A DNA stretch of 64,000 nucleotides from Cafeteria roenbergensis (Eukaryota > Sar > Bigyra > Bicosoecida > Cafeteriaceae), in contig VLTN01000025.1 in NCBI GenBank assembly GCA_008330645.1, positions 372,001-436,000 of the forward strand, written 5' to 3'. Below are positions 1 through 64,000 of this stretch, one piece after another. Numbering within the stretch: the stretch's first letter is position 1; the number at the start of each line of letters is the position of its first letter. The notes beneath the pieces are model-generated. The model ran no database searches, was not told the DNA's origin, and saw only the letters and a list, made by a program, of their open reading frames with translations. The translations under genes were made by a program, and so were the position numbers.

Positions 1-3000
1 ACCGCGTCGGCCGCCAGGTACGGGTCCTTCCTCGTGACGGACCTGTCTGCCAGCGGCGCCCTCAGCTACCGCATCGAGGGCCTCGCCACCGGCATGCCCT
101 TTTACGTGTCCGTTGCGGCTCGCAATGCCATCTCGCTCGGGCCTCGCTCCATTTCGTCGCCCGAGGCGTCGGCTGCGTCCGCCGCTGCCCCGGCCCCCGT
201 GGCCGACCCCCCGCGTCTCGTGTCCTCGTCCCCCACGCACCTCACCGTGTCGTGGGAGCCGCCCCTGGACAACGGCGGGGCGCCCGTGACCGGCTACGAG
301 CTCGAGATGGACACCGGGGCCGGAGGCGCCTTCGCCGTCGTCCACGACGGCACGATGGCCCCGCACCAGCGCACGCACACGGTGACCGCCCCCGACGTGG
401 TGCCGGGTGCCGTCCACCGCTTCCGCGTGGTGGCGCGAAACCTGGCCGGCGTGTCGGCCCCGTCGCCCGTCGGAGCGTTCGCTGCCGCCGCGCCCTCGGC
501 CCCCATCGCGCCGCCGTCGCCCTGGCGCGACCCGGAGACGTCTGCGGGAACCTCTGCGGCCGGCGACTCTGTTGCGGCCGTGGCCTTTGCGCCCCCCCGC
601 GCCAACGGGGGCAGCCCCCTCACGGACTTTGACGTGGTGCGCGACGACGGGGCGGCCGGCGAGCTCGGCCCCACCGTGCCCCGCCCTCGCTTCGGAGCGC
701 TCGAGGTGCAGCGGATCGTGACGTCGCGCACGGCCGGCTCTGGCATCCTCCGCTTCGGCATGCTCTGGGCGGCGCCCATGGCCACGTCGGCCGACTCGCT
801 CGCTGACCTGGTCACGGCTCGCCCCGAGGCGTCGGCCTACCCGTCGCTGCTGTCGGCCAGCGCCGACGCGTCGTCCTCCCTGTTCATGCGCGACGGCGGC
901 CTGCTCACCTCCAACGTCAGCTTCGCTTCCAGCGTGCCCACGGCCGAGGAGGTCCGCACCGCGGTCGAGGCCGTTCTGGTCGGCGAGGACGGCGTGCGCG
1001 GCAGCGGCCGCGTGGCGGTGGCGAGCGCCACGCTGGCGGGCGGCGAGACAGAGTACACCGTCACCTTCCTCCACCCCACCGGCGATCTGCCCGAGCTTGA
1101 CGTGCAGGAGGCTGGCTTCGCCACCGGGGCGCCCGACGGCCAGGGCACCAACGTGTCCACGACGACCGACGGCGTCGGCCACCTTCACACCGTGTCCGTG
1201 GCCACCGCCTGCGGCGCCGCGGGCTGCTCCGTCACCGGCGGGACGGTCGCCCTCACGGTCCCCTTTGCCGCCCCCCAGCCGCTCGAGGCAGGCTCAGCGG
1301 CCCCCGCGTCCACCGGCTCTCACTCCGTGGCCACCCAGTCCTCCGTGCAGGTGGAGCTGGCGTTTGATGCCGACGGCCCCACGGCCGAGGCCGCGTTCCG
1401 TGCCGCGCTCCGTGTCCTTCCGACGCTGGCTCAGGCTGACGTGGCCGTTCGCTCCGTTGACATGGGCTCGGGCGTCCGCGAGTGGACGGTGGTCCTCACC
1501 ACCGGCTGGGCCCACGCCGGGCCCGCGCTGGGCGGCCCCGTGCTCGTTGGCGCGTCCTCGCTGACGGTGGCAGGCGCTGGCGCTGCCGCGTCCGGCTCCG
1601 CCATCACTGTGCAGCGGGGCAGCTGGCGGCACGTGTCCCGCGGGCTGGTGGAGGGCCGCCCGTACCGCTTCGCTGTCTCGGCCTCCTCTATCGTGGACGG
1701 CGCGACTGCCGTCGGGCCCCGCTCCCCCATGGTCAGCGTGCTGGCCGCGTCCCTCCCCCTGCCGTCCTCCCGCGCTCCAGAGTTCACTGACATCAAGCCC
1801 GCCGCCATCGGCGTGTCGTGGACCCGCGCCGACGGAGAGGACCCCGACGGCCGCGTCGCGCTTGCCTCCGGGAGCCCCATCACCGGCTACCGGCTCTACG
1901 CCTTCCCGGGCGTCGGGCCCAACTCCCCCCTCGCCGTGAGCCCCGTCAGGCCAGAGGTCCAGACCGTGTCCGTCACGGCGGCCAACTCCACCGACGAGGT
2001 GCAGACCGTCGCCCTGTCGCTGAGCGACGGCTCCGCCACCGCCATCACCGGCACGTTCCGCCTCGGCCTGGACGGGGCGGTCACCGACCCCATCGGCGCT
2101 GCGGACTCCGCCACTCAGGTGCAGGCCGCCATCGATGCTGGCCTCCCGGCTGCCGGCCGCGTGCAGGTGCAGAGCGCTGGAGCGCACTCCTGGACCGTCA
2201 CCTTCCTGGAGCGCCCCGGCGACGTGCCGGCACTCGTCGTTGATGCCGCGTTTGCGGCCCCGGCCAGCGGCTCGGCAACCGTCATGGGCTCCTCCCAGGA
2301 GACGGTGGCGGGGTCGCTGGACCTCAGCGGCGACTTCACGCTGCTCTTCGAGGCGCCCGCCTCGGACTACGCCAACAGCGCGGGCAGCAGCGACGACCGC
2401 GCCGGCCTTGAGCTCACTCCCGCCGCCCGCCCCCGCCTGCTTGCCGGGCTCGACGCCAGCCCCGCCGGCGGCGCCTTGGCTCGCACCGACCCCATCCCGG
2501 CCGACGCGTCGGCCACAGACGTGCGCCGCGCGGTGGAGCAGCTTCCCGGCGCGGGCATCGTCCGCGTGACCCGCCGGGGCCTCTCGTCGTCCGGCCGCGG
2601 CGGCTTTGCGTGGGACGTGACGTTCCTCTCCCGCGTCGGCAACGTGCCCTCCCTGCGCGCCACCCGCGGCCGCCTCAACGGCACGAGCGCGGACGCCGTG
2701 GTCACGGAGACTGTGCAAGGCACCGCCGCCGAGCTCGTGTACGACGGGTCTGGACAGGACAGCACCGTGTCGGCCACGGCCTCTGGCCTCCTCACCGGCG
2801 CGGGCTACGCTTTCCGCGTGGCGGCGCTGAGCGCGGTGGGCCAGGGCGCCCCCGGCCCCGTGACGCTGACCGTGACGGCCCGCGCCGGGTCGTCGGCGTC
2901 CATGTCCCAGGTCGTTGGCTCCGGCGCCTCGCGCGGCTTCACCGGCTCGGTGTCCGAGGTGCAGGCGGTGGAGGTCAGCGGCGCGTCCGCCCTCCCGACC

Positions 3001-5150
3001 GGCTCCTTCACGCTCACCGCGCAGCGCCCGGGCGTGGCGTCGCAGTCCGCCACAACGCCGCCCTTGCAGGCCAACGCCAGCGCGTCGGCCGTGCAGTCTG
3101 CTCTGGCCGCCCTCGTGTTCGCCGCCGGCTCCGGCTCGCCGGGCTCCCTGGGCGCCGTCCGCGTCTCCGCCGCCAGCGTCGTCGCCGACCCGACGCGCAC
3201 GGGCCAGACCTTCTCCGTGACCTTTGTCGGCGTGGTCGGCGACGTGGCGCTCATGGTGGCCAACGCCTCTGGCCTGGCCGGCGCAGGCGCCGCGGCCACT
3301 GTGCGCGAGGCTGTGCGCGGCCGCGCCAACCAGGTGACCATCCTCCCCCGCCGCGCCAACGGCGACGCAGTGCGCGACGTCATGGCGGCCGAGGGCTTTG
3401 AGGGCAGCGACATCTTCTTCTCGGAGCTCTGGCAGGCGGACAACGCCTTTGCGGCAGCGGTGGCCGGCGGCGCGGCGACGTCGGCCGGCGAGGGCGGGCC
3501 CGTGTCGGACTCGGCCGCGCTTGCGGGCTCGGCCGGCGGCGGCAACGGCCGCCCCATGGTGTGGGTGTCTGATGGCGGCCAGGCGGCGTACGATGGCGCT
3601 GCGCACGAGACCCAGACCGTGCGCTCCGGCCTGGTGGCGGCCCCGGCGTCGTCTGCGGACGGCGTGACGGGGGGAGCCTTCAGCCTCTCCCTGGACCTGT
3701 CCGCGCACATGACGCTCGTGCAGACGCTTGTGCGGCAGTCGGCGGCCGTGCCAGCGGCGCTGGCCGCGCTGGCCCGCAGCGCCGGCCCCGCCGTGTTCAA
3801 CACCACGTCGATCGGCTTCGACGCCTCAGCAGCTCAGGTCAAGGCCGCGGTTGAGTCGCTCGGCGTGCAGGGCTTCCCGGCGCCGGGCGCCACGCCGCTC
3901 TGGGGGGCGGGCAGCCCTGTGGTGGGCGAGGTGTCGGTAGTGCGCCGCGCCCTGCCCGCCTCGACTGACGGCGCAAGCGCCTTCGCCTGGGACATTACGT
4001 TCGACAGCCTCCTCGGTGACCTGCCCGAGCTGACCGTTGCCGCGTCCACGCTCACCGGCACGGCTGCCGCGGCCGTGGGCGTGCAGGAGCTGACCAAGGG
4101 GTCAACCGCTGTCCAGTCCGTCATCACCGACTCGCTGAGCGCCTCCGTGCCCGAGCTCCAGCGCATCGCTGTCGGCTTCGCCGCGAGCGCTGCGGGCGGT
4201 GCTGGCGCCGTCACGGGTGGCACGTTTGACGTGACCTGGGCGGACGCGCCGTGGGCCAGCGTGACTGTGGCCGCTGACGCGACCGCCGCGGCAGTCGAGA
4301 GCGCCCTCGAGGCTGCCTTTGGCAACGGCACCGACCTCTCGGTCACCCGCTCGGCGCTCAGCGGCTTCCCCACCGGGGCGTTTGCCTGGAACGTCGAGTT
4401 CCTCAACCCGGCCGGCGACGTCGGCGCCCTCCGCGTGTCCGCCTCGGCGGTGACCACGTCCGCTGGCGGCACTGCCGAGGCCGCGGCGTCCACCATTCGC
4501 CAGGGCTCCGCTGCCGTCAACGGAACCTTCATGCTCTCCTTCGGGGGAGCCTTCTCCGCTGACCTCCCCGCCGACGCGACAGCGTCGGAGGTTGCCGTGG
4601 CGCTTTCGGACCTCCCCGCGCTTGGGCCCGTCGAGGTGAGCCGCTTCTCGCGCTGGAACGGCTTCGAGTGGCGTGTGACCTTCCGCGCCAACGCCGGAGC
4701 CATCCCCCGGCTCGGTGTGCACCCGACGGTGAATGAGATCCAGCGCGTGCTCGTGTCTGGCGGCGTCCCCACCCCGGTCGGCGGCACCTTCACGCTCGGG
4801 TTTGCGGGCCAGACGTCGGCCCCGATCGGGCACGACGCGTCCGCCGCGCAGGTCAAGGCGGCCCTCGAGGCCCTGCCAACCGCAGGCTCGGTGGACGTCG
4901 CTAGGGAGGGGCCCCTCGGCCCGGGCGTGTACTCGTGGCTCGTGACGTTCCGAACGCTCCTCGGCGACCAGCCCAACCTGGCCGCAAGCGGCGCCGGCCT
5001 CACCGGCTCAAACGCAGCCGTGGACGTCACGGAGGTCAGGCAGGGCCGAGCCGCCGGCCTCATGGGGTCGTCGGTGTCCGTTCGCAGCGAGCACGTGGTC
5101 CTCGGCTCGCCCACCTACACCGCCCAGTACGTGCCGCCGCGCACCGGCGA
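1..5150 (+). other. N-terminal part of giant protein: FN3 domains with nested EVQ modules
   Basis: Residues 1-1717 of the visible protein. Bases 1-165 hold the C-terminal half of an FN3 domain cut by the window edge. Complete or split FN3 cores start near 190, 487 and 1755. In the last two, the strand ending in Y-x-L or D-V-V-R is followed by EVQ modules before the closing FN3 half appears (about 1620-1735 and 2766-2870). From about 2940 to 5090 EVQ modules run without FN3, except for an atypical charged spacer at about 3330-3620. Confidence 0.75.
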
Positions 5151-8100
5151 CTTTGCGCTCGCGGTGCGCAAGCTCTCTGCCGGTGGCCTTCGCGCCGAGT
5201 ACTTTGACAACCAGTGGTTGCAGGGCAGCCCCGTGGTGACCCGCGTCGACCCCGCGATCGACTTCGACTGGGGGGAGGGCCTCGTGACGCCCTTCGCGCG
5301 CGACTACGTGTCCGCTCGCTGGACCGGCAAGGTGCGCGCCCCTGTGACGGAGCGCGTCACGTTCCACCTGTCCGCCGACGACGGGGCCCGCCTCTGGGTC
5401 GGCCACCAGCTCGTCATCGACTTCTTCGACGACGCGGCGCAGGGCGCCTCGCCCTCGTCCGCAACCGTGGACTTGGCCGCCGGCCGGCTGACCGACGTGG
5501 TGGTCGAGTGGCGTGACGCGTCCGGCGCCGCGGCCGCGAAGCTCGAGTGGAGCAGCGCGTCGATGGACCGGCAGGTCGTTCCGGCCGACGCGCTCTTCGC
5601 CGCCGACCACGTGGCAGGCAGCCCCTTCTCGGTGGCGGTGCGCCCCGGCGCGGCGGACTTCCCCTTCTCCAGCGCGTGGGGCCCCGGCCTCGGCCGCGGG
5701 GTTGTCGCGGGCGTGCTCACGTACGTCGATATCCAGGCGCGCGACGCCACCGGCAGCAACAAGACCGCGGGCGGAGACGACTTTTGCGTGTCCCTCGTTG
5801 GCCCGGCCGGGCAGTCCCTCTCGCCGCTGGTGGAGTACTTGGGCGGCGAGTCCGGCCGCTACCGCGCGTACTACACCGCCACCGTGGCCGGCGAGTACCA
5901 GGCGCGCGTGACCATCGGCGGGAGTGACGTTGGCTGCGGGGCCGCGGTGGCGTGCTCGCCCTTCCGCGTCCTCGTGTCGCACGGCAAGGCCTCTTACATC
6001 ACCAGCTCCGTGAGCGGCAGCGGCCTGTACGGCGGCACCGCGGGCGACGCCTCCGTGGTGACCATCACGGCCCGCGACCCGTACGGCAACGTTGTCACGC
6101 CCGGAGGCGACGCGGCCAGGTTCTCGATGGACGCCGTGCTCGTGACGCCGGCCTTCGTCGGCGCAGACGCCATCCCGGCAGGCACGGCGCTGGCCGCTGC
6201 CGAGGTGGGCGGGGCTGCGGCGGCCGGCAACGCCTCATCGCTGTCGTCCCTCGACGGCGACGTCACTCGCGTCCGCGGCGAGGTCCGCGACAACGGCGAC
6301 GGCACCTACACCGCGCGCTACACGCCCCTCGTGGCCGGCTCCTACATCGTCTCCGTTCGCATGTCGGGCGGCGCCGGCACCGCAGGTGCGGCTGCCTCCA
6401 GCCTCATCCTGCACGACGGCGCCCGCCGCTCCACGTCGGCAGTCGTCCGGCACACCGTGCTCAGCGGCGCCACGTCCACGGCTGTGGGTGCGGGCCTGGC
6501 CAACGCCACCACGCAGACGGAGGCCGGCTTCACCGTGCACGGCCGCGACGTGTGGGGCAACGTCCGCACCGGGGCCGAGCAGACTGCCCCTCGCGACGAC
6601 GGGCGCAGCGACGCCTTTGCCGTGACCCTCACTGGCCCGTCGGGACAGGTGCACCGCACGTCTAGCGCCGTTGTGGACGTGTCGCTGACCGCGGTTAACG
6701 GCACGTGGCGCCTGAACGTGACCCTTGCCGCCGCTCCCCAGCGCGCCTCCGGCGTCTTCGAGGGCCTTCCTTGCGGCGAGACTCGCTTCACCCCGGCCCT
6801 TCCCGCGGACGCCTCGCCCGAGGCCGTTGCGCTCGCGCTGGCTCGCACCGTGTATGACCCGTACCTGGCCGCCCGGCGCACCGGCGAGGCCACCGATGCC
6901 TCCTCCGCCGCCTCCGGCACGTCGCTCGAGGGCCTCGCGGCCCCGACGGCCTCTGTGGTGCGTGCGGAGCTCGTCTCGGCCGGCCTCGCGGGCGGCGCTT
7001 CCGGGCCCCGTGTCTACCGCCTGACCTTCCTCCACCCCGGCGTGCTGGCCCTCTGGAGGCCCGAGTCCGTCGTCAGCGTCGATGGCTCCGCGCTCGTGGG
7101 CGCCGGTGCCATGGCCACTGTGGCCCCCGCAGCTGCGGCGGGGCTCTATCCCGTGCGCTACACTGTCCACGAGGCCGGCTCCTGGTCTGTGGACGTCCGC
7201 TCCGCGACGCTCGACGGCGTGGCCGCGGGCCTTGACCTCTACGCCCCCGCAGGCGCCTCTGGCGCCGAGGACTTTGCCGCGGCCTTTGGCTCCGGCCCCG
7301 CCGTCCGCGGCTCCCCCTTCGCCCTCCACGTGGCCCGCGGCGCCCCCCACGCTGCCTCGTCCGAGGCTTCCGGCGAGGGCCTCTCGGGCGGCGTGGTGGG
7401 GCAGCGCCGCAGCGTGGCCGTGCTGGTTCGCGACCGGCGCTTGCCCGAGGTCCAGGCGGTGTCCACGCGGTCCTTGGTCGCGGGGTCCTCGGCCGACGAC
7501 GTCCAGGCCGTGCAGGAGCTCGTGTGCGACGCCACCGGCGGCAGCGTGGTCGTGTCGTTCCGGGCCGGGCTCACCTCCCCTGCGTCGGGCACGCGGACGG
7601 CGTCCCTGCCGGCGTCGAGCACCACCGCTCAGGTGGCGGCCGCCCTCCAGGCCATGGACACCATCGACGGCGTGGCCGTGAGCGCCTCCGGGCCGCAGAC
7701 CACGCTCTGCGCGGCTGGCGCAGCCGGCTCCTTCCTGGTCACCTTCACTGGCCCGGCCGTTTCCGGCGACGTCCCGCTCCTCGCTGTGGAGGACGCTTCG
7801 GGCCTCACCGGCGGCGCGGCGTCGTTTGCGGTGTCCTCTGCCCGCTCGGGCGCCAGCGCAGGCCGCTCCGAGACCCAGGTGCTCACCTGCACGCAGGCGC
7901 CGACTCCCACCGCCGGCTTTGACCTCACCGTGTCGGCCCCGTCTGTGATGGTTTCCGTGCCCGGCGCGGCCGCCGGCGCGCCTCTGTCGCAGCGCTTTGC
8001 GCCCCTGCTGGCGACTGTGCGCGTCCCCGCGGACGCCACCCTCGCGTCGCTCAAGGGCTTGCTCCAGGGCATCGAGGGAGGCGCTCTTGGGTCCCTGCGC

Positions 8101-11100
8101 GTTGAGCACGCCGCCAACACGGCCGCGGCCGGCGACGCGGTCTGCCACGCCCCCGCGAGCGCCGGGCAGGAGGAGCCCGTGCTGGTGACGTTCGAGTCGC
8201 TCAGTGGCGACGTCCCGACCATGGTCGCTGCGCCGGTCAACATGTCCGGCGCTGCAACGGCCTCTGCTGCCTCTGGCATCGAGGGCCGGGCCGCCGTCGG
8301 GGGCGCCTTCACCCTCTCGTTCCGCGGAGAGCGCACGGCGCCAATCCCGGCAGACGCAAGCGCCCAGTTCGTGGAGGCCGCTTTGGAGGACTTGGCGTCG
8401 GTCGATGACGTGGCCGTGTCCCGGACCCTGCTGGGCACGTCGTCGACCAGCGGTGGCGCCACGGGCGTGGCCACGTGGCTCGTCACCTTTGCCCCAGTGA
8501 GCGGCCCGTCGGCCGGCTACGTCCGCTCGCTTCGGACCACTGGCAACGTCCCGATGCTCGAGGCTGACTGGGCAGCGGGCACGGGCGGCTCGGCCGGCCT
8601 GGTCTCCTCTGCCGGAGTGGCGGCCGACGTTGCAGTGGAAGTCGCAGAGGTGCAGCGCGGCGAGGCCGGCAACGAGGCCGCTCCTTCCACCGCCACCACC
8701 GCCACGCTTCCTTCGGACGCCGTGCCCGAGGCCTTTGCCCTTGCAGGGACGCTTCGCGTCGACGGCGGCAGCCCGTCCTCTCTGGCCATGGCGTCGGTCT
8801 TTGAGCTTCGGTGCGTCGCCACCGCCGGCACCGTGCTGCTCGGCATGTCCAGCACCCCGGCCCTGCGCAGCAGCCCGGCCCTGGTGACCGTGGGAGCCAA
8901 CGCGTCGCTGGTGGAGCTGCAGCAGGCGGTCGCGTCCGCTTACGCAGCAGCAGGCCGCGCGGCGGGCTTTTCTGCCACGGCGGCAGCGTCGCTCAGCGCG
9001 TCAGTCACCAGCTCCGACCCGGTTTCGGGCGCGGCGCCGGCCTTCCCCGCCTCGACGGCGTGCTCCTCGTCGGCGTCCACCGGGCCCGTGTTTGTGACCC
9101 TCGGCGGCTGGCCGTCCACGGCCGCCCAGGCGCTGGCTCTGGCCGCGGCCAAGGACGCCGACGCCGCGGGCGCCGCCGAGCTGGGCGTGCCTCCCGCTCC
9201 TGCCACACTCGTGGTCGTGGACGACCGGGCCCTCCGCCACTCCGCAACGACCGACGCCGCGTCCCTGGTGTCCTTCGCTGAGGTCCGCGAGCGCGCCCGC
9301 TCCGGCGTCACGGTGGCCGCCGACGCGGCCGCCCCCGGCGCGCGGGACTCCCGGTTTGTCGTGTCCTTTGACGCTGCTCGGGCGGGCTCGTACGACCTCG
9401 TCGTGTCCCTCGCAGGCAGCCCCGTGAGCGGTGACTACGCTCCGGCAAGCGCCGGGGCCTCCTTCGCCGTCCAGGCCGCCGACGCCTCGGCTTCGTCGCA
9501 CCTGTCCGACGGCATGGCCGTGTCCGGCGTGCTCGAGTCCTTTGAGCTGCAGGCCACGGACGCCTTTGGCAACGACCTGGCCGGCGAGCTCGCCGACGCG
9601 GCCGTCGTGGTGCCCGGCGAGTCGGACGGCGGCGAGGCCGACGATGCGCGGTCCGGCGCAGTGATGGCGGCGCCCCCCGCCGGCTGGCCTCGGCGCGACT
9701 CCTTCTCTGTGGTGCTCGTGGGCTCTCCCGACGTGCGCGCAAAGCTCGCCGAGCACGGCGCCTCCGCCCCCGACTCGGTCGTCGTCCCTGCCACGGTGGT
9801 GCCTGCCGCGGCGCAGTCGACGCGCGGGCTCTACCGCGCAAGCTGGATGCCCAGGGTTGCCGGCAACTACTCGCTCGAGGCGCGCCTCATGCGCCCCGGC
9901 GGCCTGGTCGCCACGTACTGGACGGTGGACAGCTTCCAGGACCCGATGTCCGGCCTCTTCGGCTTTTGCCCCGTGCCCCTGGGCCGCTTCCCTGCCGAGT
10001 GCGAGGGCACCCGCGTGGAGTCTTCTCTCGCCCGGACCTGGGGCCCCGAGCCCCCGCTGCCCATCGCGCACGTGGACAAGTACGGCGCGCCGATGCCGTC
10101 GGAGTCCTGGTCCGTGTCCTGGGAGGGCGCCCTTGCCGCGCCGTCCGTGGAGGGCACGCTGCTCCTCGAGACCGCGACCACCGGCAGCGTGCGCGTGTGG
10201 CTGAACAACTCTCTGGTGATTGACGACTGGGAGCCGGTGCGCAACACCAAGCGTTCGGCCCCCGTCTTCCTGGGCGGCGAGGGCTCCCTGCCCCTCCTTC
10301 CGCTGCGCGTGGAGTTCCGCTACCCGTCCTACCAGGTGGACCTGGATTTCCGCTGGTCCTTCTCGCCTGCCCCCGGCTCCTCTGGCGCCATCGCAATGTC
10401 GTCCGTGCCGTCGTGGGCCCTGTACAGCGGCCGCCACGTCAGCGGCAGCCCCCGGCCCGTCACCGTGCTGCCCGGGGCGGCCGACCCGGCGTCGTCCGCT
10501 GTGCAGCAGGCCCCCGCCCGCGTGGAGGCGGGCTCCCAGGCGTGCTTCCGCGTTGCCATCGCCGACGAAGTCGGCAACCGCCGGTTCCAGTCCGGCGCCG
10601 ACTCCCTCACCGTGGCTGTCACGGGCTCGGACGGCTGGGCCGCTGCGGGCCGCATCGGGGACGTTTGGACTGGCGAGCCGCACAGGTTCGCCTCTCCCGG
10701 CGCGCTCTCCCCCGACCTGGACGCCAAGGCCGCTCCGGCCGAGGTGACGGCCCTCGACTTTGAAACTCTCTGCCCCGCGTGCGGCTCCATCGTCACCGGC
10801 AGCCGCGTGCTCCGAACCTCGCACGCCGTGGCCGCGTCGCTGATGGCCCCCGGCCGCGGCCGCGCCATCGTCGTCAACGGCGAGACCCTCCTCGTGGCCC
10901 CGGCAACGCAGCGAGACCTCGAGGCGGTGGCCTCTTCCGCCGCTGCCGCCGCGGACGACTCCGAGCAGGCGTACCTCGACCGGCTCTACCCGTCCCTGAC
11001 CAACGCCACGGTGCCTCTTGCGTACGCCTACAGCGGGCCCACCGTCACCGGAGCGGCTGTCATGTCTGCGGGAGCCTCGACCGGCGTGCACCGCGTTTGC

Positions 11101-14100
11101 TTCCTCCCGACGATCCGCGGCAAGTACTCGGTCGACGTCCGCTTCCCGCGCACCGCCGAGGTGCAGCGCGTCGTCCTGGCCGCCCAGTCGGCGCTCGGCG
11201 GCACGTTCCGCCTCGCGTACCGCGGCCTGGCCACGACCGCTCTGCCGTTCGACGCGACCCCAGCCACGGTGCAGGCGGCGCTCGTGGCCGCCGTCCCGCT
11301 GTTCGCGTCGGCCTCGGTGAACATCACGGTGGAGGCAGCCAACGCCTCCGCAGCCGACCTCGAGGGCGCTCAGGCGGGCGCGGACATTGAGGCGCTGGTC
11401 GCCGCCGGAGCGTCCCGCTCCCGCGCCTTTGACGTGTCCTTCCTCGCTGCCTCCGACGAGGAGGCCGCCGCCCTGGAGTCCCTCCTCGTCGACGTGTCCA
11501 GCCTCACCGGCGATGCCCCTGCCGCGTCCGTGCGCGTGCTCGCCAACGCCCGGCCCAGCCGCCCTGTCGGCGGCAGCCCCTTCGTGGTGGCCGTGGACCC
11601 GGCCGCGCCCGCCGCCGCAGTGTCCCGTGCCCGCGGCCAGGGCCTCGTCTCCGCGCTTTCTGGAGGGGGAGCCAACTTCACCATCGTGCCCAAGGACCGC
11701 TTCGGCAACGACCTGCGGTGCGCGTCCAGCGGCGCCGACGCGGCCTGGCCTCGCTACCGCGTGGCGCTCCGGCCCGCCTCGTTCGCCGCGCTCGAGGCCG
11801 CCAGCATGCTCCCGCTGCAGAACGGAACCCTTCGCCGCGCGTGCGTCCCGGCGGCGGCCCTCGCGGGCAGCGCGGCCTCTTCCGGCTCCGCGTCTGGCTC
11901 CGCCGAGGACGACAGCGTCGTCGTGTTCGTGGACTACAACGCAACGGTTGCCGGACCCTCGACCCTGGTCGTGACCCAGGCCATCGCGGACGAGACGCAG
12001 AACATCACCATCCGCAACGCTGCTGGCGGCTCCTTCCGCCTCAGCCTCGGCCGCGCCTCCACCGGGCCGCTCGCCTTCGACGCATCTGCCGCGGACGTGG
12101 CGGCAGCCCTGTCCGCGCTTCCGCTCGCTGCCGGTGGCGGCCGCGGCGCCGTGGGGCTTGCGGGGGCAACGCTGCCCGCATCGGACGTCGTTGTGACGCG
12201 CGCCGGCTCCTTCGGCCAGGGCGACTCGGCGGTGACCTACACCGCTCGCTTTGCCGTGGCCGTGGGCGCGCTGCCCACGCTGGTGATCGACACCGACCGG
12301 CTCTCCGGTGGCGCCTCGGCGGCCACCGGCGCCGTCGTGCGCGTGACTGCAGGTGCCGAGGAGCACATCGGAACGGCCCTCCGCCCCCTGGTGGCCGAGC
12401 AGCAGCTCGTCTCCGTGCGCTTCGCCGGTGCCGCCAACCGGACCGGCTCCTTCCGCCTCTCCCTCTTCGGCGAGGAGTCGGCCGCGCTGCAGTGGAACGC
12501 CTCCGCTGCCCAGGTGCAGGCGGCCCTGTCTGCCCTGCGCGGCGCCGGCCGCGTTGCCGTCGCTTCGTCCTCCAACGCCTACTTCGGCACCGACTTCGCC
12601 GTGACCTTTGAGCCGCAGGCCGCTGGCGCAAACGCGTCGGTGGCAGCACTCGAGGCAACGCTTCGTGCCGGTGCTCCCCCCGCGCACGACGCCCTCGTCC
12701 GCGCGCGCGCCGAGGGCTCCGCGCTCACAGTGGATGCCGGCGCCGCTCTCCTGGCTGCCGGTGCGCCCGCTGCCCGTGCGCTGCAGTCTGTCGGCGCCGT
12801 CGGCGACATGCCGGCTCTGGCCGCGGCCGACAAGGCGAGCCTTGGGCCGGCGGGCGCCGACGTGGTGTTCTTCGACGACGGCGCGGCTTCCACCCGCCGC
12901 GGAGTCAGTCCTTACTCGCCCACCATCGTGGCCAGGGTGCCGCCAGCAATGTGCACGGCCTCGGACGACATCGATGGCGGCCTCACTTCGGGCGTCTTCC
13001 GCCGCGAGGCCTCCTTCTCCATGGCCTGCCGCGACGCCTTTGGAAACGCGCACCTGCTCGGCCCCCGCAAGGAGGTGCAGGTCATCAGCGTGGTCGACGA
13101 GGCCCCCGTCGGAGCGGGAGCCGACGCCTGGTTCCGCCTCGCCTTCCGCGGCGCCGCCACCCCGCGCCTCGCGCTCGGCGAGCTGTCCGCCGCTGCCGTG
13201 GAGGACGCCCTCGAGGCTCTCCCAACGGTGGGCGCCGTGACCGTCGCCGAGACCAACGTGTCCGCCATCCCCGACGCGGGCGCTGGCGGCGCCTTCGTGC
13301 GCCAGTTCGAGGTGACGTTTGACAGCGACTCGGGAGACGTGTCCGCCATCGAGGTGCAGGAAACCAGCGACGGCCTGCTGGGCCTCGCCGCTGCCTCCGC
13401 CGCCGGGGCGGCCAACGCCTCGGCGTTCTCCGACCGCGTGGTCGTGGCCGCCTGCGACGGCCAGCACGTGCAGGTGGTGCGCACCAGCGCTGCTGGCGCC
13501 GTGTCCGGCTACTTCTCGCTGTCCTTCGGCGGCGCCTCCACGCGCCTTCTTGCCTCCGACGTCGCGGCCGACTCCGAGGGCCCCGGCGGCCTTGGCTCCA
13601 TCGGGCCTGCTGGGCCTGCCGACTCGACCGCCTTTGAGCGCCCTGGCGTGGGCATGCGGCAAGCGCTGGAGGCCCTTCCGGGCGTCAACGGCGTGCTCGT
13701 GTCCCGCGCGGCCGCGCCGGGCGCGGGCGAAAACGCCTTCGAGTGGCACGTCACGTTCCTCTCGTGGGAGGGCATGCACGACGACGAGGTCATGGCTGGG
13801 CCGGGCCTGGCGACCCCGCCCAACCCGTCCTCTGCGAACAGGCCCGGTGGCCCGGACCTCGTCTTCGCCGAGGGCGCCTTGCTCAACGGCACGTCGGCCG
13901 CCGTCACCGTGGAGGCCTCTTGCGCCGCGGCCCCGCGCACCGGCACCCGTGCCGTCCCGGGCCGCCTCGGCGACACCTTCCTCGTCCAGGTCCTCGGCGG
14001 CGACGCCGCGGCCACTGGCCAGGGCGCCGACGGCGTGCAGGCGCTTGCTGCCAGCGCGACCGTTTCCTACAGCGGCCAGGCGGGCCGGTACGTCGCGACC

Positions 14101-17100
14101 TACACGGCTCCTGCCGAGGGCGCGTACGAGGTTCACGCCTCCCTGGCGCGCGTGGGCGGGCTCGCTGCCCGCTACTTTGCCAACCAGTACCACTTCGGGA
14201 AGCCCGGCATCGAGCGCGTGGACCCGGCTGTCGACTTCGCGTGGACCGGCCCCGTCGTTGGCGGCCTTGCCGACCGCATCTCGGCCGCCTGGTCCGGCTG
14301 GGTGCTGCCGCCCTTCTCGGAGCGCCTCACATTCACGGTTGTGCTGCCGTCTGACGACAGCGCCGAGCTTGTGTTCAACGGCTCCTCGCTTGCCCTCTCG
14401 GAAGCCGCGGACGCGGCTGTGCCCGCTGGCCGCAAGGCCCTCCGCGCCACCAGCGACGTGCCGGTGGTCGCTGGCCAGCTCCACGCCATCGCCCTCAGCC
14501 TCCAGCACGGCGTGGGCAACGCGGCCGTGCAGCTGCTGTGGTCGTCGGCCTCGCAGCCCTCGCAAGTGGTGCCGGCCTACCGCCTGGCCCACTCGCTTGT
14601 GCCCGTGGTCTCCTCGCCGTTCAAGGCGGCGTACGAGGGCATCGAGCCGGCCGCCCCCGCCGCCCTCTCGCTTGCCATCGCAGGCGACACGTCGCTCCAT
14701 GCCACGTGGGTGCCGCCCGCCGACGACGGTGGCGACCCGGTGACCGCCTACAAGGTCGAGTGGTGGCGCGGGTGGACTGCCGCGGACGACGCCGAAATCC
14801 AGACGGTCCGCCTGTCTGCCGGCGTGTCTGGCGGCACCTTCTCGCTCGCCGCCGCCGGCGAAAGCACCACGCAGCTGCGCTGGGACGCGCACGCCTCCGA
14901 AGTGGAGGCCGCGTTCGAGCAGCTCGCCGCCGTCGGCGACGTGACGGTGGCCGGCGCGTCCCCTTCGTGGACCGTCACGTTCTCCTCCGACCCCGGAGAC
15001 CAGCCCGCGCTCTCCGCAAACGGGGCTTCGCTCACGGGCGCGTCTGGCGTGGCCGTGGGCGTGTGCGCAGGAAACGCTACCGGCGCTGTGGCCGGCACGG
15101 GCGGCGCCGTGGTGTGCACCTCGGCAGACTCTCGGGACGGCAAGGCCGCCGTGGGCCTGTGCGAGACTTCGCTGGCCTCTGCTGCCGCCGCTGGCTGCGA
15201 CACCGAGGGCCCGGCGTCGTCGTGCCACGGGGCGTGCCCTGTCGTCGACGGCGCGGAGTCTGTGCGCGTGGCCGCGTCGCTCGCCCGCCGCCTGGTGGCG
15301 TCAGGAGAGGCCGTGGCGCCTTCCGGCGCGGTGGCAGAGCCCCTGGCCATCACCCTCCGGGGGCTGACCCAGGGTGCGAGCTACACCGTGCGCGTCAGCG
15401 CCCGCAACGGACAGGGCTACGGCGTGCCGTCGGTGCTTGCCAGCGAGACGCCCCGCGCTGTCCCGTCGGCCCCTGTCGCCCCCGTCACGGAGCTTGTTGC
15501 GGGCAGCGGGTCCTCCCTGCGCGCGTACTGGAGCCTTCCGGTGGACGACAACGGCGCGGAGCTCAGCCATTTCCACGTGCAGTGGCGCCGCGTCGGCGAC
15601 GCGGAGCCGCTCGACCCGGAGGCGTCGCTCGACACCGCCGGGCGTGACGCTCTGTGGGCCGCCGCTCTTGCCGAGGCCGCCAGCGCGTCGTCGTCGTCGT
15701 CCGCGACTGCGCCGGCGGCTCCGGGAGGCGCCGTCCGCCTCGCGCTCTCGGCAGTGACCAGCCCGCGCCAGGCTGTCGACGACCAGCTTCGCCAGCACGT
15801 GCTCTCCGGCCTGACCGAGGGCGCGCGCTACGCGGTGCGCGTCGCCGCAGAGAACGAGCGCGGGGTCGGCGCGTGGGCCACCGCCCTCCCGTCGACCCTG
15901 GTCCCGCGCCAGGCGCCGGCTGCGCCCGCGGCCCAGGAGGTCCTGCTCGAGGCGCTTGTGGCGGGAGAGGAGGTGTCCGTCGGCGACTCCGCCACCACGC
16001 TCAAGCTCTCGTGGGCCGCGCCCGCCGGCCACGACGCCGCCGCTGCTGTGATGCGGCGCCTTGCCGTGGCCACCGGCGCCGCCAACGCAACGTCCTTCGC
16101 CGCGCCCTTCCCGGTGTACACGGTCGAGTTCGCCCGCTCTGACTTCCGCGACGCCCGCGCTGCCACGCGCGTGGTGCGCATCGACGCTGCGTCCGGGCTC
16201 GCGCTCCGCGGCACGTTCACGCTCGCCGTGGGCTCTCATCGCACCGAGGCCATCCCAGTCGACGCTTCGGCGCAGGCCGTTCGCACCGCAGTCGAGGCGC
16301 TTGCCTCGGTCCGCGCGCCGGTGCTGGTGACCAAGAACGTCTCGTCCGGCGCCCTGGACCAGGCGGCCGCCTACTCGGCGGCGTGGACCCTCGAGTTCCG
16401 CGGCGACGCCGGCTCCGGCGACCCCGAGGCCCTCACCGCCAACGTGTCCGGGGTGGCGGCTGCCGCTTCGGCAGTCGCCTCTGTCGAGTCGGAGCTGACC
16501 ACCAACCTCTGCTCGGCAGCAGGCGCCGCAGCGGCCGGGTGCGTGGACGTGTCCCAGTTCTCGAACATGGCCGTGCTCTCTGGCGGCGACGCCACGTCAG
16601 TGCTTGCGGAAGGAAGCTGGCTTGCGCTCGGCGCGGGCTCCGCCGTCGAGCACTTCAAGGTGGTCACCGTTCGCCTTGCTGGCGCCGACACCGTCATCAC
16701 GCTCTCTTCTGCGCTGCAGGGCACCACGCTCGTGTCCGCGCCGGCGTTCACCGGCGCTGCGGTGCCGGGCGGTGTTGCTCTCGGCTACGCCGCGGAGGAG
16801 CTGACGGAGGAAGCGCTGGAGCTCGCCTCGACGCCCGACGCCCCCACGCGCTGGGTGCACCGCCTCACCGGCCTCTCCACCGGAGTTTCCTACTTTGCTC
16901 GCGTGTCCGCCACCTTCAACGACCTCGGCTCCGGCGCTGCCTCGGCGTCCACCCCGGCGAGCGTGGCGCCGCCTCGCCAGCGTCCCGACGCTCCGGCTCT
17001 GGCCCGCGTCACCCCCAACTCCGCCTCCAGCCTCCGCGTGCTGTTCCGCGCCCCGCACTCTGACGGCGGCGCAGACGTCACGGCGTTCCGCGTGGAGTGG

Positions 17101-20100
17101 GACACGTCGGCGGACTTTGCGTCCGGCGGCGGTGACGGCGCAGGCGCGCTCGGCTCGCCGCTCGGCGTTCGCGACGTCGCCTCCCAGGACCTGTCCTCCG
17201 ACGGTTGCTCCGTCTCCGCTTGCGAGGTCGTGATCGGCGGCCTTGAGCAGGGCGTGCCGCTGTTCGTCCGCGTCTTCAGCGCCAACGCGCTCGGCTTCAG
17301 CGCCGTGCCTGCTCTCACCGTGCCGCGCAGCGAGGCGCCCCGCGGCGCTCCTGGCGCGCCCGCTGCCGTCGTCGTGTCGGCCCTCCCTCAGGACGCCGCC
17401 GGCCCGTCCAGCGTGTCCGCGTCCCTCGCGGTGGCCATCGCGCCGCCAGAGAACGACGGCGGCGCGGAGGTGACCCGCTACCTCGTGGAGTGGGACCTCA
17501 CGGGCGAAGACGCCGCCCTGGCGGGCGCCAGCACTGTCGCGGCCTCGGCCGACGGGGGCCTCCCGGGCGCCGCGCTGCTTCACAGCCGCGTGGCGCTCTT
17601 TGCGGTCACCGCCAAGGGCACCGCCCACGGCCTCACGGGCAGCTTCCGCCTGCGCTACGGCGGCCTGGCCACCGGCCCCATCGCGGCCGCTGCGTCGGCA
17701 GACGAAGTGCGTGCCGCGCTGTCGTCTCTCCCGACAGTCGGCGGCGCCCGCGTCACGCGGTCCCCCACCGACGATGGCTTTGGCCTGCGCTGGTCAGTGA
17801 CCATGCCCGTGCCGGGCCCGGCTGCCTACTCCGACGCGCCGGCCAGCCCCGGCAACGCGGCTCGCGGAGCGGAGGCCGGCCTGCAGGTATCCGTGGACGG
17901 CGGCGAGAGCTTCGCTGCCTCGGCCACGGGCTCGGCCTCCTCGTCGGCATCCGGCGTCACTCTCGTCGGCCCCGGCGCCGAGGCCAAGGTCGAGACCGTC
18001 GCACGGGCCCTCGAGGGCTTTGAGCACCGCCGCGTCATTCTGTCGACGTCCACTGGCTTCAGCCCGTCGGGCACCTTCTCGCTGGCCCTGGGCAGTGCCT
18101 CCACTGGGCCCCTCGCGTGGAACGCGACGGCTGACGCCGTTGCCGCCGCCGTCGGTGCGCTTCCGGGCTCCGGCGGCGACGTCCTCGTGCAGCAGCGCGT
18201 CGTGGCACCGCTCGGGTCTGCTGCCGGCGACGTCGTGGGCTACGAGTGGGACCTCTTCTTTGTGGCAGCTCTGCCCCCCGCTGGCGAGAGCATCGCCACG
18301 CTTACGGCCGCCGGGTCGAGGCTCAACGGCACCGTCACAGTCCTCCCCGTGGCGCAGGCGCGCTACCCCGCCATGGACTCCTCTGCCCGCGGCGCCGCCG
18401 TGCTTGACATGGCGGCTCTCCGCTCCGCCGGCGCGTCGGGCGTCGGGCTCCTCCCTGTGCCTGCGGGGGCGTCGCCGGTCGATGCCGCCGCCGTCATGGA
18501 CGTGTCCGCCGCGTCGGGCGATGCCGCCGCGGCCAGCGACCCCACCGCCGCTGTGGCCGTCCTTGGTGCGGCAGGCCTTCCCTCCGCGGCGCTCCTTGCC
18601 AACCCTGCGCTCGCCGCCACCGTCACTCTCCGAGGCCTGGTGCGCGGAGCAAGGTACGTGGTGCGCGTTTCGGCATGGAACGGCGTCGGAGCGGCCTTCG
18701 GCGCGCCCCGCCACGCCTTGCCCGCCACTGCCCCGGCTGCTTCGGCGCCCGGCCCGGTGGACCGCGTGCGCGTCAGCTCGTCCGGTCCGTCTTCGCTGCG
18801 CGTGTCCTGGGCCCAGCTGCAGCTCGACGGCGGCAGCCCGGTGGCCGGCTACCGCGTCGAGTGGGACACCACTCCGGGCGCGAGCGCCGTGCAAACCGTC
18901 ACGCTGCTGGCGACGTCCAGCGCCGGCGCTGCGTCCGTGGGGGGCACGTTCGTGCTCCGGTACGGCTCGCAGCGGACGTCCCCGCTTGCCCACGACGCGG
19001 AGGCTTCCGAGGTCGCCGAGGCTCTCGAGACCCTTCCGTCCGTCGGGCCCGGGGTGGTGGTGGCTCGCTCTCCCGTCGGCACGTCCGGCCTCGTGTGGGC
19101 CGTGACCTTTGCCGGCAACGTGGGCCCCGCCCGCCTCCTTGCCGTGGACACGTCCGGCATCTCGCCGTCGTCGGCCGCCGTGCACGCCTCGGCCGAGCAC
19201 GCGCAGCAGGGCACCCTCCCGCCCTTCAACGGCGGGACCGTGGGCATCATCAGCAAGCCCGTGGGCTCGAGGACCGTTGGCCCCGTGCCCGAGGTACAGG
19301 TCATCGAGGTGACGTCTGCGGCGGAGGACCTCACCGGGTCCGTCTCCCTGTCGTTCGGCGGCAACACCAGCAGCCCCGTGCCCTGGGACGCGGATGCCGC
19401 TCGCGTTCGCGCCGCCTTGCTCCAGCTCCCCGGCGTGGGCGCTGCAACCGTGTCAGTGGAGCACCTCTCGCAGTCGGACGAGCTGCCGCGCACCCGCTTC
19501 GGGCGGCGCTGGAGCGTGACCTTTGCGTCCCACGCCGGCGTGGACGTGCCCTCGCTGCTCGTCTCCACCGACGGCGGCCTCACCGTGGGCACCGTCGCCG
19601 CGATGCGCGGCACGTCTGGCGCGTCGACCGGCCTGGGAGGCACTGCGGCCCGCGCCGAGGTGTCTGAGGCCGTCAAGGGCGGCGTGCCCGTGACGGCGGA
19701 CATCGACGGGCTGGCCACCGGCTTGCCTGTGTTTGTGCGCGTGAGGGCGGTGTCGACCGCGCCGGGCGCATCTGCCGGGCCGTTCCGCGTGGCCACGGTG
19801 GCAGGAGTGCCTTCGGCCGCGGCTCCCGAGCCGCCCACTGGTGTGCAGGTCGTGCCCGTGTGCGGGTCTCGCGTGGGCGTCGCCTGGCGCGCCCCTGTTC
19901 GCAACGGCGGCCGCCCCGTCGTTTCCTACCGCGTCGAGTGGAGCTCGGACGCCGGCTTCGCATTTGGGTCGACCCACTTTGTCTCCGTGGCTGCCCCGGC
20001 CCCCGCGAGCGCCGCCTCGGCAGCGGACCCGACGTCGGCTTGGACTGCGGTGCCCAACACCGCCACGGCCGTGAACGCCTCGGGCGCCACCTGGACCCGC

Positions 20101-23100
20101 GTGCTCCTCGACCAGCCCGCCACCATCCTTCCGGGCGCCCCCGTGTTCGTCCGCGTGGCCGCCGTGTCAGCGATCGGCGCGTCCGCTCCCGCTCTGGCCG
20201 CCCCGGCCACCTCTGAAGACTCCGGCGAGGTGCAGGAAATCCAGTTCGTCTCAACGTCCGCCGCAGGCGCGTCGGCCGCTGCCTCTGGCGCCGCGACCAT
20301 CGCGCTTCGTCGTCCCGGCAACGCCACGGACTCGTCGGCCGCCGTCGCCTTGAACGCCCTCGACGCCTCTGCGCTCCTTGCCGCCATCAACCAGCTCGTG
20401 CTGGGCTCCAAGCCCGCGCTTGCGGTTGCGGCGCCGGGGCTGGGCGACGGCGCGTCCGCCTCCGAGTTTGGCAGCAGCGCCTTCGCTGCCGGCACAGGCG
20501 CCCGCGGCTTGGCCATCGGCGTCTCCGCCGTGGACCTGTCATCCAGCTTCGACGGCTCCAACGCGGGCCAGTCCCCCGCGTGGGGCCGCGCGTTCCGGAT
20601 CACCTTCGCCCCCATGGCGGGCGACGTTCCGCTGCTCGCGGTCACGGCCAAGGGCTCCGCGTGGGCGCTCCGCCTCGCAGTGCCCGGCGCCGTGTCTGTC
20701 ACCGGGGGCTCGTTCCGCCTCGTGCGCTCGGACAGCGCCGCCGCAACCACCTGCCTGCCGCCCTCCGCGTCGGCCGCGGACGTGGGCACGGCCCTCAATG
20801 CCTCCATCGCCCCCGCTGGCGCAGGCTTCGTCGTTCAGCGCGAGGCCGTGCCCGGAGGCGTGGCCGGCGCCTCGTGGGTCCTTCGCCTCGTGGACAGCTC
20901 CACCGGCGACGCCGCCGCCTTCGACGCCGACGAGGAGGCCCTCACAGTGGAGGTGTGCTCCGCCATCACGGCCTCGCCTAGCTCTGCCAGCGCGGCCGCC
21001 GCCAAGTCACTTTCCGTGGATGTCATGTCCGTGGCCTCCGCCTCGGCTGCCGCAGGCATCCAGGTCACTTCCCGCACGGCCCGCCAGGGCTCTGCCGCGA
21101 CGCCCGCCGTCGCCGCAGCTGCTGCTGCGGGCAAGGACGCGGGCGCGGCCGCTGCAAGCGCCCTTGCCGGGACCCTCGAGCCGTGGTCGCTCGGCCTGTC
21201 CGCCGCCGCGCCGGCTCCCGGCAGCCCCGTGATCGCGGTAGACGCCCCTCCCTCCGCGCCTTCCGTCCGCGTGGTCAAGGCTGTGTCCGGCCAGGCCCTC
21301 GGCGTGCGCATCCAGCCGCCCTCGCTGCTCTGCCCGGCCCGCTACATGTCCGCCTCTGCTCTCGCCAGCCCCGTGGCCTCCGGCCCCACGCCCGACCGCT
21401 ACCTCATCGAGTGGTCCACCTCGCGCGCCTTCGAGCGCGCGGGCGCGCACGACGCCGCGTGGGCGGAGATCGTGTCGCAGCAGTCCTGCGACGCCGCGCA
21501 GGCGGCGGCCAGCGGCGACCTCTCGTCGCTCGCCTGCCGCTGGCTCGTCGACGAGGAGGCATCGGCACTGCTCTCGGGCACGCCCGCCGCTGCGTTTGAC
21601 GTGAACGCTGCGGCGTCCGCTCGCGCCGCCGGAGCGGTGCTGTACCGCATCGGCGACGGCGCCGATGGCCACTCGCTCCTGCCCGGCACGCCGTACTTTG
21701 TGCGCGTGTCGGCGGTGGCGGCCGCCAACGGCGTCGCCGGCTCCGCCTTCTTCGGCCCGTCCGCGGTGGTCGCGCCGGCGCCGCTCGCTCCCGCGGTGCA
21801 GGCCCCGTCGCGCCCGGCCGAGGTGCTGGTGTCCATCGCGGGCGCCGCCTCCCGCGCCGCGTCCCACCTCGAGGTCCAGGTGCGCCGCCAGGACGTGGAG
21901 GCGGACGGCTTCCCGACCGACGACGGTGGCTCTGCCATCACGGGCTTCAAGATCGCCGTCTTCGACGCGGCATCCGACCCGGGCCTCGTGGGCGCGCCGC
22001 TCGCCACGCTCGACCACCCGCTGTCCCCTGGCCAGACGTGTGACTCCCTCTGCACCGTCCTTGTGGGGCCCGAGGTGCAGCGCGTGACGCTGGCCGCCGA
22101 GCGCTCCGCCGTGTCCGCGGGGGAGTTCCGGCTCGTCTACCGCGCACAGGCCGGAGGCGCGGCCGAGACCACCGCTTGCATCAACGCCTCCTCCTCGGCC
22201 GGCGCGGTGCAGGCCGTGCTCGAGGCTCTGCCGTCCGTCGGCACCGGCTCCGTCACCGTTCGTCGCTCGGGCAACGCCACCGCCGAAACGGCCTTTGGCT
22301 TTGCCTGGGACATCACCTTCGCTTCCGCCGAGGCGCAGGGCAACCACGAGCCCCTCGAGGTCCTCGTGGGCGGCGACGGCACGTGCGCGGCCTTCGCGCC
22401 GGCCTCCGCGGGCGCGACGGTCAAGGCAGCGACCCTCATGGACGGCGGGCTTCTCCGGCCCGGGGTTCCCGTGTTCGTGCGCGTCAGCGCTGTGAATGCC
22501 GCGGGGGAGGGCCCTGGCACTGTGGCGTCCCTCGCGTCCGACGCGGCGTCCGAGCGCGTGCCAACTGCCATTTCGCCCCGCGCCCCGCCCTCGGCGCCCA
22601 CGCGCGTGCTGGCCATGTCGGAGCCCGACTCCGACGCCACGGGCATCCGCCTCGAGTTCGCGCCGCCCGCGTCGCCCAACGGCGCCAGCGTGGTGGCCTA
22701 CTTTGTGGAGGTTGACACCTCGCCGGCCTTCAACTCGGGCGAGGGAGCAGCGGCCGCTGGCACGCCCATGTTCACTGCGCTCCTCAGCGTGGCGGCCGGC
22801 ACCGGCAACGCCTCCCTGTCCCTGGCCTCGCTCCCCGGCATGCCCGACACCGTGTCCCGCGCGGACCTGGCCTCGCTCGCGCCCGCCTCGTGGGCCTCCG
22901 GCGCCGACACCCCGGTGTGGGCCATCTCGCTCCCGTCCGCCGTGGCCGCGACCGGGGGCGCCACCGACGCGGCTGGCCTGCCCGTGGCCGGCGCCACCGC
23001 CTTCCCTGCCGGTGCTCGGCTGTACGCCCGGGTCACGGCTCTCAACTCTGTGGGATTCGGCGCCACGGCCAACGCCACTGCGGCTTGCCCCGTCGGCGCT

Positions 23101-26100
23101 GCCGAGTGCACGCCCGCCATCGCGGCGCGCCGCCTCGCGGCAAAGCCCGTCGTGGAGGTCGGTCCCGGCGCCCTCGAAGTCACCGCCTCCTCTGCGGAGA
23201 TCCGCTTCGCCAACGCTCCCCAGCTTGCTGTGGCCGCGACCGGCGGCAGCCCCGTGGACTTCTACCGCGTCGAGTGGGACTCCAGCTTCTCGTTCAACTC
23301 CTCTGCCGACGGCTCCGGCCGCCCCATGGGGCGCGTGGACGTGGCTGCGCTTGCCCACCAGCGCCTCACGCTGACCGCGACTACCGACGCGACGAGCGCT
23401 GCTGCCGTCGTTGACGGAGGCGAGGTCGGCATCTGGTTCAGCGACGGCGCGCACGTGCCCGGCGCGGAGGGCAGCCCCTCGGCACTCTCCGACCTTGGAA
23501 GCTCTGCCGTGGCGTGCGTGGCCTACAACGCAGCGGCCGCTGACGTCGTCACGGCCGTCGCGGGCATCCTTCCCGGGGCAGCAGTCTCGGCCGAGTCTCA
23601 CGCGTCGACGGACGGCCTGTCTCACGGCTTTGACATCGTCTTCACGGCGCCAAGCCGCCCCGGCCTCGTGCTTCGCGCCGACACGGCGCACGCCTCGTGC
23701 AGCGGCCCGCCCACTTGCTCGGCCGGCGCTTGCACTGCGGCTGCCTCGGCCGGCCCCGTCGCGCCCGTGGTCAACGCCACCGGGCTTGCCGCTGGCACGG
23801 CGTACGCGGTGCGCGTGACGGCGCACTCCTCCCTCGGCCTCGGCCCGCGCAGCGACGTTGTCGTTGTGCGGCCTCGCGCGCAGCCAACCAGGCCTCTTGC
23901 CGTCGCGCTGCGCGCCCTCGAGGAGGTGAGCGGGGACCCCTCCGTCGCAGGCACGCAGCTCAACGTCATGTGGAGCGCGCCCGCCAGCACCCGCGGGGAC
24001 GCCGTGTCCGCGTTCCGCGTGGAGTGGGCCCTCGCCCCCTTCAGCACCGCCGCCTTCCCCGTGCAGACGATCCGCGTTCGCGCCACTGCGGCGGGCGTGC
24101 ACGGCACCTGGCGCGTTGCCCTTGACACCTCGGGAGCGGCCTGCGTGTCGAACGGCACCGTCCCGACGTCGGCCGCCGCGGCCGCGCGCCTGAGCCCGTG
24201 CGCCGTGACATCTCTGGAGACCACTGGCGCCATTCGCGCCAACGCCTCCTCTTGGGAGGTGCTGTCGGCGCTGCAGGCCCTCCCCAACGTGGGCGTGGTC
24301 AAGGTGCAGCGCGTGGTGGAGGACGGCTCTCGGGACTGGGTCGCGTATCGCGTGACGTTCCTGTCGCAGCCCTTCTCGACGCTTCCGGCGCTGCTGCCGG
24401 TGGGCGAGAAGCTCCTCGGCCTCGGGGCGGCCATCGGCACCTGCGCGGGCGGCAGCTCTGCTCCCGCCGTGGCCCTTGCGGCCGCCGGCTCGGGCTCCGT
24501 CTCCGTGGCATCGGTGCCTTGCAACGGCGGCGCTGACAGCTCCGACGGCTCGGCGCCCTCGGGCTACTCTCACGACACCGTGCTCGCTCCCGGCGCTGGC
24601 CCCTTCGCCTATCGCATCTCCGGCCTGGTGCCGGGCGTGCCCGTGTTCGTGCGCCTCGCCGCCGGCAACGACCGCGGCTTTGGCGAGTTCACCCTCTCCG
24701 CGCCCGCCGGCCTCGCGCCGCCGCTGCAGAAGCCGACCAAGCCCACGTCGCCCGTCCGCACGGACGCGGCAGGCAGGCCGCAGGTGGTGCTTGTCGGGGC
24801 GACCGAGGCCGTTGTGGACTGGGCCGCGCCCGCCATGAGCGGCGGCGACCCCGTCGTCCGCTACCGCGTGGACTGGGACACGTCGGCGACGTTTGATTCC
24901 GCCGGCGCCGTGGACGCCCCCGCGCCCGTTGGCACCGCCGTGGTTGAGGCCTCGCAGCTCGCCGGCGCCGACCCGCAAGGCGACGGCCTGGCCAACTCGA
25001 CGGACGCCACCGGCCTGTACCGCTTCCGCATCGAAGGCCTCGAGCCCGGCTCTCGCTACTGGGTGCGCGTGGCTGCGTACAACGCTGCGCGCGGGTGGGG
25101 CGAGGCGGCCGTGGCCGCGCCGACCCAGGGGGTGCTTCCCGTCGCGCTCCCCGCCGCGCCGACCTCCGCCACTGCCACGGCCGAGGACGCCTCCAGCGTC
25201 AAGGTGGCCTTCTCGGCGCCTTCCGACCAGGGCGGCTCGCCCGTCGTGTCGTACCGCATCGAGTCCTTCGTGGAGGCGTCGGCCGTGCCGCTCTTCGACG
25301 TGCCCGAGGTGCACCAGCTCCGCGTCTCTGCCGCGTCCGGCAAGCCCGCGGACGTCTTCACGCTCGCCGAGGGTGCGGCCGAGGGCGCTGTGCTTGCGTC
25401 CACCGGCAACGGCCCGGCCTCGTTCCGGGTCGCGCTCCCGGGCACCGTCTCGCTCGAGTCCGGCAGCCTTGCGCTCGCCACCTCTGCCGACCTGTCGGAG
25501 TACCTGCGCCGCGGCGATGTGGTGCTGGTGCGCGCGCCCGAGCCCGCTCCCGGCACCCCGCGCGCCGCGCCGCTCCTTCTGACCGTTGCCACGGACCCGG
25601 CCAAGCCCTTCACGGCGACCATCGTGCCGCTGTCCGCCAACGTCAGCGTGCCCGTGGCCTGGGGCTCTGGCCACGCCAGCCGCACCGGCCTGGCTGCCTT
25701 CGTGCGCCCCACCACCGGCCCCATTCGTGTCAACGCCTCCGCCGCGGAGCTCAAGGCCGCCCTTGAGACCCTCCCGAGCGTCGGGGAGGTGACCGTGACC
25801 AAGGCGGCAGGCGCCTCGCCAGGCTCCTCCGTCTTTGACATCACGTACACCAACGCCGTCGGGACGCAGCCCGTGCCCGAGGTGAACCTGGCCGAGGTGG
25901 AGGGCGTCGCGGTCGACGTCACGGCCACGCGCCAGCGCGCCGCCGTGGTTCCGCAGGCCTTCTCGGCCGTGGAGGTGGCGGCCAGCGGCTCTACCGTGAG
26001 CGCCGTCGTCGCTGGCCTGGCGACTGGGCAGAAGTACGTCTTCCGCGTGGCGGCACGCAACGCCGCCGGCCTTGGCCCCTTCGCGCCGCTTGCTTCCGCC

Positions 26101-29100
26101 GAGGGCGGCGCATACGCCCTCACCGCAACCCCCGTGGGTCCCCCTGGGCGCCCCGAGGGCCACATCGTTGCGTCAACCGGTGCCGGCGCCGGCTCGCTCA
26201 TGCTTCGCTTCGAGGAGTCCGCGCCGGACAGCGGCTCGCCCGTCACCGGCTGGCTCGTCGAGTTCGACCAGTCCCTGGGCTTTGCCAACGCGCCGGGCAC
26301 CACGCCGCTGCCCATCGCCTCGTCGTGGCTCGGCCTCGCCGGCATCCGCGCCAACGCCGGCGGCAGCCAGGCGCCGGCCGCCCGCAACGCCCGCGCGCTG
26401 GCCGCGGCAGTGCCTGCCGACGCTTCTGCCGGCCGCGTGCTGCTTCCGCCCAGCTTCCGCGTGCAGACGGTCACGGTCGACGCGACGCGGCCCCCCGTGT
26501 CTGGAAACTTCACTCTGGCGTTTGGCGGCTTCCGCGGGACGCTCACGCGCCGCATCGCTGGCCTCGCATCTGCCACCGCGGGCTCCGACGCCGTCCGCTT
26601 CGACGGCCCGGACCTCACCGTGGGGGACGACCGTCTCGTCGCCGGCGAGTTCATCCGCCTGGGCTTCCCGGGGGCGTCCGAGGTCACCGACTCCGTGGCC
26701 GGCACCGTGTTCCGCGTGTGCAAGCCCGGCGCCGGCGCCTCGGTGTCGCTGCTGTTCAACTCCACCTCCTCGACCACCACCGTCCCCATCTGCGCCGCTC
26801 ACAACGCCAGCCTGCCGGCGGCCTTTGCGCCCCTGTCCGGTGCGTCGCTCGTGGCCCAGCCGGCCTTCCGCTCCTCCACCCTGGTGGGCGCCGCGGTCGT
26901 GCCCTCCGGGGGCATGCCGCTGACCACGGCCACGTCGCTTGTGGGCCGCGTCAGCTGCGGCGACAGCCTCGCCTTTGGCGCTGAGCGCCTGCCGGGCGCC
27001 TCCGCCGACGCCCGCGCGGCCCGCGTCTACAGCGTGTCGTGCGGCAACGGCTCCACGCCCGTCACTGCCGGGGGCGTGACCTTGGACCGCACCTACCGCC
27101 CCGCCGAGGCCTTTGACGGCCCCGTGTACCGCCGCGAGACCACCGTCTCCCTCCCTTGGGACGCGTCCGCGGCGCAGGTCGCACGCGCGCTCGAGGCGCT
27201 GCCGTCCGTGGGGTCCGTGGTCGTCGCCCGCCGCGCCAGCGGCCACGGCTTCGCGTGGGACATCACCTTCACGTCGGAGGTGGCCGACGACGCCCAGGCC
27301 ATGGCCGAGGACGCCTCGCGCGCTGTGGCCGGCCTTCCCGCCGACTCGGTGCAGTCCGTCCCGTCTGGCGCCGTGCGCGCCCCCCTGGTGGCCAACGCTG
27401 CCGAGATCGTCGCCGAGGAGGACGACGCGACCGCGTCCGTCACCGTGTCGGCCCGCCGCACCGTCGTCGTGGACGGCGTCGCCGAGGGCGCCAAGTACTA
27501 CGTGCGGGTGCGGGCGGTCAACGCCATCGGCGAGGGAGCGGCCGTCGAGGCCGAGGACAGCCCCGTCGTGCCTGGAAGCTCGGCTCCGAGCGCCCCCACC
27601 GCCGTTGAGGTCCGGCCGACCGGTGCCAGCAGCCTCGCTGTCACCTTCGACCGCCCCGAGTTCAACGGCGGCCGCGCCGTCAGCCGCTACGAGGTGGAGT
27701 GGGACTCCTCCCGCCTCTTCGACAGCCCTGCCCGGGAGACTCGCATCCTCGCCGTGCCGGCCGCGTCTGCGGCGCCGCAGGGCGAGCAGCTGACCGTCAC
27801 GACGGCCTTTGGCTCCACTGCCGGCCGCGGCGGCACCTTTGGCCTCGCCTTCCGCGGCCAGAGCGCCCGCCTGCCGTGGGACGCCTCTGCCGAGCGCGTG
27901 CGCGCCGCGCTCGCTGGTCTATCCACCGTCGGCGACGCCCGCGTCGTCGAAGTGACCCGCTTCCCGGCAGGGAACGGCTTCACCTGGCTCGTGACCCTCG
28001 GCTCCGGCAGCGTGGCCCCCGCCTCCATGGAGGCCGGCGCCGCCCTCGAGAACGGCCTGCCTCGCTCCTCCGGCGCCGCCACGGGCTCGCAAGGCCCCGT
28101 GTCCGGCACGGAGGGCGGAAGCCTGGCTGGCCAGCTCGTCGCCGACGCCTCTGGCCTCCTCGGCGCGTCTCCGCAGGCGGCCGTGGGCGAGGCCGGGCAG
28201 GTTGTGGAGTTCCGCTGCACGGCCTCCGGCCTGCCGTCAGCGGCCTCGCTCGCCTTCGAGCTCGGCTCCTGGAACTCCAGCACCGACGGCAACGTCGCCA
28301 TCACTGGTCTCATGACCCCGGCGGAGCTGGCCGACGCCCTCAAGGCCGGCCTGCGCGTGCTTGGCCCCGCTGCATCGGTCACCGCCGCGTTCGAGTCGGC
28401 CGCTGACGGCGCAGCCCAGAGCGGCGCCATCTGCGCGCCGTCGGGCGCTGCGTCTGCAGCCGCGGTGCTGGTGACCCTGCCCGCGAGCGGCGCCTCCTCC
28501 TCCCCGCTCCTCGTGAGCGCGGCGGCCGGCGTCGCCGCGCTGACCTCTGCCGTCCGCCAGAGCGCTGCCGGGCCGCGCCGTCGCGGCCGCGCCGCGTACG
28601 AGGCGCACATCGCCGGCGTCGCTGGCGGCCAGTTCGTCCGAGTCACCGCCGTCAACGCCGAAGGCAGCAGCGCCTTCGCAAGCACGGCGTGGTTCGACCA
28701 CGCTGCGCAGCTGGCGCTCTCGTCCGGTGCTGACCCTGCTGCCGTGACCGCCGCCTTTGCCCTTGCGGCGGAGCGCCCGGCGGTGCAGCCCGCAACTGCC
28801 CCGCTCAGCGTGTCGGCCAAGCCCGTGTCGTCGCTGGCCTCCTCGCGCCTCTGGGTGGGATGGGACCAGCCTTCCAGCCTGGGCGGCGCCTCGTCGGTCA
28901 GCGGCTTCGAGGTGTCCTGGGGCGTGACGCCCACAATGGACGACTCTTGCGGCGACGCCAACGAGGTGCAGCGCGTCGTGCTGGAAGTGCCCGTCTCCTC
29001 GTCCTCTGCGGGCAGCGTGCCGACGACTGGCGGCTTCACCCTGTCGCTGCCGGCGACGGACGCGGCCAACAGCGCCGTGGAGACCACCGCCTGCATCGCG

Positions 29101-32100
29101 TTCGACGCGACTGGCAACGACGTGGCGGCCGCGGTGGCCGCTGGCTTCCCCGCGCGCGTGGCCGCCGCCGCCCAGGTCTCGGCCGAGCGCTGCGGCACGG
29201 CCACCACCGCCCCCGGCGGCTTCGGCCACCACTGGACCGTGCGGTTCGCCGCGGAGCTGGGCGACCTCCCCCTCATGACCGCTGCGCCGTGCGGCGGCAT
29301 CGAGTCCTTCGTGGTGGTTGGAGCCTTCACCGAGGTGGACGGCCGAGGCAGCGGAGACGGTGCCTGCACCGCAACAGCCCTGGAGCCCGCGGGAGGCAGC
29401 CCTGTCTTCGTGGCAGCCGCCGACGCCGCGGCGACGATGGGCCCCTCGGGCCAGGCCGCCGGGCTGGTGCTCGAGGCCGTCCCCGCTGGACTCGCTGTGT
29501 TCGCCTCCGTGCGCGCCGTCACCACCGCCACCGGCCCCACCGGCAACTCGTACTCCCTTCGCTCCGCGGCCGGCTCCACCTCCCCTGCTGCGCCGGTGTG
29601 GACCGCGGTTCGCCCGCGCGCGCCTCGCGGCGCCTCCGCCGAGCCCGTGGGCGCCGGCGCCGTCGCCGTCTCGTGGGAGCTGCCCGCCGGGACCAACGCC
29701 TTTGGCAGCGGCGGCTCTGCCGCGGCGAGCTACTCGCTTGCGCTCGTGCCCGACGGCCGGCGGCCTGCCGTGGCGGACGTGGTCGTGACCGTGCCCCGCC
29801 CAGCCAACGGCACCGCTGCCTCGTCCGGCGGCTTCCGCCTGGCCTGGGCCGCATCCCCGGGTGCTGCCACGGAGTGCCTTCCCTTCGACGCGCCGGCGTG
29901 GCGCGTTGAGGCCGCGCTCGAGTCGCTTCCCGCCATCGACGACGTGTCCGTCGTTCCGGGTTCTCGCCGCGGCGCCCTCTCCGCCGTTGACATTCCGATG
30001 ACCGGCCCCCCCGCGTCCCGCATGGAGGCCGAGGTGTGGTCGTGGTCCGTCGCGTTCACTGGCGACGCCGTCCTTCGCTTCGCCGGCGATGCGGCCTCGC
30101 CGCTGGTGGCCTCTGCGGGGTGGGCGGGGTGCGAGCCCTTCGGCGCGCCCTCGTCCTCCAACCCTGCGGCAGCGAGCGCCACCGTCGAGGTGAGCGTGGC
30201 AGACGCCGGCTCGCCTGGCGCCGCCCCAGAGGCGATCACGATCCGCGTGGCCGCCCCGGCAGCCGCCCCCGGCGCGCCGTGGTGGGGTGCAGCCACGGTG
30301 GAGGGCTCGCTCGCCCTGTCCGTGGACTTCGTCGGGGAGCTGACCCAGGAGGCCTGCGCCGCTTGCGTCTCCTCCGCTGCCGGCTCCGCCGTCCTGGCGA
30401 CCTCGGCGGACCTCACCGGCCTGCTGGCGCCCGGGGTGCCCGTGCTCGTGAACGGAGAGGAGCACGTGGTGGCCGAGTCTGCCGCCGTGGCGCTCGGCGC
30501 CGCCGTCGGCTTCGCCTCCTCCGTGCCCGCCTCCTCCGGCTCCTCCGGCTCGCTCCACGCCACCGCCGACTACGCCTCGGCGGGCGCCGCTCGCGCGGGC
30601 CTGGACTGCGACTCCGTGCCCCTGCGCGCGCTCCACTCCATGGGAGCCTCCGGGGCTGCCCTCAAGGTGCCCTCCACCCTCGTGGCGGCCGCTCGCGCCG
30701 TGAACGGCTCTGCCACCGTGCTCACGGGCATGGACGTCAGCGCCAAGCTGGCCGTCGGGTCGCTCGTCCTGCTCTCGGACCACGGGCCTGCCGGCGCCGC
30801 GGGCGTGGACCAGGCTGAGGCAGCGCCCGGCGCCCTGGTGGCCGAGGGCAGCCACTCGCTGTCGGCCGTGGGCTCGGAGGTCTACCGTGTTGTCAGCATC
30901 GCTGCTGGCGGCATGGCCGTTGAGCTCGACCGCGCCTATGACGGAGCCCGGGGCAGCAACGGCACCGCCCTGGTTGCCATGTATCGCCGCGCCTCCGTGA
31001 ACGTCTCCGTGACTTCCACGGCAGCAGAGCTCAAGGCCGCCCTCGAGTCTCTGGCAGGCGTGCGTCGCGTCGACGTGTCTCGTCGCGGCCCCGCGGCCGA
31101 CGGCAGCGTTGACTGGCGCGTGACCTTCCTGGCTCGCCTTCGCCCGGTCTTCTCTCCGGCCTGCGCCGCCGCGGCCGGCAACGCCAGCTTGCTCGACGCC
31201 GCCGCCGTCCAGGCTGGCGGCGCCTGCCTCCTGGTGGGGACCACAGACGCGTACACCGGGGCCGCTCTCCTCGCGGCGTCCGCGTCCGCGGACCCTGCCG
31301 CCGGCCCGCCCCGCGTCTGGGTGAGCAACGCGTCCGCCCTGGCCGACCAGACCGCAGACGTTGTGCCGCCGGCGCTGCTGGCGGCCTCGCCGTCGGACGC
31401 CGCCGCGGCCGTCGAGGGCGGCCGGGTCGTCGAGGTGGGCTCCGGCGTGGTGACGGAGGTGCAGACTGTCACCGTGGCCGCCGCCGACGGGCCGCTCGTG
31501 GCCCCTGCCGGCGCGTCCCCCGCCCTGCTGGCCGCCCTGGCGGAGCCGGAGCGCGCCGTCCGCGGCAGCTTCGTCCTCTCCATCGACGGCGCTGGCGCCA
31601 CCACCACGCGCCCGCTCCCCGCCGGCACCACGACTGCCCTGGATCTCCGCCTCGCCCTCGAGCGGGACCTCCCCGCTTGGGCCGGCCGCGTTGCGGTGGC
31701 GCGCACCGCGCTCGTCTCCGCGGGCGACGCCAGTGTGCGCACCACTCGCGGGTTCGCCTACGACGTGACCTTCACGACGCGCAGCGGCGAGGGCGACGTC
31801 CCGCTGCTGGCCGTCAACGGGTCCGGCCTGGCGCTTGCCCCCGGTCTCGCCGCGCAGGGCTGCGTGCTCCTGGCGGCCGCCGCGGAGACTCGCCGTGCCG
31901 TGGCCGCGCCTCGCTCCGCCACCGTGTCCGGCCTGGTGGCCGGCGCCCGCTACTTCGCGAGCGTGGCTGCCCGTGGCTCCGCCGGCACGGCTGACGACGC
32001 CATGGCCGTCGCGCCGGCGCTCGGCTTCCACAGCTCCGCGGAGCAGGACGCCGGCCGCGACGCCGGCTTCGTGCCGCTGTCGCTGTCGGCCACCGGTCCC

Positions 32101-35100
32101 GCCGGCGCGCTGCGCATCGTGGCCGTCGCGCCCCGCTCCAAGGGCGCTGCTGCCGTCACACTGGAGGCGCCTGCCTCCAGCGGCGGCTCCAGCGTGGACG
32201 CGTACGAGGTCGAGTGGTTCGAGCCGTCTTCCGCCGACGTCACCGAGGTCGTCGTCGTGCGCGCCCCGACCGCGGGCTTCGTGGCGGTTGGAGGCGTGCG
32301 CAACGACGGCGCCGAGACTGGCGCCGCTGGCCCCACGCTGGAAGGCTCGTTCCGCCTCGCGCTCTCCCCCGCGGCGAGCCCGCACCCGTCCGGCTACCCG
32401 ACGGACGTGACCTCCGTGGAGACCACCAAGCCCATCGGCATCCGTGCCTCTGCGGCCGAGGTGGAGGCTGCGCTCGAGGCCCTGCCGTCTGTCCGCGGCG
32501 TGACTGTGACGCTGGCTGCCGCCGGCGCCGGCCCCGGCGCCGCGCCCGTTGCTGACGGCGACGCGTGCTGCACCTGGCTCGTGACCTTTGACGGCCACAG
32601 CGCCGGCCTCGACGCGGCCGTGTCCGTGTCCGCCGTCGCGCTGCGCTCCTCGGCCCCGGCCGTGCTCGCGGCCCCTGCCGCCACTGACTTCGTGGTCGAG
32701 CAGGACGGCGCGGGCGCGTCCGTCAACGGCACCATCCCCGACTTCTTCGGCCGCGCCTCGGCCGTGTCCGCCGCCGCAGCGCCCACCGGCGCCCGCTACG
32801 GCCTCTCGCCGGCCTCGGGCGACGCGTCGGGCTCGTGGCCCGCGGCCCCCGCCTGCGGCGCCGCTGCCTGGATCGACGGCGAGCCCGCCTCCGCCTGCGC
32901 GGACGGCCTCCCCGACGTCCAGGTCATCGTCACCGAGGCCAGCGGCGCCTCCGTGGACGGCTCCTTCCGCGTGTTCCACCGCGGGCGCAACGCCAGCGTG
33001 CCCGCCGGGGCCAGCGCGCAGGCGCTGGAGCGCATCCTGGCGTCGCAGCTGCTTCTGGGCAACGACGGCGTGCGCGTCACTCGCACGGCCAACCGCGAGA
33101 GCCCCTCGGTCTCGGGCGCCTACGAGTGGCACGTGACCTTCCGCGCAGCCGCCGCCGCGCCCGCCGACGCTGCGGACGCCTCGTCGGGCGCCGCGGACCG
33201 CCTCATCGTCGACAGCACAGAGCTTGTGGGCGCGAGCGCCGTCGCCACCGTGCGCGACCGCGTCCTCGTCCTCGTGGGCGCCGACCGCGCCAACACCCTG
33301 GCCGGCGCCTTCAGCATCGTGGTGGGCCACCAGGAGACCGAGCCGCTCGCTTGGAACGCCTCCTCGTCCGAGGTGCAGGCCGCGGTGCAGCGGCTGGGCG
33401 TCGTGGGCAACGTCGCCGTGCGCCGCACCGGCCACGGCAACGCGTGGTCGCCTGCCAGCCACGCCGACGACGAGGCCACCCCGCGCTACGGCTTCGCCTT
33501 TGACCTTCTCTTCGCGGCCCTCGACTCGTCCGTGGACGTCGCCAGCGTGCACGCGCGCCCGGCGCCCTCCGTGTCGGGCGTGGGCGCTGTCCTGGCGACG
33601 CGCGGCCCTCGCGCCTCGCAGGCCCGCCGCATCGTGGTGGGCGCCGACCGCCCCGGCGTGCAGACGGTGTCCCTCCGCGCCTTTGGCGGCGTGCCCTCCG
33701 CGGGCTCCTACCGCCTCGCGTACACGCCGGTCTCGCCTCTCGGCCTGGAGCTCGGCTCCCCTGCCCTCGCATCGGCAGGGTCGCGCGCGGCTCCCGGCTC
33801 CGTCTTCGCTGACGCCTCGCTCGCCCCCTCCGTGGCAGGTGCCTCGGGCGTCGTGCCTGTCAACGGCACCCGCTTCACGCCCTGCATCGCCTGGAACGCC
33901 ACCGCTGACGAGGTCCGCGACGCCCTCCTCTCCGCCACTCTCGGCCGCGTGTCCGTGCGTCTCACCGGCGCTGCCGAGAGCGCCGGCGCCTCCGCCGGCC
34001 GCGTCTACGAAGTGACCTTCGTGGGCCGCCACGGCGACCAGCCGCGCATCGCGGAGCTGGCCGTCGCGGCGGCGGGCGACGTCGCCATCATCGCTGGCTC
34101 GGACGTCTGCGAGGCGTTTGCAGGCACCACCGAGACGGACGTGCTCGTGGACACCGTGGTTCAGGGCGTTGCCCCAGCCACGGTGGCCGCCTCCGCCGGC
34201 TACATCGCCCTCCGCCCGGGCGCCGAGTACGTGTTCCGCGCTGCCGCTCGCACCACGGGCTCCGGCTGGGGTCTGACGTCGGCCGCAGCGTCGGTGACGA
34301 TGCCTTCTGCCGGCGTGTCGCCGACCCCGCCCCGCGGCGTGGCCGTCGGCCGGACCTACACGGCCAGCACGCTGTCCGCCGACTACGAGCCTCCCGCGGT
34401 GGCGGGCGGCCCGCCCGTGACCCGGTACGCGCTGGAGTGGGACACGTCCCCGTCCTTCGCCTCCCCTGCCCGCCGCACTCGCAGCCTTGAGCTTGTTGAC
34501 GAGGTGCAGGAGGTCACCGTGGACTTCAAGACGGACGCCGACCGCAACGGCACCTTCGCCCTCTCCTGGGGCGGCCGCGACAGCGTGCCCCTGCCCTGGG
34601 ACGCGTCGGCGCAGGCCGTGCGCGTGGCCGTGGCCCAGCTCTACGGCGGGTACAACGAGGGCACGCTCCCCGTGTCCGTGACCCGGCGCGAGCGCGGCAA
34701 CGGCTTCGCCTGGCGGATCACCTTCGAGGGCCTGCCTCGCGGCAACCTGGGCCTCATCTCCGTGGACGACCGCCTGCTGGAAGGCAGCCTCGCGGCCGCC
34801 TCCTCGTCGTCCGTCGTCGAGGGCGGCTCCGACATCGTTCCGGGCGCCTTCACCCTGGAGTCGCAGGCGGTGCAGACGCGCGGCCTCGCGGCGATCACCA
34901 ACGGCACGTTCGGCCTCCGCTTCGAGGGCGCGTCCAACTCGCGCTCGGGAAGCATCGCCTTTGACGCCGACGGCGTCGCCCTGCGCGAGGCCCTCGAGAG
35001 CCTGACCACCATCCGCACCGTGAGCGTTGCCGCCTCAGACGCCGTGGCGGGGTCGGGCGCCTCGGCCGGCCGCTCCTGGGCGATCACCTTCACGCACACG

Positions 35101-38100
35101 GCCAGCCAGGCCGCGCAGGGCGCCGGCAACCTGCCGATGCTCGAGGCCTTCAACACCACCGGCGTCTTCTCGCCGGAGACCCCCGGAGCTGCGGTGCTCG
35201 TGAGCGAGATGGTGCGCGGCACCGACGCCCTCCGCGTGACTCTGAGCGACCTGGAGGCTGGCGTCCCCGTGTTCTTCCGCGTGGCCGCGTACAACAGCCG
35301 CGGGCACTCCCTCTTCGGCCCCGTTGCCGTCGCCACGCCTCGCGGCCACCCCGGCGCCCCGACCGACGTCTCCGTTGCCGTGGCCGGCGAGGCCGCCATC
35401 ACCGTGGACTGGACTGCGTCGGACCCGCGCGGAGCCGCGGTGGACGAGTACGTGGTGGAGCGCTGGACGGGCGGCGCCGCTGCGGCCCGCCACGAGATCC
35501 AGGCGGTCACCACCAGCGCCGGCGACGGCGTGCCCGAGATCCAGGCCATCCGCACGGAGGCAGCCACGCTCTCGCTGTCCGGCGTGTTCCGCGTGGAGGC
35601 CCCTTCCACGGGCGAGCGCACGCCGCCCCTCGCCTTCGACGCCTCGGCTGCGGACGTCAAGGCCGCGATGGAGAGCCTGTCGGCCTTCAACTCCGTCAGC
35701 GTGTCGCGGGCCCGGTCCTGGCGCGCGATGCGCGGCCACGTCCGCGTGGCAGCGGGCGCCTCCGTCGTGCAGTGCGACCCGGCGTCGCCCTGCGGCCTTT
35801 CCTCGCTGTCTCCCGGCGACATCTTCATGGTGGCGGGCGTGGAGCTCAACGCCTCCGCCCCCGGCACCGCGTCCTCCGTCGCCATCACCTCCCCCTGGCC
35901 GATGGACTCGGTGAGCGCCGCCCCTGCCTTCTCGTGGGCGTTCGGCTACGAGTGGCGCGTGACCTTCACCGGCCACGTCGGCGACGTCCTCCCGGTCCGC
36001 CCGGTCGCAGACCTGCACTTCTCGGGAGACGACGCGCACGTGCTCGCCACGACGGTCAGGCAGGGCGCTGGGCCGCTCGGCGGCACCTTCGCGGTCGGCT
36101 TCGGCGCCTTCACGACGCCGCAGCTGCCGCACGACGCGTCCGCCCAGGACATGGAGACTGCCATCGAGGCGCTGCCCAGCGCCGGCGACGTCACCGTCAC
36201 GCGCTCCAGGGTGGCCAACGGGCTTCGCTGGCGCGTCACCTTCGAGACCCTGCTGGGCGACCTGCCGGCCATGACTGTCGACGGCGCCGCCCTCACCGGC
36301 CCGTCCGCCACCGTGGGCGTGGGCGAGGCGGTGCGCGGCGTGCTGCCGCCCGGCTACGTTGCCGAGACGGTGTCCGCCTCCACTGCCGCCGCGGCTGCGG
36401 CAGGCGTCGGCGCGCCGCCGTCCTCTCTCGTGGGAGCCGTGCGGTCCTCGGACCCGCGCGCCGCCCTCCGGCACACGCTCGGCGGCCTCACCCGCGGCGT
36501 GGCCTACACCATCCGCGTGATCGGCCGCTCCGCCGAGGGCCTCGGCGCCTCGTCCGCGGCGCTGGTCGAGTCCGCCCGCGGCGTGCCGGGCGCCCCCGAC
36601 TCCCCGACCCTCATCTCGCTGTCTGCCTCCACTGTGAAGCTTGCGTGGAACGGGCCGAGCGACACTGGCGGTGCCCCCGTGACGCAGTACCGCGTCGAGT
36701 GGGACCGGACCAGCGCGTTCGCGGACGCCGCCACCGCTGGCTACCACGCCACCCTCAACGTGGCTGACCTGGTCGCCGCGGCCACTGCCCCCGGCAGCCC
36801 CCAGCGCCGCGCGAACATCACCGTCACGCCCGAGGCCGGGCCCTTCTTCTTCAACATCGTGCTGCCGGGCTCCTCGGCCGGCGTGCCCTGGTTCGCGCGC
36901 GTGAGCGCCGTCAACGACCAGGGCGCCGGGCCCTTCGCCGCCTCCGCCCCGCCCAGCATCGTGCCGTCGACGTCTCGCCCCGGCGCTCCTCTGGGCGTCA
37001 TCGCCTCGTCCGTGTCCGGCTCGCAGCTGGTCGCCGAGTGGGACGCGCCCTCGGCGGCGCTGCCCGTCTTCGGCGGCGACGGCGGCCTGCCGGTGACTTC
37101 CTACCTCGTGGAGTGGCAGTCCCCCTCGCTGGACCCCAACCCGAACGTCGTGGCCGCCGGCAGGGCCGTGGTGCTCCCGGCCGCGGCTGCAGCCTCGGCT
37201 GCCGCTGCGGGCGTGACCGCGAGCCGCGCCTTCCGCTTCGTCATCGGGCGCCGCGACGTCGTCACCGGCATCGTGAACTCGTCCGTCGTCCTCGGGAACG
37301 GCTACCAGGTCCGCGTCACGGCGTACAACGCCAACGGCTACGGCCCCGGCGGCTACGCCCAGCCGGAGAGCGTCAAGGCCGCGGACCGCGTGCCTTCCGT
37401 GCCCCGCAACCTGACCCTGAAGCGCCAGCTCGGCAGCGCCACCGCCCTCGCGGCCTCGTGGGGCCTGCCTGAGTTCGACGGCGGCAGCACCATCGAGCGA
37501 TTCCGCGTCGAGGTGGACACCGACCCGTCCATGTCCTCGCCGGCCCTGAGCGTGCGCGAGGCGTGGGCCCTGCCCGAGACGCAGATCGTCGCGGTCGACT
37601 CCGGCGTGCGCCAGGAGGTGCAGGCCGTGCGCGCCACGGTGGCTGTGGTGAACGAGCGCCAGCGCATCACCTCGACGCTCTCCGGCGGCCGCGACGAGGT
37701 CCAGACCCTGACCACGTCGGCGGACGCCGCGGCGCCGGAGGTGCAGACCGTGACCACGTGGACGCAGGACATCGACGAGGTCCAGACCCTCACCACCTCG
37801 GGCACAGACCGCAAGGAGATCCAGAGCGTGCGCCTCACCACGCCCGTGGTGAACGAGATCCAGACCGTGCGCCTGTACCACCCGAGCCCGGTCGCCGCCG
37901 TGCAGCGCGTCATCGTGAGCGACGTGGCCCGCACGCAGGTGGTGAGCACCTCCGTGACCGGCGGCACCCTGGACGGGGGCTTCTTCCGCCTCTCGTGGGC
38001 CGACAACGGCGTCTCGGTGTGCGTGCCGTTCAACGCCGACGCGGCGACCATGCGCGGCCTCACAGACAACTTCGTCGGCGCCGGCCTCACCAGCGTCACG

Positions 38101-41100
38101 GCCGGAGCCGCGGCGGCGGACGGCTCCCGGTCCTGGACCGTCACGTTCGCCGCATCCGTGGCCGCGTCCCAGGTGCAGCCCATCATCGTGAACACCACCG
38201 ACTGCGACGGCTCCGGCTGCCCTGCCTGCGGCGGCGGCGCCGGGCCGTTCCTCGAATGCTCCGGCTCGCCCGGCTGCGTGGGGAGCGTGGACGTGGACGC
38301 GGTGAGCCTCGGCGGCACCTTCACGCTGTCGCTCGACGTGAGCGCCCACCCCATGGTCACTGGCACGCCCGGCGTCTACACCACGGCGCCCATCTCCTTT
38401 GCCAGCAGCGGCGACTTCACGACGGACCTGGCCGCCAAGGTGGCTGCCTTTGACCCGGCCTGCTCGGCGCCTCCCTGCGCGTCCGTGACGCCCGTGTGGA
38501 TGCCCGGAGACGGCACCAACAGCGGCACGGACTTCGAGAGCTGGGCTTGGGACGTGAGCTTCCCCGGCCTGTACGGCGACGTGCCCCTCATGGCCAAGGC
38601 TGGCACCACGTTCACCGGCTCCGACGGCGCAGAGACCGACGTCGTCGTCTCCACGACTGTGGCGGGCACCCAGGCTGCGAGCACCTTCCTCCTGTCCGTG
38701 AACGGCACGGCCAGCACGCCCGTTGCGGCGTCCGGCTACGAGACGACTCCCGCCATCGCCTGGAACGCCCCGGCCGGCACCGGCATCTCCTCTCTGCACG
38801 CCCGGCTGGTGCAGCTCGTGGGCGTGGACAACGCCCTCGTTGTGACCCGCGGCGCCCCCGAGCGCGAGGGCGGCTTCACCTGGACCGTGACCTTTGACAG
38901 CTCCAAGTCTGCCAACCAGGGCAACCTGGCGGCCATGCTCTGCGACGCCTCGTCCGTCGCCCTCTCGTCCAACGCCTCCGACCACAGCTTCTTGTGCGAC
39001 GTGGCCACTGTGCAGGACGGCGTGTACATCGACGGCACCTTCAGCCTAACTGTGGCCAGCCCCGAAATCGGCTCCTCCGCCAGCTGGACCACGGGCGCGC
39101 TTCCCGCCAGGGCCACTGCCGCAGAGGTTCGCGCGGCGATCGAGGGCCTCGACGCCTCCATCGGCACCGTTGCGGTGACCGTGGCCGGCGGCCCGACAGT
39201 GACTGGCGGCATGACGTGGCAGATCAGCTTCGTGACGCTTGTGGGCGACGTGCCGGCCATCACCGTGGCAGGCGCGCCGGCCATGGCCCCCGTGGGCGAC
39301 GTCATCGCCGAAGTGGGCGAGGACGTGGACGAGACGCAGGTGGTCACCATCGTGGGGTACACGTCTGGGACCTTCACGCTCAACCTCGACGCCAGCGGCG
39401 GCAGCTGCGAGCTCTGCACCGACACCACGAGCAGGACGACCGGCGCCATCAACCCCAGCGCCCCCGTTGCGGACGCGTCGTCCATCGAGTCGCGCCTCGC
39501 TGCGATCCTTGGTGCTGGCCAGGTGACCGTTACGCGCAACGTGACGGCGGCCGCGACGCCGGAGACCATCTTCACCGTGGTCTTCTCCGGCGCCGCCGTG
39601 CGTGGCAACGTGCCGCAGATGACCGTGGCGACCGACTCGGTCGTCACCAGCTCGGGCACGCCCGTGGCCGTGACCACCCAGCAGGACGGCAAGCACCGCA
39701 CCGGCGCTGAGGTGCACGGCAACGTGGTCGGGGGCACCTTCCGCGTCTCCTGGTGCGCCAGGGACGGCGCGTCGTGCGCGACCTCGGCCAACATCAGCGC
39801 GCAGGCCTCCGCCGAGGACGTGCGCGCGGCCCTCAACGCCACCGTCAGCTCGGCCCTGGCCACTGCCGGAATCGTGCCCGCCACGTCGGCGTCGCCCTTG
39901 ACCGTGACGCGGTCCTCGCCGCGCGCTGCCGCCTACACTTGGGCGTGGTCCGTGACCTTCTCGGGCGACGCCGTCGGCGGCAACCAGAACCCGTTCGTCG
40001 TGGCCGACGTCTCCCAGCTGACCGGCGACGCCGCTGCGGTGGCTGTCACCGAGACCAGCCGCGGCAACGAGCTGCAGGGAACCTTCCGCCTGCGCCTGTC
40101 CTCGGGCGTGTCGACGCAGATCGCCTTTGACGCCTCCGCCGACGAGGTGCGCACGGCTCTCCAGTCCATCACCACGGTGGTGGACGGCCGCGCGGGGTAC
40201 GTGAACGTGAGCAGGACGGTGCTCCCCTCCGTGATCGGCGTCGACCAGAAGCAGGTCATGGGCTACCAGTGGGCTGTGACGTTCCTGTCCAACCAGCACG
40301 ACGGCACCGACAACTACGCCGAGTGGGGCAACGGCATCTCGCAGTCGTGGGGCCGCAACATCGGCGACGTCCCGATGATGGCGTGCGACCCGGCCCTCCC
40401 GGCCACGTTCGGCACGACCAACGCCGCAGGCACCGTGCAGTGCTCCGTCTGCCAGGCCGGCACCAACGCGACCAACGGCGGCACCGACTGCGCGGACGGC
40501 ACGCCCCCGCTCGGAGGCACCTTCACCATCACCGTGGACACGACCGACTGCGTGGGCTGCCACGTCCGCGGCTCCCACACCACCTCCTTCATCGACCACA
40601 ACGCCAAGCCCGACGCCGCCTCGGCTGCCGCCGCTGGCCAGGCAGGCCTCAGCGTCGAGGAGCGCCTCGAGGCCCTGCCCAACGTGGGCAACGTGACTGT
40701 GACCCGCTCCGGCCCCACGCTGGCCGACGGCGGCTACACTTGGAACGTCACCTTCAACCGCGACGTGCGCTCGGGCAACCCCGACTGCGTCGACGTGGCC
40801 TCCCACCCCGGCGTGGGCGGGGACGGCTGCCCCAGCCCTGGCGACGTGGCCCTCGTGGTCGTGACCGGCCCCGGCGGCGCAGGCCTTCTGGGCGCGGGCG
40901 CCAACGTAAGCGTGGCCGAGGTGGTTCGCGGCAACATCCTGCGCGGCTCGTTCCGCGTCGGTGTCGCCGACTCCCACGCCGCCACCTTCGCCGCTGCCCC
41001 GGAGGACGAGGCCCAGACCCCGTCCGTCTTCACCGAGGCGCTGCCGTGGAGCGCCTCCGCCGCCGACGTCGTCTCGGCCCTCGAGGCCAGCGCGGTGGTC

Positions 41101-44100
41101 AGCGGCTCCGGCCTGGTCCAGGACGTGGAGGCCTCCAAGCAGGTCACCGACAAGTGGGGCTCGACCGTGTGGGACGTGCGCTTCACCCGCAACCAGCGGC
41201 ACGTGCCGCCCGGCGCCGGAGACGTGCCCATGCTCCGCGTGGACCGCTCCGCGCTGTACGAGACGGGCGCAGGCGCGCCCTGCTCCGCGGCCGGCGGCGA
41301 CCCCTTCTCCGTGTGCCTCCCGGCCAACACGAGCGCCCTCTTTGTGAACGAGACGACCAAGGGAAGCGCCGGCCTGTCCGGCGAGTTCCGTCTCGACTTT
41401 GGCTCGGACGGCGTGGCCGTGCCCTTCAACGCCACGGACGTGGCCCTCAAGGGCCTGCTCGAGGGCCTGACCACGGTGGAGGAGCTGCACGTGACGCGGT
41501 CCTCGTACGGCGCCGGGTGGGACGCACAGGCCGTGCTTGTGGACGGCTCCGTCGGCGGCCTGGAGTGGCAGGTGACCTTCACCTCGCTGCAGGGCGCCAC
41601 CGACGGCAAGACCTTCCCGCCGGGCTCCGGCGACGCGGCCCCGCTGGTGCCGAGCGCCAACACGCTGGCCGGCGCTTCGGCGCTCGCCTCAGTCGTGGAG
41701 GTCGTCAAGGGCTCCGAGGAGCTGACCGGCTTCTTCGCCCTGGAGCACACGCAGTCGGTGGACCCCGCCCTCGGCATGGGCACCTCCATCACCCGCCGCA
41801 CCGCGCCCATCTCCCGCGACGCCACGGCAATCGCGGTGGCCACGGCGCTCGAGGACATCGACACCGTGCAGAACGTGACCGTGCGCCGCACCACGCGCCT
41901 CGCAGCGCAGCTCCCCAACGTCGCTGCGTCGGCGCAGCGCGGCGCGGGCGCCCTGGCGGTCTCCGGCGACCTCCGCGGCCTCCTCGCGCGTGGCGACCTG
42001 ATCCGCGTGGGCGGCCGTGCCGACGCCCTCGGGGCGGCCGCCGGCACCGGGGCGGTGGCCCTCAGCGGCGGCGACGTGCTGCTCCCGGCGACGGCCGTCG
42101 CGCTGGTGCCCGGCTCCTCCTCCGTGGCCCTTTCCGCCCCCGTGCGGCACCTCGTCGCCGCCGGGCAGCGCGTGCGCATGCGGGAGACCGAGTTCGTCGT
42201 GGCCTCGACGGGCGAGGGCGTGCAGCGCGTGGTGGTGGACGCCTCCGCGGCGGCGGCCGCCTCCGAAATCTCTGCCAACCACACGCTGCGCCTTAGCTAC
42301 GACAGCGTGTCGACTGTGTGCATCGGCGTCGCGTCCACCGGCGCCCAGGTCGCCGCGGCCCTCAACGCGCTGCCAGAGGTGGCTGCGCGCGGAGGCGTGG
42401 CCGTCACCGTCTTCCACGGAGGCGCCACCGGCCCCGCCGCGCCCGCCGCCGGCTCTGCCGAAGCCGCCGCTCTGGGCGCGGCCACCGCCGCCGCGTCTGC
42501 CGGCGGCGTCAGCGTCTGGTCCGTCTTCTTCGTGGGTGCCGGCTTCGACGCCTCCACCGGCGTGGCCGCGGACTTTGCCCCGCTCGCCTTCGTCGGCGTG
42601 GGCTCGCAGGCCGCCTGCACGGACCCCTCTCCCATGACGGGCCCCGCCGAGCTTGCCGTGGTGGTGACCCCCACCGTCGTGACGCCGGCCGCCTCGGCGC
42701 TGGTCCTCAACCTGACCGCGCCGTACGCCGGTCGCCCCGCCTCGGCGGTGCCGATGTGGCGCGTCCCCAGCGTGTTCCGCGTGTCGACCGACGCCGCGAG
42801 GGTCTTCTCCGCCACCAGCGTGCCTCTTGGGACGGTGGCGGACGCCAGCGTGGCCGCGGCCCTCCTCGGCAACGACGCCTCGTCGCCGGCGTCCCCGTCC
42901 GTGGCGGCCTCTGCTGCCTCCGCGGCGGTGGCCAGCGCGTCCCTCTTCCGCGTGTCCGGCCTCGCCTGGTGGGTCACGTTCGAGAGCGTCCTCGGCAACG
43001 CGGGCGGCCTCGTCCCGGTTCGCAACGCCTCGGCGCCCAACGCCTTCGGGCTCGTTGGCGAGAACGCGACGCTCGTCACGACCGACGACGCCGTTGCCGC
43101 CGCCCTGCCGGCGCAGAACTTCGTGCTGGACGGCCTGGTGACCGGCGTGCCCTACTTCGCGCGCGTGTCCGCCGCGAACGCCATCGGCTACGGCCCGGCC
43201 ACCGACCCCCCCGTGACCGAGCGCCCCGCCTCCTCGCCGCCGGCCCCCCGGGCGCTCGCCGCCTCGCCCGCGCTGCACATCAACGAGGTCCAGCGCGTGA
43301 CCACGGCCGCGACGCACGTCAACGAGGTGCAGACCATCGCCACGGCCGCCACGCCCGACCCCGAGGAGCAGGCCGTCGCCATCACGGCGGCGGACGGCGC
43401 CTCCGTCAGCGGCAACTTCTCCCTGTCCCTGGGCGGCGTGAGCACGCTCGACCAGGTGCAGACCATCGTGGTGAGCGCGTCCGCGGGCCCCATCGCCTCC
43501 GGCTCGTACATCCTGTCCTTCGCCACCAACGAAACGGCATGCGTGCCCTGGGACGCCTCCGCCGACGACATGCGCGCTGCCCTCGAGGCTCTGCCCGCCG
43601 TGGCTAGCGCCGTGGTCGCGCGCGACGGCGACGGCTCCACCGCCGGCAGCGCAGGCGGCCTCGCTCCCTTCGGCTTCAAGTACACCGTAGTCGTGACCGC
43701 CTCGTCGCCGGCCGTCGCGGCCGCCCACCCGCTCATCGTCGCGGCCGACGCCCCGCCCTCGGGCCTCACCGCCACGTGCGGCGGCGCCTGGACCGGCGGC
43801 AGCGGCCACAGCGTCGCCGTGACCGAGTCCCTTGCTGCGGGCTCGACCCTGTCCGTTGGCGCCTCCGAGGCCGAGGTGGAGGCGCTCCTTGCGGCCCTGC
43901 CCACCTTTGGCGCGGTCGGCGCCTCCGGCCTCTCCGGTGCCGTCGCGCTGGCTCTCAAGCCGCTCGGCCCCGCCGGCGAGCCCGCCACCCTCGGCCTCGC
44001 GCCGCTTGTGACGCGCTCCGAAGCCGACGCGCAGGGCGGCTACCGCTACAGCATCGTGCTCCGCGGCCTCGCGGGCGACGCCACCGGCCCTGGAGTCATC

Positions 44101-47100
44101 GGCTGCGACGCTTCGCAGCTGGTGGGCGCGGGCGCGGCCTGCGCCGCCGCCACCGTGTCCGAGGGCAACGCCGTCGGCGGCGCCTTCGTGCTCGTGTCGC
44201 GCCCCGCCGACGGGTCCGCCGCCGAGTACACGTCCGCGCTCTCGCACGACGCTTCGGCAGCCGATGTCAAGGCGGCGCTCGAGGCCCTCGCGTCCGTCGG
44301 GACGGTCCAAGTCTCTCGCAGCGCTCCCGCGTTGGCCGGGTCCGACGCTGCCCGCACCGGCGGCCTGGTCTGGGCCGTGACCTTCGTGTCCGAGGTGGGC
44401 GACGTGCCGCAGCTGGAGGTCGTGTCGTCGCTCACGGGCCACGGCGCCTCCGTGACCGTGCAGGAGACCCGCCGCGGCAACTGGCTGGGCGGCTCGTTCG
44501 TCCTCTCCATGGGCGCGCAGGAGTCCACGCCGCTGCCGTTCGACGCCTCGGCCGCGGCGGTGCGCGACGCCCTCCAGGCGCTGCCCGCCGTGGGCGCCGT
44601 CGTTGTGGCCCGCAGCGGCTCCGACTCGGAGCGCGGGTTCACGTGGGACGTGACCTTTGTGGACGACGACGCCAACCCCGGCGACGTGCCGTCGCTGGGC
44701 GTGGACGGCTCCGGCCTGACCGGCGTGGGCGCCATGGCGCGCGTGCGCGAGGCCCTCAAGGGCGCCGCCGTGTCCGGCACTGCGCTGCACGTGAGCTTCG
44801 ACCCGCCGGCCTCCACCAACGGGTCGCCCGTGACTGCCTACACGGTCGAGGTCGACACGTCGGCCACGTTCGCGTCGTCGTCGCTGCGGTCCGTGGTCGT
44901 GTCCGACGCCGAGCTCCTCTTCGGCGCCGGGCAGACCGTGCGCATCGTCGGCTCCTCCACCGACGCGGCAGCTCTCATCGAGGGGGGCACCTTTGCCCTC
45001 GCCTACGGCGGCGACGAGACCGCGCCCGTGGCCTGGAACGCCACCGCGCTGCAGCTCCGCACGGCGCTGGAGGCCCTGCCCGGCGTGGCGGCCGCGCACG
45101 TTGAGGTCACCGAGGGAGTGGCCGAGGACACCAACGGGGACGGCGTCGTGACCGGCCCCGCCCCGGCCCGCTCGTGGCTAGTTCGCGTGGACTCCCGCGC
45201 CGGCGACCCGGGGGCCGCGGCCCTGCCGCTCGAGGTGTCCCGGCTGGGCCTGCTCCCGGCCGCCGCCGCCATCTCGGTGACGGGCGCCGGCTGCGACCGC
45301 TGCGCTCGCCTCGCGGGCCTCACGCAGGGCCAGGCCTACTACGTGCGCGTGCGCGCGTCGTCCGACGCTGGCGTCGGCCCCGTGCTCGTGATGGCCGGCA
45401 CTGCCGTGCCCAGCCGCATCCCCGGCGCGCCCCGCGAGGCCTCGCTCGGCGTCGTGTCGGACTCGCGCCTGGAGCTGCTGTGGCGCGCGCCCGCCAGCAC
45501 CGGCGGCCGCCCCATCTCCCGCTACTGCGTCGAGTGGGACACCACCAGCTCGTTCAGCTCCCTGGCGTCCTCCGGCGCCCCGTCCCGCTGCGGCGGCTAC
45601 GCGCTCGGGTCCGCCTTGGTGCAGGGCGAGGCCATCGCAGGCCCCGGGCCCTACTCGCTTGTGATGGGCGGCCTGTCGGCCGGCCAGACCTACTTCGTGC
45701 GCATCAACGCCGACAACGGCCTCCCGTTCCAGGCCGTGTCCCACACCGGCACGCCCCCGGACAACCGCGCCTTTGAGCTGCCCACGCCGCCCTCGGCCAC
45801 CCCGGCCAAGGTGGCGCCGGGCCCCTCCGCCAACGTGGAGGTCGTGGTCTTGTGGGGCGACAGCCTCCGCGTCGTCTTCGACGCCCCGATCCGCGACGGC
45901 GGCAACAACATCAGCTCGTACCGCGTCGAGTGGGACGTGGCCTCCACCTTCGCCTCGGGCGCCACGGGCCAGCCGCTGGGCGCCGCCACGGTGCTGACCA
46001 CGGCGCTGGAGATCGTGCGCCCCGACAGCCTGGCGGCCGGCGGCAACCTCCCGGCCCGCCTCTTCTACGACATCACCGGCCTTTCGGCCGGCCAGGCGTA
46101 CCACGTCCGCGTGGCGCCCATCGGCGACGTCAAGGGCTTCGGCCCCTTCGCCGTGGCCAGCCCCGCGCCGGCCGTGCCGGTGCAGCCGCCGTCGGCCCCG
46201 ACCAACGTGCGCCTGCTGTCCACCCCGCTTGACGCGGTGACGGACCTCAGCGGCCAGAACGGCGCCTCCGCCGACGAGGCCGAGGAGGAGGCCCACCGCC
46301 CCGTCACCACGCTGGAGGCGTCCTGGAGCGCCCCGGCCTCCACCGGCGGCGCCCCCACGGACTCGTACCTGGTGGAGTGGTTCCAGGCCGCGACGGCCCG
46401 CCCCGAGGTGCAGGTGGTGCAGATCGACAACAGCGTTGCGCTGGCGTCCACCTCCGGCACCTGGCGCCTGCGCGTCAACTCCAGCTCCACGCTGGCCCTC
46501 GACGCCGACGCGTCGGCCGTCGCCGTCCGCTACGCCCTCATGAGCATGGACGCCGGCGCCGGCCTCGGCGGGCCCGTCGGCCACGTCGAGGTGACCCGCA
46601 CCGCCATCGGCTCCGCGCCCGTTCGCGGCTACCGCTGGGCGATCACCTTCGCGGACGCCTCGGTGAACGGCGGCGACGTGGCCCCGCTCGCCGTCGTGGC
46701 CGACGGCCTCGTTGCCGGCCCTGGCACCACCATCACCACCTCGGTCGAGGAGGCGACCCGCGGCGTGCGCGCCGGCGGTGCCCGGGAGGTCCAGGCCGTG
46801 CGCACGCGCGCTGTGAACGGCGACCCCGTGGCCGGGTTCTTCCGCCTCGCCTTTGGCGTGACGCCCGCGGACGTCGAGGCGGCCATCGCCGCAGGCACCG
46901 TGGTCGAGGAGATGTCGGTCCTGCTTCCCGCGGACGCCACGGCCGAGCAGGTGCGCCGCGCCGTCTCCAGCCTCCCGTCCGTCGGCGAGGTCGCCGTGAC
47001 CCGCCGCGAGATCAACGCCGCGCTCTCCGAGTACGAATGGCTCGTGACCTTCGCCTCGGACGTGCCGTCGGCCCTGTCCAACGCGTCGTCCGTCTCCGTC

Positions 47101-49263: not shown

Positions 49264-49894
49264 ACCCCTCCGTGATGCCCGCCTCCCGCCCGCGTGCGGA
49301 CCGTCCCCGGCCATGGTCCCCGCCGCAACACCCACCCCCACTCCTCCCTGAATCTGCGTGTAGCGAAGAGAGGGCATCTTGTGCGTGTGCTGTGTTTCTT
49401 TCCCCAACCTCCCCTTCCCCCCCCCCCTGCTTGCTTTGGGGGGCGCGCCTCCCCGGAACGGGCGCCCGCCCCGCAGCCTTGCGGGGGGCCCTGACTGGCG
49501 GCCGCTCCCCGTAGCCGCCGGGCCTGTCCCCGTCGTTTCACTGCGCCGGCGGGGGCGAGGGGCCCGGCGGCTGCGTTGCGAGGGTGGTGCGACCGTGTGC
49601 GACCGCGTGCTCCGTTTGCCTGAGTGCCCGCGTCTGTTCCGCGCCCGCCCCCCGCCCCCGCAATGAGCTGCACTGCATGCCCGTGGAGGCGCGCCGCGCC
49701 ACGCGCCGCGCGCTCACCCTTCGCTGTGGGTCTCAATGCGGCTGCGCAAAAACTCGAAGAAACAAACAAAACGCAAATGGACGCGATGCTGGCCCGCGCC
49801 GGCAGAGCCGCTGGGCCGATCGCGAACGGTGAGCGACGTCCTCAACAGCCAGGCGGGTCCACCTGCGGAGGCGCGATCGGGAGCGCGCGAGGCA
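49264..49894. other. Intergenic region between giant gene and WW-kinase gene
   Basis: 631 bases without a recognised gene. It should hold the 3' UTR of the giant gene and the promoter and 5' UTR of the kinase gene. C-rich runs occur near 49414-49432. An A-rich patch (about 49747-49778) precedes an ATG at 49777 that could be an alternative kinase start. I see no clear poly(A) signal, TATA-like box or RNA gene. Confidence 0.5.
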
Positions 49895-52800
49895 ATGGCG
49901 GATCGCGTAAGCAGCGGCGCGCGCCCGCGGGCCGTCTTGGGGGGAGCGCTGGGGGCGCGCGAGCGGCGTCAGCCGCGCCCGAGCCTGCGCTGGGCGCAGT
50001 CCGGCCGGACGGGAACACCGCCGCCAGCGCGTGCGTCTGTGCAATCCGCGACCGCCCGGCCAGCCCGTTCCCGGCCCGCTCTCCGTGCCTGCAGGAGGAC
50101 GAGATTTCGGCGCAGCTGCCCGGGGCCTGGACGGCCGTGTGGGACGACAACGAGAGGGTGAGCGCGCGTGTGACCCACTTGGCTCTCCCATCGCGAACGG
50201 GTTGGCACGCGAGCCTGCGGGTCTCGCCCCAGTCTGGGCCGCGAGCGCTTCCCCGGTGGCCTGCCTGGCCCCTCCGTGCCCGCGGCGGGGGCAAGCCCTC
50301 TTCGCCCCGCCGCCTGCTACTGCGACGCGCGCGCCTCGATCGCACGAGGATCGCGAGCAGCACCAAGTTGCCCGATGCTGCTCGTGCGCGCTTGCGCCTC
50401 AGCTGGCCCGCGAGCCACGCATCCCCCCAGTGAGCCGCCCCTGGAACACGCGCTCGCAGGACTACTACTTTTGGAACACGGAGACGGACGATGGTGGGTC
50501 ACGCTCCGGAGTTGTCGGCGTGGCTGCCTTGCGGAGCAGACAAACCCGCGCGGCTGCCTTGCGTCCGCAGGCTAATCTGCCTTGCCCGACGCGCCTCTCC
50601 CCCCCCCTGCTGCCGCTTGCGCGCTGCCACCCGACCGCGTGCCGCAGTGACCTGGGACGACCCGCGCAAGCCGAAGCGCGAGCCCACCGTCGCCCTTCCC
50701 AAGGGCTGGGAGGAGGTTGTGGACGACAAGACTGGAGGTGAGCAGTTGATGCCCGCTTCGCCATCACGCTGGCGGAGGCGGGGGGACGCTCTCGTCCCCT
50801 CCCACGCGCGCGCGCTGTCCCTATTGCTCTCGCTTTGGCGCCCCGCCTTCCCCCTGCTTGCCACTCGGGTTCGGCGGCTGCGAGCCCGCGTCCTCGGCAC
50901 GCGCCGCACGGGCCTGCGGGTTTGCGGCGCCCCGCGGCCGAACGAAACCACTGCTCGAAGAGCAGCAGCAACGCCTCCTTCCAACCCCACCCGCCCCTTA
51001 GCTCGAGTGGCGTGCTTCCCTGCGACTCCGCAGACATCTTCTACTGGCACCCCGAATCGGACACGACCCAGTGGGAGGTCCCAACCGAGGCCGACACGCC
51101 GGTCAAGCATGCGAGCAAGGCTGCCCCAGCTGGCGGCGCCAGCAAGAAGAAGCGTGGCGTCATCATGGCCGAGTCGTACGACGTCGCCGAGGCTGGCTGG
51201 AAGCCGCCCGTGTTCAAGAAGGCCGTCGCCTCCGTGGCTACGATCAAGAAGGCCATCGCGGAGGCAGGCTTCATCTTCGCCGGGCTCGGCGCCACCGAAA
51301 TCGAGCAGGTCGTCAACGCGTTCAAGCCAACGCCCGTTGCCGCTGGCGAGGAGATCATCAAGCAGGGCGACAAGGGCGACGCCTTTTACATTGTCGAAAA
51401 GGGCGACTTTGACATTCTCGTCAACGGCACCAAGGTGGCAACGCGCGGAGCCGGCGACTACTTTGGCGAGCTCGCCCTCATGTACAACGCGCCTCGTGCA
51501 GCCTCGGTGGTGGCATCGGTCGCCTCCTCCGTCTTTGCCCTCGACCGTATGACCTTCCGTCACATGGTCGCCTCCAGCCGCGAGGACCAGCTGGCCGCCA
51601 TCCTCAAGGGCCTCCGCGAGGTGCCGCTGCTCGCCAAGCTCACCGACGAGCAGATCGACCGCGTCGCTGACGCCGTGCAGATCATCGACTTCAAGCCGCA
51701 CGACGTGATCATCCGCAAGGGCGAGGCCGGTGACAAGGCGTCCACCTTTTACATGGTCAAGAGCGGTGACGTCATCTGCACGGACATTGGCTCCGGTGAC
51801 AAGAAGCTCGACGACGTCAAGCTTGGCGCCGGCGCCTACTTCGGCGAGCGCGCCCTGCTCAAGGACGAGCCGCGCGCTGCCAACGTGTCGGCCGTGACCA
51901 AGACCGTGTGCATGACCCTCAACCGCCGCGCCTTCAACAACCTCCTCGGCCCCCTCCAGGAGGTGCTGGACAACAACCTCAACCTGCGCGTCCTCTCCTC
52001 CATCCCCATGTTCGGCCGCCTCTCCCACAAGGAGAAGGACGCCGTCGTGTCCTCCTTCCGCGCCGTGCGCCTCGCCGCTGGCAAGGCCGTCGCTGCCAAG
52101 GGCGCCCCCCTCAGCGGCTTCTTCGTCGTCAAGAGCGGCTCCGTCCGCGTCGCGTCGAGCGGCGCCAGCATCGAGACGATCTCGCCGGGCGGCTACTTCG
52201 GCAAGGACGCGCTCCGCACCTCCACCGCGTCTCCCTACGACTACACTGCCGCCGAGGATGGCACGGAGCTCTTCACCATCGACAAGCCCACATTTGAGAA
52301 GGTGGTCGGCGCCACCATGGTCACCGTGGAGGCGCGCACTGCCGCCGAGGTGGAGGCCGCCAACGCCGCCGACTCGGGGCCAAGCGGCGCCGAAGCGGCT
52401 GCCGCGTCCGGCGCCGGCGGCTCCAGTGCCTCTGGCGTCCCCGTCCCGGCCTTCCAGAGCTCCCTGGCCCTCCGCGACCTCGAGATCATCCGCACCCTTG
52501 GCGCCGGCACCTTTGGCCGCGTCAAGCTCGTGCGCCACCGCCCCACCAACGCCGCGTACGCCCTCAAGGTGTTGCAAAAGGCCCAGATCGTCGCCTACGG
52601 GCAGCAGAAGAACGTGATGAACGAGCGCAACGTCATGTGCATGGTCAACCACCCCTTCGTGCTCAAGCTCTGCGCCACCTACAAGGACCGCAACTGCCTC
52701 TTCATGCTCCTCGAGCTCGTGCAGGGCGGCGAGCTCTTCTCCCTGCTCGCCAACCAGGAGACCGGCTACCTCCCGGCCGACGAGGCGCGCTTCTACGCCG

Positions 52801-53420
52801 CGTGCGTCGTCTCCGGCCTCGAGGCCCTCCACAGCAAGAGCATCCTCTACCGCGACCTCAAGCCCGAGAACATGCTCATTGACGCGCAGGGCTACATCAA
52901 GATCGTCGACATGGGCTTCGCCAAGGTGGTGGCCGACCGCACCTACACCCTCTGCGGCACCCCGGAGTACCTCGCTCCTGAGCTGGTGTACGGCAAGGGC
53001 CACAACAAGGGCGTCGACTACTGGGCCGTCGGTGTCCTCATCTACGAAATGCTCTGCGGCTCCTCCCCCTTCGCCGACGAGTCCAACGACCAGATGAAGA
53101 TCTGCAAGAAGATTGTCAAGGGCCGCTACACCTACCCCGGCTGGATGCGCGACCGCGACGCAAAGGACGTCGTAAACAAGCTCCTCACCCAGAAGGTCAC
53201 GTCCCGCCTTGGGTGCAAGCGCGGCGGCGTCGCCGACGTCAAGGGCCACCGCTGGTTCCGCGGCGTCGACTGGGACGCCCTCGAGGCCAAGCGCATCGCC
53301 GCTCCCTGGGTGCCCCCCCTCAAGGACCCCTTTGACGCCTCTCACTTTGACCCGTACGATGAGGACGACGAGGTGGAGCCGTACGTCGACGACGGCTCCG
53401 CGTGGGAGGCGGACTTCTGA
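49895..53420 (+). CDS. Cyclic-nucleotide-dependent protein kinase (PKG-like) with two N-terminal WW domains
   Basis: Proposed exons are 49895-49906, 50095-50157, 50460-50493, 50648-50737 and 51034-53420, giving 861 residues. WW1 is residues 12-43 (LPGAW, DYYFWN, VTWDDP); WW2 is 53-83 (LPKGW, DIFYWH, TTQWEVP). Three cyclic-nucleotide-binding (CNB) domains follow, with phosphate-binding cassettes at F210 (FGELALMYNAPRAA), F336 (FGERALLKDEPRAA) and F455 (FGKDALRTSTASPY, degenerate). The AGC kinase domain starts near D548: GAGTFGRV, K578, RDLKPEN with D674, DMG (instead of DFG) with D692, T705 in TLCGTPEY. In the first two cassettes Ala occupies the place where PKG usually has Thr or Ser, suggesting cAMP or another ligand rather than cGMP. 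The last four exons are phase-consistent. The first (M-A-D-R) is my choice; starts at 49777 (unspliced into exon 2) or 49736 (spliced at 49829) are alternatives. Confidence 0.9.
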
Positions 53421-54851
53421 GCGCCGCGCGACGCCGTTGCCACGCCCTCAGCTCTTCCCCTCCCCCTCCTCGCTTCCGTTTTGCCCGTCCGCCAGCCAGG
53501 CTGCTTCACATGCGGACGTTCTCGGTTCGCTGCCCCTTGCTCACAATCCAGGGCAAAGGGCTCCCCCCCCAGCGCCAGCAGCGGAACGAGCTTGCGACAT
53601 TTGGTGCACCTGGCCGGTCTTGCGCGCTGGCGCTGCCCGCAGCCAGCGGCATGCCGGCGTGACTTGACTGCCACCACTTGCCTCCACCTCCCCCACCCCC
53701 TCAATGTTCCTCGTCAATCGCCAATTCTCTGCCTCTCATCTGCGACAGCGCCTCGTCGCGCTTGGCCGGTTGGCACCTTCATCCGTTGTCAAGCCAGCAA
53801 CTTTCCCTCAACGCGCGGAGGCGGGCCTCCCACCCAAGAGTGTCCAGAAGCTTGGTGCACTTTGTGTGTGTGTGTGTCTGTGTGTGTTGCGGGCCAGGAG
53901 CTTGCGGCTTCCCGCCTCTTGCCTTCCTTCCACCGATCCAGATCTCCCCAGCGCCCTATCGACCATCTCCTCGCCACGCATGCTTGGCCCGAATCGTGGA
54001 GCCTCGAGCAAACGTGCCGCCCCCGGTTTTGCACTCGTCCGTTTGCGGTCCTGCTTTGCACGACATCTTCTGCGCTGGTCTCATGCCGCTCGCGATGCGC
54101 TCAGTACCGGTGACATTCGAGCCCCGTGTGGGGTTCAGACGCACCCCTCGTGGTCCCCAATAGGGAGCGGCTGGCCTGCTTGCGAGTTGCTGCCTGGAAC
54201 CGTTTGCATTTTCTGCTCCGTGTATCACAATGGTGGTGCGCCAAGACACCTCGCGATCCCACCATAGTCGCAAAGCACGTTGTTTATTCCTCTTTCGTTG
54301 CTTCCAGCATCGAGTGTGCAAATTGGGGCAGTGACTGCAAGGGCGAAACGTGTGGATGCGCTCTCTCCTGGAGATACGCATTTGGCTCGTCGAAACAGTG
54401 TCGTGGATATCATGATCACCGCAGCTCGCCGACATTTGCAAGTTGGGGGGATCGGGAGACAGAATCCATCAACTTCACGATTTCAGCACGATTACCATTT
54501 TGCAATGCGCCTGCGCCCCCGTGGTCAAATGCCAGCAGTGCAAATGGCATACATCAGCGCTGTCGGCAGGTTTGGCTTTGCTCTGCCGCGGGTTCAAGAT
54601 GCCCAGGCAAAAGTACCCCCCCACACGCAACGCTTTGTCGCTACGATTGCGAGCTGGAGGCCAGTTTGCTTCCTCCAGCCTGCTGCCGCAGCAGACCTGC
54701 CGGTCCCGCACCGCTGGGCTAGTCGGCATTCCACGCTTTGGGGGGCTGCTGAGCAGTAGTGCGCGCAAAGTCCGCCGAGGGCAGCGCGTGTGTGAAAGCT
54801 CTTCGCTCAGGCCGCAAGCCACACGACCGCAGAGGCATCCGTTCGGCGCTC
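53421..54851. other. Intergenic region between convergent kinase and RPAIN-like genes
   Basis: 1,431 bases with no convincing gene on either strand. It must hold the 3' ends of both flanking transcripts. A TG tract lies at 53863-53888. From about 54090 to 54560 the G+C content falls: the 60 bases from 54241 are 50% G+C by count, against a much richer surrounding. I found no tRNA, rRNA or snRNA I could defend. Confidence 0.6.
53863..53888. repeat. (TG)n microsatellite
   Basis: Alternating T and G with one C interruption, between convergent genes. Probably in or near the 3' UTR of the kinase gene. Confidence 0.9.
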
Positions 54852-55889
54852 TCACGAAACGATTTCGCTCCAGCCGCAGGCAGGACAGCCAAGAACAAGC
54901 GTCTGCCCTGCGCAAGTCGACTGCACGCGGCCAACGAAGGCGACGCCCCCCGGACATGCGGGCGACGCAGGCTCGTGGGCTGCAGCTGCACACATGAGAA
55001 GCGCCGGCAAGTGCTCCGGCCCTGCGCCAGCGCTCGTGTCAAACCTGAGCCCGCAGCCTGGCGCCGTGCACAGAACAACCCTGCCAATGGCATGGAACGC
55101 CGTTGGGTGCATGCAAGCCGGGCAGGGGCAGCCGACGGGCACCATCGAGCCCGGCTGAAACGGTGACGGTGCCATCGCGTGCGGCTTTGCCGAGGTGCCG
55201 CCGCTTCCAGCCGCCGCAGCAGCACAGTGGGCGCCAGCAGCGCCGTCAACGTCAAGGTCGTCATCGTCATCGTCATCGTTGTCACTGTCTGACGCCAACT
55301 CCCCGAGAGCGCCAACAGCGCTCGACCACGGCTGGTTGCCGGTCCACCCACCCGCTCCTGCCGGGGCGTCCGCAACTAATCGCTCCAACGAGGCTGCCAT
55401 CTCGTCCTCGTGCTGCTGGTGCGCCTCCGCCTGCCGAAGCAACGCACGCTCTTGGTCCAAGAGCTCAACCTCCAGGCCGTGCAAGCACTGCGCGATCAGC
55501 AGGTCGATGTCCTCCTCTGCTCCAGGCTGTCCGGCGGCGAGCGCGGCGGCAGCACCTCTCGCGCTCACCGGCGCCGAGTGCCCGCTGGAAGGCGGAGCCC
55601 CGCTAGACGACGCGTACTGGGCTGCCAGCCCGGCGGGGCGCGCGCTGGGCATGCCGGGTGCACCCCAAGGCGTGCACGCAGGTCGCAGCGCCGCTCGCAG
55701 CGCGCTGCGGAGCTCCTCTGCGGCCCCCGGTGCCCGCCGGCGAGCCGCGTGAACAAGGGCCGCCCGCTTTGTCCGCATAGCCTCCATGCACCGCATCGTG
55801 CGCCTCTGCTGGCTGTCGTGCAGCGACCGAAACCCGGTGCTGTGGAATGTGCTGGCGCGTTCGGCCAGGCTCGCCTGGGCCTCGCTCAT
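54852..55889 (-). CDS. RPAIN: RPA-interacting protein homologue (RPAIN)
   Basis: 345 residues, unspliced, from the ATG at 55889 to TGA at 54852. Three parts match the RPAIN family as I know it. An N-terminal basic helix (RTMRCMEAMRTKRAALVHAA) is like the R-x-R-C-x-E-R-M-R-x-x-R segment of human RPAIN. The acidic middle helix reads EEDIDLLIAQCLHGLEVELL then DQERALL. The C-terminal zinc finger has CPCPAC, V-V-L-C then CGLRF, and a last C-P-A-C-G-W-S-E-I-V. RPAIN carries replication protein A into the nucleus. An acidic run (DSDNDDDDDDDLDVD) lies before the finger. The frame extends upstream to an ATG at 56063, but the downstream ATG starts closer to the conserved helix, so I prefer it. Confidence 0.85.
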   Translation of the reverse strand: MSEAQASLAERASTFHSTGFRSLHDSQQRRTMRCMEAMRTKRAALVHAARRRAPGAAEELRSALRAALRPACTPWGAPGMPSARPAGLAAQYASSSGAPPSSGHSAPVSARGAAAALAAGQPGAEEDIDLLIAQCLHGLEVELLDQERALLRQAEAHQQHEDEMAASLERLVADAPAGAGGWTGNQPWSSAVGALGELASDSDNDDDDDDDLDVDGAAGAHCAAAAAGSGGTSAKPHAMAPSPFQPGSMVPVGCPCPACMHPTAFHAIGRVVLCTAPGCGLRFDTSAGAGPEHLPALLMCAAAAHEPASPACPGGVAFVGRVQSTCAGQTLVLGCPACGWSEIVS

Positions 55890-56235
55890 GGCGCTTCCCT
55901 GCGCGGCCCCGGCCGCGACGCGCGGGGCGGAGCGGCGGCCTGCCGGTCGCCGTGCAGTGCGCGGCGTGCTCACGCCTTGGGCGCAGCGGATATGCTGTGC
56001 GTGTGCCGCAGTTTTCTTGCCGGCCAGCTCTGCAGCGTCGGGCGGCGATTTCAAACAATGCACATGGCAGTTTCGAGGCGCGTTCTCCGTCGCTGCACCC
56101 CCCCCCCCCCCAATGCCAGACTACACGCACACACAAACGAGATGCAGTCGAAACACGCAGGGCGCCATCGGGACACACATTGCGGGCGGAGCGGCGGCAT
56201 CCGGCCCGGGCGGCGCCGGGGCGGGCACCGCGCGC
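55890..56235. other. Intergenic region between NNF1 and RPAIN-like genes
   Basis: 346 bases holding the NNF1 3' UTR and the RPAIN promoter. A C-run of about 13-16 bases lies near 56098-56112. Nothing else is recognised. Confidence 0.5.
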
Positions 56236-57142
56236 TCAGGCCGTCCCGGGCGCTGCCGCGGCCGCCGTCGCCGCCTCCCGCTCCTTCTGGAACTCCTCAG
56301 CCACCTCTCCGGCCTCCTCCAGCGCCCGCACACTGTCCTTCGCCCCCGACGAGATTGTGCGGACTTCGGAGTCCATGGCGGCAACCTCCGCCTCCAGGGC
56401 CTCGTTGCCAGCCTCCAGCTGCGGACAGGCAAGCACGCATGCACGCGGGTTAGCGGCGTCAGCCGGTGGGGCTGGGTGGCGGGGCAGTGTGGGACGGGGG
56501 GGGGGGGGAGCAGTCGCTCGGCCGGAGCACGTTTGGCGCCCGGCGGCGCTGCGAGGCGGCAGCTCTCGCGACCGAAGCCAGCCGCGCGCCCCCGCTTTCT
56601 CACTTCCTCCAGGGATGCCTTGAGTGTTTTCGCCTGCTGCAACAACCGCTCGCGGAGGATGTGGTTCGCAAGCAAGCGGGGCGCGTTCTCCGAGGCAGCG
56701 GGCACCGCGAGGCCGGACGGCCGCCCTGCGCTGCCTGCCTTGCCAGCGACGAGCTCATCCAGCAGGTTCAGCTTGGCAGCCACGTCAGCGGACGCGCAAA
56801 TCGTCTCGAACTCCGCCTGCGCCCGCAATCACGAGGTGGGGCACGGCATGCGATTGCGCGCAGGCCATAGTGCGCGGTAGCAACCGGCGCAGTCTTGCCG
56901 TCCCAGCAGCGCTGTTGCGGCGCCCTCACCTCCACATTCTTCCGGAGGGTGTCAAGCACCCCGATTCCAAGCTCGTCAACCGCGGCTTGGTGCTTGCGGG
57001 CGATGGTGGGCAGCGCCTGGTGGAACGTGGACAGCTCCACCGTCCTGAAGCACTCGTCCAGGGCCTTGCTGAGAGTGTCCCTCAGGCGGCGCATCCGCAC
57101 GCCCTCCCCAGCGCGGCTGTCCCCGGCTGCAGCCTGAGCCAT
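56236..57142 (-). CDS. PMF1: Kinetochore MIS12-complex subunit NNF1/PMF1
   Basis: Three exons on the minus strand, 57142-56930, 56816-56604 and 56418-56236, all joined in phase 0. They give 202 residues, close to human PMF1 (205). Donors are GTGAGG and GTGAGA, acceptors GCGCAG and CCGCAG. Residues 1-71 hold a helical head (RLRDTLSKALDECF, STFHQALPTIA, GVLDTLRKNVE). Exon 2 continues AEFETICASAD then AKLNLLDELV, which parallels human E-E-I-S-D-I and L-N-A-L-D-K-I-V, and the RPSG motif follows. The rest is coiled coil (LRERLLQQAKTLKASLEE; LEAGNEALEAEVAAMDSEV). In animals and yeast this subunit pairs with MIS12/Mtw1 and links centromeric chromatin to the Ndc80 complex. An in-frame ATG at 57355 would add 71 Pro/Arg-rich residues. 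Confidence 0.87.
56496..56508. repeat. Poly(G) run in NNF1 intron 2
   Basis: Thirteen G in a row on the plus strand, inside the 185-base intron 56419-56603. As transcribed, the intron carries poly(C). Confidence 0.9.
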
Positions 57143-57375
57143 CGTGGCCAAGCGAGTCGGGCTGCCGAGTGTCGGGGATGTCCGTGGGCGGGCAACTGTC
57201 GGCAGAGCTTCCAACGGCGCGCAAGGCCGCTTCGGCGCTGGCGGCTGCAATACCGCGGCTGGAGGTTCACGCGTCCCCCCCTCCTCCCGCCCAGAAGCGA
57301 GTGCACGGGCAACAGGACAATGCAGCGTTGGGTCACGCGGGCGGTTGACGGCCATGGGGCAGAGGCGCGCAGCAC

Positions 57376-60300
57376 TCAGTCACTCGAGTCAATCGGCAGC
57401 GGGCGAGCCGGTCGCCTCCGCGGACCGAGGGGCACAAAGGCTCGACTTCGCTGCCCGTCTGGCGGCGCAGACTCCCGGCGCCCCTTCGGGTGGCTCGGCG
57501 AGTCGGCGGCAAACGCAGGGGCCGGTCCAGACGACGCTCCTGCAGCAGCTGACGATGCAGGCCGCGGCTCGAGCGCGCGCTGATGTGCTGCCTTGCGCCA
57601 GTGCGTGGGCTTGCGGTAGTCGACCGGCTGGTAGTACTGTCCCGGCCCAGGCGGCCGCGTCTCGCCCGCGGCATGGGCGAGGGCTTGCGACTCCAGCAAT
57701 CCGCCACTGCCCGCTGCGAGCTTAGCCCGCAAAATGGCCTGTCTCACCGTCAAGCCCGCTCCGGACGACGCCCCTGCGCCCCCCGGCCCGCCCCCGCCCA
57801 CCGTGGCTCCAGCCCGCGTGGCCACGCCGAACCCGGTCCGCCGGTCGCCAGCAGGCCTGGGTCCGCCGCCGTCCGCGCCCCCCGCCTGCCGGGGCACCCT
57901 CACCCCCTCCGCGTCCCTTCGCAGAGACCCCGTGCCGGAGTCCTGGTCTGCCCGAATGCGCGCCTCCAGCGTGGAGCTAAGCACCATCGGGCTGAGCTCC
58001 AGCCCACCAGCACCAGCACCAGCACCAGAGCCAGAACCAGCGCCGCCGCGCCCGCCAGCCAGCTCTGAGGGACGGACGCCCCCAGCCATGGCAGCACCGA
58101 CCCGTCCGGCAGAGCCGCCTCCATAGGCCGACGCAGCGTAGAGCCCTCCCGCGGTCGGCAGAGCCGCCGCGTTCCTCCCCGAGGCCATAAGCTCTGCCAC
58201 GTTCCCGCTCACAGACCCTCCCCCCCCGACTCCGCCGGGCCCCGGCCCCGCGGTGAGCTGGCCGGCTACGAGCAGCAGCGGCGCCGCCGCGGCGGGGCTG
58301 CCCCTCAGAGGCCGCCGCTTAGCCCCCGAGGGCGTGAGCGCGGTGCCGCGCCGCCCCCCCCACTTGACCACAGTGGGCAGGGCGGCGCGCTGGCGGGGAC
58401 CGCTCCCCCACGGGGCGTCCGCCCTCGACCCCACCAGCCCGCCCTGCAGGGAGGAGGATGCCCTGTCCAGGTCTGAGGGCGAGGCCCCCGGGCCGGACAG
58501 ATCGGCAGAGCCAGAGGCGAGCGACGCGCCGCCGCCGTCGGCGGATCCCTCCAGGCTGAGGCCCACCAGGCCGGCAGCCGAGGCAGCCGACCGCGGGCTC
58601 GGGCGCCAGGCCGCTCGGGATCCGGCGCCGCCCCCTCGGCCGCCCGGCCTCCTCTGCTGGTGGCCCGCCCCGAAACCGCTGGGCACCCCCACGGCAGCCG
58701 CAACGTCCTCGCTGAAACGCCGCCCAGACGGGCTCCGGCTCGCCGGCCGGGGGGGGGACGCCCCCGGGACCCCCCTCTCCGCCTCCGCTGCGGCCGCAGC
58801 GGAAGCGGCCCCGCCGCTGCCGCGCCCGTGACGCACTGGGGAGGGGGTGGATTCCAGCCCCCTGCGGGAGCCGCGCCCCCCGCCAGGCGCGGCTGGCTGC
58901 CTCCCAACTCCCCGCGCCGGCTTCCGCTCTTGGGTTCGCCCCGTTGGCGCCCTGCGGCTTGCGCTGCCGGGCTGGGCGGAGTCAAGCCCCCCCGGCCAAC
59001 CGCTGGCCGGAACTGGCCCCGGGTGGGTTCCCGACAGCGAGCGCCCGGAGCGAAGCACACTGGACGATGTCGCCTGCAAGACATCGTCCTCCGCGAAACC
59101 GCTGGAAGTGGGGTCGCTGGCATGGCTGCGAGCGGGGAGACCGACAGCCCCGCCCGCAGCCAGGCGAGGGGGGGAGGGTACCGCGGCAGCCCCGCCCGCA
59201 GTCAGCGCCGCGGAGGTGGCGGCACGGGCGCCGGGCGACGCTGGCTCCAGCCCGTGCTGGTTCTGCTGGTATAGCGCCCTCGAGAGGCCGGCCGCCACGC
59301 CGAGGCTGCGGCGGCTCCGCGATCGCCTGTGGCTTTGGCTGCCCGGCCGGCCGCTGGCGCCACCGCTCCCAGCAGTGCCAGCGTCCCCGCCCGCCCGCTC
59401 CAGGAACTCGGCGGGCGGGGACGCTGGGCCGGCTGCGGCTGCTGCTGCTGCTGCTGCTGCTGCTGCGGCGATGGCATCTGGCTGGAGGGTTGCGAGCAGG
59501 GGCCTGCCCCGGTGAATGCGGGGCTTGTAGAGCGACGGGGTGTCGCTCACCACGCCTCGCAGAGGCGGGGCCTGCTTTCGTTGGCCGAGGGGCGACGTGG
59601 GCGGCTGCCAGCCTGCGGCCGCTGCGGCCTGCGGGGGCGCCGCCTGGCCGCCAAGGCGAGGCGCGTGGCCGAACGTCCCGGCCTGAGACGCAGGGCGGCC
59701 TCCGATCGAGCCGCGGACATCGTAGATCGTCTGCGGCGTAAAAGGGCCGTTGGCGGGGCGGGGCGGGGCGGGGCGGGGTGGGGGTCTCGCCAGGGCGGGG
59801 CAGGGCGGGGCGGAGTGGGGTGGCCGCAGACGGCAGTGCTGCCACAAAGCTGCAGCCTGGCTCGAGACCAGAGGGGTGCGGCCCGCGCGTGGGCTGAAGG
59901 CGGCAACCGCGGGTGCGTGGGCCGTTGCGCCTCGGGCGATGCGGGCAGTGCAAAGCCGCACGTGCCTGGCGCGCCACGGCGGTGCAAGCGCGAGAGCAGC
60001 GAAGACGCGCCCGGGGAGCAAGGATGGCTTGTGGGCCTTCAGTTGCAAGCCGTAACGCACGGGGGGGGGCGCGCAGCAGCGCCGCCAAGCGTGGCAGCGT
60101 GCCGCGCCATGCCTTGCAGCACCCTCAGCCCTCCCCCCCACCCCCCCGTGCCACACACAGAACCTGTCATGGTGCAGCGCGCGACCCCATGTTCCCGACC
60201 ATGCCATTGAGCCTCTCGCCTCACCTGGCACTCGACCTTGCTCGCCGCCGAAAGCTTGCGGTCCGATTGGTACAGGCGCGGAGCCTTGGCGTAGCGCTCC

Positions 60301-60488
60301 GCTAGGATGCGCTCTGACTCAAGCCGGTCGCCGACGGTGGGCTGCTGGTCCCGCGCCGCCTTCTCCATGGCCTCGGCCGACACCGTCTTGCGGGTGGGGG
60401 AGTAGCGCGCCTGGCCGGTGGGCGCCTGGAACGAGTCGGTGATCATTGACAAGACGACGTGGTCGGTGGCGGGGGCTGCCGCTGCCAT
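57376..60488 (-). CDS. Hypothetical low-complexity protein with one PGPGQY motif
   Basis: Two exons, 60488-60225 and 59730-57376, joined in phase 0 (donor GTGAGG, acceptor CGCAG), giving 872 residues. The start has a strong context (A at -3, G at +4). Residues 1-88 are the least biased part (SMITDSFQAP, TGQARYSPTRKT, LESERILAERYAKAPRLYQ). The rest is rich in Ala, Gly, Ser, Pro and Arg, with an Ala run of 14. Near the C terminus (residue 782) is PGPGQYYQPVDYRKPTHWRK. PGPG-x-Y motifs are typical of the sperm-tail PG-rich (SHIPPO/STPG) repeats of axonemal inner-microtubule proteins. With only one motif this is a weak hint of a flagellar or microtubule protein. I do not otherwise recognise it. 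Its stop is 233 bases from the NNF1 start. Confidence 0.65.
59438..59467. repeat. (CTG)n trinucleotide repeat coding for poly-Ala
   Basis: About ten CTG units on the plus strand. In the minus-strand gene they read as GCA codons and give most of the Ala run. Likely length-variable. Confidence 0.9.
59751..59820. repeat. GGGCG pentamer array in an intron
   Basis: Near-perfect repeats of GGGGC/GGGCG units with interruptions, inside the 494-base intron 59731-60224 of the minus-strand PGPG gene, just upstream of its acceptor (in the transcribed sense C-rich, like an extended pyrimidine tract). The plus strand has many G-runs that could form G-quadruplexes. Confidence 0.8.
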
Positions 60489-60759
60489 GATCTGCGGGTG
60501 CTCCAGGCGGCCTCACGGCCGGCTCGCGAGGGCAAGCAGCAGCCCTCCCCGCAGGGCTACCGCGTGGGACAGGCACGGCCGGGCTGCGCAAGCGCGGCAA
60601 TTGCGGTCGGTTGCATCTCACGACAGAGCCGTCAGCGACAGCGACGATCAGCAGAGGGAAGCGCCCAATCCGCAGCGGGAGCAGGTGCCTGTGACGTGTC
60701 TCCGCGGGCCCTGGAGGCACACCCGGCGCGCCCAGCCCGCGCACCCCACCGGATTCGAC
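60489..60759. promoter_or_regulatory. Divergent intergenic region (PGPG gene and ALDH gene)
   Basis: 271 bases separate the two opposed start codons, so both promoters must lie here. It is G+C-rich with no TATA-like box that I can see. Bidirectional use is inferred from geometry only. Confidence 0.45.
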
Positions 60760-62947
60760 ATGGCAGCTGCCGACCCCGCGCTCCCGTTCGCCTCCGAGGG
60801 CGAAATCGAGGCGGCCTACCTCCGCTCCAAGGAGCTCTTTGCAACCGGCGAGACCAAGCCCATCGCATGGCGCCTCAAGCAGCTGCAAAAGCTTCGCGCC
60901 ATGATTGTGAAGCACGAGGCCACCATCGAGAGCGCAATCGTCGCGGACATGCACCGTGCTGAGTGAGTCCCAGCCTGCCAAGCTGCCGCTCGCTCAGTTT
61001 GGCCGAAGCCGCGGAGCCGCGACCGGTTCCCCCACAGGCCGCGTCGGCCCGTGCCCCAGCCGTGCTGGCCCCGCGGCCGTGCGTCGTGCGCCGTGCATCA
61101 CGCCAGGCGCGCGGCTTGGGGAGGGCGTGGCGCCGTGCTCCCCGAGCGGCTTCCTGATGTGGGCGTGCGTGCGGCTTCCATCCTGCACCCACCGCAGCTT
61201 CGAGGCACAGATCTTCGAGACCAGGCCGTGCATCGCCCAGATCGACGATACCATCTCGTTCATCACCTCCGGCTCCCTCTCTCGCGGCGTGTCGGTGCCC
61301 CTTGCCCTCGGCACGGCGTCGGCTCGTGTTGAGATGGTGCCCAAGGGCGCGGTGCTCATCATCGGTGCGTGGAACTACCCCGCCGCCCTGACCCTGGGAC
61401 CCCTCGTGGACGTTCTTGGCGCAGGCAACACGGCTGTGATCAAGCCCTCGGAGCTGTCCCCCCGCTCTGCCTCGGTCATCGGCCGCCTCCTCGAGGAGAC
61501 CTTCACGGACGGCGAGGTGCTCGTCCTCCACGGCGCGGTCAAGGAGACCACCCAGATCCTCAAGCTGCGCTGGGACCACATCGTCTACACCGGTAAGCAA
61601 CCCCCCCCCCCCGTATCGCCGCCGGTGTTGATCCCCCTCCCGCACACACATGCACCCCACATCCTACTCCCGCCCCCTCGTCTCCCGCCACGGCCGTCGC
61701 CCCATCGCAGGTAGCTCCCCCGTTGGCCGCATCGTCATGTCCGCGGCCGCGAAGCACCTCACCCCCGTGACCCTGGAGCTGGGCGGCAAGTGCCCCGTGA
61801 TCGTCGACGCCACCGCCGACATGACGGTCGCCTGCCGCCGCATCGCCCAGGCCCGCTTCGCCAACGCGGGGCAGACCTGCCTCGCGGCAGACTACGTGCT
61901 GGTCGAGCGCCCCGTGGCCGATGCCTTCATCCGCACCATGAAGAAGACTGTGCGCGAGTTCTACACCGACAGCCCCCAGTCCTCGCCCGACTTCGGGAGG
62001 GTCGTGAACCAGCGCCACACGCGCCGCATCGCAAGCCTCATCGAGGAGGCCCGCAGCCTCGGCGGCACTGTGGTGGTTGGGGGGGAGTCCGACATCGAGG
62101 ATTGCTACATCGCGCCCACCGTCATGACGGACGTGCCGCTCGACACCACGCTGCAGCGCGAGGAGACCTTCGGGCCCGTCCTGCTGGTGCAGCCCGTGGA
62201 CAGCGTCGACGAGGCGCTGGAGCGCGTCAACGCCGGGGAGAAGCCCCTCGCGCTCTACGTGTTCAGCTCCGACTCCGTGAGATGGAATCGCACCTGCGCC
62301 TGCGCCTGCGCCCGCAGCTGCACCCGCACCTGCACCTGCGCCTGCGCCTGCGCCTGCGCCTGCGCCTGCGCCTGCGCCTGCGCCTGCGCCTGCGCCCGCA
62401 GCTGCGCCTGCAGCTGCGCCCGCACCTGCGCCTGCGCCTGCGCCTGCAGCTGCGCCCTGTGCCCTGCGCCATGTGCCCTGTGCCCTGTGCCATGTGCCAT
62501 GTGGCATGTGCCCCCCCCCCCCCCCGGTTTGCCCCGGCCTCGTCCTGCCCGCAGCGCACCATCGCCAAGGTGGAGAAGGGCACCCTCTCCGGCTCGCTGG
62601 CAATCAACGACGCCCTCATGCAGCGGGGGATCGTGTCCGCGCCGTTTGGCGGCGTTGGCGAGTCTGGCATGGGCAGCTACAGCGCCGGCCACGGCGTCCG
62701 CGAATTCTCCCACCACCGCACCGTCTTCTCCAACCCCACCCTGCTGGACATCCCCCTCCGCTACCCGCCCTACTCGGGCTTCACAAAGGGTCTCATCGGC
62801 AGCCTCGTTGGCACCTCCCTGCCCCCGCTCAGCTGGCGCCAGGTCGCGGTGCCCCTCGGCATCGGAGTCCTTCTCTTCGCTCTATTCTACACCGGCTACT
62901 TCAAGGGCGACCGCCTCGCCCGCATCCAGGACGCCTTCTCATTCTGA
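60760..62947 (+). CDS. Tail-anchored fatty aldehyde dehydrogenase (ALDH3-type)
   Basis: Four exons, 60760-60962, 61198-61592, 61711-62276 and 62555-62947, give 518 residues. The joins are phase-consistent and restore MHRAD-FEAQIF, VYTG-SSPVGR and FSSDS-RTIAKVE. The start has a strong context (GACATGG). Family landmarks are IIGAWNYP, E222 in LELGGKCP (general base) and C256 in FANAGQTC (nucleophile), REETFGPV, and [20 protein letters not shown]. The C terminus has one hydrophobic helix (about residues 485-504, [20 protein letters not shown]) followed by a basic tail. That is the arrangement of ALDH3A2-type enzymes, which oxidise long-chain aldehydes on the ER or peroxisome membrane using NAD+. 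Intron 3 is filled by a hexamer repeat. Confidence 0.95.
62286..62460. repeat. CTGCGC hexamer minisatellite in ALDH intron 3
   Basis: About 29 units of CTGCGC and close variants (CTGCAC, CCGCAG) fill most of the intron 62277-62554, starting within about ten bases of the donor. A second, TGTGCC-type repeat (about 62457-62512) and a C-run (about 62509-62525) follow before the acceptor. Confidence 0.9.
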
Positions 62948-63461
62948 GGGCACGGGGCCCAACCTGCTTCCTGTCGCCCGACGCGCGCAGCTTCGCCGCG
63001 GGCTTGGCTGTGGCCGGAGCCGCCACCGAGGCGCAGCGCGCAGCCCGCAGTCGCCCGGCGCCGAGCCCTCACCGTCCACGTTGCGTTTGTGCTTGCACGC
63101 GCGCCAAATCCTCTCGCAGCCGCCAGCGTGCCTTCCCACACCTGAGCCACGGGCGCCCAGCACTGGGGCGCGCCGAATCACACCCAGCAGAGTTGCAGTC
63201 GGCGCGCGGCAGAGCCAAGCGTTGCGTGCAGCGGCGGCGCCTGCGAACGGCAATCGCTGTGCACCCCACGCCCGCGTGGGCGACCAGCACGGCCAGAGCA
63301 GACGAGGGAGAAACCTTTTGCTCCGCCGCCACCGGCCCGAGTCGCAGCTGTCGCGCTCATCGCTGGCCAGCGGGCCGTTGCTGCCCGCGCTGCCCGCGGC
63401 CGGGCCGGTGCCGCGCCTGCTCCACAGGTGCAGGCGTCCGCTCGGCAGACGGCACCGAACC
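62948..63461. other. Intergenic region between ALDH and secreted Cys-repeat gene
   Basis: 514 bases of G+C-rich sequence with open frames on both strands that show no recognisable protein. It should hold the ALDH 3' UTR and the promoter of the next gene. I see no RNA gene or repeat. Confidence 0.5.
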
Positions 63462-64000
63462 ATGGGGCCCCGCATGTGGCTGGCTGCGCTGTCGGCGAGC
63501 GCAGCGGTCGGCGCTTCGCTTGTCGCGGCCCAGGGCGCCGCGGTTGACCGATGCAGGCAAGGAGCGTATCGCTCGCTCGACCCGAGCGCGGCACCTTGGC
63601 GCGAGGGCTGCGCAGGCTTCGTGGAGGTGCAGCCGGGGTACTTTGCCCTCGACGGGCGCCGCTTTCCGTGCCCTTCCGGGACGTATTCGTCCAAGCCGGG
63701 GTCGCTCGGCTGCGAGCCCTGCGCCCCCGGCTATTTCTGCGAGCAGCGCTTCGACGCGGAAACTGGGGCTGTCCGGGGCAGCACAAGCGCCACACAGCAT
63801 CCGTGCGGCAGCCCCGCGGTGTTCTGCGCGGGCGGAAACGCCGCGCCGGTGCCCGTAGCCACCGGCTTCTGGAGCGTCGACAGCGCCGGCGAAGCCACTA
63901 GCGCCTCTGCCGCTGTGCGAGCAGGGCAGGAGCGTTGCCCGCCGGGCTCCTACTGCCGGGACGGCGAGCGCGCCCCCTGCCGGGCCGGCCGCTTCGGTGC
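63462..64000 (+). CDS. Secreted cysteine-repeat protein, N-terminal part (runs off window)
   Basis: An ATG at 63462 (context ACCATGG) opens a frame to the window end, 179 complete codons. Residues 1-24 look like a signal peptide (MWLAALSASAAVGASLVAAQ). Next come cysteine-rich units: CPSGTYSSKPGSLGCEPC then APGYFC, later CPPGSYCRDGERAPC. The C-P-x-G-x-Y-S-x-x-x-G-x-x-x-C-x-x-C spacing is that of GCC2/GCC3, the ephrin-receptor-like repeats of protist surface proteins. The rest of the gene, and so its family, is unknown. It may be the N terminus of a giant protein like the one that fills the left of the window, but that is a guess. Confidence 0.8.
   Translation, partial: MGPRMWLAALSASAAVGASLVAAQGAAVDRCRQGAYRSLDPSAAPWREGCAGFVEVQPGYFALDGRRFPCPSGTYSSKPGSLGCEPCAPGYFCEQRFDAETGAVRGSTSATQHPCGSPAVFCAGGNAAPVPVATGFWSVDSAGEATSASAAVRAGQERCPPGSYCRDGERAPCRAGRFG

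Follow-up and report, generated by a model that had tools for sequence, protein, structure and literature searches.

The window analysed here is a stretch of 64,000 nucleotides of the genome of Cafeteria roenbergensis (contig VLTN01000025.1, positions 372,001 to 436,000), with a G+C content of 73.6%. It contains most of a giant open frame, A25 on contig C25, which starts 4,104 bases upstream of the window and codes for 16,420 amino acids inside the window and 17,788 on the whole contig. A diverged paralog, B2, is found on contig C2, where another giant frame codes for 16,246 amino acids. A Pfam scan of the part of A25 in the window gives FN3, PA14 and filamin domains, the PA14 and filamin-type repeats being seen in window 1-12000. 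A neighbouring frame, at 50835-53417, combines a protein kinase domain with cyclic-nucleotide-binding domains and resembles a cyclic-nucleotide-dependent kinase. The main nest (35344-36591) is coded in the single open frame of A25, with the following features:

1-49263, + strand: giant open frame with the main nest (open reading frame scan of window and contig)
35344-35484, + strand: FN3 first half, ending DEYVVERWTGG (held-out half profile)
35530-35730, + strand: EVQ 1 first half, comprising the opening strand, hairpin, helix and strand SVSVSR (held-out profile, models)
35731-35943, + strand: inner module, a predicted small beta-barrel with the L-x-x-GD-like motif LSSLSPGD (long-insert alignment, model 2, MAFFT alignments)
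35944-36066, + strand: EVQ 1 second half, YEWRVTFTGHVGD... (held-out profile, models)
36067-36351, + strand: EVQ 2, uninterrupted sibling within the same FN3 (profile match, model 9-98, A25 13388-13475; pLDDT about 90)
36352-36447, + strand: linker, in part poorly predicted (model residues 356-368 have a pLDDT below 50)
36448-36591, + strand: FN3 second half, containing GLTRGVAYTIRVIGRSAEG (half profile, AlphaFold model)

We take the two FN3 halves to be strands A-B-C and E-F-G, respectively, in FN3 naming. The order of the features is that of an A1-B1-C-B2-A2 nest, in which the barrel (C) sits in the hairpin of an EVQ domain (B) and this EVQ domain sits in an FN3 domain (A), and this reading is held with high confidence. 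EVQ 1 is both the guest of the FN3 domain and the host of the barrel. The three-level nest, which had been proposed by a sequence-only reading of this DNA, proved real, and its architecture is supported by held-out profiles, by two structure predictions and by a paralog that shares the nest.

The splitting of the EVQ domain was evaluated with profiles for which the main nest and its paralogous stretch were masked in training, as was also done for the FN3 halves. The held-out EVQ profile matches the first half at A25 residues 13214-13279 (model 1-67) and the second half at A25 13348-13371 (model 63-86), the latter with just 8.0 bits when taken alone. Joined for scoring, the two halves reach 68.1 bits (model 1-86 of 100) versus 45.1 bits unjoined, which is near the median of 69.6 bits of 61 uninterrupted copies, and with the second half shuffled 500 times this score is never reached (best 57.9). 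When the alignment may contain one long insert, the score rises by 27.7 bits and the insert falls after model position 64, at window 35731-35943 (A25 13279-13349), so that the interruption claimed earlier at 35730-35925 was correct within a few residues. The long-insert score of 56.5 was not reached in any of 60 shuffles of everything beyond the first half (best 40.2), a test that covers the main nest alone, and the same option lowers the score in three uninterrupted EVQ control copies. The inner module within the beta-hairpin of EVQ 1 is about 71 residues long; for the same loop in EVQ domains generally, a median of 9.5 residues was obtained from the 114 helix/strand pairs, out of 136, that were measurable, a rough pairing that includes some false long ones. 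In the AlphaFold prediction the split EVQ 1 superposes on solved structures and has the fold of the gp23 domain; its end (residues 151-187) is weak in model 2, with block means of 45-67, and more confident in model 1. The nested EVQ 1 starts with two successive EVQ strands (HEIQAV and PEIQAI, 35491-35550), as does its paralog.

The FN3 domain said to open at 35340-35470 (DEYVVERWTGG) and to close at 36470-36590 was recovered by the held-out half profiles, which match 35350-35460 and 36472-36573. The joined halves score 31.4 bits, versus 21.6 and 20.0 bits singly, and this value is reached by none of 500 shuffles of either half (best 30.2), but it lies far below the 60.5-117.6 bits of 26 uninterrupted copies, which are themselves the training set of the profile. 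By sequence, the joined halves support the FN3 split, though more weakly than the joined EVQ halves support the EVQ split. This weak score speaks for a rival reading, in which the FN3 halves and the EVQ domain are fragments lying side by side in a linear array and no single FN3 encloses an insert. In the AlphaFold model the two FN3 halves together form a beta-sandwich and the split FN3 superposes on solved structures, and the linear array is considered very improbable. Pfam fn3 gives 5.9e-16 on a stretch of 567 amino acids, the best-matching part of which is the next FN3. An FN3 closed over EVQ domains is not peculiar to the main nest: among the 63 FN3 half-pairs of A25 and B2 (each a first half and the second half that comes next, whether or not EVQ matches lie between them; unpaired halves are omitted), 27 have no EVQ match between the halves, with a gap of 21-95 residues, and 36, including the main nest, enclose at least one EVQ match, with a gap of 148-1866 residues. 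EVQ-filled FN3 domains are common in the two giant proteins.

For the inner module, the evidence comes from alignment, structure prediction and composition. Ordinary EVQ loops offer no counterpart to the insert in the MAFFT alignment, where 11 of 11 uninterrupted EVQ copies are gapped at this place. It aligns instead with modules taken from the same hairpin elsewhere, with LSSLSPGD opposite stretches like LTTLLSVGD. With a first module profile, 109 of 1000 shuffles equal the score of the insert or exceed it. With a hand-aligned core profile the insert scores 6.9 bits. Of 2000 shuffles, 1722 gave a match at all and 1 scored as high; so did 88 of the 1891 random windows that received a score, a set that still contains true copies, and 9 of 854 windows after omitting 15 stretches of known copies. 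The insert of the paralog scores 2.6 bits, and 51 of 2000 shuffles and 73 of 854 windows score as high. Because these shuffle and window scores are modest, the membership of the insert among the L-x-x-GD modules, as proposed before, is moderate at best by sequence.

Two AlphaFold models differ in how they treat this segment. In model 1, which has two alignment rows over the insert, its pLDDT is below 50, and in model 2, with rows chosen as relatives of the module, it is predicted as a confidently folded small beta-barrel. An independent fold of the insert, the lack of which would have counted against the earlier reading, is thus predicted, and confidently only with the chosen relatives in the alignment. 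In model 2, residues 65-140 (window 35716-35943) structurally match the 'insertion domain' of the tailspike gp49 of phage LKA1, and the barrel begins and ends with strands that continue those of the EVQ hairpin, which would make the graft a two-stranded stalk. A search of PDB sequences with the module profile gave no significant match (best E 0.07, mostly PDZ proteins). The low confidence of model 1 and the weak module score are in line with an insert that is an enlarged, partly disordered loop of the EVQ hairpin, leaving a nesting of two levels only; this explanation is judged unlikely.

An unspliced in-frame intron could also separate the two halves of EVQ 1 without being protein. Introns are present in the genome of this species, as an excerpt of PMC6972860 reports, and six GT-AG pairs with a length that is a multiple of three span the insert, possibly by mere chance. 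However, the G+C of the insert by codon position is 0.62/0.66/0.95, close in the third position to the mean of the frame (0.91), versus a flat 0.72-0.74 beyond the stop codon, where the sequence is presumed non-coding, and this skew indicates that the insert is coding. Furthermore, the similarity with the paralog extends into the insert (SWRA/SWRR stretch), and the insert has a predicted fold in model 2, so that an intron at this place is highly improbable. The barrel within EVQ 1 remains the preferred reading.

The nest recurs in both giant proteins. The final EVQ profile, of 100 positions, gives 156 matches, partial ones included, in A25 and B2 at E 0.01 per search. In B2 the same nest as the main nest is found, with a gain of 16.2 bits in the long-insert alignment for 93 residues inserted after position 57. 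The simplest explanation for a nest common to both proteins is that it already existed when the two genes split. By the long-insert alignment, four nests are better supported, namely the main nest, its paralog, B2 14745 and A25 15270, each of them within an FN3 half-pair; other candidate host EVQ domains show smaller gains, or a loss. The second nest of A25 is located as follows:

41716-43086, + strand: second nest, A25 15270 (long-insert alignment, FN3 half-pair, core profile)

Here the V-x-V strand of the EVQ domain is followed by an interruption made up of two L-x-x-GD modules, both of which belonged to the training set of the hand-aligned core profile, and of a further EVQ first half; the domain closes with GLAWWVTF. 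This nest sits in a split FN3 that runs from A25 13833 to 15770. The same half-pair (window about 37393-43206) encloses 1,866 residues with 13 EVQ matches, and in B2 a half-pair encloses 1,821 residues with 10 EVQ matches.

Nesting as such has precedents. The A1-B1-C-B2-A2 arrangement, with up to six levels, is published in an ECOD survey (PMC13114784), where the excerpted cases of cyanobacterial RNA polymerase and ndhH follow the same principle but concern other folds and intracellular proteins. The barrel is likened to the LKA1 'insertion domain' by predicted structure, without a significant sequence match, and the known hosts of this fold are a beta-helix (LKA1) or a capsid protein (P22), whereas the host here is an EVQ domain. 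Weak EVQ profile matches (E 0.0035 and 0.098) were obtained with OCM5 and OCM6, which presumably are Ochromonas mastigoneme proteins. These proteins (PDB 9ufe) differ in size, with 368 and 723 residues. The EVQ or gp23-type domain is common to A25 and gp23, the tail-tip cage of mycobacteriophage Bxb1 (PDB 9d93), although gp23 is a virion protein of 685 amino acids in which no FN3 host and no barrel were found. Profile matches in gp23, with EVQ second halves of just 7.4 and 7.7 bits, suggest that the EVQ fold may be nested three deep, in the same hairpin, in a mycobacteriophage tail-tip protein. In gp23 (9d93) and in gp25 of phage Marcell (L017 1011-3068), the EVQ halves are ordered first, first, first, second, second.

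Nested insertion, solved relatives of the EVQ fold and the barrel as an insertion fold are therefore already known, and both EVQ and the barrel resemble domains that occur in the tails and tailspikes of phages. The earlier description of the architecture as rare and not described was too strong, since nesting to six levels is published, the phage profile matches suggest an EVQ fold three deep, and the nest recurs here. What is new, among the literature matches listed (titles and abstract openings), is the combination of FN3, EVQ and barrel, its recurrence, and the occurrence of phage-like modules in a giant protist protein.

In the proposed architecture, a small beta-barrel would have been grafted into the beta-hairpin of EVQ 1, and EVQ 1 and its intact sibling EVQ 2 would have been inserted mid-FN3, after the third strand. 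The protein would be a giant extracellular one with a spine of FN3 units, and would carry its PA14 and filamin-type domains in other parts; from its FN3 loops the EVQ domains, and from the EVQ hairpins the barrels, may project as side branches. These could offer putative binding surfaces for glycans or prey, or pack laterally in the manner of a cell coat or a flagellar hair. Such a role is a guess, given less than even confidence. The excerpted text of PMC13033339 reports that mycobacteriophage Douge binds mycobacterial glycans through Ig-like domains on the surface of its capsid and tail tube. More tentatively still, the EVQ hairpin may be a recursive insertion socket common to virion proteins of phages and giant surface proteins of protists, and the nesting phage-type tail modules may have been taken up by a eukaryote. 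If so, the hairpin would take barrels, EVQ domains or both, while itself lying within FN3 loops, and the eukaryote would have expanded the phage-type set to the number of EVQ matches counted in the two giant proteins. Because the modules resemble domains of phage tails and tailspikes, it becomes testable where the set came from and why the hairpin tolerates insertion.

This pair of giant proteins offers a concrete case of recurring domain-in-domain-in-domain insertion, in which several hosts and guests can be compared. Linear domain annotation struggles with such proteins, given that neither EVQ nor the inner module matches a Pfam family above the cut-off in the window's frame and the seven module stretches scanned, and that fn3 is matched half a profile at a time. 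In window 37570-37965 (A25 13892-14023), seven matches to the EVQ opening strand (E-V-Q-x-V-like) follow each other 13-14 residues apart with no intervening domain, and similar but shorter runs, with three or four matches each, begin at A25 65, B2 777, B2 12210 and B2 14055. Candidate readings of these runs are orphan strands or the starts of nested domains.
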